Positions 1 through 64,000 of a stretch of 64,000 nucleotides of DNA are shown in pieces. How positions within the stretch are numbered: position 1 is the first letter of the stretch; every line of letters starts with the position of its first letter. The position numbers and the translations under genes are program-made. The notes beneath the pieces are model-generated. The model did no database searches. It was given only the letters and a program-made list of their open reading frames with translations, and was not told the DNA's origin. This DNA is from Theristus sp. LFF4_11 (taxonomy: Eukaryota; Nematoda; Chromadorea; Monhysterida; Xyalidae): the NCBI GenBank assembly GCA_030248135.1, contig JASANC010000628.1:1-64000 (forward strand). Direction: 5' to 3'.

Positions 1-1159
1 CATGTGATGCCATTTTTCTGACAATTTTTTTTCAGTTTGGTCAAGTAGATTCAGTTTTGCAGCACAATGTTTAAAAATTCAAATTTTCAAAAAAAAAACG
101 ACTTTTAACCAAGAATTTAACAACGAATCATTGCTCATAGACATCCAAATCATCATCAAGGTTTGTCGACCGGCAGTGGCCGGATGGAATTTTACGCGAA
201 ATCCGCGAGTCACTGCAGAAAAACTTTCAGATTGCTCCCACCAGATAGCACACCAGACTCAGTTGTTCGCTGTGCTCCCACCTTCAGATAGCACACCAGA
301 CCCGTTGTTCTGCTGTCCACTTTCGAATCCATGCACGAAACCGCAGGAAACTGAAACTGAAACACTGTTTTTATTCAAACCGCAGAAAAACTTTTAAAAA
401 GAAACAAATTAACACAAAAATCAACAAATTGACTTGAAATGAGTGCAAGAAAAATTTAGTATCAAGATGCGTGACTCAATTTTTGAAACTGTTGCGAAGG
501 TGACAAGTCGGTCTTTTTGGATACCCGTGACAGCCCAAATCATGCGCTCAGAGTGAAAGGTCTCACGCTTGGAATTGCATTCGAGCACCTCGAGCGAAAT
601 TCTGCTGATGTTTCACAACGGGACTGAGTCAGCGTGCCATGCGACTGTGACAGAAAGAATTGTTCAGTTGATTTTTTGTTTTCTGATGTTGCTCTGTCTG
701 CTAATTTGTTTCTTTTGGAAAGTTTTTCTGCGGTTTGAACAAAAAACAGTGTTTCAGTTTCAGTTTTCTGCAGTTTCGTCATGGTTAAGTGGACAGCAAG
801 AACAACGGGTCTGGTGTGCCATCTGGCGGGAGCACTCCGAAAGTTTTTCTGCAGCGACTCGCCAGTTTCGCGTAAAGCTCCATCCAGCCGCTGCACGGAC
901 GACAAACCTTGATGATGATTTGGATGTCTATGAGCAATGATTCGTTGTTAAATTTTCGGCTAAAAATCGCGTTTTTTTGAAATTTGGGAATTTTCAAACA
1001 TTGTGCTGTAAAACTGAATCTACTTGACCAAACTAGATAAAAATTTTGTCAGAAAAACGGCATCACATGTTTTATCAATGCCGAAAATTTCAGCTCATAA
1101 TATTGAAATACCAGCCAGTGACAGCAGTTTGAAAATGGAACCTTTTTTTTTGGCCCACT
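1..1159. mobile_element. Mariner-like palindromic element, copy A (left end cut by window)
   Basis: The left part (1-470) reappears inverted at about 680-1159, so the element is a long palindrome with no transposase. It matches the complete copy at 2636-3546 over most of its length, and the window begins roughly 90 bases inside it. Short ORFs shared by the copies lie in the inverted arms, run on both strands and resemble no known protein, so I do not call them genes. Confidence 0.75.
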
Positions 1160-1289
1160 TGCATTGTGCAGATTTTAATGAGCCGCCAGTCAGATAATCA
1201 CCATGAAATAACAAGAATTCATCAAAAAAATACGGCGCACTTTCTAGTCTCTCGTAGATCTACGACACAAGTTTTCAATCGTCCGTCAC

Positions 1290-1505
1290 CAAGTATTTGT
1301 CGTCCGGCGTTTGCCGGATGCAATTTTACGCGAAACTGGGCGAGTCACTGCAGAAAAATCCTTTCAGATTGCTCCCACCAGATGGGCACACCGGTACCCG
1401 TTGTTCTGCCGTCTCACTTAACCATGACGAAACTGCAGAAAACCGAAACTGAAACACTGTTTTTTATTTTTCAAAACCGCAGAAAAACTTTTTTCAAAAA
1501 ATTGA
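1290..1505. repeat. Fragment of the same mariner-like palindrome family
   Basis: This stretch matches one arm of the elements at 1-1159 and 2636-3546 (compare about 2895-3080) with many point differences. It has no matching second arm, so it is an old solitary fragment. Confidence 0.6.
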
Positions 1506-2561
1506 ATTTTACGTACCTGTGCGAATATCGCTCTAGTTCGCCAGAGGCGTTTTCTTCCTAATGCGTTTGCAAACATATTCGCACTCTCGCAAAACGCGCG
1601 GAAACACACGATTCATGCATCCGGTGCGGGGAGAGAGATGTGATAATGTTGGATGGAACGGCCGATGATGAACACATAAAAGTTCTTGACCACAAAAGTT
1701 TCCCTTCGCGAAGTCGCGCGTTTGAGGCGCGATTTGTGCCAGGGATGCAAACCCAGGACAGACGAAAGACCAGCAGTGGGATCGAATGTCCCACGCAAGC
1801 TTACAGTCACTCCCCGATGATGGTTGTATCTCTTTCCACAATAAAGACCGAAAATTTGTAATCAACACTAAACTAGTAAATTGTTGTTATAGCAAATTTT
1901 GCTAAACAACAGAGCGCCACTTTCAAATAAAAGAACGGACCGGTCGAGCAGATTGGACTTACCGGGAAAAGGGCATATTCACCTGCGTTGGTTCAACACC
2001 CCAACTCCAGAGGCCGAGGTTCCATTCTTTCTCAGTCACGAAACATTTTGGCGCTTGAAAAAAACTGAAAGGTTTGATTTGGATAAACTGTAACACAGCT
2101 GAGAACACAAAAACTTGTGCTGCAAAGTTAGTCATTTTGTAGCCTCTTTAACACGGTAATGTCGCACAATTACACAAATACGCATTTGTTGAAATTAAAC
2201 AAGTGCTAGCCTCAGAGCACCACACTGTTGCGATTTGAAGTCCCGTTCCGTGCATGACAACGATTCAGCACGTTTTTTCAGATTGAAAGAAGTCAACCTT
2301 TACTTCCTGTCGCCACGTTTGAATCATCCACAGTAGCACCGTTGAAAGGACGGTCTTGATCGTTTCTAGATTTTTTGAAGCTGCAGTCATCGGCGTAGTA
2401 AAATATTCGGTCTCGACACGATTTCATTTCAAAGTTGTCGGTTTCGATAAAGATAGCTTGCAACTAAAATGGGTTTCTGTTCCGTTCACCAATGCCCAAA
2501 ATATCATGACACATGAAACGAAAATCGCCTCGAGACTGCAGATTACGGTAGATAACGTGGG
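1506..2561. other. Intergenic DNA, no gene seen
   Basis: I see no exon-like reading frame with conserved protein content here. The only structure recognised is a repeat at about 2137-2310 that matches two blocks around 5762-6130. Confidence 0.5.
2137..2310. repeat. Dispersed repeat, copy 1 (second copy at 5762-6130)
   Basis: It shares the phrase tagcctctttaacac and, further on, a block beginning with a gcgatttgaag word, with the sequence around 5762-5800 and 6065-6130. In the second copy the two blocks are separated by a palindromic MITE (5802-5970), so this copy looks closer to the uninterrupted state. Confidence 0.5.
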
Positions 2562-3710
2562 TATTGTGGATTTATTCAAACGTGTCCGGACTAACGTGAC
2601 GTCATTTTATTTCAAAACGCCCGTTTGTCAAAGTACAGGGTGGGCCAAAAAAAGGTTCCATTTTCAAACTGCTGTCACTGGCTGGTATTTCAATATTATG
2701 AGCTGAAATTTTCAGCGTTGATAAAACATGTGATGCCATTTTTCTGACAAAATTTTCATCCAGTTTGGTCAAGTAGATTCAGTTTTACAGCCCAATGTTT
2801 AAAAATTCCCAAATTTTCAAAAAAACGGATTTTTAACCAAGAATTTAACAACGAATCATTGCTCATAGACATCCAAATCATCATCAAGGTTTGTCGTCCG
2901 GCAGCGACTGGATGGAATTTTACGCGAAACTGGCGAGTCACTGCAGAAAAACTTTCAGATTGCTCCCACCAGATAGCACACCAGACCCGTTGTTCTGCTG
3001 TCCACTTAACCATGACGAAACTGCAGAAAACTGAAACTGAAACACTGTTTTTATTCAAACCGCAGAAAAACTTTTCAAAAGAAACAAATTAACAGACAGA
3101 GCAACACAGAAAACAAAAAAATCAACTGAACAATTCTTTCTGTCGCAGTCGCATGGCTGCTGACTCGAGTCCGTTGTGAAACATCAGAATTTCGCTCGAG
3201 GTGCTCAAATGCAATTCAAGTGTAAGACCTTTCCACTCTGAGCGCATGATTTGAACTATCACGGGTATCCAAAAAGACCAATTTGTCACCTTGCAACAGT
3301 TTCAAAATTGAATCACGCATCTTGATACTAATTTTTTCTTGCACTCATTTCAGTCAATTTGTTGATTTTTCGAGCTTTTTAGGAAATCTGCCACAGTGAG
3401 CGCTAGGAATTAAATATCGGAAAAAATTTTTTGTCAGTAAAATGGCAACGCATGTTTTATCAGTGCTGAAAATTTCAGCTCATAATATTAAAACACCAGC
3501 CAGTGACAGCAGTTTGAAAATGGAACCTTTTTTTTGGCCCACCCTGTACAGGCACTAAAATTTCAGTTTGGTGTGACTGATTCGACATCCACCATTTGTT
3601 TACGGGAAGAAATCGGCTAAACGGAAAGTCTGGTTTGCTGTGAACGACAAGCGCATGTTTTGTGGCACATGACGTCATTTCAGTGGGACACGTTTAAAAA
3701 ATAGGCCATA
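2562..3710. mobile_element. Short TIR element H, copy 1, interrupted by a mariner-like insert
   Basis: The outer parts (2562-2635 and 3547-3710) together match the continuous elements at 26559-26796 and 61574-61808. The ends are imperfect inverted repeats that share AACGTGTCC near both termini and a TGACGTCA-type core just inside. No coding capacity is present. The interruption is the element at 2636-3546, inserted at a TA. Confidence 0.75.
2636..3546. mobile_element. Mariner-like non-autonomous palindrome, copy B, TA target duplication
   Basis: The element begins CAGGGTGGGCC and ends with the inverse, GGCCCACCCTG, and its long arms are inverted copies of each other. It is flanked by TA on both sides (2634-2635 and 3547-3548). 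The uninterrupted host sequence at about 26630 has a single TA at this point. TA duplication and this type of terminus are typical of the Tc1/mariner superfamily. There is no transposase gene. Confidence 0.85.
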
Positions 3711-4454
3711 CCGATTCAGACATTTTTAAACGAGCTGCATTGCAGAAAAAACCACATTCTCAATTCAGGTGCCATCGGGTATCATCAGCTGACATTTCCA
3801 GAGATGCTAATTTATCTTCTGTCTGTTGACCTATCTCCATTCGTTCAGCTTCAAAAACAACACAATAAATGTCATATGGCAATAAGATTCAATTAGCTTT
3901 CCCGTTGTTCAGAAATTCCACAATAGCACGTTCATTTTGGCTTTATTTTCATCATGATAAACAGGTGGAAATGATCGATTCCAAAGATTAAACATGACTG
4001 CATGTTGAATGACCAGTATTCAATGGCTCAACAACAACACACTTAAAATGTTACCAATTTACCGAAACACAGAAAAGAACAATACAGATCGCAGCACATC
4101 ACTGAAACTAAACCGGAAACACGAAAAATGCGCGGACAAATTGACTAAAAAACAGTGTCAACTAAAAAAAACACGGACAAAATAACAGTGTCAAGACGGC
4201 AACACATCACTTGTCCGTGTCATAACTATAGAAGCGACGGTCACCCTGCAACCATACCCGTGCGACAGCGCGGTGTGGCAGAGCATCATCACGGTGGACA
4301 AACTGCCGCGCAAATCGACAGTAGCACCGTGTATTGCATGGCAACCGGCGGCACCATCAGCCACACCACCAACACCGTCGCACGGGGGGGGTGTTTGCAA
4401 CGTTTATTCCAAAATACCGGCGCATACGAAGCGGGCAATACGACCTGCTAGCAA
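3711..4454. other. Intergenic DNA downstream of PPCDC
   Basis: No gene is seen. On the minus strand an AATAAA polyadenylation signal lies at 4403-4408, about 45 bases past the PPCDC stop codon, which suggests a very short 3' UTR for that gene. Confidence 0.5.
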
Positions 4455-7400
4455 CTAGTTATGATACGAGACAAACGTGAATCGATTGCGCACCTCGCTG
4501 TTAATCACGGACGCGATCATGCGCGGTTCGGCCATCGCGCCGACGCCGCGCTCGCCGCACATCAGTTGCTTGTCGATGGCCGGTATCTCGCGGTACTGCA
4601 GCAACGCCTTCAGCACCTCCAGCTGTTTGTACGTCAACGGGTGCTCGCACATGTACGTGTTCATCGCAGGCGCAAAGTACACAGGCTTGCTCGGGTCCCA
4701 TGCGCGCGCCTGTGCAGACGGGCAGTTGTTATGAAAAGTGAGTTAGAGTTGATGATGGGCAATTATTGTAATTATCTACCAGTAATTATCCGTGATTCTG
4801 CTATATAAGATGATCGTTTCCCTGTAATCTGGGTTGTTCTCCAGTCCAATAAATCGCCACTCTTTTGCTGTTTGAAGTTTAGTGTCGGAGATGTGAGCAG
4901 TTTTTACTCCAGGCTGTTTCGACAGTTAGACCACAGTGCCCAGCCCACCTATAAACAACACACTGGACTTCTGAAATTCACCAAATCAACCAGCTAGCGG
5001 ATCAGATAGACAGAACAGAAACCACAACAGTGCTCGACCGAGGTTTGAAAAAACACGAAAAGATTGACAATAAAAAACACGACAAAAATGACAAAAAATC
5101 AAACCAGGCACGTCAGCAGGTTGTCGCAGATGCCATTTGCGAGTTTCGCCATCGTGTTGGCATCGAGCGGCGCAATCAGCAGCGCATCCGCCCATCTGAA
5201 AACAAAAAAAGCACACACACCGCTTGAAAGAACGCAACAGTGAACTTATTCAATTATCAATTTTTTTTCGATGTAGAAAATCAAACAAAACATTCCAGAA
5301 AAAACATGTTGCGCATTTACGAGCCCTCCAAACATCACTTCACGGCGCTGTACTTTCTTCACATTCAAGAACCACACGTCCATCACCTCAAATGAAAGCA
5401 CGCACGCACTTCATTCATGTCGGAAGCAAGCCACGGTGTAAGTACACAGCAAAGTCTTTCAGTACGTCCTTCATTGTAGCCGCCCAATCAGTGTACTTCA
5501 CTTCACACTGCAGCCAACCAATCAGTGTGCCATAATCATATACGGCAAACCAATCAGTGGTCAAGAGGCGTGCCAAAACAAGCGAAAGCAAATGAAAATA
5601 TGTGAAAGCCAACCTTCTCAGTTCGATATGCAAAACGGGATCGCCTCGTTGCCGCCAGCTCTGCCATTCGTGCGCGTCACAGTACGTCAGAATGTCATCT
5701 GGTATCTGAGAGCACCGAAACTTGCAAAATATGGAAATTCCGTGACAAAACTAGAGCCTTTTTGTAGCCTCTTTAACACAGTAACGCCGCACAATCACAT
5801 GCAGTTGACCTCTAAAGTCTAAATTATAGTGAATCAGCGTCGTCACTGGTGATCACGTGATGCATGCTTTCTGAAATTGCTGTGGGGGCGGTGTTTTGTT
5901 TGCATAGAAAGCACGCATGCACGTAATCACGAACCAATCAAATGATTCCCTATAATTTAGAGTTCGACTGTACGTACACACGCGCGCGCGCTGAACCATT
6001 TCACTGTAACAGTGCTGCGCGATGAACAACAACAACAACAACTGCAACAGTGCTAAACGTAAATCATCACACTGATGCGATTTGAAGATCATTTCGTGGA
6101 TTGACAACCATTCAGGACGTTTTCAGATTGAATTTCCCGAAAGATCAAACTCAAAGCCAATTCAGTTACACTTCCATTGAACAGTGATCGTCTTTCTGCA
6201 ATAGCAAATTTCTTATCAGCATGCATCGATTGCATTTGATTTCAGAGAGATGCTGATTTAGAAATGTCAAGAAAAAAAAAATTTCCTATTTTTTTTCTTA
6301 AAAATTTTTTTTAATTTTTTTAATGAAAGTTGTTCAGAATTTTTCAGGGAGTCCGAATATCACCATCTGAGGAGCCACCGACTTACCATATGACCCCCAC
6401 TCATATGGGAGGAGGGTGAAAATTTCAGACTTGGTTTCGGCGACCCCATTTTCCCACCGACGACATCACGTCTCGTGTTTTGCCTCTCAATTCACCTCAA
6501 ATAACACGGAAACAAGTTCAACAACAAACCGGTGTGATCATGCTGACGACACGAGGCGAAACAGCAACGAGCAACCAACGAAGTTACGCTTGCAGTGGCA
6601 GACAGTGCAATTTCGACCTTTCGAGATCCTGAAAAACGATGCGTAAATGTGAGTTCTCTTTTTCTATCTCACCTTAGCGGCATCGGAATTTGTTGAACTA
6701 GCCTTTGCGACGCTCAAGTACTTCAATGCGCGAGTCGATCATCACTCACCAAGGCTGAAAACAGTCGATAAATCAATCCAGAATACCACCTGCAGCGTTG
6801 AAGACTAAGTGACAAGGTAAAGTCAAAGAAAATTTTTGTTGAACTTTCGAAAAATTATGCCAAAAACGGCATTTTCAGGGCACATTAAAGAAAAAAATTC
6901 AAAAATTTTTAATAAAAAAATTTTAAAAAAATGCTCATTTTTTTACTTTAAAAAAAAAATTAAAAAAAAATTTTTTTTGACCGTTACATCTCCATGCTGA
7001 TTGGTTGTATAAGCAGCAGCAACGGGAGCGCAGTCAATCAGCAGCAAGTTGCCCGGCCTAGAAAGATTGTCGATAAGAAAAAAACGCCGTACATTTTCTT
7101 CGAGGTTCACAAATCGCAGCGCGTTTTCGGTGGCCACCACCCGAATGGCGAGCCGCTCAACGCCGCAGGCCTGTCGCAACGCGCCAATCAGCGCGCCCAC
7201 TTTGATGCTCGCCACGCTGCCCGTGCAGCCAAGCACCTGCAAGAGATTGGAAAGTTGTGTTCGCCATTTCTCCTTTCTTCATTTCTAAGCTGATTTTAAC
7301 CTTTCACGTTCAGCAACAAGAGATTTTCTCGCATCTCCGTTTCACAGTTGCACGTAGATTCATTCAGTGACTTGTGACAAAACCTTTTTCTTTTCAGAGT

Positions 7401-9151
7401 ATTTTATGCTTCGCGGTCAAAAGAACAGAGAAAAACTTATGGAATTATGTCAGTGCAGCAACGAAAAATGTCGACAACTCAAAGCCAACGGATATTCAAA
7501 TGTTTTCTAGTCTTGAATTCACAGAATAAACATCGTAAAGGAGAGTTCGACACCAAAAAACCCCACCAAATGATATTTCGACGGATCGCGTCGAAACAGC
7601 AGATGCGACGGCGTCAATTCCGGCCGGAATGCTGATTGCGTTCGTTCGCTCGATTGGGAGTCGTCGAGGGTTCGTGCGTCCGCAGTCGTATCCCGTCCGA
7701 TCGCCGCCGTCTGCTCCGTTGAATTGTTTGCGGCGACCGACTTCGACGACGTCGAGGAGGCGTTTTGGTCGTCGTCGTCGTCACTGTCGTCCAGACAGAT
7801 CACACCATCCGAATCGTCGTCGTCGTCCATCGCGCGTTTTGAACTGGCGGTGGCGCTGGTTTCGGCGGTGTTTTGTTCGATTGATGCTTCTGGTTCAACG
7901 GATGCGGTTGACTGACTGGTGCTGGAACTGGAAAAGTGGTGTGACGGGACGAGAGTTCCGTGCTGCGTACAGTCGAATTCGAAAACTGGTGTGCTGTTCG
8001 AATTCGAAAATTCGAAAACGGGCAATCCGCTGATTGGTTGGTGGTCATGTGATGCATGCATCCTGTGCAGGTCAGACTCCACCTCCACAGCAATGCCTGC
8101 ACAGAATGCATGCATCACATTCACGTGATCACCGACCAATCAGCTGATTGCCGATAATTTAGAGTTCGACTGAAAATCAGTCTTTACAGTTCAGCCGCAT
8201 CGCATACGCATACTTGGGCTATTCGACAACTTGACAACTATGACAAGTACCATCAATCAAAGAGTTATTTCCGAAGACTAGACCGACTGCGCAAGACATA
8301 CGCAATCTGTGCATGCTGTGAGTTTGAATATTGCTGTTGATTGTCGAACTGGTTGGTTGTATGCTTGTATGTACCAATCAGCAAGCCAAATTAAAAAAAG
8401 CCGCAAATTTACATTTCGAGTGTGCAAAGAAATTTCTGTCGGTCGTTTATTTAACGACTTTTTTATTGACTTATTTATCGAACAGTTATCAATGAGAAAA
8501 CGACGCATCAATAGGTGATTTTTCTCGGCAGAAAGAGAAACCAATCAGCTGAAAGTCAAGCTCAACTGCTCAACACCACCTTAAAACCGAAAAATATTCG
8601 AACATTGAAGCAAATGCAAAACGCGTATCATGACCGAACCCTTGTTGGTGTTGCTGTTGATCATCAGTTTCAGTGCCGTCTCCGTCAACGTCTGCAGATG
8701 TGCAGGGCCGCTTCTTTGACGGCTCTTCTTCTTGTGTGTGCGTGGCGACATCCTGGAAAACAAAAAAAGGCAAAACAGAAAATACACAGAAAGCCATTCG
8801 ACACCATTTTGAATGATTGAATGAATTTGAACTGAAATGAGTGAGATGATCCTGAATGCACATTGTGATTATGACGAATATCAAATCAATCAATAAAATA
8901 AAAAATCATGAGCGCGAAACTGAGAAAAAACGCAAAAAGCAACGAAAATTGTGAATCATTGCGAATCAAAGAAGAATAATTAACTGAACATTTGACTGGT
9001 CCGTCGGCGTTTCTTCTGCGTTCTTTTGCTCATCATTATTGTCGATGAGCTCAAGAGCGGGATCGCGCGGTTCGTAGTTTGTTGTTGTCGGCATTGCTGC
9101 GTCGCCGTCGAATTGGGCACCACCAACAAAATGTTGTGATGATGGAAACAT
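4455..9151 (-). CDS. PPCDC: Phosphopantothenoylcysteine decarboxylase with acidic N-terminal extension
   Basis: FMN-dependent cytosolic enzyme of coenzyme A synthesis that decarboxylates 4'-phosphopantothenoylcysteine to 4'-phosphopantetheine. Seven exons, minus strand: 9151-8990, 8752-8640, 7927-7567, 7236-7086, 5698-5614, 5195-5105, 4709-4455; every junction keeps phase, giving 405 residues. The flavoprotein core starts near residue 208 with the CTGSVASIK flavin-binding stretch. Expected active-site residues are His286 (HIELRRWAD), Asn338 (PAMNTYM) and Cys372 (LMCGERG). Known animal enzymes are about 200 residues, so exons 1-3 add roughly 205 residues: low-complexity, acidic, with a basic PSKKRP patch and a hydrophobic VICL (134-137) set in Asp-rich sequence. 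The start is the first ATG in exon 1; the core assignment is certain, the extension rests on splice-phase consistency alone. Introns hold several mobile elements. Confidence 0.9.
5762..6130. repeat. Dispersed repeat, copy 2, split by a MITE
   Basis: Two blocks match 2137-2310 in the same order, separated by the palindromic element at 5802-5970. This lies in intron 4 of PPCDC. The arrangement suggests the MITE inserted into an older repeat. Confidence 0.5.
5802..5970. mobile_element. Palindromic MITE, family M1 (CAGTCGAACTCTAAATTAT ends)
   Basis: The right end reads AATTTAGAGTTCGACTG and the left end is its diverged inverse. Inside both ends lie an ATCAGC/CCAATCA segment and then GATCACGTGATGCATGC or its inverse. 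About ten copies or pieces are present in the window. Confidence 0.7.
6240..6960. mobile_element. Family X element, diverged copy, in PPCDC intron 4
   Basis: It matches about 40960-41530 over several hundred bases, including the words cagggagtccgaa and gaaaatttttgttgaactttc, and both sides end in A/T homopolymer tracts. No transposase-like protein is visible. Confidence 0.6.
7970..8172. mobile_element. Palindromic MITE, family M1, in PPCDC intron 2
   Basis: It begins CAGTCGAATTCG and ends TTTAGAGTTCGACTG, with the ATCAGC/CCAATCA and CACGTGAT...GCATGC blocks inverted around a central spacer. Its left edge is only about 43 bases from the exon 3 acceptor at 7927, so it probably supplies part of the branch-site region. 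Confidence 0.75.
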
Positions 9152-9629
9152 TTTTTTTGCTTTTTTCTTTGTTTTTTTTTGTTTCTGTGTTGCACGTTTT
9201 ATTTTCACCTGTGAACGTTCATAATTCAACCACTGCTTTGGTCGCTTATCCAACAGCCAATAACAGTTAACCGCCAATAACGGCTCGCTGTTTTAATTTT
9301 GCGCTTTTTAATCCTGTTAATTTTTTTAATGCTGTTATACTGCCAACTGCAACTGCAACAGCGTCAAATACAGGATATTTCCGCCAATTTCACGCGCCCA
9401 CTGGCACCCCCCCAAAAATGTAAAAATAAAATATCTAGATATAAATGAAAATAAAATAAAATAAATTCGAATTCGCTGTGTTCTTTCTTTCTTATGGATG
9501 TGCACTGTGCAGTATGGAATATGGATGTGTCTTTCAAACTTCAAAGTCAGTTGCATTGCAATGTTGCATGATTAAATTTTCATTCCGTTTGCAGCACTGA
9601 AAAAACCAAACAGCGGACGCGGACACGCA
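9152..9629. promoter_or_regulatory. Divergent promoter region between PPCDC and the three-module gene
   Basis: The start codons of the two genes face away from each other across 478 bases. The stretch is A/T-rich with homopolymer runs and contains no exon-like frame. It must hold both core promoters and 5' UTRs unless non-coding leader exons lie elsewhere. I recognise no specific factor site. Confidence 0.5.
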
Positions 9630-12600
9630 ATGGCCTGCGACGACGGCGAACAAAACACGATGGATCGTGTTGCTGCTGCAAAAGAAGACGACGATGAGGA
9701 GCAGGAGCAAGAGACTGTGCCAAATTGCGACGAAAAACAATTGACAACTGCTAATACAGTTGAAAATCCGCTGGAAAATGGTCACAACAAACATGATGGT
9801 GAGATTTTTTTGTCGAGTTCGTGTTTCGTGTCGTGTCGGTTTTTTTTCTTTGGGGAAACTGTTAAGTTTGTAAGCCAGGTGGTTTTTTTGAAAACATTTG
9901 AATTTGCTGATAGAGAGAGAAGTTTCTCAGTTGTTTTTTTCCGTGCGCTTCGCGTGTTGCAGATTACGATGTCATGGTGATGTTTTTTTGTGCGGATACA
10001 AGAGTGTGAATAAACAGTCTGGAATTAGTGGCTTGGAGCCTTGAAATTTGATTTCGATTTTGTTCGGAATGTTTGCTTGCATTGAACAAAAAGCTCACAA
10101 ACACCAACAAAACTACAACTTGCAGCCGTATTGAATGAGCAAAATACGGCCGAAGGGCGTCAAATGGAAGTGGATCGCGCGCTGACACCTGTGACGCTCT
10201 CGGATCGCGATTCGCCGGCGCCGCCACCGCCGCCGCCACCGTTGACGCCGCTGCCACCGTTGCAAAACGAAAACGCAGCTGAAAAATCGCATGTGCACGA
10301 TTCGGAAAACCATCGCGAAGACGACAATAATGACGCGCATGAGCGCGCGGAAAAACATGGAGCGAATGAGAAAAACGGCGATCAAAACGAGCTCGAATCA
10401 ATTTCGTCCGACAACGACGACGAAATGGAGAAAGCGTCGGACGGAAATGAACCGCTAAAATCGGCGGCACGACCGGACGCTGATTCAGTCGCTGGAGCGA
10501 CGTCGCAGTCGGTTGACGGAGAGAATATTGCGCTCGAAAACGTCGATTCCGAGCAGAATCATGATCAAAACAACGATGCAGCTGGCGAAAGTGGCGAAAA
10601 TAGCCAGCAAATCGAAGAGGAAACCGGTGAAAAATCAAATGACGACGGCGACGTTACGGTCGAAATGGAAACGGAGCGACTGAACGAAGTGGCGCGCAAA
10701 ATCGTGACCGAAGACGAGATAAAAATCGAGCATCTTGAGGGTGAACATGAACAGCAGGCGACTCGGATGGCGCGATGTGGAGTGTGAGTGCACGTGCACG
10801 GTTGAAAAGTGGTTTTGTTTCGTGTTTTTCGATCTGGGGAACTCGGTCCAGAGACATTTTTCGTGTTTTTTTTTGCTGTACTATTGCTTTTTTGCAACAC
10901 TTGGAAAGTTGGAATTTCGAGTGGCGGGTGGCCACCCCTCTTCTGTTTGCCAGACCGAAATGTTACTGAGAAGATAGAACCTTCATGCAATTTGGTTGAT
11001 GTGCCGCATTTTTCATTCGAACCTCGTGCAGTGTCAAACTTTTTTGCCGTTTTCTCTCTGCAGTTCACCGTCGATCAAAACGAAAAACGCGCAATGCGCG
11101 CGCAGTCTCGACGAGATCGAGGTGTTGGCGCAGACGATCAGCGTTCGCACGGACGATCGAGCGCGCTCGCTGCCGCCGGCCGCAAAAGAGGTTCGACAGC
11201 ACTGTCTGGGGGGCACTTCGTTGTCCAGGGGCCACTTTTTGTGAAAACTTTGTTGTCCATGTGCCAGGTTTATTTAGACTTTGTTGTCCAGGGGCAAGTT
11301 TGGTGAAAACATTCTGTCCAGGAGCAAGTTTTATGAAAGCTTTTGAATGTCCACCTGTGCTACAACACCACTATCACTACACCACAAGTCGTTAATTTTT
11401 TCTGAATTTAGGCCATCGAAGCGATTGGTGCAATCGAGATAGACGACAATGAGCGCGCATCGATGGTGAGTGTTTTTCTGGTTTTTGTTTGCAAAAATAC
11501 AAATTTTCTACTCCGGAGTTTCGTTATTTTGTTGTGCATGATATCGGAACGTGAGGGTTGCCGAGGACCGAGGTACGTATGTTTCGTACCAAGCCATTTT
11601 GGCGTATCATCTATTGCATAGGTGTTCAAGAGCTGAGGGGATCAGCTAAATTATCGGGAATCAGCTGATTGTTTGCTGGTCACGTGATGCATGCTTTTTA
11701 TCGCAGGCCGAGTCTGTATCGCACTGGATGCATTCGTGAATCATCAACCAATCCGCTCCGAAGCCTCTGATTGCCCATAATTCAGTTTTCGACTGTATGA
11801 GATTATCATAAAATTTGGCAACGGAGAATAATAGTCTGTCGGTGCTGTGGACGTTTCCAAAAGTTCTCAGTAAAAAAAAAAGAAACGCGAATGTTTTCCG
11901 CAGAGTTCCTCCATCAAACTCGAGGCGTACGACGACAACGAGCAGACGATGTCGGTGGTCAGTTCGTCAGTGGCCGATCAACCCGACCAGCTGTCCTGTC
12001 ATGCGTACGGATCGAGTGGCGACGACGACGACGACGACAACGAAACACTGGGCGATTACGTCGAGCAACGCCGGAAACAGCGCCGCGTCGTGCGCAGCGA
12101 CAGCTCCGAGTTAGTCGTGTTGCTGTTGGGGTTGGCTGGTTGGTGGTTGGTGGTTGGTGGTTGGTTGTTGTTCATCGCCCAACAGGTGGGACAGGTATAA
12201 TAGTGGACGCAATCTGGCCGATCGAGTTGGCTCGGACGGGTGCGGTAGGAGCTGTGTCGGTGGTCCGCGTTGATTGGGCCTGGTTTGGGGAGCTCGGATC
12301 ACGTTGCCAATTTTGAATTCTCGCGACATGCATCAAATTGTTTACATGCCTACGCGAGCATTGAGTCTCGGGAGCAAACATAAAAGATCATACACACCAG
12401 CACACAATATTTCAGCGGGTTGACCAGGATTTTGAGATCGTATCGTGTAGGGATGGATCCGGCAAATTTGCCGAAATCCGGGCCGGATCCGGCAAAAGCC
12501 CATTCCGGCCGGGCCGGATCCGGCAAAAATTGCCGGAATCCGGACCGGAATGGCCTTTTTATGTCTAAAAAACATCAAAGCACATTTCGCCGCTTCTTCA

Positions 12601-15600
12601 TCACATTTTCAGCATAAAACAGCACAGACACAGAAACAAAGTCAGCAAGACACAGCACGTGAACCAACCAAAAATTACAACAACAACAATTGACAAAATT
12701 CACATCGCATAGGGATAATCAAGTGCTGGCAACACTCCATTCAGAAACATGACCTTTTCGGCGTTCTGAGTTGACAGACGAGATCGGCTGTACACAAACA
12801 CCTGCCTGGCTTCAGAGAACATTCGTTCGCTTGCCACGCTTGTGGGTAGCGGTGCCAGGTATCTGCGCGCGATTGTCGATAGTTTGGGGTATTTAGACGA
12901 GTTCAGCCGCCAAAAGTCTAGCATTAGATCACTTTTGTCCGGTTCGTCGATAAAATCATCCGACTCGTACATATTCATTTTGCCGCGCAGTTCGTCATCA
13001 AGACTGGATTCACCTGACGGGTTGGGCGGTCGCGCAGCGTGAAACTCGATGCCTCCGTAGAGGCCAGTCGATTTCTTTTTTGGTTCGGGCTCGCGTTCAC
13101 TTTCGTCATCGTCGTTGTTCGCGATCTCGGATGTATCGTCGCAGTTTGTGGGCGTCTCCGGTCGTTTCAAGATTTTCTTTACAATGTGAAGTAGTTCACA
13201 ACGAATCGCGCCTTCATTTTCGAAGACGACTGCAGTATTCTTGAATCGCGGATCAACGTACGTGGCCATGATGTTGGATTCGTTGTGGAAAAGCGCACGG
13301 AAGCGTGTGTCGATGCTGGTCAGCAGCGTTTTTTTCGTCGTACCAATGCCACTCGCATCGACTTGTTCGATGCGCTGCTTCATTGCGCAAACGGCGGGCA
13401 ACAGCATTGAAATGGATTCGTCGTCTCGTGGATTCGTCGTTGGGGGGGGGGGTTATCGGGTTTTAGGGGATCACGGCACCCCCGCACACACCCACGGTAA
13501 CACACGTCGCTAAAATCGCTGGTGTTCTGGGGCTCACAAAAAAGCAACTGTTTGACAGCTAACTAAATATGACCAACGAATATGGCTGATTTCAAAAAAA
13601 CTGCTATTGTTCATCAAGAACGTCGGCCAAAAGCTGGCAGCCACGTTTTTTAAAGTGGACGATGCTGCACATAAGTTTACCACTCAAGACAAAAGCAGTG
13701 AACCATTTACCATTGAACAGAACACTAAACTAAAGAAACGCTCACTGATCACATGTCAAATGCACAACAACAAAACCAACAAAGCACCGAAACAAATTTG
13801 TCAAACCATTGAACAGCTCTGAAACGGAGGAATCAACTGGTTAATTCGCGGGTCTCGGCCATTCCGGCCGGATCCGGCCGGATCCGGCAAAATTGCGCCG
13901 GAATCCGGACCGGATCCGGATCCAATTTTAGGCGCCGGAATCCGGAATCCGGACCGGAACCGGCTCCATCCCTAGTATCGTGTCGCGGTCTCCTATTCCC
14001 ATTGTTGTTGTTGCATTGAAGTGATACATTATTCAACGTCAATCATGAATATTTGTCGTCTTTCATCCGGCTCTTTTTGTCTGTTTCAGTTTCGACGGAT
14101 CAGACGAAAGTGAAACCGACGACCTGCTGGCCATCTACGGTGTCGTGCGTGACCTCGTGAACGACACGACTGCTGTGCACAGCTGCGTGAAAGAGCTGGT
14201 CAGTTATGGTGTCATTTGTGCTTGTACAGTCATATTTCTGTGTTATCAGCTGATTGGTTGATGAGCACGTGACGCAGGAATTGCAGTGGAGGCGGGGGAA
14301 CAGCACAGAATGCATGCATCACGTCACATGTACACCAACCAATCAGCTAGTTGCATATGATATTGTAATTGACTGGAGAAATGTTTTTTTGGACTGCCGT
14401 GGACGGCTAACAACAGACAACATTACAATAGATCCACTGTCCTTGTGTATGTCCTTGACTATCGCCTCTACATCAACTTTGAAACATTCGATCTGGAATG
14501 TTTTGTCTTCTTATTCTCGATAACAAACGATTCGTTATAGAACAGCAGAAAATAAAATTTTCATGCGCTGAAGGTTTATTTTATGCAAGACTGAAATGCA
14601 GATTCCTTTTAAAATTGATGTGGTGCAGATTGGGACCGTTTTGTTTCAAGCCAGAAAAATCTCACGAAACACATCCTAAATCAGAGACGTCTAATTCTGG
14701 GCGATTTTTTCTGGTTAGACCTTTTTTCAAACCTAGAAACCACCAGAAGAAACAATGTCTCATTGATTCCAATTCCATGTTTTTCTTGTTTTGCTTGTAG
14801 ATAAGCGAGGTGAGCGGTGAGACTGTGCACGACTTGGTGGAGGAGATGCTGGAGCAGGTCTGCAACGCAGCTCGAGACGGACCACGCATTTATTACAACC
14901 GATACGACAGCGATGATGATGACTTTGGCGGCGGTTGGAACCTTGGCGGTTTGTGTGCTTGCAGTTGTAGTTGTGGAATTTTGAGCGGCTGTTTGTAAAG
15001 TGAATCAATTTAGTTAATATACAGTTCATCTGGAAAATATATGCAACATGACGATTGACCAGCCAATCAGCGCTGAGAATGGCTCATGCATGACTAACCA
15101 ATCAGCGCTGAGAATTGCTCATGACTAACCAATCTGCGCTGAGAATTTCTCATGATCAACCAATGCGCTAGTTGCATATTTTAGCGAGATAGACAGTAAC
15201 TTGTAATTTGTGATGTACAATTGATACTTTGATTGCTGTGCATTGTGCAAATGTTCGTTCGTCTTTCATTCAGACATGTACGACTACGACGACGAATGTT
15301 TGGATGTTGCTCTGAACGAGTGCTCCGTGGTCGTGAAGAGGATGAAGATCGATAATCGCAGAATGAGCGTGAGTAGTGAGATTTTTTGAATTGATACGCA
15401 CCACTGATTTGTGTAAAGGAGATTGTTTTCAGTTAATACGGGCGCCAAACAAGTTTAGAAAAGTTAGTGGCGGGCGCTGCATTCACAAAATAGTAAACGA
15501 CGCACAGCTATTAAACACGCGTCATGGACGCTACCATTCCAGATCACTGTACAATCGAAAGTTTCATCGATTCGTTCTCTTCAGATCCCAAGCGTACCAA

Positions 15601-18600
15601 AGAATCGCCGTGACAAGAAATGGCTGCCCGCACCTCGGCCGGGTCCGTCGCAGAAGCGAGGCCGGGGCCGACCACGGAAGAACTCAACGGAATCATCCAG
15701 TTATTACGATTCGAAACGAAGACGAACAATCTCACCGCCGCTGCACCAGTTCAAGGCGCCGAAATCGAAAGTCAAACTGAAGCTGAAACCAACGCAGGTA
15801 TGTTGGATCGCGCACCTTTTTTTGTACGCGGGCGAGCTGATGAACTGCTGAAACAGAACGTCGTTGGTTGGTGCTGATTGGCGGATTTGGGTATTGTTTT
15901 TTACTTTTGTAGCTCTCCAAATCAGAATTTCGAATTCACGCGTCTGCATTTCCAATCTCTATGCGCGCATTGAGTCGCACAACCGAAAAGAAAAGATAAA
16001 ACACGTATATCCAGCAAGATACTCAATGCTGCGACATAGAGTGAGTGGTGCACGTTTTTCAACTAGAAACAAAAAAACAGTAAAACATACTATAACAAGC
16101 GACAACAAACGATTTTGAAACAAACAAACAAAAAACCGTGCAGCCGCCGTCGCCGGCTCCGGTGGCGCACACGAAGCGCACGCTGTCGATCGACAAGCAA
16201 CGCCGCCAACAGGAGCTACTCTCGCAGCAGGGACTGATCGTCCGCAAACCGGGACCGCGGCGACGGACGCGACCCAGCCACCAGCACCACCACCAGCGCG
16301 AGTTCACGCCGCCGCCGCCGCCGCCGCCGCAGAAGGCGAAGCCGAAGTCGAAGAAGATGCCCGAGCTGACGAAACAGTGGGCCGCCGGCATGCCCGGCCT
16401 GAAACAGCAGACCGTGCCCGGTAGGTTTTATCTTTTCGTAAAGACCTGCGACTCAATGCGGTTGTGGACCTCAAAGGAAACTAGTTTTACGGTGTATGTG
16501 GTAACTCAGAGAATAGCCTAAGTGACCCGGTCTTATTTAGGGGACTCGGATCTCTTTGCCAATTTTGAATTCCCGCGTCGTGCATGAGACTGCTTACCCA
16601 TCTATGCGCGCATTGAGACGCGGGACCAAAACAACAGTACTCGGCCATGGAGACGTGCCGTTAACGTCCGTCAGCAGACGTCCGTATGAACGTGCCTCAA
16701 CACTTGCCGCACCGTATATTCAGGCATGCCGCTGCTTCGCCGCAAGACCCAGCCGGGCATGCCGATGTTGAACGAGAACTCGCTGATGCGTCTCGGTGCG
16801 GAGCGCAGCGCCAAGGAGGCCAGCCCGGCGCGGCCGCCGCCGCCGCCGATCGCGAGTTCGCACGATCGCAAAAAGTGGGCGTTACGCGCACACCAGCAGA
16901 GGGGCACCTCGGAGTTGCGGGGTCACCCCGCGGCGAGGGCAGCCGCGCCGATGCCGTCCGCCTGGGTGGCGTGCGAGCCGATCGCACCATCGAAAAAAGG
17001 TTTTCGGTTTTTTTTCTTGTCGATTTGATTTTCTGACGTCTGTGCATTTTAACTTTTTGCATGATGGTGATTTTGAATGAGGGTTTTTTTTGAAACGACT
17101 GTGATGATCTCACACTGGTGTTGTACAACAGTCGCAAACACGCACGTCCAGATTGTCAACTCGGCTGAAATGTTGGAATTTATCGTTGTTGTTGTTCATT
17201 GCCGGCCGCTGCTGTCGCATCAGTTTCGCAGCCGTCTGGTATATTAAAGAATGAAATGGTCAAGCGCCAAACTAATCGTAAACACCCAGGATAACAGTAA
17301 GATACCCGCAGATAAGTCAGCGACATTTCTCGATCACCTTTGGGTCTTTTTGAGGAATTAGTCCGGTGCTAGTCCAGGAGCGCTTTATTGATCAGCAAGC
17401 TGCTTTATCCTGTGTGCGCGCATGTGTTTATGTGTGACTGGCGCAACCACAAGTGCACTGGTCTTCAGATTGCCGACTTATTCATTTCTTCTCTGTTGAT
17501 TTGCAGCAATTGTGGTGGTTCGGTCAATTGTTTCTCAAATCACCGAATGAAAAAAATACCATTGAAAACACAACAAACCCCGCACAGGCGGTGTACCATT
17601 GCGAATGACGCGCGCGAGTCGCGGTCAGCCGCTTGCGGCGCCCGCACCGGACGCTCCGCCGAAACTCGCGCCGAAGGCGCATCCCGGGCGTCCCGCGGTC
17701 GCCAGGCCCGCGCCGCCGCCGCAGCCGCGGATTCGCCCGCTGCAGAGGTTTGTGAGCTTTTTTTCTGTTTTCTGTTGTGAGTTGTTATTGTTGTTGTTGG
17801 TTCGTTTCAACACATTCCCGCCGCTACGTGGTGGTGTTTTACCAATTTGGTGGCGGCTGAGGACTCTGAGTCTGCATAACGAGCCATGAAAGAACAGGAA
17901 TTCCGAAGGTTGCTTTTTAAGCCACGGCTCAGCGAGGGAAGCGTTCAAACGCTACAGTCAGTTGGTGTGTGATTTTGTCGAGTTTTTCTGCCGTTTTGTG
18001 CTTACATAATGACAAAAAGACCTTTCCGGCTTGACGACCTCCATCCTGCCGAGGGCGCACACTCAAAACTCGAAACTCGTAATGCGCCACCACCGAACAC
18101 TTTCCACAAAATTGCCTCACTGACGTTGATTCGCAACGCAACGATGGTCATTAATGGTGGACTTTCATAATGATGGCCTTGGTGCAATAATCGTCCGGAT
18201 TCTAGTTTAGTCCCCTCCCCTCGCTCTTTTTTCCAGGTTACCGGCGAACTTTCAGCCGCCGAAACGACCGGAGAAACGAAAACCGCCGGCGTCGTCGCCG
18301 CCGCCGCCGCTCGCGAAACACCTGAAACAGAAGACACGTTCGGGCGTTTTGGTTTTTTATGTTTTTTCTTCTCCTTCGGAGTGCAAGTCGTTTACGGGGT
18401 GACACTAAAAATACTGCTTTATTGAACTTGAACCAATATGCGTCTGTATCTGTATCGGGCGTGGTGCCACAATAATTATAGTTTTCTTCTGGTTCTGCGA
18501 CTCAATGCGTTTGCAGACGTTTGAAACGACACACAGTTCCACACTTGATGCGGCAACTAAAAATTGCCCCAGCAGGGACTCAGTTGGACAGGGACTCGGG

Positions 18601-21600
18601 ATTGCTGCAGCAATTTCAAAAGTCCTCGTCAAGTAAAAATATGCTCATTCATCTGGGCGCGCATTGAGTCGCACAATCAAACGTAGATTGTTGAAATGCG
18701 TGTGAAAACATGGTTTGAATCAGAAAACAAACTGAAAATGTCATCTGGTTGTTTCCAGCAGTGAAAGATGCATCTGATGATGAGAAGCAACTGTACATTT
18801 CGTCGCGCGGCCGTCGAACGGTCGTTCGAAAAATGGATGGTTGGTTTCAGTTTTTTTTTGTTTTTCTTTTTTTCCAAACTGACCGTCACAACTATAAAAG
18901 AGTCGGAACGATAAAACACCAGTGAGCGACATTATCAAATCAAAACTCATTCTTTATCTCAAACTCAAAACTCATCAAAACGAAATTTTATTCCTTCTCA
19001 CACAGAGAAAAGTCTGTACAAGGAGCCGGACTCGGACATCGAGGAGTTGCTGCGTAGCTCCGACGACCAGTCGGTGCACGACGACCGCGACAGCGACTAT
19101 CGCGTCGAGGAGGACGACGACGACGTCGATCCGGAGGACCGCGTCGTGGCGGCGGCGTCGTCGACGGTGCCGAGAGTGGACGCGAAGCGCACACCGCAAC
19201 GCATGGCCGACCCCCCGTATAGGTGCGAGAAGTGGGGCTTTGCGAGGTTCGCAGTGGCTGTTGGTTTGATTTCGATGTTGTTTGTCCAATTTAGTACCCA
19301 CCCTTCCGAGCTCCCGGCACACGGCTTGTGTTTTGTGCTTGTTGACCCGTGTGGATTATGGAAATTAGTTTCGGCAATTCGAAATTCCTTACAGCGTTTT
19401 CACATGTAGAACATCATTTCAAGACGAGACAATTGTAGAACAGACCTGACCAGACGTTTTGAAAGCCGGCACGCTGATTGGCTGACTGTTGTGCGCTGAT
19501 GATACGACCAATCAGCTGTTTCGAAGAATTGCTACTTTTCTCCACTTAGCACTCAGCCATCCGCAAATTACACAACAACGAATTTGCTTTCAAGTCTGGA
19601 CTGGAGGAAACAGAAATTTGTCATTTGAGGGGCACTGATGAAGCAACCCCTGTTTTGCATCTGATGTTGGCGAAGCCGAAATACACAGTACCAGAACCAT
19701 CCCACAACTTGGTTAATTTGTTAATCCGTTCAAGCAAAGCCGTGCGACATTGTGTGTGATGAAGCATGGTGTGCATTATGCCTCACGTCTCGGTCAGGCG
19801 TGACGGCCAGTGCACCGCATTCCGGTCCGCTTCCACCGCACCACGCTCTCACTCGAACAGGACGCGTTTTTTTCTCTCATTTCTCTCAAACAAACGAATA
19901 TTTCAGCGACAAAAAAGTCGACGGCGGCATGGCGCAAGACGAGATCGAACTGTTGAAACGCAAATATATCCGCGAGCAAATCGTGCAAACGCGAAAGCTC
20001 ACTGTGACGGAGCACGGCGGCGACTTCGGACAGGTCAAGTGGGCGTTGTCGATCGTGATCAAGTGGAACTGTGCGCTGGTCAGTTGGCGAGGCGGCGCCA
20101 AACGTGGCGTCTTTTTTGTTATTCAATGGGTGGCGTGTGGCGTGGTGTGGTAATATTGATTTTATGGCAGTGAATGGTCTCCTTTATTTATATCTAGAGT
20201 CGATTTCTATATTGTATGCAATTCGCTGATTGGTTGATGACACCGGGGGGGGTACAATTCCGGCCCGCTAATTCCGGCCTGAAGAATTCCGGCCCGCTCA
20301 TTCCGGCCCGAAGAATTCCGGCCCGAAGAATTCCGGCCCGGAGAATTCCGGCCCGGAGAATTTTCGCCAGCACGAACAATATTAAACCACACGAAGTGAT
20401 TTTGGTAATGAAATAATAAAATAATAAAATAAAAATATCGATGTTCACAAGTTACAGTGTATTTTCAATGATGTTCGTTCTGTTTGCTTTTTTGGAAAGT
20501 GAAACCTTTTGGGAAAAAGAAACTACAAATAAATTTGTAAATTTTTTTATCATGAACAGGATTTGTGACCCTTTTACCTTATCAAAAAGGCTTGGCTTAG
20601 GATTAGGAAAGCACAACACCTACAACAAGTCACTGCAAGCAAGTTCTAAACAAAAATAAAAAAATCACTTGAGAATTTTTACCAAAAATCACTTCGTGTG
20701 GTTTAATATTGTTCTTGCCGGCGAAAATTCTCCGGGCCGGAATTCTCCGGGCCGGAATTCTTCGGGCCGGAATTCTTCGGGCCGGAATGAGCGGGCCGGA
20801 ATTCTACGGGCCGGAATTTCGCGGGCCGGAATAGTACACGAGCCGATGACACCACGTGAAGCATGCGTTCTGTGCGGGCAGAGACTCCACCTCCACGACA
20901 ATGCTGGCATGGATAGCATGCGTCACGTGTGCACCAACCAATCAGCTATTTGCATGTGATATACGATAGACTGCCACCGGATCATCAAGCCGATTTTATC
21001 CGGTGGAGCTCCACACGGCTACACACTGTTTCTGTTGTCAACATTGACTGCATTTCAAAAGATTCTATCCGAGTTTTTTTATCTTTCTCTAGCTAGCTAG
21101 CCAATCTATTTATTAATTTTATGTTTCTCTAAGCGCAATTTCCACTTGCACTGCACACACACTCAGGTGAAAAGCGCGGTTGTGCCGAACTGCATATTCA
21201 CGTTCAACCTCGACTGCAGTCGGTTCGACGGCGGCACCGAATTGAAGGTGCTACGATGCGCTGGATGCATTCGCGCGAAGGCGAATCTTGGTCGGGTGTT
21301 TTGTGGTTTGGTGTCATTTTTGATGGGGTGGGATGATTGGGCCATATTCAGGTTCAGGCTCTGGTTTCATTGTGCCGTTCGGCAAGCATCTGAGTCATTG
21401 TAGTTGTCCAGCTACTGGTAATTTACAGTCTGGCAGTCAATAGTATTCGTGGACCGAAATGTGCAGAGTAACACGGAGAATACAGACCTTTGTCGTTGAC
21501 GGATTTTTTTGTTGCGTTGTTGTTCATTTATGATTAAGATTGAATTGTCGCAGTTTATATCGATATATCGAATCAGAGAATTTGTAATTAATATCGATGT

Positions 21601-24600
21601 CAGTGTCGATGCATCTTCTCGACGAAATGCTGATTCATTGGCTGACACGAACCAATCATATCGCGTGTTGACCAATCAGCGCGCTATATTGTGACTTTTG
21701 TTGTCAAAATCTGTTTTCTTGACTGTCAGGTCCCGCAGGCAAGTCGCGCCTCGTGCCGACGGTGCTTGTGCTGCACGACCATTACGTCTCGAATCCTGAC
21801 CTGCCCGACAGCAAACATTTCTGCCATCAGTACGAACTGGACTTCTGTAGTGAGCCGAAAGTGCTCGCGACTCAGTTGACCAGGTTGAACATGTTCGATT
21901 GTGCTACCTTTGGATTCGTAAATCTCATTCATTGGGTATATACGTGGGGCACTGGGGTGGGGATTGTTCGGATGAGACGCAGTTGACCGGGGCGTTGTTG
22001 GCTTGGTTGGGATAGTAACTACCTGTCCAGGGCGTTATTGTCTGGGTGGGGATCGTTTCTCAAATCTTTTGCTAATCAGACTGAACACACACCACATCAC
22101 ACACACACGCGCGCACCTCATTAGGCGGCCATACGCAACAATAGTCTACTGTCCGCTGATTGACGGGGTTTTATAGCTCAGAAAGTGAATGAACAAACCA
22201 AGCAGCCAATCAGGGACGCCGTTGTGGTTGTTCACCTGTGGTCCCTAGAGTAGCCGCACAGGGTGTTTCTGTCCACCACCGAGGTGTGGTGGTCTGTGTT
22301 GTCATCGATTACCACTGGCGTAATAATCGGTGACAACCATACGACTGCCAACCCAAACCGTGAACGACCAGAAGGAATGAAAAGCAATCGAATCTGATTG
22401 AAATAACGCAAAGCAACTTCATCTCGCCTTCAATGAATTGACCAATCTTTCGCCACTCTCAAAGGTCGGCCATCCTGAACCACCTCGGTCCGGACGCCGG
22501 CTCGATGGCGCGCAAGAATCTCCGGCGTCGCAAGACGGCCACGGCGAATCAGCCGACGCTGATGCAGCTGGTGGCGTTGGAGTTGGAGCGGCAGTACGCC
22601 GATCAGCCGTCGGTGGCCGCCCGCATTCGCAAGGAACTGCCGGATCTGCCCGGACTGGCGGCCGACGGGCCGGAGGAGCCGGGCGAAAAGGTGCGAATGG
22701 CGATGGAAAAAACCCGGTTTTTCCCATGCCATCGCTAGTTGTTGATGTTGCTTTTGCTTTTGGTGTTTTTGAATTTTGTATTTTGAAGAGCACAGGTGCG
22801 GTGCGTGTGTGATGTTTTGCGGGTTGAGGATGCTCAGTGATCAGAACCGGATATATGGCCTGTGGCATATAGCGCGCCATCAGGTTTTGATTCTTCAAAC
22901 CGTGATACTTTTTTGAGAAAATTGTTAGTTTTTTTGTTTGATCACGTCAAATAAATATACAACAGTCGAACTAAAATTACGGACAACTTAGCAATTGGAC
23001 TCACACAATTGTGCGTGTCAGTCGGATGCAGCCGATCAAATCAACCGAGCGTGCCAGATTCAAATCATTCACTGCGCCAAGAGCATATTTTAGAAATCTG
23101 GACGGTTTTATTGATCGAATTGATCTTTTAGCCGTTGACCGCGTTGGAGCGACGCTGGGCGGCCGAAGTGAAAGAGCTGCCCGATTTCGGACCGGTCGAA
23201 TGGGGCTGGAATGTTGCGTGCACGCATAAAAACCAGGCGGTTGGTTTGGAATGGATTGTAAATGGTGGCCACAATGCTTGCGGTCGAAATTGTGTTTTAT
23301 GTTGTCGTTTTTTGGAGCCATCTATTTCATAAGTTCTGCGAGCGACTCGATGCGCGCATTCACAGTGCTTACTAGTGTCCATGAAGACGTGCCTTTGACG
23401 TACGTCGGCATACGTCAGTATGAACTGGCCTTTAGACAACAAAAATTACCGTTTTTCACCGATTTGTTTTTTTGTTTCCAGCTATACCATAGCCGCCGTC
23501 ACCCAGGTGTCATGTACACGTTTTTCTCGTGGAAGAACTATCGTGCAACGGACGTGTACAAACGAGTGAAATGCAATGGCTGCTTCAACATGAATCAAGT
23601 ATACAAGAAAAAGGGTACGTGTTCTCGCGTCTCGTTGGAGAAAAGCGCTTAAGAAACAAAACATTTAGCCACCAAAAAATTCGCAGTTTCCAGGTAACTG
23701 TGGATAAAGTTTTTTTTCCAGTTCAGTTGTTAGCTTCTCGATTAGTTAATTTGCTTTTGGGAATGTTTTTTCAAAAAACCCTGCGGTATTGAAGTGGAAC
23801 CAAATTGACTAGCAAATACATTGACAGCACCTTCGATTCTATTAAATTTTGAAAAAGTCTAATATGTTGACAAATTAATACCAACCGATTCTACAGGCTT
23901 TCCGTTTGAACATCGGAACGTTCTTTAGTAGTACCTCAACTTCGACTTTCTTATCGCCCACTTGCTCTCAATCAACGTTGTTACAAGCGCTCTTTTTGAA
24001 TTCAAAACTTTCCCGCTGTTTTTTTTTGCAGGCGAGGAACAAAAAGAGCTGCCAAGCCTGACGATCTACAACGACCGCTGGCGCAGTGACCCCGACTACC
24101 CGGAGCATTTCTGCACCGATCTGAGAGCGCGCCAAAACGACGCGCCGAAGGTGGCCGCGAAATTCGTGCGCAGGTTTGTGTGCCGGCGGTTTTGTGTTTG
24201 AGGTGTTTCGGGTACCACTGCCACTGCTCGAATGAAGCGGCATGCACTGTTATAGTACTGGTTTCTGTTTATGTTACGCGTGAATTTAGCGTGCGTGAGC
24301 TTGTTGCGGTGCGTGAAATCTTAGAATTCAACGGTTAATAGGGCTAGTGAAAAATTGTTGATTTTCCATACCCAAAAAAAGAAACATTTTTCATCGCATC
24401 CAACCCAATCAAACAAAAGAAAAAAGTACACCGTTACAGGGTGGTGATCGATTGGATGCGTCAGTGTGCGGAGCCGAAGACGGCGGAAGAGGCGGTGGAA
24501 TATGGCCGACAGCAGATCAGACAGCGCTACGGCGACAACCCGGAGCTGATGAAGAAGATTCTGATTCAGTGGTCCGAAGTGCAGGGTACGGCTGGTTGTG

Positions 24601-27600
24601 TTGTTGTTCGGATTCGGATTGAAACAGTTGGTGCCGCAATGAGCACCGTGTTGTCATCGATACGAATAAACTTTTTCAATCGGTTGAGTGCGCTGATTGG
24701 TTGTTGCGCCGAAGTTGCTGTCATTGCGCAAACCTGTCCGTGTTCAGTACAAGTTTGGCGCCCAGAGCGAAAACACGACATTTCGTCTGCATGAACGCGA
24801 ACCGACGCTCTGACCTACTTACTGGTGCACTGCTGCACACTACGGATTGGTCGTGGTCGTGACAATTTGTTGCAGCCAATCAGCGAGTGGAATTTGAATT
24901 TTTTTTCACGTTTTTCCAGGTCGTCACATCTTCAACGACATTCACTATGGCCGGCGATTAGAAACGCCCGGCGGCACACTGACGCCGTTGGTTGGCGCGA
25001 AAATGTTTGCGTACCAGAAAGGGAACACGGTGAGCGATCGAAAAAATGCGAACAAAAATTGTTCCTCATTTCACTCCAGTCGATTCAACCCCACCGCCAC
25101 ACGACGCAATTCAGTCAATCACAAACAACGTCTTTTGCGTCCGTATTTATTTACCAGGAGGCTTCATGATTCAGTTTTCGATTAATGCGTTTCCGCCGTC
25201 GAAGCGAAAATTGGAATTGAGTCAGTCAAGTCAGTTTTATTCTGCGCAGTGCACGGCATAATACCAGACAAGTGTAAGACACCAAGCGAAAACTGAGACA
25301 AAACGATGCAAAACAAAAAACAAGAACACCGCGCACTTTGCAGTCGGCCGGTCCGAACGACACGACGACGACGACGGCGGCGCAGATCGCACAAATTCAG
25401 CAGCATTTATTCGAGCCGGACCCGCTGGACGAACAGTGGACGTCCTGGTTCACGGGCACCGCCGGCGAGCCGGACGCGCAGACGCATCGGTTGAGCGAGG
25501 CGGCGGCCACCGAGAAGTCGCCGAAGGGGCGCGCGCGACTCGACAGCGACCAGCGGACGACCGGCTGGGATCCGGACGGCGATCGGTTTGAGAGCTGGGG
25601 CGGGGGGCACTTTGTTGTTTTTGTCTTGTTAGGGGCAAGTTGTCAATCACTATTGAAAAGCTGTTAAGCAAAAACAGATTACTTTTTGGACGAGTGGCGG
25701 CTGCACTGATGAGATTAACCCACACGTTCGTGCGTTTGCAGCTCTTAAGAATCGAAACGCACTCTTGTCTGTCATTAGTTATTATTGGCTTAGGTTTGCC
25801 TCTTTGTAGCTTCCCCTTGGCCCGACCAGGGGTTTGAGAAAAATGCCAAACTCCGGTGGCGACCGGACAGTGCTCGCTAGCGCGGTCGATGACTGAAGCA
25901 ATGCAACCAATGATTTGAGAATGCTTCTTTCACTGTTTTTTTCACTGGTCTTGCACCTTGCTTGATCAACCAATCAGTGAATGAAACAGCCTGTCAATCA
26001 ATCAATCAATCAATCAATCAGCCAATCGATCAATTGCAGCGACCAAGTGCTGCCGCCCTCGTCCAACTACGGTCCGGTCGAGTGGGTGACGCGGTCCGGT
26101 ACGGGCCAAATCCGACCGTGGGCGATCAAACGGAGCACCGTATGGCCGGGCGTCACGTTTCTGTTCAAGTCGGTGAAACCGGTGAAGAAGAAAGGCGAAA
26201 AGTCGGTCGTCGAGAGCATCGATCTCGGACTGCCCTTCCACGTGCAGTGCCACCGGTGCTACAAGGCGGCGCAGAAACAGCGACAGGGTGCGTCCGGGTG
26301 TTGTTTGTTTTGGACATTTGGCATTTCGTCAAAAGTGGAAAGCAAATTGACTGTTTATTGGTTTGTGCGAATTCATTGTAGTGTGGGTTTTCGGGCACCC
26401 CAACAAGCATTTGGTGAATCGTCTTCTGCATTTCCTTCAGATAACTTGGTTCATTGGGCAGATTGTGACACCAACCAACCAAATGCTTATGCAAGAGCGG
26501 CCACTAATTTTACCTATTCACGACACCTCACCTGCACAGATGAGCAATTTCCAAGACGTATTGTGGATTTATTCAAACGTGTCCGGACTAACGTGACGTC
26601 ATTTTATTTTAAAACGCCCGTTTGTCAAAGTACAGGCACTAAAATTTCAGTTTGGTGCGACTGATTCGACATTCACCATTTTTTACGGGAAGAAATCGGC
26701 TAAACGGATAGTCTGGTTTGCTGTGAACGACAAGCGTATGTTTTGTGGCACATGACGTCATTTCAGTGGGACACGTTTAAAAAAATAGGCCATACCAGCC
26801 TTGCGCAACAAGCAATTTCAGAGGGAAATTGAGGTCCTCCATAGACGCCGAAATTCAAATTCACAAAAAACACCCAGAAAATTCCAAAAAAACCAAATGC
26901 GCAGAATACAAACGCCTGCACGGGCGGACGCAGCCGCACGCGAAGATGATACCGTACATCAAGATCCAGCACAACCTCTGGATCGACAACCCGGACATTC
27001 CGGACTACGATCACATCTGCATCGGCGAGAACATGCTCGACGATGAGAAGGGCGAGAATCCGAGTGATCTCGTGCACTTCAGGAACAAGGAGAAACAGTG
27101 CGTTCGGTGGGGTCGGTGGTGGAAATTGGAGTGGTTTGTACAGTATGACCGAATATAAGGCAGTCCTTGTATTCTCCATCACAGCGGGATCAGTCGCAGA
27201 CCAGGAGTGGTCTTTGCCGTTAGTCGACTAGTGTCGTGAGTCCTGCCTGCGCAATAAAGTTCAGAAAACAAAAAATTGGAAAAAAAATTCAATCCCTCCC
27301 CAACGCTGACTTGGTCGCTTCAACAATTTTGAATTGGCGCATCAAGCAGTGCAACTGATTTTCCATCTGAAAACATGCACTGCGACCCTCCCAAAACCAG
27401 ATCGAAACATTGTATTGTAGAACTCTAAATTATAGGCAATCAGCTGATTGGGTAGGTGATCACGTGATGCATGTCCGGCGCAGAAAACACACAACGCATC
27501 ACGTGATCAGATCACCATCATCAACCAATCAGCTGATTGCTTATAATATGTACCTCGACCGTACTTCAACAAAAGTTCTCCGAACCAGTATAAATATTCA

Positions 27601-30144
27601 CCTGAAGTTCTGATTTTAAACCGGGACGGTCACCTTGCCTCTGCAGGGTGCGTCACGCGCGCGCCGTCTCCGACAAGGAGCTGACGTCAGTCGGCAACGA
27701 CTGGCGACACGACGTCGAGATTCTCTGCGCGAAATACTCGAACTCGCCGGAGTTGCTCGAGCGAATCGCGAAGAATCTCATCGAGTCTGCCGAAACGTCG
27801 GCCGTGCGCATCGCCGAGTCGCTGTTTGAGCAGTCGGAACGCCAACAACAACAACAACAACAACAACAACAGCAAAAGGCACAACAACCACCACCACAAC
27901 AACATCAACAGCAACAACACGTGCAACAACACCAACAACAACAGCAGCTCGTGCCGCAGCAACTCCAACACCAGCAGCAACAGTCGACGGCGCCGCCGCA
28001 GTTGGAGCCACGGCCGAAACTGTCGCAGGCCGGGCAGCCGAAGAACGCGCGGCCGCCGCCGCTGCAGCAGCAGGTCTCCACGGCCAACATGGCTTCCAAG
28101 GTGAAGAATGTTGGTTTGATTAAACCTGTCACTTTTTTCACAGAACGTGGAAAATTGGATATGAAAAGAATGGGGTGTTTGAATAATAAACCGGCAAAAT
28201 ACGCGTTCGCTTGAACACACCTTTTTTTTTTAAAAACGGTCGGACGCGCTCGGTCGGACGTGTCCGGACCGGAAAAATGACGTAGCTGTTTTAATGGCCC
28301 GTCCTTACTTGACCGTGTCGTATGTGACCGTACGTCAACGGCAGCACGTCCTTGGACGGTAGTATGCTCAGGAAACAGGAGACGTAACGTGACGTGCGGC
28401 GCATACGGCGGCGTGGACGGGTCTTGAAAAAACGCGTCGGTCATGTAGAGCAACCTCAGTTTTTTTTGGCTGATCCATTCACGTGTGACAAAATACGTGA
28501 TGCGCTGAACGAAACTGCAGTTCTGGTGCCTGTGCGCGACAAGCTGGTGGTTTTGACAAACCAAATGACGTCACTTTCTTCTGACACGTTCGTAAGCCAT
28601 CTAGCGCGAACGACCTGTAAATCGCCCTCACGTGACTGATCCCCAGTTCAAGAAGTATCAATTCATTTTTTAAATCAAATAAAAAAACCGTTTGTTTCTT
28701 CACTTCAGTCGATCCGTTCCTCCGGCCGCGGTCAGCACAAAACGAAAGTGCAACAGATGAGTCTACTGAATCAGACGACGCCGCCGCCCGCTCCGGCGTC
28801 CTTGCCACCGTCGCAGCAGCAGACGACCGCTAATCAGGTTTGCGAGAAAAAAATGGAGACAATGGTTGATGGAGACCGTTCGGTTGGGAGAACAATGTGG
28901 ATTTGCTCGCGAACCTTGTGCTTTGAATCGCCCATTCTCCCGCATGAACGGTCAACGCAGTCAATCCAAAGCCCATCCATACTGACGTACGCTGACGTAC
29001 ATCGACGTCCATCAAAGCCAGCGATGCGTCTCCATGGGTGGTATGCAATAACACGAGACGTGCCGTACATACGCACGTCCCTATGGACGATCGTGTGCTG
29101 AATCACGAGACCTGGCCTGACGTGACGTGCCGTCGTATGCACACACGTCAGCATGGATGGATGCGGCGTCAATAATCATTTTCGTGTCGAGACCACGCGA
29201 ATACAGCCGCTTATATCACACAGTTGGCGCAGCCAGCGGCCACCAGCGCGACGTCGTCGAGCGCACTGAACTCGGTGTTTCCGGCGCAGCCGCAGATCGA
29301 ATGGGGCCGCCCGCAACACGGCCTTTATGGGATGGCGTTCGAGTACGCCAGCGCCGCGACGGCCGGCTTCGATCTGACGCAGCACCAACAGCAGCAGGTT
29401 TGGCGAACGACTCGTGGTGTTTTTGTGGTTTGATTTCGTTTGGCGTGGTTTTTTGTTGTTGTTGAAGTGTAGCTCATGGGTAGTCAATCGGTTGAATGGC
29501 TGTTTTTTGAATTGGGCTCTCCGTTGATTGAATGATCCTGCCTGCCGTGCAAGATGCAGCCAGATTTAAACGCAAGAACGCAGAAATTGGATGTGGTTTA
29601 CAATAGCTTTTGATCGCAGCTGATCGGTTTTTTGTTGTTCGTTCATAGCCGCTATTACTGTGGAAAAGTGGTCATATATGTTTTTAGTAAGTTACAGAGC
29701 ATTCATGTATGATACACACCTACTGCACAGACTAAATCTATCAGATATCAACTAGCTGATTGGTCGGTGTCGGCGTACAACGAATAATTGGCGAAACGCC
29801 TAACAGATTTACCAAATAATTTGATTGCATTTGCATTGGTGATCACGTGATGCATTCTGTGCAAACTGTGCTTCCACAGCAATACATACAACACGTGACC
29901 ATTCATCAGCCAGCTAGTTGGCTATGTTCTAGAGTTAGACTGCAGCCAAAATCCAACCAACCGAACATTCGGTGCACAGGTGCTGAACCAGGATTTCCTC
30001 CTGCAACATTCGGGCGCCTTCCGAGCCCCGCCGGTGTCGGCGCACCAGCAGAACACGACAAGCAGCGCACAACAACAACAACAACAGCAGACACAACAAC
30101 GCTTCGTGCAAGCGCCGGACTTCTCAATGTTCTTTCCGGGCTGA
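9630..30144 (+). CDS. Unrecognised 1,931-residue nuclear-type protein with AT-hook and three tandem Cys/His modules
   Basis: Thirty-one exons, all junctions in phase: 9630-9798, 10126-10783, 11064-11190, 11412-11465, 11904-12109, 14090-14198, 14801-14933, 15274-15368, 15585-15797, 16144-16420, 16724-16999, 17588-17747, 18237-18337, 18759-18839, 19006-19222, 19907-20078, 21167-21290, 21730-21883, 22465-22690, 23132-23239, 23482-23614, 24032-24173, 24440-24585, 24920-25029, 25344-25585, 26040-26287, 26905-27097, 27647-28100, 28709-28837, 29224-29397, 29980-30144. Residues 1-500 are mostly acidic and disordered. An AT-hook (RGRGRPRKN) lies near 541-550, then Pro-rich and acidic stretches. Residues 996-1670 hold three units, each with [DN][FY]G[PQ]V[EK]W, CxxC, a PDxP[DE]..HxC block and a helix opening YxDxP-like. 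A poly-Gln/Gln-rich region follows (about 1690-1740). I know no family with this layout; FLYWCH or WRKY/GCM-type zinc folds are the nearest idea, weakly. Nuclear DNA or chromatin binding is inference. Confidence 0.85.
11636..11795. mobile_element. Palindromic MITE, family M1, diverged, intron 4 of the three-module gene
   Basis: Contains AATCAGCTGATTG and GGTCACGTGATGCATGC on the left, and the inverse blocks ending TTCGACTG on the right. The left terminus is degraded. Confidence 0.6.
12285..12390. repeat. Repeat family M3 fragment
   Basis: Shares GCCAATTTTGAATTC and a ...GCGAGCATTGAGTC end with the copies at about 16445-16640, 34545-34720 and 52425-52630. It lies in intron 5, just left of the hAT insertion. 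Confidence 0.55.
12448..13974 (-). mobile_element. hAT-superfamily transposon remnant with 8-bp target duplication
   Basis: The element begins TAGGGATGGATCC and ends with the inverse-type TCCATCCCTA. Both flanks carry the identical octamer GTATCGTG (12440-12447 and 13975-13982), the hallmark of hAT insertion. Just inside both ends are clusters of CCGGATCCGG-like words. The only coding region is the C-terminal part of a transposase on the minus strand. It sits wholly in intron 5 of the three-module gene. The perfect duplication suggests a fairly recent insertion of an already deleted copy. Confidence 0.93.
12700..13407 (-). pseudogene. hAT transposase C-terminal fragment
   Basis: An open frame of 235 codons carries the hAT C-terminal dimerisation region: a YPKLSTIARRYLAPL-type stretch followed by SVASERMFSEA and a downstream LS..NAEKVMFLN segment, as in ZBED and hobo/Ac-type transposases. 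Upstream (residues 20-60) is the VDPRFK-type segment common in these proteins. The BED zinc finger and most of the RNase H-like catalytic core are missing from the element, so this is a non-autonomous relic rather than a working transposase. It is not an exon of the host gene: it lies on the opposite strand, inside an intron. Confidence 0.85.
14227..14375. mobile_element. Palindromic MITE, family M1, intron 6 of the three-module gene
   Basis: Starts CAGTCATATT and ends TAATTGACTG. It contains ATCAGCTGATTGGTTG and the inverse CCAACCAATCAGCTAG, with CACGTGACGC and GCATCACGTCAC inside. Confidence 0.65.
15022..15196. mobile_element. MITE family M2 with internal tandem repeats, intron 7
   Basis: Ends are inverted (CAGTTCATCTGG left; GCGAGATAGACAG right). 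The middle is three imperfect tandem copies of a unit of about 31 bases containing CAATCAGCGCTGAGAATTG. A second copy lies at 46961-47120. Confidence 0.7.
16445..16640. repeat. Repeat family M3 copy, intron 10
   Basis: Begins around GCGACTCAATGCG and ends around GCGCATTGAGACGCGGG, with GCCAATTTTGAATTCCCGCG inside. The inverted CTCAATGCG / CGCATTGAG ends suggest a MITE. Confidence 0.6.
18480..18680. repeat. Repeat family M3 copy, intron 13
   Basis: Inverted ends GGTTCTGCGACTCAATGCG and GCGCGCATTGAGTCGCAC enclose unrelated sequence. This pair shows the M3 termini most clearly. Confidence 0.6.
20197..20973. mobile_element. Palindromic MITE, family M1, interrupted by a foldback element (intron 16)
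   Basis: The two outer parts, 20197-20244 and 20845-20973, join into a normal M1 copy: a GCTGATTGGTTG segment on the left, and CACGTGAAGCATGCG plus a second arm ending CCAACCAATCAGC and TAGACTG on the right. The 600-bp insert between them carries its own target duplication. Confidence 0.75.
20245..20844. mobile_element. 600-bp foldback element with 9-bp target duplication
   Basis: Inverted arms of about 145 bases each lie at 20255-20395 and 20690-20835. The outer part of each arm is a run of about seven copies of a 15-base unit with core AATTCCGGCCCG; the inner part (ending near TTAATATTGTTC...) is unique sequence. The flanking 9-mer GATGACACC occurs at 20236-20244 and 20845-20853. A 9-bp duplication with long inverted ends suits Mutator-like elements, but no transposase is present, so class is inference. 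Confidence 0.8.
26559..26796. mobile_element. Short TIR element H, copy 2 (uninterrupted), intron 26
   Basis: About 238 bases, continuous across the site where the copy at 2562-3710 is broken. Both ends share the AACGTGTCC motif in inverted orientation and a GTGACGTCA-like core. It lies between the CxxC exon and the HxC exon of module 3. Confidence 0.75.
27413..27564. mobile_element. Palindromic MITE, family M1, intron 27
   Basis: Near-symmetrical copy: AACTCTAAATTATAGGCAAT then CAGCTGATTGG and GATCACGTGATGCATG on the left, and GCATCACGTGATC, CCAATCAGCTGATTG and TTATAAT on the right. Confidence 0.75.
27843..27960 (+). repeat. CAA/CAG trinucleotide tract coding for poly-Gln
   Basis: Within exon 28 of the three-module gene. 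The run encodes an almost pure Gln stretch interrupted by Pro, His and Val. Mixed CAA and CAG codons make it less prone to slippage than a pure repeat. Confidence 0.85.
29730..29943. mobile_element. Palindromic MITE, family M1, diverged, intron 30
   Basis: Left arm carries CAACTAGCTGATTGGTCGG; right arm has GGTGATCACGTGATGCATT and later CACGTGACC, CAGCTAGTTGG and AGAGTTAGACTG. The right end is 37 bases from the acceptor of the last exon (29980). Confidence 0.6.
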
Positions 30145-32677
30145 TTCAGTGTTCGTGTTGTCAAACGAATTTTTACTCGTGTTTCTTGAATTATTTGTGT
30201 TTTCAAGAAAAATGGTTCGCTTTTTTGTTTGATGTCGTTTTTAGTCGTCGTTCGTCATGTCTGATGTGTCATTGTGTTTTGTTTTTGGTGGTCAAATGTG
30301 GTACTTTTTTGCTTCTTCGTCTTCTTCACGGACTTTTTCTCTTTGTACATTCGCATTAACGTAATACGCATTACGCAGACGCTGATTGGCTGCTGTTTTT
30401 TTTCGACAGGCTGATTGGTTGGGTAAAATTATGCAGCCAGTCAGGTGTTTCTAGATGCAGTTTGATTACGATATTTTGCTATGATTGCGTCTCATACCTT
30501 TCTCACACGCGTGAAAGCTGAAACCATTGTTCAAGCTTAATGATTGTTTTTGTTGTCTGCGTTTTAGCCAGTCGTTCGCAAAATTCTTATTCTCGGAGCT
30601 GTTTTTATATATCGTTGTTGTCTTCGTGTTTTTTTGTTGGTCGTTTTTCGTGTGAAATTCTGGATGGTTGATTTTGCACTTGTGAATTGGATGTCGCTGT
30701 CTGTGCTTGTTTGAATCAATGTCTGATATCGAATTAGCAAGAGACTGCTTTGTTTGTAGAATAAAGCTTAACGTTGTCGAAACATTTCCCGTTCCAACAA
30801 TTGTGATTTTCTTACCAAAAGCCGATTTATTTTCATTTCGCAGAAAATAGGAGCAACGGTAACCACCAGAAAAAAGACACGGAATAATCACCACGCGTAA
30901 CAAAAGTAATAAGTAAAAGTAACAGTGGAACACGTTTTGTTGGGTTGCGCGCTGATTGGCTGGTTCATGATACTGAATACAGCCAACCAGAGTGCCGCAT
31001 TTAAAAAGTCAGGAAATGTGTTTCACCTTTGCAAAGTCTCCCAATTCCCAACCACGAAAAACAAAAAAGTAGATCACAAGATAAAAACAAAAACGATTTT
31101 TTGGGTTACGATAAAAAAACTCATCCATATTCTGAAATGTGTTACGACAATTAGGCAAACAGCGTTTTTCTGAATGAATGTTGGACCCATTTCAATAGCC
31201 ACACACCCGAAATAGAAACAAGCCAGAAACCGATTTTTCAAAACGAAATGCAAAAAGCACAGAACAAAAAACGACAAACCTTGTACAGATAAAAAAACCG
31301 CCATCACCAAATTCACTTCTGATAACCCCACAAAATAAATATAGTCAAACACGTTTGTATTTTAATGCAGCTAATAGCTTCAAACAGCCAATCAGCGTGC
31401 CGTTTGAAATTAGTTTTCGAAAATCTGAAAACTGTTTGACACAATCAAATTTCCATTTCACTGTAAAATTCTCTATTTCTCAACAACAACAAGCAACCCA
31501 ACAAAAAACAATTCAACAGTGTAACAACACAACTGCACATGAGCAGGTCACCCTAAAACTTGAAAATGTTGCGCAAAAACACCGAAAAAATCAACTCAAA
31601 TTTCAGAAACAAAAATAACCGATACTAATTCCTAATTACGAACATTCCCATGCAGACAGACGTTTTTTGTTAAAAACTTTGCCACTGTTTCTTTTTGCAT
31701 CACATTTCCCTTACAAATTTAAAGATCAATAACAAAATACATGCATGAAAAGCAGAACAGCAATTGCTTCAAGATGACAGATGTTGTGGTGAAGTCTGAA
31801 ATAAAGAGCTTACACATGTAGTAGTTCTGTCTCAAAAGTTTCCAATAATCAAATTATACTGCTATTAAATTAAAGACACAAAACGCAACCGCCCAATGCC
31901 AAACATAAACGACAAAAAAACTAACAACAACAACAAAGAAACAATATGCAATAACAATTCAAAAAAAGAAACGCACAAGAATTTTAGTCGCGTCCTGTCT
32001 TGAATATTAATAAAAAACCAAAATATTAAATTAGAAACTAACCAGGGGCAAAAAATAACAAACAAAAACAAAAGTAGAGATTTTGTGTGCCAAGTTTTTG
32101 TTTGCGAATCACTATTGATCACTCACGTTTGTTTTGTGCAGTAAGAAAGAACACTTTTGCAATAAAAAGTAATTGGTGCTGGTGTTTTTTGCCCACAACC
32201 AAATGTTTGTATGATTTCCCTTCTATGCTGGTAATTCAATGCGGCGGCCTTGCATTACTGAAAAATAGAAAAAAAACCAAAAATTGGCACATGTGAACAG
32301 AAGAAAAACATCCCGACAGTTTTGTTGGAGATTTTGGTCAACGTATTTTGCTTTGATTTCTTGAATTCCTTTCCTAGGCTGTCAACTCCAATGAACGACC
32401 CTTGACAATAACTGAAAAGATTAGGACACTCAGTTGTTGAACGGTCAAGCGTTTTCATTCAATCAGCAAGCTGCCCCTTGAACTGGCGTCAAATGCCAAA
32501 TCCTTTCGTCCCTGCGGAGTTCTGTTTTTTTTGTTTTACTCGGCACCTTTAAGCGTCAGGTAAATGCACAGGGAAACAGGTTCCAAGCCAGCAAGCTGGC
32601 ATACACTGTATACAGTATACTACTTTATGAATGCCCTCAACGTGAGAATGAAAGACGAAAAGCTCGCGATAGAGAAA
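30145..32677. other. Convergent intergenic region between the three-module gene and the KDEL receptor gene
   Basis: No gene is seen. It should contain the two 3' UTRs; one AATAAA on the plus strand lies at 30760-30765. Two short segments with GCTGATTGGCTG (near 30375 and 30952) look like MITE pieces. The rest is A/T-rich and featureless to me. Confidence 0.5.
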
Positions 32678-35600
32678 CTAACCGCGTGTAATGTACAAGT
32701 AGAAAAAGTCCGCGTATAGCACGGTTTGCACGCAGCCGGCGACGACGGCGATCGGATCGAAGAACTGCTCGGTCATGTAACGGTAGACCTGCAGTCGGTG
32801 TGATTGTAAAGTTTTTTTAATCGAATATAAAAGTTGAAATGCGATGCCGGAGCATCAGTAATGCGTGCGTTTATCCTTGATTTGTTGTTGAGTTTGCTTT
32901 TGTTGAGTTTGATGCGTTCAATGTCTGCTTCATTTAACAAAATTTGCAGCTGAAAAACGCATTTTTGCGTTTGTGGAAACTAAACTGACTGAAATCAACA
33001 AATTCAGGTGAAAATTTCTCCATGTACCATGTCGGAATTTGGAGCTACCTGCACGATGCAGATGACTGTTTTTTTTCTAGAAAAACCTGGCAGTTTTATA
33101 AAAAAGGCTAGCACCACTGAGTGCTTGAATAAATTCATAAAACAGCATACCGTATTACCTCTAATAAACCCCCATGGGGGTTTATTTCTTCAGCGACTTC
33201 TGGGGGTGGGGGTTTATTTTTGGGGGGGGGCTTTATTTTTGGGGGGGGGTTTATTTGGAAACCATTTTTAGGAGTGGGCAAAATGGCAAAAATACCTTCC
33301 ATAGCAGGAAGGAAGTCGCAGAAACTTCTATTCTACATAGAAATTTCCTTTTACAACAGCCTTTTGTAATGAAATTACCATTAACTCATCCATTTGGGGC
33401 CTTTGGTAGCACAATTTCATCATTTTCACTGCAACCAGCCACTGAATGCGCTGGGTATGTGTTTCAAACAGGTTTCAATAATCCCCCATGGGGGATTATT
33501 TTGGGGGGGATTATTTGGAAACTTGTCGAGGGGGTGGGGGTTTATTTTGGGGGGGGGGGTTAATTTTGGGGGGGGGTTTAATAGAGGTAATACGGTATTT
33601 ATAATTTCCGCACATCACCTTGAGGAGCAGGAGCAGTTCCGGCAAGCAACAACAAAACAACAACAACAGGAGCAGACACTGGTAAATCAGTTGACATGTG
33701 CTGTTTCACGATTTCATTCAGGGTCTCAGTGGTATCATCATTCGGAACAGAGTCTGTTTTGTTTCGTAATTTGTGAACTGATGAAAAGAAAGATGACTCG
33801 CAGATCGCGAATACAAACTAAACTACACTGAACTAAATTAACCAAAACCCTCGTGGCCTAATGGTAGCGCGTTACTCTTGTCTGCGCGTTCCAGGGATCG
33901 AGCCCCGCCGCACGGGTGTATAGGCACTTGATGACGGAGAAAACTCGACGGCGTTAAGTGTACGCTTTTCTGGGTTAGCCAGCCTTGGCTAAAAAAACAC
34001 CGCCTAAAATCCCAACTGTTTTATGTTGTTTCATCGGTCTCCTTTATCTCATGTTGTCTTAACAGTTTTAGCGGAGAATTCAGCATTCTTGCAAAATGAA
34101 TGAATGAACGAACGAAACGAACCCAATTGGCGATGTACAACGCGCGATAGACGCCAAGCGCGAACAGATAATGACTGGTGATCGTTTCGGCCTCGCCCGT
34201 CTTCGAGAGCATGAACAACTGCGGAAGAATGGCGACGGATTCGAGATAGATGCTGAAGGTCCAAAGGATCTGCAAGCACACAAAGTTCGGAGGCCGTTGA
34301 AGCAGCAGCATTAAAATTCGGTAAACGCCACCAACACGCACGCACGCAAGCAAGCTTTTGTTTTTTTGTCTGATTTTTGTAACGTTTGCGTCTTCCTAAA
34401 TTGCGACTATAATTTGACAGTATTTCGCGCACGTTTTGCAGAATGTGCAGTTTTGCAAGAATTCTACGACAGAAATCGGGTCGATGTTACAACAAGCGAA
34501 TGAACAAACGAACAGTCTTGTTCTACTGGTGTTACTAACAATTTGTTGGGTTTTGCTACTCAATGCGTCTGCATACGTGGAAAAGAAACCGTTATTCAAA
34601 GTGACTCAGCCCTATTTAGGGAACTCGGATCAATGTGTCGATTTTGAATTCCCCGTCATACATGAAACTGTTCACCATCTATGCGCGCATTGAGTCCTCG
34701 GGACCAAAATAAACGATAATAACCAATCACGTTCACAAAAGAACCATCAGTATGTACTCGCTCATTTTCAACAGTTTAGGTGAGTGATCGATCGACACAA
34801 AAAGCCAAAACTGAATTGAACCCGCACACAGCAAAAAGCAGAATTCAATTGAAAACAAAAAAAACGCAACTTGCCTCCATGACCGTGAATTCGTGGTTGA
34901 CGAGCAAGGCGAGCACCGCACACGGCAGCACGAGGAACTCGATGCGAAACGTGTCGTGGTTTCTGCAGACGAGTTTTAAAAATAGGAGAATGTGAGCAGT
35001 GCAGAGGAAAAAGTGCCTGTTGTGTGTGCGTGGCACATTTTATAGTGCAATAATTGTAAAAGGTTGCTGTTTCGCTAGGTGGCTAGAGACGTAGACGCAT
35101 GCCACAATGCTGGTTGGTTCATCAGTGCAACGGATGTCAGGCAAAGAGGCCAACGCCATACCAATTTAAAAAAAAATAGTACCACTCTGAGCGCCTGAAT
35201 GCATTCACGAAACAACATATTTCCTCACATCACGTTGAAGAGCAGACACTGGTAAATCAATGTTCATGTGAAACAAAAACGGAACTGCGAAGTTTCATGA
35301 TTTCATTCAGTGGCTCGCTGTTTGCACCACTAAACTTTTAAAACTGGCGCCTAGAAGAGAACAAATCTCAAATCAAACAAGAATATCTGAAAACAAAGCA
35401 GAACTGACTTGTCATAGGTCGCTTTGAATTTCACCCACATCAAATACACCGTCCCAACGGACGTAACGATGAATACAACCTGGAAAAAAATACAAAATAG
35501 TTCCAGATAACAAACTGGGTTGAGAGCATGGAGAAGAAAATCTGTGATATGGCTTTTTGTTTTATGGCTTATAGACATCATGGAACAAAATGACGCTTCA

Positions 35601-36108
35601 TTTTAAATTGATGCATGACAGAGAAAAAATAGCGTGAAAATTTTTATAGCAAACAACATTCAGGACCAACCTTCATCACTGAATTGTAAATGGAGACGAA
35701 ATTGGTGACCAAATCGAGATACCTAGAAGCGAAGACGAGTGTGAAGAGAAGCTGAGAACGGCCGGAAATGCCTGAAAAAACAGACAAAACGAAATGCGAA
35801 ATTGTGAAGTGAAGCAAGCTTTATTGGACAATTGTGATTCGTGGTAGAAGAGTAGACAGACACGGGACAAGGAAAGACGCAATTGCTAATCAATCAGGAT
35901 TTTCAATCCTCGTTCAGTACGGTATTTTTCCGTGCCAGCCAAACCAAATTGAAAATCCGAAACGTTTCTTTGGTAGACAATTTTTGTTTTGCAACGAACA
36001 AAAAAACCGTAATTCACCAGCACACGATCGAGTTTTCCAGATTTTCGCGAGCAAAATAATGATGGCGACCAAATGCGACACGTCGCCGGCCAGTCGAAAG
36101 ACGTTCAT
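32678..36108 (-). CDS. KDELR: ER lumen protein-retaining (KDEL) receptor
   Basis: Seven-helix Golgi/ER receptor that binds C-terminal KDEL-type signals in the Golgi and returns escaped ER residents through COPI vesicles. Six exons, minus strand: 36108-36018, 35771-35671, 35479-35409, 34962-34875, 34269-34123, 32788-32678; all phases agree, giving 202 residues. Signature segments are [13 protein letters not shown] at the start, [52 protein letters not shown] and [14 protein letters not shown]. An in-frame ATG eight codons upstream exists, but the family start is MN[IL]FR. Intron 4 has a GC donor (GAG|GCAAGT). The protein ends YITRG-stop, about ten residues short of the vertebrate proteins, so the Lys-rich cytosolic tail is missing unless the GTTAGT at the stop is used as a splice donor to another short exon. 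Confidence 0.95.
33110..33720. repeat. Older dispersed repeat, copy 1, split by the G-rich element
   Basis: Outer parts (33110-33149 and 33596-33720) align with 35185-35310, sharing ...CACATCACCTTGA-type and GCAGACACTGGTAAATCA words. It lies in intron 5 of KDELR. Confidence 0.6.
33150..33595. mobile_element. G-rich TIR element at a TA site
   Basis: It begins CCGTATTACCTCTAATAAAC and ends with the inverse TTTAATAGAGGTAATACGG. TA lies on both sides (33148-33149 and 33596-33597). The interior alternates runs of G with GGGTTTATTTT and GGGATTATTTT words. The related repeat at about 35210 has one TA at the equivalent point, so the empty site is known. No coding capacity. Confidence 0.8.
33847..34020 (+). 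repeat. tRNA-derived SINE-like element or tRNA pseudogene
   Basis: A pol III A-box (TGGCCTAATGG) is followed at tRNA spacing by a B-box (GGATCGAGCCC). The putative acceptor strands ACCCTCG and CACGGGT pair at only five of seven positions and the anticodon arm is not convincing, so I do not call a functional tRNA. About 100 bases of non-tRNA sequence with short hairpins follow, as expected for a SINE body. Located in KDELR intron 5. Confidence 0.4.
34545..34720. repeat. Repeat family M3 copy, KDELR intron 4
   Basis: Contains CTCAATGCGTCTGCATACG near the left end, GGGAACTCGGATC in the middle, and ATGCGCGCATTGAGTC near the right end, matching the copies at 16445 and 52425. Confidence 0.65.
35185..35310. 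repeat. Older dispersed repeat, copy 2 (uninterrupted), KDELR intron 3
   Basis: Matches the flanks of the G-rich element at 33150-33595 and shows the site without the insertion. Confidence 0.6.
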
Positions 36109-36358
36109 TTTGTCGTCGGATTTTTCAGCCACCAGCGAAACCGAAGTTGTTCAATGATGAGCTTCTTTTCGATTGATTGAGCTGCGAACTTCGCTGGAAA
36201 ACCGCCGCCACCGTTCTCTCGCGATACGCACACCACACCTCAATCTTGCGATTGGTATGTTGTTCGGCCTCGGCGAACTTTCCTGTCGGGCAACACCAAT
36301 AAAAACGTCGGCGCAGCGACTGGACTGTGGTCGATTTTGTCAGCAAAACTCGCAGCAG

Positions 36359-36830
36359 CATAGTTGTTCTAGGGGGGGCCTGGGGGGGGCTGGCCCCCCC
36401 CAAAAAATTTTTGAATCTGTCTCTATCAAACAGGTTTTTTCGGCTCAGCTATTATCTATCTAAAAAAATTTCTCAGCCAGCTATCTATCTGAAAATTTTT
36501 GTCTTCGAAGACATAAAATGAGTTAATTTTTGACCAAAATTGACCATTTTTGCTCGTAATTCTTGAAAATTTCGCTAATTTTAGGTAAAATACGCGTTTA
36601 TACTTGATTTTTAGTGTATTTTTAGCATTATTTTGCTGTTTTTATAGCTTTTTAGCGTTTTAGCTATCTATCTATCAAATTTCAAAATTTTGACCGGCCC
36701 CCCCCAAAGTCACATGGCCCCCCCCCCGCGGCCCCCCCCCAAAATTTTTCAGCTATCTATCTATCTAGAAAATTTGCTCCAGCTATCTATATCGGCCCCC
36801 CCCCCAACCTAGAGATGTAAGGGTCAAAAA
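36359..36830. mobile_element. MITE family M4, copy with one end lost
   Basis: Starts CATAGTTGTTCTAGG, exactly the terminus of the complete element at 59380-59861, and continues with the same interior in inverse orientation (GATA-type tetranucleotides, GGCCCCCCC tracts). The second terminus is not found; the sequence runs into the family Y arm. Confidence 0.7.
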
Positions 36831-36860
36831 AAAAATTTTTTAACCAAATTTTCCTAGAGT

Positions 36861-37643
36861 CAATTTTTAGCGTTGAAATGACTTAACTGAATTGAGATAT
36901 CGTTTCAGAAATCGTTTTCTTGCAACTTAGAACATGTTTTTTCAGTCGGTAGGCCATGAGATGAACATGATATCTTGTTGATTGGCGTACGTTATAGGTC
37001 TACAATGGAGTTGTGCGATATATTGTTAAACAATTGGAGCGGGGATGTTGGTTAATACCACATCACACGACCGTTTTTCAGATACCCGATAACATGGCCA
37101 CATGTTAAAACTTGCGTGCTGAGCTAAACTAACGTGTTAAACTTGCGTCTGTCAGTTGCCCGCAACGTGATCGCGAAATCATGGTACGTGTTTTCGATAC
37201 GATGATTTGAAGAGTGGGCTCTCGCCATGTGGCAGATAGCATAGCTGGTTGAACCTGAAAGTAAGTGTCTTGGGGGGGGGCGACCGGGTCGACAGGGGTT
37301 GCCGACTTAGCTACAGCAAACAGGAATTTTTGAACACAGTCAAATTTTGGTAATTTTCTAAAGAGGAACAACTAAGAACGGTTCAATATTCAAGTACACG
37401 TCGAAAATTGTCCTGTTTTACTGTTGAAAATGCAACTTTCCCTCTATGAAATGGACATAATTTCAATAAAACACGATTTTCGCTCTTATAGTTTTCCGGA
37501 TCGTTCTGAAAATAGTCTAGATGAACTCAGCTCGACGAGACGCTTCGAACAAACCTAACTTGTAAAAAAAAATATTTTTTTTAAAAAAAATTTTTTTTTT
37601 TAATTTAAAAAAAAATCCGGATTTTTTTTTTCCCCTAACCCTA
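36861..37643. repeat. Family Y, left inverted copy
   Basis: About 780 bases inverted relative to 40075-40790, with roughly 85-90 percent identity by eye. The outer terminus toward 37643 is AAATCCGGATTTTT followed by CCCCTAACCCTA. No protein-coding potential is recognised. Confidence 0.7.
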
Positions 37644-37917
37644 CTCGTGGGGACCTTTGTTGTCAAGTCGAGCAGCTCCTCGTAAAAGGATGACGTTGCT
37701 GCGATTTGTTATCAAACGTTTACTCACTAGAGCGCGTGTCAAAAGCAAAAAACGCGCTTCAGAAGAAAATGCTGGCCAGCAACAGATTCACGATTCAAGA
37801 TTTTATCGTCGCTAAAGCAGAAAACTTATTTTGTGGAAAGTTTGTGGCACTAAATACAGAGATTTGTAGAATATCCCACAGCTTAACACTCAAGAAACAT
37901 TCATGAAGCAGTATTTA

Positions 37918-38056
37918 CAGTTGAACTCTAAATTATAGGGAATCGGCTGATTCATCAGCTTGTCTGTCAAACTCTAAATTATAGGGAATCGGCTGATTCA
38001 TCAGCTTGTCTGTCACCAACCAGTCAGCTGATTCGCTATAATTTACAGTTTCACTG
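37918..38056. mobile_element. Palindromic MITE, family M1, with internal duplication
   Basis: Begins CAGTTGAACTCTAAATTATA. The first 46 bases of the arm are duplicated in tandem (units starting near 37924 and 37970), then the opposite arm CAGTCAGCTGATTCGCTATA ends near CACTG at 38056. Confidence 0.7.
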
Positions 38057-39346
38057 TAGCGACCATGTAGCTACGCATCTTTTAACACAGCTACTCATCA
38101 AATAGTGCTTTATGAATGCCGCTTGAACGCACTGCTGCGCTGCACGCACGAACGTGGTCCGAATATGAATTAAAACTGAATTATTGCGTGAAAAAATCTA
38201 CTTTTCTTTCGCAAACAGCCGTCAGATTATGTTCAGATTTGCAGATTTCAAATTGGCACGCAGACGTGAAACATTTTCCATATTTGTGTGTGCAAAAGCA
38301 TATTACGACACGGTTCTACAAAAAATATAATATTCACTCGAGCCATGCGGTGATATAAAGGGTTTTTAATTTTTAATTTCAATTTTTAAAACGCTTCGAT
38401 CTCGCAACTTGCATTGATGCCTGAAGCTGAGATTTGCACCATTTTAGTTTAAACTTTTAGTCGCTTAAACTGTTCAATGTGTCTACAAAAAGCTGCCGTG
38501 TTTACTCGGCCATTCCGTACCGTTGAGCAGATCAACAGTGACTGGTCAGTGGTCACTGCATCGCGAAGTTCTGCAAGGCTTTTGCATCGCTTGCAAGCGG
38601 TCATTGAAACCTTAGTAACTTTTTATAGAACCGTAAATTGTGCGCAATATTTACTGATTTGTCTATTTGTGGGTGCACAGATTGGCCTAGGCAACTTTGT
38701 TGATGGGTGTTAATGTAAAAATGTAATGAAATGACTATGAGCTAAAATGGAGTCGAAATGAGCCGAAATGAAGCCTACATTTTGAGTAAGTAAATGTCTG
38801 GTAGCGTTTACGACTGAGAGCAGACCCAGCTGAAACTAGGAGCTAAAAGAGTTGATGAAACATTTTTGTTAGAAAATGGTTTTAAAAATGTTTACGGTCA
38901 GCTTTTAACACTTGAAAAAGGGATTTTTGCCTTTGCATTGGTGGTTTTTGCTGAATAAAGCGTGAAACTGAGCAAGAATGAGTAGGGTTGTTAAAAAAAA
39001 CAAAAATCGTCATTTTTGTTAAAAAAAAAAAAATTTTTTTTTTAAAAAAATTTCAAAAATCAAAGTTGTGCTGAACAGTGGTAGGGGGGGGGTGGGGGGT
39101 GGAAGAGGGGTATGGACGGGGGGGGTGATTTTGGGGCTTAATTTTTGTCAATTTTGAGGAAATATGGATGTTAAATTACATGAGATGGTAGTTATTTTTT
39201 TTTTTGGATTTGAAATGATTTTGAAAAATTTAGGGTGTGAGATGGGGGGGGGTGTCCGCAGAATTTTGGGGGTGGGGGGTGTCGGCCAAATTTTGAGGGG
39301 GGTGAGGGGGGGGGGTGTGGGTTTGGGGGGGGGGAGGGCCCCCACC

Positions 39347-40021
39347 TAGGGTTGTTAAACAAAAATTAAAATTTTTTTTTTTAAATGATTAAAAAAAAAA
39401 CAAAAATGCCGATTTAAAAAAAAAAATTCGAAAAATTTTCTCTATATGCTCTGAAATCAATTTTGGCAAAATTTTTGAAAGTTCAAAAAAATTTTCTTGA
39501 TTATACTCGTAAACTTTAGGTCGATTTTGGGCCGTTTTACCGACTGATTTTAGGCTACGACAACATCTGCGATGAAGTTTTTGAGCGTCCCAAAGCTTGG
39601 CTACATTTCCGATGCAGATAAGGTGACGATTCGCTGCAGAGCGTCCGATTGTGCTCTGCTCCGTTTGCAAGCGCTACGTTGTCTGGTTGTTGTGCTTCGT
39701 GTCGTGTCGTCGCAACACATCAGAGATTGATCGATTTCAAGGGGTATGTTTGTCTTACTTTAGCATTAGTTTACTGGGGACAATTAGTGACTTTGAGGTC
39801 AAAAACAAGAAGAGGCATGGTGACGGTTTGGAAAAGGGGTAATTGAGGTCACAAACAAAATTGCAAAGTTCCGTCATATGGGAGTCATTCGGGAGGCGCT
39901 TGCATATCATTGTGGTTCTTCGACTCTATTATTTAGCACAACTTTGATTTTTGAATTTAAAAAAAAAAGAAAATTAAAAAAAAAACAAAAATGACGATTT
40001 TTGTTTTTTTTAACAACCCTA
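39347..40021. mobile_element. Family X element, plus copy
   Basis: Inverted termini TAGGGTTGTTAAAC...AAAAAT and ATTTTTG...TTAACAACCCTA bound about 675 bases. The interior matches 40960-41586 in inverse orientation and 6240-6960. A further terminus of the same kind lies at 38983, suggesting a nested or chimeric arrangement. Confidence 0.65.
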
Positions 40022-40074
40022 CACCCCCCCCCCCCCCCCCACCCGACGGTCTCGGGTGCTCTGGGGGGTGTACC

Positions 40075-40790
40075 TAGGGTTAGGGGAAAAAAAAAATCCG
40101 GATTTTTTTTTAAATTAAAAAATTTAAAAAAAAATTTTTTTTTTTACAAGTTAGGTTCGTTCGAGCGTCTCGTCGAGCTGAGTTCATCTAGACTATTTTC
40201 AGACGATCCGGGAAACTATAAGAGCGAAAATCGTGTTTTATTGAAATTATGTCATTTCATAGAGGGAAAGTTGCATTTTCAACAGTAAAACAGGGAATTT
40301 TTCACGTGTACTTGAATATTGACCGTTCTTAGTGGTTCTCTTTAGAAAATTACCAAAATTTGACTGTGTTCAAAAATTCCTGTTTGCTGTAGCTAAGTCG
40401 GCAACCCCGTCGACCCGGTCGCCCCCCAAGAACTTCTTTCAGGTTCAACCAGCTTGCTATCTGCCACTGGCGAGAGCCCACTCTTCAAATCTCGTATCGA
40501 AACACGTACTGATTTCGCGATCCGTTGCGGGCAACTGACAGACGAGTTTAACACGTTAGTTTAGTGCCGCAGTTTACTTGGCATGTTATCGGGTTCTGAA
40601 AACGGTCGTGTGATGTGGTATTAACCCTCTCCCTCAAATTTTTAACATATTCGCACACTCCGTAGACCTATCGCAATCACAAGATTCATTTCTCCATGGC
40701 CTACCGACTGAAAAACATTTCTAGTTGCAGAAAACGATTCGAACGATTTTCATTCAGTATCTTACGCTGACTCGAAGTCATCAAAAGAAA
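40075..40790. repeat. Family Y, right inverted copy
   Basis: Inverse of 36861-37643. Its terminus is CTAGGGTTAGGGG followed by an A-run and AATCCGGATT. Confidence 0.7.
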
Positions 40791-40849
40791 AACATGGAGT
40801 ACGTCGGTCAAAATGACCAAATAATGACATTTACCTAACACACAAAGAA

Positions 40850-40905
40850 GTTGGGAAGAAAATTTGGTTTGAATTTAAAAATAATTTTGAAAAAAATTTT
40901 TATTT

Positions 40906-40943
<38 letters not shown>

Positions 40944-41586
40944 AAAATTTTTTGTGCTGAATCAATCAGGGAGTCCGAAGAACCACATATGATATGCAAG
41001 CGCCTCCCGAATGACACCCGTATGGCGGAACTTTGCAGATTTTGTTTTGGTGACCTCAATTACCCCTTTTCCAAACCGTCACCATGCCTCTTCTTGTGTT
41101 TTGACCTCCAAAACGTCACTAATTGTCCCCAGCTAAGCTAATGCTGAAGTGAAGACAAACATACCGCCTTGAAATTCGATCAATTCTTCTGATGGTGTCG
41201 CGACGACACGACACGAAGCAGCAACCAGACAACGTAGCGCTTGCAAACGGTGCAGCGAGCACAATCGGACGCTCTGCGAGGCCAATCGTCACTTTATCTG
41301 CATCGGAAATGGTAGGCTAAGCTTTGGGACGCTCAAAAACTTCATCGCAGATGTTGTCGAAGCCTAAAATCAGTCGGTAAAACGGCCCAAAATCGACTGC
41401 TAAAGGTTTTACGAGGTATAATCAAAGAAAATTTTTGTTGAACTTTCGAAAAATTGTGCCAAAATTGAGGTTTTCAGAGCATATTAGAGGAAAATTTTTC
41501 GAATTAAAAAAAAAAAAAATCGGCATTTTTGGTTTTTTTTTAATCACTTTTTAAAAAAAAAATTTTCATTTTTGTTCAACAACCTT
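40850..41586. mobile_element. Family X element, inverted copy
   Basis: Inverse of 39347-40021 through most of its length, ending TTTGTTCAACAACCTTA at 41586. The inner boundary near 40850-40960 is blurred by A and T runs. Confidence 0.6.
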
Positions 41587-42126
41587 AAGAATGAGTCAAC
41601 TTATCCACGGAAATAAAAAAGAATAATTGTAAATTATTTGAAATCGAAATGAAAGGAAATTTGAAGTTTTTTATGAAGCTGTTTTTCCAATTAATGAATC
41701 CAAACAAAAATATATGTTGCATGGCATCCACCGTAAAAAAACATGAAATTTATTAAATCATAGAATGGATTAAATCATTAAAAAAAAGATTTGTCGCTTT
41801 TCATTTCTGCGGTCATTTTAGGCATTTGCGCATGTAATTTGCTTGATTTTAGAACTCATGATGATTATCAATATTGATGCGAAATTATGAGACAAATATT
41901 TATGACTCCACAAACAGATCTAATTTGATCAAAAAGCACGAAGTGTCCGCGGTGCGCTGTCTGTTGGTGACAGTCGCTAAGACGCTAAGAAAGCAACACG
42001 CGACGCAGCACGCAAATCGATCAATATATTCATAAATCACCAAGAAATTATTGTTGCCTGCGGGCTTGTCGTCGTCATTGCTTCTTCGGCAAATCGAACC
42101 GAAAAACCACATCGATCCACGAACAA

Positions 42127-45100
42127 ATGGCCGCCGCGAACATTCCATCGGTGCGACGAAAACTGAAGAACGTCGCGTACAACTACACGCCGACGCAGGT
42201 GAAGGTGCGCGAGGCGACCAGCAACGATCCGTGGGGCCCGTCGAGCTCGCTCATGTCCGAGATCGCCGATCTCACCAACAATGCGGTGCGGTTTTTCATA
42301 GTTTTTTTGTGTTCATTTTGTGGAAGCGCAAGTGCGCAGCAACCGCTTGTGTCTATTTCTTGGTGTTGTTTTTTTCTTGTTTCAATTTGTGTGTTTCAAA
42401 ATTGAATCCATAAACGCTCTTTTTGGCTGCATCATCGAATCAATATCAATCAGATTCCAAAACGGTGGATCGGCTTTGTTTCTTTATTAATTTCTGTTCA
42501 GTTCGACTGTCTGTACTGTGCTTTTTTGAAGAAAACTGTGCGTTTGTGCGTTCACGGCCTTTCTTTATCTCTCCTTTTCTCGAACTTTTTCTGACGAAAC
42601 ACCCGGCGTTTCTGTTCTGCCTCAGGTTGCGTACACGGAGATCATGGAGATGCTCTGGAAGCGCATCAATGATCACGGCAAGAATTGGCGACACGTTTAC
42701 AAGAGTCTCGTCTTGCTCGACTACCTGATCAAATGCGGCAGCGAGAAAGTGGCGCAGCAATGCAAGGAGAACATTTTCACCATCGAAACGTTGAAAGTGA
42801 GTTTTTTTTTGCTGGTGGCAGCACAGGTGTGGACTGGAAACGTTGACTGATTTAGAGTGAGTTGATGGAAGACAAGACAAGAGTAGTTTTTTTTGTTGAA
42901 GCACATGATGTCCATTCGATTCCACGTGTTCGAAAAAGTTTGCGTCCGCGAGATTTTTTTAAAGTTCTGCAAACTCGATGAACGGAACTCACAGTTGTAA
43001 AGTCCGTTTCACTCGTGCTCGATGCAATGAAATCCAAAATCCATTGAAAACAACGGAAAAATTGACTGTTTGTTGTTTATCGCATGCCAATGGTCCAGTT
43101 TTGATTGCAGCAATTGTTGTGAAGTACTGATCATGTCTATGTTGCGCAGAACTGCTCTGCGCAACTGAAGACGTACGCATAGACATAACTAGAGCAGAAA
43201 AAAAGCGCGAGATAACAATAATACCACCCATCCAAAAGCAAAAATCCGTTGTAATGCTGTGATCTCCGGCCGCAGGACTTCCAACACATCGAGGACAACA
43301 AGGACCAGGGTCACAATATTCGCATGAAGGCCGGTCAGATGGTGCAGCTGTTGAAAGACGACGAGAAACTGAAGAACGAGCGAACGAAGGCGATGATGGC
43401 GCGCAAACGGTTCGCGCAAAATAACATGGCCATTTCGTCCGATGGGCAGACGCACCACACGCATCCGGTCAGACGACGCACGGAGCGCAGCTGTGAGAGC
43501 CGGACGGGGGGGGGCGCTTTTGTTTCCGTTGTTTTGGTGTTGCGCGACTGTTTTTGATGGAGAAATCGGAGAGATCGTTTTGCTGTTTTTTCTTTCTGTG
43601 GAAATGCACGTCTTTTTTCCCTTCCGAAAGACGACATTGGAGGATAATGAGAGACGTCATTAGAGGATCATGAAAAACGTTATTGGATGTCATCTCACAA
43701 TCACATTCCCGGGGTATTTTCTTTTTTTATTTGTCCGCGCGCCGGTTCCGGAAACCCGAAAGGTACCAAACTCCGGCGGAGACGGGCAATGCTGCCCCGA
43801 GCCCAATTTTACCCTCGGCTCAGGAGGGAATAGACCATTAGATGTTTATTGGTCACTCTAATTTTCCACGAGTATGTCTTGTCCACAGCGAGGTTCGAAC
43901 CCGGTACCTACAGAACTGTAGGCCGAAGTTCTACCGCTACGCCACGGACGCGACAGGATCAGTTTCACGCGCCGCAGTCTGCCGAGCAACTAAAAAACCG
44001 GACCAGAAAACTTCTGCTACCACCAAAATTACAATGTCCTAGAAACGTGATTTCAATCCGCAATTTTTTTCCGTTCTTTTTGCAGCGTCCGAATTCGAAG
44101 AGGCCCGTCCAACGTCCGCTGGCGAGGAGGAGCTGCAGCTTCAGATCGCGTTGGCCCTCTCGAAAGAGGAGGCGGAGCGCGAGACGGAGGCGCGCAAGGG
44201 CGACGACGTGCGTCTGCAGATGGCGTTGGAAGAGAGCAGGCAGTCGCTCGGCGGCTCGTCGACGGGCGGAGTCGCCGTCGGGGGCGGAGCGACGGCGTTT
44301 GACGACAGCGCACGCAGCAGCAGCCCCGTGCCCGGCACGTCGCAGGTTGGGTGGGGGGGGGGGGGGCGGAGTTGTGGGAAAACATTCATCACGTGATCAG
44401 CAACCAATCGGCTGATTGTCCATAATTTACAGTTCGACGGAGACCGATTGTAAAGTGAACATCAAGCCATGCCGACGCACAAACAACATTTTCAAGGTCT
44501 CTAGCGCCGCATCGATTCCATTCGATCAATCCATTTCATTTCCAATCATTCTCTCAAATCATTTCCAATTCCCAATTCCAGTCCGCTCTCGACGACCTGC
44601 TCGGTCTGACCGCTCCATCACCAGCGGCCAACGACCCGTGGGCGGGCCCGCCAGCAGCAACAGCAGCAGTCGCCTTGCCGACTCAGGCGACCTCCTTGTC
44701 CAGTAGCACCGCCGATCCGTGGTCGCCGCCGTCATATCAACAGTCGCAACAACAGCAATCGATGGTCGCCAGCAACACTGGTGCGCCCGTGTACCCGGAT
44801 TTGGGCAGCCCGCACAACGACCCGTGGGCACCGCAGCAGCCCGCCGCTCAAACGCAACCGCACGCTGTGCCCCGCCATGAAGCGCAACAACCGCCCGCCG
44901 CTGCCGTGATTCCGCCTGCGGGTGAACGGCCTCTGGGGGAGGGAGCAGTTTTATGAAAACTTAGTGGTAGTTCAATAGTGCCAAGAAACCAAAAAACGAC
45001 AGAAATTGTCTGGGAATCTCAATAATGATTTTTTTAAACACTCAACTTTTTTCCAGCCAGCAACGATCCGTGGGCGCCGAGCGCCGCCGGGCCTCCAACG

Positions 45101-46945
45101 GCGGTCTCGCCCGTCGCGACGACGAACGGAATGACGAACGGCAGTGCGCAAGGTCGTTGATGAGTGGTTGATTGGTTGATTGATTGATTGACTGATTGGT
45201 TGATTGATTGATTGATTGATTTTGTATTTTATTTGTGTTTTGGAGCCTCGATCCCCGCGCACTGATTAGGGCGATTATCGCTGGGCTGCAATGCGTGAAA
45301 CTGAAAATTGCAACGGTGAAGCAAAATATTGTCCATCAATGATAACATGAAGGCAAAGAAAAAAAACATTGCACATGCAGGTGAATTTTTAAAACACGAC
45401 CAAAAGAACAGTTGTGCGAAACGAACCAGTGACTAACCAAGGTCAGGCTGAACCAAATCTCGATCAATCAATGGAGAGCGAAACAAACGCCATCAGTTTT
45501 CCAGACGACCTCTGGTCGCTCGGCGACATGTCGGCGTCGTTGCCGCCCTCCAGCACGACAGCAGCCGGCAGTCGCTCGCAGCAGCTGACGGAGAAACGCG
45601 CGGACACGAAAACACCAGAGACGTTCCTCGGCGAGAATTCGGCGCTGGTGAATCTGGACGATCTCATGGGACCGTCGAAGCCGCTCGCCAGCAACGCGCA
45701 GCCGGCTGCTGCGGCGAAAGGTGGGGGGAGCAGGAGTGGTTGATTGGTTGATTGGTTGGTTGTGTTTGGAGACAATGGGGGATTGGTTTAGTGGTCTGGG
45801 TAATGGCTGGTTGGGTCGATTAGACGGAGCGGATGTTTGATTGAATCGTTTGGCGGGGCGGGAGGTCACAGTGGTTTGACGAAGACAGCGGTAAGGAGGG
45901 ATAATTGTTTTGTGCGGAGCGGGTGAGCTAGGTGGTTGACCGACTTTGGGTAGAATTGTGTGGTGTTTGGTTGTGTCGAAACGATGCACAAAGTCTGTGC
46001 TAATTTTTCGCTATTTCATGAAACATGTTTTTCATCCGTTCATTTTACCACACTTCATTTCGTCTGTCCATATAATCTCATTTTCTCCAAGTCCAATCGA
46101 ATCGTCCTTCTGTTTCCATTCTGCCTCTGTTCATCGCCTCCAAGCGTCAACGGCTCAACGCACAAGAAAAGGAGCACAAGTTTCAAACCAGCAAGCAAGC
46201 TGGCTACACACACACACAGACATATCAACCAAGTTGTAGGATGGTTCTCTGCATTTTGGCCTGGCCAACATATGCATACAGTGGCGGCCAAAAGTGTTGG
46301 AACGCTGCGCGTGTGTGTGCTGTGTATTGCGCGCGTGTTGCATCAGCCGTACAAACGCTGTTATAAGAATTTATGGGCAACGTTAGGTTCATGGAACACT
46401 TTTCTACCCAACGTTGCCCATAAATTCTTAGAATAGCGTTTGTACGGCTGATGCAACACGCGCAATACACAGCACACACGCGCGCAGCGTTCCAACACTT
46501 TTGGCCGCCAATGTATATGCAGTGATGTGCCGCTCTTGAACCACTTGAGACAAAAAAAACTTGCACTGCAATAGCTTATTCACAGAAAAGTGGCTGAATT
46601 TCAGTGGCGACCGCTGCGAATCCGTTTCTCGGCGCACTCGGCGGCACCGGCGGCAGTTCAATCGCGACGACGACGACGACGACGACGACGCTGGGAGGGG
46701 GCGGCGGTGGCGGCGGTGCGCTGTCGACGGGCGCCGGCGGTGCACAGGCGAACCCGTTCCTCGCGCAGCAACGACCGTCGCCGACGCTCAATCAGATGCG
46801 TGCTACGACGACGACGCCGGGTGGCGCTGCGGATGCGGCGTGGGCCGGCCAGCAGCAGTCGTACAACAGTCTCCAGCAGCCGCTGCAGCCGATGCGACCG
46901 AGTCAGCCGGCCGCTGCCGTCAACAGCACCAATCCGTTCATGTGA
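42127..46945 (+). CDS. EPN: Epsin, clathrin-coat adaptor
   Basis: Endocytic adaptor that binds PIP2 at the plasma membrane, bends it, and links ubiquitinated cargo to clathrin, AP-2 and EH-domain proteins. Eight exons: 42127-42285, 42626-42796, 43276-43492, 44086-44345, 44582-44921, 45057-45152, 45442-45720, 46605-46945; all in phase, 620 residues. The ENTH domain fills residues 1-145 with the lipid-binding N-terminal helix and the family-typical EATSNDPWGPSSSLMSEIA and NDHGKNWRHVYKSL segments. Two ubiquitin-interacting motifs lie at about 195-210 (EEELQLQIALALSKEE) and 221-235. The middle carries four further DPW motifs for AP-2 and two clathrin-box-like LDDL sites. Three NPF motifs follow in the last exon, the last being the C-terminus NPFM. 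Exon 7 uses an AAG acceptor, the weakest junction. Closest to Drosophila liquid facets and vertebrate EPN1-3. Confidence 0.96.
43740..43960 (-). repeat. tRNA-derived SINE-like element in epsin intron 3
   Basis: On the minus strand an A-box-like GTGGCGTAGCGGTAGAAC near 43950 is followed by a B-box GGGTTCGAACCTCG near 43890, the order and spacing of a pol III promoter. The arm between them folds as CCTACAG/CTGTAGG rather than a normal anticodon arm, so it is not a tRNA. The distal part shares a CCGGAGTTTGG word with sequence near 25845 and 54345. Confidence 0.45.
44383..44440. mobile_element. Half of an M1 MITE, epsin intron 4
   Basis: Only one arm is present: CATCACGTGATCAGCAACC, CAATCGGCTGATTG and ATAATTTACAGTTCGAC. 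It starts about 40 bases after the exon 4 donor. Confidence 0.6.
45160..45224. repeat. TTGA/TGAT tetranucleotide microsatellite
   Basis: Interrupted repeats of GATT units in epsin intron 6, just after the exon 6 donor. A shorter CAAT run of the opposite sense lies at about 25995-26022. Confidence 0.8.
46279..46513. mobile_element. Tc1-like palindromic element at a TA site, epsin intron 7
   Basis: Near-perfect palindrome of 235 bases with termini CAGTGGCGGCCAAAAGTGTT and the inverse, flanked by TA (46277-46278 and 46514-46515). These are typical Tc1-type ends. There is no coding sequence; the arms meet around 46395. Confidence 0.88.
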
Positions 46946-49840
46946 TTCAGTGTGTATACGCAGTCCATCTGGAAAATATATGCAACATGACCAGTCAGCG
47001 CTGAGAATTGCTCATGACCAACCAATCAGCGCTGAGAATTGCTCATGACCAACCAATCAGCGCTGAGAATTGCTCATGACCAACCAATTAGCTAGTTGTA
47101 TATATTAGCGAGATAGACTGTATGTGCGGTTTTTGTTCAGGCCATTTCATGCACTGTCGTTTTTATATCCGGTCGACATGGCACGTGTTGAATGCTTGTA
47201 TGAGCACACGTGTCCGAAAGATAACCGGGACGTGCTGGGTTGTTGTTTATTTTTTGCTCCGTAAATGAGACGTGGCGTGTGCCGGATAAATTTTGTGTGC
47301 ATGCATTGGGAGGCTTGGCAGTTTTTAGGCTGTAGGCCAACGGTCCGTTTATACCTGCATAGACTGCACGACCGGTTTTTCGTACACTATCGTCCATGCA
47401 GCTTTCGACCGACATCAACATAACGTCAGTATGAATTGGTCTTTGCTGGTTGAGTGGTGTGTTATTTTTTTTTGAGTTTTGAGGTCTGCGGTTCTTTGGA
47501 GGAATGCCACACACGCAAACACACTGGCATTTTGATGAGCAATCACGCTGTCGCAGCATATTGCGCGTTGGTGTGTATATTGAAGGAGTTGTGGTTCTTC
47601 CTTCGCCTGGAACCCACAGCACCCGTAAATATGCTGGCGACTCATTTCGCTTTTTGCAGGTGTGCTTGTGCATGGGGTTCAAAGAAAGCCTTCAGACAAG
47701 GACTGAACGGTGATTTTTATTCTAAATATAACTAAAACTTCACAATATGCTAACATTCGCAGTTGTTGTTTTTTTTTCTGGACCGTTGTCTAAACAGAAA
47801 CGACTATCCAAAAATTTGAAAAACAGCAACAACAACTTTTCAACCCGCGAACTTTCTAGTGTAATGATTTCTGACTTACTTTCGTAGTTTAGCTTCACAC
47901 GCTGTTCAGAATTTTTGTATTTTGCATTTCAGATGTTTCAGACTGTTGTATTTTCGTTTCGGTAAGGTTTTTTATCGTGTTCACTTTCTGAAAGTTACGT
48001 TATACATTTTAACCATACAGTTTTTTGTGATACCAACGCCTATAATTCAACAGTTGCAGAAGTTTACTCCGGTTTTTTTTGTGTTCTTTCGTGTCAGTTT
48101 GCCATTTTTTCAAGACACCCGCACGTTGTTTATCCGCCGCACAGTCAAAACAAAAGTCCTAAACCAAGCTGATTAGCCACATTCATTGGTGTGATGCAAG
48201 CAATTAGCCAGTTTGTTGGACTTTGTATGGTTTTGGCAGTGAATCAAACACCGAAAAGTTTGCCGTGTTTTAAATAGTGTTTTTTTGTGGCAATCGAATA
48301 TGTGAATTCTGTTTTTCGCTCATTTGTGTTGTGTCAAAATGTGTTTATTGGAAATATTGAGAATTTTGATTTACTGGAATTTATAGAAAGTCTCACGCGG
48401 CGATGCATTGGGTGGAATTTTGGAGACCAGTTTTTTTGCAGGTAGCTAAAAGGTTTTGTCATGTGTGATTTTTGTTCCGCATTTTTTGGTTCAGAAACAT
48501 TTTTTGCTAGCTGGTATGGTCGATTCAGTATTTCGGTGTGTTTTAAATTATAATTTCCCCAAGAATTTGCGTTTTTTTGTGTTTAGAGTTATTTTGATCA
48601 TGCCATTTATCTGGTGTTTTGTTTCGATTGTATTTTTAAAAGTTTCATGCTTTCTCAAATTCTGTCATTAACAAAGTTACTATTATATTCAGAGTTTCAG
48701 ATTTTAACGTGGTTTTATTGTTATTATCTTGATGTTCGCTGCTGAAGACAGGTCAACGGATAGCGTGCGCTGATTGGCTGACTCTGGACGTTCTGGCCAA
48801 TCGACGTGCTGCAATTTGACTTTGCGCTGATGTGTGTTCGGCTGCATGTTGTTGGACATTTTTGTGTGTGTGTGTGTGATTTTGCAAACACTTTTCAGTT
48901 TGTCCCGTTTCCTTGGTGTTATGGTTGAGGTAATCCCCCCATTTTGCCCCTTTCATGGTTTAAAATTGTGTTTTCTTGTTTTTATCAATGTGTGTTTTAG
49001 TGCCGTTTTTGAAACAAAACGATCGATTCAGTTTCGAACCGTTTGCAGTATTTTGTTGATTGGTGTTGGATTGGTGGAAAAAAACGCTGCTGCTGCAAAA
49101 CGTCACGTTTTTGAAAGGAAGAATGCAAAAACAGCATTTTTTGTGTTGCAAACTGTGTCATTCTTGTGCGGCAATTCATTCATTTTTTTGCAATTCACCC
49201 ATTTAGCAAAATCACCGTGAAACAATCAACATTTTTAGTGAATCGAAATTGTAAATTCAGTTTGTTTTTCAGTTTTTCTGGTGTTCATTTTTCATATTTT
49301 CAATGATTTCGCAGAGAAGTTTCCAAACTGGGTTATGTGCAAAAAAACCATCCGATTATTTTCGTTCGTATGCATTATTGCAGAACAAAGGTAACTTTGT
49401 AGAAACAATAAAAAAGTTAACTGTGATCAAAATGTGGATTTTCTTGATCACCATGTTTTTCGGTTGATTATCTGACCGAACTGAGTGAATCTGCTTCAGT
49501 TGAACTGAGTACGGTATTTATAATTTGTTTTTTTTTCTACCACATTTGGTCTCGAGACGATCTTTCTGCTGAGGCGTTTTCGGTCGCCAAGAACAGTGTC
49601 GTTATCTCGCGGTATCTTGATCTTTGATATTTGATTCTTTGCACTGATCCTAATCCCGAACACCAACGCAGAATCGTGTCGAGACCAGCTACAGTAGACA
49701 CAGTTCCGGCGTTCGACGGCCACTCTGCTGCGCTTGTTTTCTATTACTGCCGAAATAACGGTGATCCTGTGATTTTATCAGTTGTTACGGCAGGGGATCT
49801 CAACGAGGCACGACTGAAATTTCACCGGAAAGAAAAAAAA
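46946..49840. other. Intergenic region between epsin and CCT-eta
   Basis: Epsin 3' UTR and the CCT-eta promoter should lie here. An M2 element starts 16 bases past the epsin stop. The remainder is T-rich on the plus strand with no recognisable exon. A GCTGATTGGCTG segment lies near 48769. I see nothing else that I can name. Confidence 0.5.
46961..47120. mobile_element. MITE family M2 with tandem repeats, in the epsin 3' UTR region
   Basis: Ends CAGTCCATCTGG and GCGAGATAGACTG are inverted. Three to four tandem units of about 31 bases contain CAATCAGCGCTGAGAATTGC. Same family as 15022-15196 but with cleaner repeats. Confidence 0.75.
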
Positions 49841-52800
49841 ATGTCCGCCGCGCCCATAATTCTGCTGAAAGAAGGCACCGAACGCCAGCAGGTTTGCAGT
49901 CGGCATTCCAGCTTTTGAATTGTGTTTACTTACTTTTTTGAGGAGTGCTAGTCGGAAGACGGTGCAGTTTTTCGTAAGTGGCTTTGATCCGGCGCTGCAC
50001 ACTCAGTCGCAAACAAACACTGCAGCTTGTGCATGTGTGTGCTACCGCGCATACGGTGTGTCAACAGTGGGATGAAATTATAGGCAATCTCTGTATTTGT
50101 CGAAAAATGACCGGTTTGAACAAACATGTGTACTGATAATTTTGTCTGTGCCAATCTGATTAAAAAAACGGTTGCCTGATTTCAGGGCAAACGCCAAATC
50201 ATCAGCAACATCCAGGCATGCCAGGTGGTCGCAGACGCAGTGCGTACGACACTTGGCCCACGGGGCATGGACAAATTGATCGTCGAAAAGAGGGGAGGTT
50301 GGTGAATGAAGGACACTCAGTGTGGAGTGCTGACTGGTTGGTTGACTCCGCATTTGAATGCGTCTCATTGATTGGCTGCAAGTTGTAATCACAAGCGATA
50401 TTGAGCGCGACTCGAGTTTTTGACTCACTCATTCGTTCCATCATTCGAAACGCTGGCAACTTCGCTGAAACTGCAAGAAGAGCGTTTTGTACGGCAGTAC
50501 CCTTTTCCTTTGCCCCGTTAGCCGAATCAAGTGAAAGAAAATGGCAGCTGGATTTGGACAATAACCAAAAAACAGGCTCCGCCACGATCTCGAACGACGG
50601 CGCAACGATCCTGAAAATGCTGGACATCGTGTTTCCGGCCGCCAAGATGCTCGTTGATATCGCTCGCTCGCAAGACGCGGAGGTACGTGCGACAGTTTCG
50701 GGTGTAAAAAACCTTGAGCTTTCATTCATGGAGCAGTATTTAGTGACACGTAGCTGTGTGCCTTTACAATGTTTTTCATAAAGCCTCAAGTTTTAAAAAG
50801 ACGCAAAGCTTGCATTTCCACTCATTTTGTGGACTGGAGAACAACGGATATTACAGAAAAAAAAACGATCACATGAAATAGGATATCATGGATAACTACA
50901 GCTAAACAATTACAATGAATCGCCCATCATCAACTTCAGGTTGGCGACGGAACGACGACAGTGGTGGTGCTGGCGGCGGAACTGCTGAAACACGCGAAGC
51001 CGTTCATTGAAGACGGTGTGCACCCGCAAATTCTCGTTCATTCCTATCAGAATGCCGCGAAATTGGTGAGAGCGAGTTGGCTTTCTTTTTATGTTGTCGT
51101 GGATGTGACAACTTTCTTGTTTGATGTCGATGAATTTATTCATTCTTTTGACAAGTGTCTTGATTCTTGCAGACGTTGGAAAAACTACAAGAGTTGGCGG
51201 TCAAGATACCGGCGGGCGATGCGAAGTTTGTGTTGTTGTTTTGGATTGGATTTTTTTGTGTTAACAGATTTTGGTTTGTTTCGGAAATATTTATTGCCCA
51301 TTCAAAAGGAACTGAGAAGATTTTTTGACAACCCAACCCTGAGGTTGGCATACGTTTTTTTTCCTGGCAATATTAAAGAAATAGTTTTCACCAACCCTAA
51401 CTAGCCCACCCACTCCAATAACGTCAAAATTACTTTTAGAAAAGACCTGGAATAACCGTTTTTCATCTCATTTCAGGGCACAGCGTGATTTGTTGATTAA
51501 ATGCGCGTCAACGACATTAAGCAGCAAGCTCGTCTCAACCGAACGAGAGTATTTCGCGAACATTTGCGTGGACGCCGTCAATTACCTAGACGAAGCCTCG
51601 AATCTCAGTCTGAAGAACGTTGGCATCAAAAAAGTGCACGGCGGATCGTTGCAGGTGGAATTGTTGCGACTGTTTTTTTTGAAATAAAATTTTTAGAAGT
51701 ACAGAGTAAGCTTTGTGTTTACGTGAAACTGGAGATTTGCTTTGAAATGTATTTTGTTTTTTCGTATTGTCGAACGCTACGCTGATTGGCTCTATTTGAC
51801 GGATTCAACTAATCATTGAAGTTGATCCATTCCATTCAAGAATGCCGCCGCGCAGCCCGGACAGGTAACAAAAACGACGACGGATGATCAATTTTCTCAC
51901 AGTTTTTTTCTAACCCAAGAACCATTCTACTGACTGAAAGCACGTGACAGTTTCAGCTTTGAATGATTCCATCTATGCTCCACATAACCCAAAGGAAAAC
52001 GGCCGCAATTTGCACGACAGTAAACACAATCAACCAAAACAGAATCACATCGAAATGTCGCATTGTTTGATCCTGTTTGAATTTCCATTCATTTCAATTT
52101 AAAAAATATTGTCTCGCCGTTTGATCTGATTTGAGTTTCTTTTCTGGATATTCTTTTCCAAAACCTCAGGAGTCGCAGCTCGTCAAGGGCATCGCGTTCA
52201 AGAAGACGTTCTCGTATGCCGGCTTTGAGATGCAGCCGAAAAGCTACGAGAAGCCTAAGATTGCAATGTTGAACGTTGAGCTCGAGTTGAAGGCCGAGAA
52301 GGAGAACGCCGAAATTCGCATTCAAAACGTCAGCGATTATCAGCAGGTGAGCCGGTTTTAAGTGTCGTTTGCCGGTTCGCAGTTTGCGAAATCTGGCAGA
52401 CTGCACGTTTGGTCAACTAACTATGATCTTTTATTTTGGTCCCGAGACTCAATGGCGCGCACAGATTGGTAAAACAGTGCCATGTATGACGCGGAAATTC
52501 AAAATTAGCAGAGTGATCCGAGTCCGTTAAATTGGGACGAGTCACTTAGGCGAATTTGAATTGCCACATAAAGATTGAAACTAGTTTCCTTTCTACGTCT
52601 GCATACGCATTCAGTCGCTGAATCTGAAAAAAAATTACATTGCATTGATTGGTTGATTGGAAAAAAACTTGAACCCGATTGTCCAGGTGGTTGACGCCGA
52701 GTGGCAGATCCTTTACGACAAACTGTCGTTGATCGAGAAAAGTGGCGCTCGAATTGTGCTATCAAAGCTGCCAATTGGCGACGTCGCCACGCAGTGGTTC

Positions 52801-55704
52801 GCTGACAGGTCTGCTTGATTATGGTAGTTTTTGTGGCAATATTAGTACCGAATCTGATTGGCCGACTTGAATTCGTTTGGATCGAGTGTTTGCATCGAAA
52901 AACACCGTCGCAATTCGGCAATTTTTGCTACTGTGCCGGTTGGAGTGGTCCATTTTGTGCGTCGGTAATCATTTCTAGCATCATTAACTGTTGGATTGGG
53001 TTATGCATTGATTGAAGTTGAAGTCTTTGTGTAAAAACTTTGAGTCATTAATGAGACCAAATCACTCCAACCAAACCTACCTTCTGTGCGATGTTGGTTG
53101 AACAAGAAAAACGATTTCACCATTCTGGACACTGTGCGTTCTGGCGATTTTTCGAACTGACGGGTCCCGTGGTTGCCGCGGTCTTGGAAAACACAGCTTT
53201 TGGGATTCGCGGTGTCAGTCCGCGCCGGCGACAAACCAGTTGACAATTAAGCCGACAATTCACGTCACAACAAAGCCACTTTTTTCTCAAAACGACTTCC
53301 TCTCACCCCTCCCCCCTGTTCCAGAGACATGTTCTGCGCCGGTCGCGTGGAGGAGGCGGATTTGCAACGGACTATCGAGGCATGCGGCGGTGCGATACAG
53401 ACGTCGCTGACGAAACTGACTGACGCCGCACTCGGCCACTGTGAACACTTTTACGAGCAACAAGTCGGCAATGAACGGTCGGTGTTGCGATCGGCACTGT
53501 GGTTTTTGCGGTGGCTCAATGTGTTTTTGTGTGGTTTTGTGGTGGTTTCGTGAGCTTTTTTGCACTTTTATGAGCGTTTTCTACTGTGTGGGGTGACAAT
53601 GATTGAGAGGATTTGCGTAAACCTGGGAGTGGGAGTGGGAGTGGTTGTCTCTCACACTGGGACCGTCCGCAACTGTATCAAATTGTAGAAATGGGTGTGG
53701 TAGAGCAGCGCATACAATCATGTCGAGTATGGCTGAATGAATAAGGCAGTCTTTGTATTCTCCATCAAGGCGGCATCAGTGGCAAACTAGGAGTTGTGCC
53801 TTTTTTCAAGAATGGCACAGGCAAGTGGAGGTTTTTCGAATGCGTTCCGCCATGCAGGTACAATTTTTTCGTCGGCTGCGCGAAAGCGCGCGCGTGCACG
53901 ATCATACTGCGCGGTGGCGCTGAGCAGTTCACCGACGAGACTGAACGCTCGTTGCATGACGCGTTGATGATCGTGAAACGGGCGAAGAAGAATGACGCCG
54001 TCGTGGCCGGTGCGTGCATGTGGATGGTGATTTGGGGAGATGGTTGGTTATTGCACAGAACAGCCGATATGCGTTGCAGAATGCACTTTGTAACGACGAC
54101 AGTTTTCGGTAATTCGCCTGTCACTTTCACTTATTTTCTGGATTTCGTTTCCCACACAGGCGGCGGCGCTATTGAGATGGAACTGTCGCGGCATCTCCGA
54201 ACCGTGTCACGCTCCATTGCCGGCAAACAGCAACTGCTCATGGCTGCCTATGCGCGCTCGTTTGAGGTTGTGCGCAAGGAATGTTGATTGCGTTGGGGTT
54301 GGCTTTGAATACCCGCATTCCTCACCGCTTGCAGAGCCTCTAAGTTACCAAACTCCGGTCGAGTCCGGTGGGTTAGTTGTAGGGGTGTATGGACGGCTGG
54401 GGCATCCCGTTGACCAATGCCCCCCCCTCCCTCTCGCCGTCGCGAAAGGGCCAGCTTGATGGCATACAGCGTTTTGAGTTCATGGGTTTTTTAAAGATTT
54501 GGGCGTTTTTTCTGCTGATAATCTGGCGTTGCTGCCGAATTATTGATTGTTGAATGCACAAACGGTCATGCCCTTTTATCTCTTTCGATTACTTTTGGAC
54601 AGGTTTTTTTTCTGTTCACACAGATCATTCCGCAGCAATTGTGCCACAATGCTGGCTTGGACGCCACGGATTTGCTGAATAAACTCCGACATCGGCATGC
54701 GAAAGGTGACGGATGCGTCAGCATTTTCCTGATTTACTGAAAACATTCTTCTTCAGCTTCCTTTTCACGTTTGAAAAACTGCAAATGGGACTGTATGAAA
54801 TCACGCATAGTGAATGGTAGCAATCGATTTCGGTTTTCAGACTGTTCGAATAAGAAAAGAAGTTTTTTTAGATGATACACCCACACGCTAAAACTTTTTT
54901 GACGACTACTTTTTTAACGATAAAAATTAAAAAAATGACGTTTTTGGAAAAAATCGTTCTTATTCTTGTTTTGATGAAAAACGCTGTTTTATTTGTCTCG
55001 TTTTTTTTTTCTTCAGGCGAAATCTGGTGCGGCATTGACATTCAGCGAGAGGCGTTGGCAGACAACATGGACGCGTGCATTTGGGAGCCAGCCGTCGTGA
55101 AATCGGTCGGTCGAAATGTCTTGTTAAAAAGGAGAAAAAAGATTTAGATTACAATTGCCTTGTTTCTACTTGCAATAACATTTTTGCACTTTTCTGGTTG
55201 GCTTATGCCAAGGTGTCTGCAATAATTTCCGATATGTTGATTGGTTCTGAGTGACTGAGCGAGGGGCACACGTCACTGATTCTCACATCACACGTCAGGA
55301 CGCTTTTGATTTTGCTTCTGATGTTCGCCAGGCCCTAAATGCCGAGAATCTTCATGTAATTTGGTTGAGTTGCTGTGTGATTGTCGCATCTCGTGAAGAT
55401 GCCAATTGAAGTTAGTGGTGACCGCCAGATGCATAGCGAGCTCCACAGAAAAAAGGTCTTTGGAGTCACGGCCGTAGCTCCCTAACATACGCCAAACAGA
55501 TGCTGATTGGTTGCGTGCGCCGAATCAAACGCCCCCAATGTACGTGACCAATTAGATTGTGGAAGGAAGAATTTACACATTGCAAAAATTATCAAAAATT
55601 TTCTCCAGAACGCAATCAAAGCAGCGACCGAAGCAGCCTGTCAGATTTTGTCGGTCGATCAAACTGTGAAGAATCCGAAAAAATCGGACAAAATCGGCCA
55701 ATAG
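49841..55704 (+). CDS. CCT7: T-complex protein 1 subunit eta (chaperonin CCT7)
   Basis: One of eight paralogous subunits of the cytosolic ring chaperonin TRiC/CCT, which folds actin, tubulin and many WD-repeat proteins using ATP. Fourteen exons: 49841-49891, 50186-50297, 50576-50682, 50940-51065, 51173-51225, 51477-51654, 52170-52346, 52687-52808, 53325-53477, 53858-54009, 54160-54266, 54624-54705, 55017-55105, 55609-55704; all junctions in phase, 534 residues (human 543). Nucleotide-binding motifs are present in order: [33 protein letters not shown] (91-99) and [12 protein letters not shown] late in the protein. Eta-specific segments include [44 protein letters not shown] and [20 protein letters not shown]. 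The C-terminus is short and lacks the Gly/Arg-rich tail of vertebrate CCT7. An AATAAA at 56062-56067 could be its polyadenylation signal. Confidence 0.97.
52425..52630. repeat. Repeat family M3 copy, CCT7 intron 7
   Basis: Left part GGTCCCGAGACTCAATGGCGCG and right part ACGCATTCAGTCGC are the diverged inverted ends; CGGAAATTCAAAATTAGC and GAGTCCGTTAAATTGGG match the middle of the 34545 copy in inverse order. Confidence 0.6.
53720..53800. repeat. Short dispersed repeat (second copy at 27138-27216)
   Basis: Both copies share AAGGCAGTC[CT]TTGTATTCTCC and a CAGTCGCAGACCAGGAGT-like word. One lies in CCT7 intron 9, the other in intron 27 of the three-module gene. Class unknown. Confidence 0.55.
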
Positions 55705-56495
55705 GGACTTCCGGAGGATTTCTGAATTTTGTTTGAATGTTTTCTGTTGATTTTTTTGTTTGATGGCGTGAAATTTGCTAGTCGGATTTGAGTGTGTCGA
55801 AATTCGGTCAAGCCTTGTGTGATTTTTTGTTATCAAATCGTGAAAACTGTTTCAAAAAAGTCAACTTTGTGACACGGGAAACAATTGTGAGTTATTTCGC
55901 TTGTTCTAATCGGCACAAATATTCTTTGCCTGTGTGATTTTGGTCTCTTGTTTCTTGTTATTAGGATTGTTTTTTAATTATATTCCATTGTTATGCCACC
56001 GTTTTTGTTTGTTGCAGTATTGGTTGTTGATTGATGTTCTGCTGAAATGTTTTTTCTCGCGAATAAAAAATGGTTACGCTGAGGCTGAGGTTGTTGTTTG
56101 TTTTGCGTTGGTTATCATTATATTATCCTAACCCTAAGCTAAGGGTTTTTTTTTAAACGGTGAAAATGATTAATTTGTGGTTTTTGCATTTTTTCTTTCC
56201 TGTTTTATGGAGTTATATGGACTCATTTCATAAACAAATCTGGTCAACAATCGAATTTTTGGAGCAAAGTCCTTACAAAGTGAAAAAAGTTGTGCCTCAG
56301 TGCCTTGTCCTGGGAAAAAAGTCAAGGGAAAAAAATGAAAGCCCAGACAAAAAGGAAGATAAAAAAGAGATTATCTATAAGAATAATACGAAAGATAAAT
56401 TTTGTGACTGCTTTTGGTCGTTACCGCCTTCGAGCGAGCAGGTTGAGAGATGAGATAGAAATAAAAATTAAGACTTCAGAAAAGAAAAGTGCGAA
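55705..56495. other. Intergenic region between CCT7 and mTOR
   Basis: The two genes run in the same direction with 791 bases between stop and start. AATAAA lies at 56062-56067. The sequence is A/T-rich with no exon-like frame; the mTOR promoter should lie in the second half. Confidence 0.5.
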
Positions 56496-59400
56496 ATGAC
56501 GTCGGCATGGTCTGCTGAATCGGCGAAAGAACAGCAGCATGTCGCAAAACGTTTTCTCGACAAAGACAACAAAGACAGTCTGCGCAGCAAGGACGATCAG
56601 ATTCGCTTAAACGCTGCGAAAAAATTGCTGAGGTTGGTCGTTTTTGTTTTATTTCGCCTTGCTTTTACTTTGCTTCGGTGGTTCGGGTGTGCGCGAACAT
56701 ACATCCTGTGTGATCCGTGATGGGTAGGTAACACACGCGAGACTGATCCAATCCTACGAAGTGCGGTTTTTGCCCAACCACTGCAAATTCACGTCGTTTT
56801 GCTGCATTTTGTTTGTGTGTCGTCAGCTAAACTTGAGTTCATGATCAGTGTGTTGAGGAGTTTTGTCGGCTCACGTTGGGAATAGACCCAGTCAGCGCGT
56901 GTGGTTGGTTCCACGTGCGAAAATTCGCGATCTTGTGCTTCGTTCACGATGATTTTCCAAGTTTTGAGTTTCTCAAAACCCAACGAATCGGTAAATTGTT
57001 GGTGTTTTTTTCTAACTTGCTTTCAGATACGTCAATGGCGAATTGAAAGAGCACTCGCAGGAGGTGGTGGACGAGTTTTTGGCATTCTTCGACGCCAAGG
57101 AGCACAGCGCCATCAGTGAGCTCGTGTCGAGCGGCGACGTCTGCGACCGCAAGGCTGGCATCCTTCTGATCGGTTGGTCGTTTTCAGTTTTTTGCTGAAA
57201 TTTTTTTTGTTCGATGGATTTCATCGCATATGACACACAATTTCTAGATGTTCCCAGATTTTTTTTTCAACATCGTTAAGAGGAAAATAGTAATGACGGT
57301 AGGAAATGAAATTATAATTGATGCGAACTTGATTGAAAGTAATTGAAAATAAATGAAAATTAGCAACAAATGCACACAGTTAATTGGAACTGACACTTAA
57401 TTAAGCCCAATTCAGATGTTCTGTTTGTTTAAATGGTCGTTGTTGATTGTGTTGTGTCGTCTCCTCACTCAGATGTAAAACACAATTTTAGTTTTCAAAC
57501 TGGTGTTCGCTGATTGGCTGTAAAGTCCCAACAAGCCTGAAAGCAGTGCACTCTGTTCACAGCTCAAAATTTATGTTCCGTTCTCATTCAGTTTGCCTGA
57601 TCGAGACCTACGTTTCGCAGTCAGAGTCTTCGAAACGAATCACGAGGTTTTTCAATTTGCTTCTGCGAAAAGCGTTCACCGGCAACGACGCGGTCGGTTG
57701 CAGTTTGTTTTATTTCGACTTTTCGAACCTCGTTGATTTGACTGTTAAAACATTCTCGTTGCGTTTTTTTGTCTTGACTGTTTCTTCCGCTCCGCGCCTT
57801 TTTAATTTCATTGAATTGACTGAGTAGCTGACACTAGGCAGAGACCCCTGCGGGCTGCGGTCGAAAAATGTGACCACAACCAATCAACGTGCCGCACAAA
57901 AGAACAACGACGTTACGTTTCAAACGTCAATAGAAGTGAGAAGAAGCTGATTGGATAGTGAAGTTTGTTTGTGGAGTGGAAGCTGAAAAAATCGGATGAT
58001 TGTATGACACACCCAAACGCCTGAATAATTTGCCTTTTTTAAATTTCTTCCAGAGCGTCATGGCATTGTCGGCGAAGGCGATCGCCTATGTGGCCGTCGT
58101 CTCGAAGACGTACACCAGTGAACTGGTGGAGACGGCACTGAACCAGGCTGATGAATGGCTGCAGACGACGTCGGCGCCGCATGACGCACGTCGACACACG
58201 GCGGCGGTCGGTTTTTGGTCTTGACTTTGAGGTTTTCTTGTTGGATTTTGTGAAAGTCGCGTGAATGGAGATGCAAGGTTGGACGAAAAAGTTGTGGACG
58301 TTTGATATCACGTCACAACGTTTTTCCATTGTCCAATTGTATTGGAAAGCAATGTCGTCACACAAATAATGGCATCGTATTTTACCCTTATATCCATGCA
58401 ACCATCATTACGGGACGCACGAAAGAAGACTTTTGCGAGAAAAGCCGAACCACGTAATTCGCAATATTTCCTTGACGACCGCACCTAATTTCCAGGTGCT
58501 CATTTACCGTGAGCTGGCGCTGGCGACACCGACGTTCTTCTTTCAACACGCGTCCAAGTTCTTCGAGAAGATCTTTCGAGTGATCGGAGAGTCGAAGGTT
58601 GGTGATGATGATGGTGATATTGAGTGTTTGTTCGTAGATTGACGGGGATTGAGCAACGGTGATTTTGGAACCACTCTTGTACTCTGTGTGAAACATCAGC
58701 GAGCTTGTGGTTTCGCATACCGCGGCTGCTGGCTCGTCGTCGGTGCGACGGACGCCAGGCAGAACGTGCCGAAAATGTCTTCACCACAAACATATCTTGT
58801 AGTCTGGGTAAAACATCAGCGAACCTAGAAAGCTGAAAACCAGACAAAGGCAATCAACGTCATTGAATGAAAGTCGTACAACAACGAGAATGACGCTTGT
58901 TTGCAGGCCGCATTACGCGAGGACGCCGTTAGCGCGCTGCGTGCTGCGCTGGTCGTCGCATCGCAACGCGAAACGAAACAACACCAGAAAGCGGCTTGGT
59001 ATCAGGTGGACCGGGGGGGGGCAGCTTTTTGCTGTTCTTGTTGAATTTCGGCCGTGCTGCAGGTGCCTTGGTGAATGACCGGAAATGAAATTGTTACTTT
59101 CTGCGTCTCCGAACGCATCGAGTCGTAAAACCGAGAGAAAAATACATAACACTTGCTTGAGTGTGACGTTTTGACAACCACAATCAACCAACCGCCATGA
59201 AACGCGGATGTTCCATCGCAGACGAGCTACGAGAGCGCGAAATCACTGATGGAGCAGGGTGAGCGTGCGCCGAACACGCAGCAACGCGACGATCGCTACC
59301 ACAGCGGCCTGTTGATCTTCAACGAACTGCTGCGCATCGCGAACGTCGAGTGCGAGGTCGGGCGCGTGATGGCACGGGACATAGTTGTTCCAGAGCCGAG

Positions 59401-62400
59401 GGGTTGGGGGGCCGATATAGATAGCTGGAGCAAATTTTCTAGATAGATAGATAGCTGGAAAATTTTGGGGGGGGGCGCGGGGGGGGGCCATGTGACTTTG
59501 GGGGGGGGGCGGTCAAAATTTTTAAATTTGATAGATAGATAGCTAAAACGCTAAAAAGCTGTAAAAACAGCAAAATAATGCTAAAAATACACTAAAAAAT
59601 CAAGTATAAACGCGTATTTTATCTAAAATTAGCGAAATTTTCAAGAATTACAAGCAAAAATGGTCAATTTTGGTCAAAAATTGACTCATTTTATGTCTTC
59701 GAAGACAAAATTTTTCAGATAGATAGCTGGCTGATAAATTTTTTTAGATAGATAATAGCTGAGCCAAAAAAACCTGTCTGATAGAGATAGATTCGAAAAT
59801 TTTTTGGGGGGGGGGGGCCGGCCCCCCCCCCCCCCCCCCCCCCCCCCCTAGAACAACTATGGCACGGGAACGAAACCTATTTTTTTCCACGATGATATTT
59901 TTCCGGTTTTTTTTATTCCATCTCTATGCACGCATTCATATGCGGCAGTTTTTCTATTGGGGAACTTTTTGCCATCGAAAAAGTCGGACCGGAATCTTTC
60001 TGAACTGATTGGTATCTGTCACGTCACGCACAAAGTACATTTTGTGCATGTGGCGGGTGCACATATTTAGAAAGAACGCGATGAATTGCTGTATGAATCG
60101 AAACCAAGTTGGAACAGTCAGTCAGCCGATGCCAACAGATGAAAGATTTTGCACAGAAATTTGCACGATTTTCCAGCGGCTCCGGCAGGACGTTGAAGAA
60201 TTGACGGTTGTGCAGCCGTCCGGCAACAGTAATCGCGCAGCACGGGTAAATGTTGAAAAGCATTTTTTTTGAAATGGCGTGTTTCTTGCAGCTGATAAAA
60301 AAAATCTTGCAGGCCAACGCATTGATAGCCTGGACTTTGAATGTGTTTTTTTTCTGTCGCCGATCGAATGACAGACTGTAACAAAGTGTAACAAGCGGAT
60401 ACTAATGAAGCTGCGCTCAAGTGATTCGAAACTGTGTTACCTGGTCTTCGCGTGGTTAATTGTCTATATGTTCCCATATGACATCCATTTTCCAATAACA
60501 GCACCAAACGGCAGGCGCATTTTTGTCATTCGTTGTTGTTGTCCATTCATTTCCTTCAGACGGTTTCATCGAAAATGCGCAACGCTCGCTCCGGCGGCGG
60601 CTGGGGCATCGGGCACACGCATGGCTCCGCCAGCGAGGACGTGATCGAGTGGCTGCTCACGGCCTCGCAGCCGCCGAACTTCGAGTCGAGAACCGGCCGC
60701 AAACTGGTCACCGACGAGTTTGTGCAGGTTCGGGAGTCGGTTTCCAATCGTCGACTTTTGAAATTCCACGTTCCCGCCCGCCGCTATTCCGGCTGTATTT
60801 CGGTTTGCTTGGTTGCGTATTATTTCTGCCACTGCGCGGCCAAAGTCGTTGCACCAAATTCGCCGCCGAATAACGCGCTTGGTGTGGTCTTGGTTTGTCT
60901 TGGCGTTTTGGGCACGATTCGAATCGCAAATTTCCGCATTTCATCGAGTCTGTCGCTGAGACATGACATTCTCCAAAGCATCAAACCACGAGCAGCCTCC
61001 ATTTCGGGTGCAATGTTCTTCCATCTATAGTCGGTTTTGGTCTGGATCAGTCTTCTAATTGTCTCCTCTCATGTCTCACTCAGATCTGCGAGCTCACGGA
61101 GCGAGCGAGACGCGCGACACAAGCGCCGCTGATTCACCAAATTCTACTCGACATGTATCCGCGATTGGCCGCCTTCGATATCAGCTTACGGAATGGCACG
61201 GCGGCGATCTCAGCTGCTGCTACTGGTTTGTGTCGCTCTCAGTTATTTTTTTTTGCTTTTTTTGTTTGTTGATTGCGTGATCGGTTTGGATTGGCTTGTT
61301 GATTGATTGATTGATTCTTTTTTACGTTTTCGACGAATGCTATCCAGTAACAGTAATGATGCACCTAGATCTCTGTTATTATTAAAACCAGAGTTCTGCC
61401 TCCACCGGGTGTTCGTGTCTCTCGGTAACATTTCGTAACATTCAAAGAAAAGGTTTTACGTGGTTAGGTGGTTTATTTGGGTTTGCTGATTAGGACATGA
61501 TTAGGACAGGAATAAGAACAGACTGTCATGATAATAATCACAGATTATATAGCCAATAAAATGACATGTAATCATTGTGGATTTATTCAAACGCGTCCGG
61601 ACTAAAATGACGTCATTTGCTTTAAAAACGCCCGTTTGTCAAAGAACAGGCACTAAAATTTCAGTTTGGTGTGACTGATTCGACATTCACCATTTGTTTG
61701 CGGGAAGAAATCGGCTAAACGGAAAGTTTGGCTTGCTGTGAACGACAAGCGCATGTTTTGCGACACATGACGTCGTTTCAGTGGGACACGTTTGAAAAAA
61801 ATAGGTCACACACAATTATACGTTGTTCCCAACTTTAACGTTATCTGTTTCGCTCGACCAGGCCAGCCAACCGCCGGCAGTGCTGTTGCTGGTCTCAGCC
61901 CGAGCGTGGTGCCGCACAGCTCCAGCGGCTCCTTGGCGCAGACGTCGTCGTCGCCGAACTTGAACAGAATCACGCCGAGTCCGACTGTGACGCCGATGCC
62001 CGGCGACGAGACGCAGTCGCTGCCGTTGGCTGGTCGGTGTTGATTGAAGCGGCCGTTTTTGTGTGTGTGTCTTTCTCGTGGCCACCACACACCATTTTTA
62101 TATGTGTTGTTGGACGGGTTTTGCTGACTGTGGTGGTGTCATGGCGGCAACCGGCGTGTGTGCCCGCATTTTGAAGTGGAATGGTGGATCGTGGAAATTA
62201 GTGGTGAGCAGTTGTGATTGTTGTTGTTGTTCATTGCGGTCACTGCGGAACGGTGTATATGATCACGACGAATTTCGCACACCGACCAAGTGGTTTTCAA
62301 GCGAGCCGCTGTTGGATTGCTGGCACGCTGTATAATGTTTTTTTTTGTTTTAGCGAAACGGATACGATCGTTCATTGAGTGCTTGGTTGTTGTCGTTTTT

Positions 62401-64000
62401 TTTGATCGATCGTTTTTGATTCGATTTTACCCAATCAGCAAACGAGATTTTCAAAATTAGGTGTTACTCTTGTTTTTTCGTGGTGTACACACAGCAGCTC
62501 CGGAACGGTCGTTTGTCAGGCAAACAAACGTGAAACGAGCCAAACTAGAACAAACCAACCAAAAATTTCACAACCTTTTCTATCATTCGCAGACGAACGC
62601 AGCTATTTCGTGCAACACTACCTCAGCACGGCCGTCGACTATTACGTGACGTCGATCCAGAAGAACAGAGATCGCTCGCGAGCATTCCTGATGCTCGGCT
62701 TGTTGGCGTTGATCACGCGACAACAAATACGCCCGTATATGGGCGAGATATTCAAGGCGTGCCGCTTGTGTCTGCCGACCAAGGACGCTTCCAAGTGGGG
62801 CGACTTGGAGTTTTGAGCGGTTTTCCTTTTTGTGCTGTGCGAGTGGCGCTGATTGGTTGCAGTGTGTTTTTTAAGAACACCGATTGGCGTGACTTCGACC
62901 TGATAGAGACTATTTAGCACGTTTTTTCTTTTTTTTCGTGATTGACCGTTTTTTATAATGAGACTCTCAGTTGTTTGATGCGATCGTTTACCGGGTCACA
63001 AGCAACGTATCGATTCTTACTCCATGTAGTTGGCACTCCATGGCATCGGAGACGGGTCTGGTCGGATTCACTCACTTGGTGGTCCAATTTGCGTCACCTA
63101 ATGCAAATACAACCACCACCGCGCCTCCACCACGGCTTCACCGCAATCTATCACCCAAACAATGCGATAAAATGCAAATCGCGTTGCGCAGCACGAATTG
63201 TCAAAACGTTTTTTTTTCTCGCACATTTCTCTCTTCGCTCATTTTCGCGGCAGAAATGCGCGTAAACGCGGTCAAACGACGGTCGACATGGGCGTGTTCG
63301 CGTGTCTCACCTTGCTCGTGCAGGCGCTCGGCGCCGAACTGGAGCAACAGTTCAAGCAGGTGCTCAGCGCGATGTTCGCCACCGGACTCAGGTGAGGCGG
63401 CGGCTTTTTTGATTCATTGTTTTCTGGAGTCTTCGATCAGTTCAGACGTTCTCTGGTAGCAGTGATTTTTGTAGTTTTTTCGGGTTGCGCTGATTGGCTG
63501 CGTTACTGTGCATCATCGTCACACGACCAATCAATCGGTAGATCGCTAAATTCAACACGCACGCAATTAAATCGAATTTCTTGAACGGTCGGTTTCAAAC
63601 ATCGTGTGATGATAATAATGACAATATCCCATTCCGAACAATTCAGCGACGATTTGCAGAGTTTCGCCATGTTTTCCACCCTCTCCATTGCAGCATTCAA
63701 TTGACGACGACACTTCGGGAGGTCACCCGACACATTCCGTCGCGAACGCTACGCACGCACATTCAGGATGGGCTCATGCAGCAGTTGTCAGTGCGTATCA
63801 TGCAGCGGCCGATGCCGAGTTCGTGCTCTCTCGTGTTATAATTTTTCGTTTGTCGTTTTCTTTGTTAAATTAAAAAAATTGTGTCGATATTTTTTGTGAG
63901 CGACTTCAGGTGATTGTAGAGAACACAAGAATGAACTTTTCTTTGCAACCTCACCTTTCTGGCAAAGTCCTAGTCTAAAGACAGTGCACTCTTGTATAGT
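56496..64000 (+). CDS. MTOR: mTOR kinase, N-terminal HEAT-repeat part (cut by window end)
   Basis: Catalytic subunit of TORC1 and TORC2, the nutrient and growth-factor kinase; only the N-terminal scaffold is in view. Exons: 56496-56632, 57027-57172, 57592-57692, 58054-58206, 58496-58597, 58907-59005, 59222-59356, 60126-60245, 60560-60727, 61084-61225, 61862-62032, 62593-62794, 63254-63391, 63694-63818; 646 residues so far. Family landmarks in order are VSSGDVCDRKAGILLIG, RELALATPTFFFQHA, REDAVSALRAALVVASQRET, DDRYHSGLLIFNELLRIANV, MYPRLAAFD, FLMLGLLALITRQQ and THIQDGLMQQLSVRIMQRP, which match the human N-terminal HEAT region to about residue 650. The exon 7 donor may be at 59356 or slightly later; the exon 8 acceptor is the least certain. 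Exon 11 is an extra Ser/Pro-rich symmetric exon. FAT, FRB and kinase domains lie beyond the window. Confidence 0.94.
59380..59861. mobile_element. MITE family M4, complete, 8-bp target duplication, mTOR intron 7
   Basis: Termini CATAGTTGTTC (59380-59390) and GAACAACTATG (59851-59861) are perfect inverses. Direct octamers GCACGGGA flank them (59372-59379 and 59862-59869), as in hAT insertions. The interior has TAGATAGATAGCTGG-type tetranucleotide tracts at both ends and long G and C runs. The element lies 23 bases past the proposed exon 7 donor. Length of the homopolymers may be an assembly artefact. Confidence 0.85.
61574..61808. mobile_element. Short TIR element H, copy 3 (uninterrupted), mTOR intron 10
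   Basis: About 235 bases matching 26559-26796 with scattered substitutions, ending about 54 bases before the acceptor of mTOR exon 11. Its ends share AACG(T/C)GTCC and GACACGTTTGAA in inverted orientation. Confidence 0.75.

Follow-up and report, generated by a model that had tools for sequence, protein, structure and literature searches.

The window, the whole 64,000-nucleotide stretch analysed here, is the start of contig C390 in the assembly of Theristus sp. LFF4_11 (159 Mb in 3,744 contigs). We observed a gene on its forward strand at 9630-30144, which in a manual splice model has 30 exons and a single open reading frame for 1,898 amino acids (Table 1). Splice sites were picked by eye and reading frames were joined without transcripts; all 29 introns in the model are of the GT-AG type and compatible in phase. 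An earlier note on this DNA gave a product of 1,931 residues, which is close, differing from the model by 33 residues; its interval 20000..28000 agrees with the extent of the repeated units (∼19.9-27.9 kb), but the whole gene occupies 9.6-30.1 kb.

Table 1. Parts of the modelled gene, in order along the window
Feature	Position	Strand	Basis
Four 5′ exons, acidic N-terminal region (aa 1-386), putative start codon	9630..12109	+	splice model, composition
Exons 5-7, further part of the acidic region (aa 388-504)	14090..15368	+	splice model, composition
Exon 8, AT-hook core RGRPRK (aa 531-536, bases 15663-15680)	15585..15797	+	splice model
Exons 9-13, basic Pro-rich region	16144..18839	+	splice model, composition
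Exon 14, acidic stretch preceding unit 1	19006..19222	+	splice model, composition
Unit 1, first part: GGDFGQVKWALSI	19907..20054	+	splice model
Unit 1, FTF strand and CxxC (CAGC)	21167..21290	+	splice model
Unit 1, NPDLPDSKHFC and stretch after it	21730..21883	+	splice model
Region after unit 1, with QYADQP	22465..22690	+	splice model
Unit 2, first part: LPDFGPVEWGWN	23132..23217	+	splice model
Unit 2, YTFF strand and CxxC (CNGC)	23493..23614	+	splice model
Unit 2, DPDYPEHFC and stretch after it	24032..24173	+	splice model
Region after unit 2, with RYGDNPEL	24440..24585	+	splice model
Exons 23-24, linker joining unit 2 to unit 3	24920..25585	+	splice model
Unit 3, NYGPVEW through CxxC (CHRC)	26040..26287	+	splice model
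Unit 3, NPDIPDYDHIC and stretch after it	26905..27097	+	splice model
Region after unit 3: KYSNSPEL, start of Gln-rich tail	27647..28100	+	splice model, composition
Final three exons: C-terminus rich in Gln and Pro, with the stop codon at 30142-30144	28709..30144	+	splice model

The protein as a whole is not strongly acidic (D+E 14.2%, K+R 13.4%), and its description in the earlier note as a large acidic protein holds only for the first 504 residues (D+E 26.5% in aa 1-275 and 22.7% in aa 276-504) and for aa 876-960 (31.8%). The tail is rich in glutamine, with 34.6% Q in aa 1661-1790. The AT-hook named in that note was found as one RGRPRK core at aa 531; as a Pfam scan of the first 874 residues gave no family at E ≤ 0.1, this core is the sole basis for the assignment.

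Several other elements were seen in the window. A hAT transposase fragment (12703-13407, reverse strand; Dimer_Tnp_hAT, E 1.9e-14) lies in one of the gene's introns, on the opposite strand, and a closely similar hAT-like reading frame is found near one of the paralogues described below, that on contig C159 (L042, ∼4710-5231). The first intron of unit 1 carries a fold-back element (20252-20854) with arms at 20270-20403 and 20685-20818, 134 nt long, 97% complementary and built from tandem units of ∼15 bases, CGGGCCGGAATTCTT; a reading frame in L034 (contig C942) resembles its translation. Neighbouring genes contain an ENTH (epsin-like) exon (42112-42288) and a TCP-1/cpn60 chaperonin exon (53868-54029), and a flavoprotein-type exon at 4476-4712 (reverse strand) scored slightly below cut-off. 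In the genome, TTR-52 (PF01060), a family not known outside nematodes, is over cut-off at eight places, which indicates a nematode. The SL1 spliced leader was not found in the whole genome by an exact 22-base pattern, nor with the Rfam model among the 50 of 43,697 candidates that were scored.

Three Cys/His units and the RYYR-CCHC family

The middle of the protein carries three copies of the arrangement [DN][FY]G[PQ]V[EK]W ... CxxC ... PDxP[DE]..H[FI]C. The leading block starts at aa 984, 1180 and 1454, and the segments from CxxC to HxC occupy aa 1025-1067, 1218-1259 and 1515-1566, the second Cys being separated from the His by 36, 35 and 45 residues in units 1, 2 and 3; QYADQP (aa 1130), RYGDNPEL (aa 1308) and KYSNSPEL (aa 1621) come after them. 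All these elements, including the gap lengths, had been read by the earlier note and are present in the splice model. Local alignment of unit against unit gave scores of 98, 74 and 76, with shuffle means of 24-28 (z of 18.2, 11.2 and 9.8), and the real value was reached in none of 1000 shuffles. Shuffling the whole protein 5000 times produced the pattern C..C(30-50)H[FIL]C in four cases, and in no case three times over. The presence of three C-C-H-C units in one product, claimed earlier, thus agrees with both the splice model and the shuffle tests; judged by sequence similarity, which is far above chance, the three units are homologous to one another.

When aa 874-1657 were scanned, the sole Pfam family at E ≤ 10 was PF23674, RYYR-CCHC (E 0.0031; 17.9 bits against a cut-off of 27), with a match covering unit 3 from its CxxC onward. 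The three units scanned singly gave no Pfam match at E ≤ 10, and among five paralogous units PF23674 was listed for one, at 13.3 bits. In the organism's own genome PF23674 had 21 places at E ≤ 10, four of them over cut-off, two of which are identical in translation.

The profile comparison drew on eight RYYR-type domains, selected visually and by motif on contigs C3346 and C1529 (L022, L023, L024, L026, L030, L033 and two domains from contig reads). The remaining PF23674 places were left out, including L029 and L028, the latter showing CxxC and HFC; L025 reads the same as L024. PF23674 was the top match for all eight domains and was over cut-off for four. With hhalign, where each E-value here and below refers to a single comparison and not to a database, the window units alone matched these eight domains at 94.8% (E 5.1e-8, 49 columns) and a set of eight window-type units, made by adding paralogous units to these three, matched them at 95.2% (E 2.9e-8). 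The alignments printed for the eight-unit profile pair CxxC with CxxC and HxC with HxC. The C-C-H-C columns are in register in all 18 aligned domains (8 window-type, 2 bridge, 8 RYYR-CCHC); since these domains were picked by eye and motif, the common C-C-H-C is not independent evidence.

The two groups have in common an aromatic strand, CxxC, P.....(N/D)P and HxC, in this order, and in most members read a leading [FY]G.[VA] block. They differ in that most window-type units have a PD.P loop, a longer gap between CxxC and HxC, and a WG.S....P.AL..S stretch, which resembles a stretch in the two bridge domains described next; the units of the window itself have this stretch in a shorter or changed form.

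Bridge domains, paralogues and a shared intron

Two domains on contig C1529 combine traits of both groups. They start with a stretch like WG.S....PLAL..S, a window-type trait, and also contain the RYYR-type parts YRC..C and GYWMTDP...HFC. In hhalign these bridges matched the window-type units at 98.2% (E 4.7e-14) and RYYR-CCHC at 97.3% (E 2.1e-11); in Pfam their top match was RYYR-CCHC, with 23.3 and 13.3 bits, both below cut-off. In 100 column shuffles per comparison, made with the sequences as they stood before two small corrections, the highest values reached were 19.0, 17.2 and 22.2, while the unshuffled profiles scored 45.1, 82.7 and 61.6. A control with the reversed window-type profile gave 4.4% and a score of 19.1.

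Because of the profile-profile comparison and the bridging domains in the same genome, we characterize the window units, on the strength of their sequences, as a divergent three-copy subfamily of RYYR-CCHC lying below the Pfam cut-off. The statement of the earlier note that no named domain fits the full pattern is superseded by this sub-threshold assignment.

The same modules were found at two further loci of the genome, on contigs C113 and C159. The C113 locus has three units, each with all four ligands, and in addition RGRKP, which is AT-hook-like, the stretch RYADNAQL and a tail rich in glutamine. Over the compared exons it is near-identical to C3460, a single query matching both at 98-99%, and by this similarity the two are perhaps haplotypes. 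C159 has two units in which the four ligands are complete; of a third unit the first half is present, and no second half was seen between it and the contig end. Weak matches in the genome were found on C3415, C347, C445 and C166.

All ten units of the window and bridge types that were read have a phase-1 intron between CxxC and HxC. The phase was determined by script for eight (the three of the window, the three of C113, the first unit of C159 and the first bridge) and by eye for two (the second unit of C159 and the second bridge). Among the eight RYYR-type domains one has an intron, elsewhere and in phase 0, and seven are single-exon. The shared phase-1 intron gives further support to a common ancestor of the window-type and bridge units. 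A tree of eleven units separated nine of the window type from the two bridges; it did not recover the branching order among unit positions or the order of duplication.

RYYR-CCHC exons also occur in clusters with a spacing of ∼0.5-7 kb (L046 and L047 on C3346; L048-L050 on C1529), which would be either many-finger genes or tandem gene arrays.

Outside the genome, protein searches found no relative among 8000 candidates scored at E ≤ 0.001 and among 9 and 236 at E ≤ 1, in collections presumed to be poor in nematodes; viral and genome contigs gave none either, these collections presumably holding few or no nematode proteins. Searches by sequence against solved structures returned nothing in one case and chance-level matches in two others (best E 0.46 and 0.69).

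Proposed function and alternative readings

We think it fairly probable, going by the domain content of the predicted protein, that the gene product is a large nuclear regulator in which three divergent RYYR-CCHC copies and an AT-hook contact DNA or chromatin. Each of the three fingers in the middle of the gene, ∼80-115 residues long up to HxC, would bind a single zinc ion with its CxxC and HxC, and the stretch after each unit is probably helical. The three fingers, the AT-hook and the basic Pro-rich region could together make multivalent contact with DNA or chromatin, and the acidic N-terminus and the Gln-rich C-terminus may, from their composition, recruit the transcription machinery. Of the DNA- or chromatin-binding role suggested in the earlier note, the nuclear part is plausible, but DNA binding as such is an inference.

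A competing possibility is that the modules are fingers for protein-protein interaction, for example in a scaffold of a chromatin complex, and that the AT-hook alone touches DNA. The strongly conserved W..NPDLPDY.H.C is rich in acidic residues and proline and not in basic ones, and the acidic and Gln-rich regions would fit a scaffold; on the other hand, many tandem zinc fingers bind DNA, and we regard this possibility as somewhat unlikely.

We give less credence still to a placement of the modules in the WRKY-GCM1/FLYWCH superfamily with derivation from a Mutator-like transposase. WRKY and GCM have a general C-C-H-(H/C) order, and the units follow the same succession: first a strand with Tyr/Phe, next Cys-Cys, then His-x-His/Cys at the C-terminal end. 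With FLYWCH (PF04500) they loosely share the aromatic strand, the Cys-Cys and the final His pair; however, the FLYWCH domains of this genome, read at nine places, end in HxH, whereas all units read have HxC. Against a profile of these places hhalign gave 0.2% for window-type units, 4.1% for bridges, 2.0% for RYYR-CCHC and 5.6% for RYYR-CCHC and bridges pooled, the small size of the FLYWCH profile making this a weak test. No WRKY, GCM or FLYWCH family was listed for the units by Pfam at E ≤ 10, a search in which HMMER filters drop most weak matches. FLYWCH was not supported, and the loose likeness to FLYWCH and to WRKY/GCM seen by the earlier note was not borne out by these comparisons. As to a transposase origin, judged by contig overlap alone, none of the nine listed MULE places is on a contig with modules (C390, C113, C3460, C159, C3346, C1529, C2210), while FLYWCH and MULE do co-occur on C753 and C280.

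Other candidates were considered and set aside. The CW-type zinc finger, brought to mind by the NPDP-like block, had no Pfam match, and the pattern proved to be that of RYYR-CCHC. Zn_ribbon_4 (16.7 bits, cut-off 30.3) and DUF4674 (12.5 bits, cut-off 28.6) each matched part of a single C113 unit and were not common to the units.

It is very unlikely that the 1,898-residue model wrongly joins exons of at least two neighbouring genes: the splice sites were indeed hand-picked, but the introns are uniformly GT-AG with matching phases, and C113 repeats the order of AT-hook-like motif, three modules, RYADNAQL stretch and Gln-rich tail. Least credible of all is an unrelated new fold resembling RYYR-CCHC in its C-C-H-C only, as the absence of single window units from the Pfam matches might suggest, given that the profile matches extend beyond the ligands and beat all shuffles and that the bridges connect the window-type and RYYR-CCHC sides.

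The name RYYR-CCHC, also sought as RYYR with CCHC and nematode, was absent from the open-access literature, to which the search was confined, subscription journals being outside its scope; open-access uses of RYYR alone concern other things, as far as titles and the beginnings of abstracts tell. No precedent for a three-copy RYYR-CCHC multi-finger architecture was found in the same literature. The divergent RYYR-CCHC subfamily described above adds no new kind of zinc fold; together with the bridges and the common intron it would broaden PF23674, a domain already catalogued. Tentatively, very large chromatin regulators may have arisen as a small family in one nematode lineage, each with an extended RYYR-CCHC finger fixed three times in a set order, and three fingers with one AT-hook would make clear targets for finding out what RYYR-CCHC binds.
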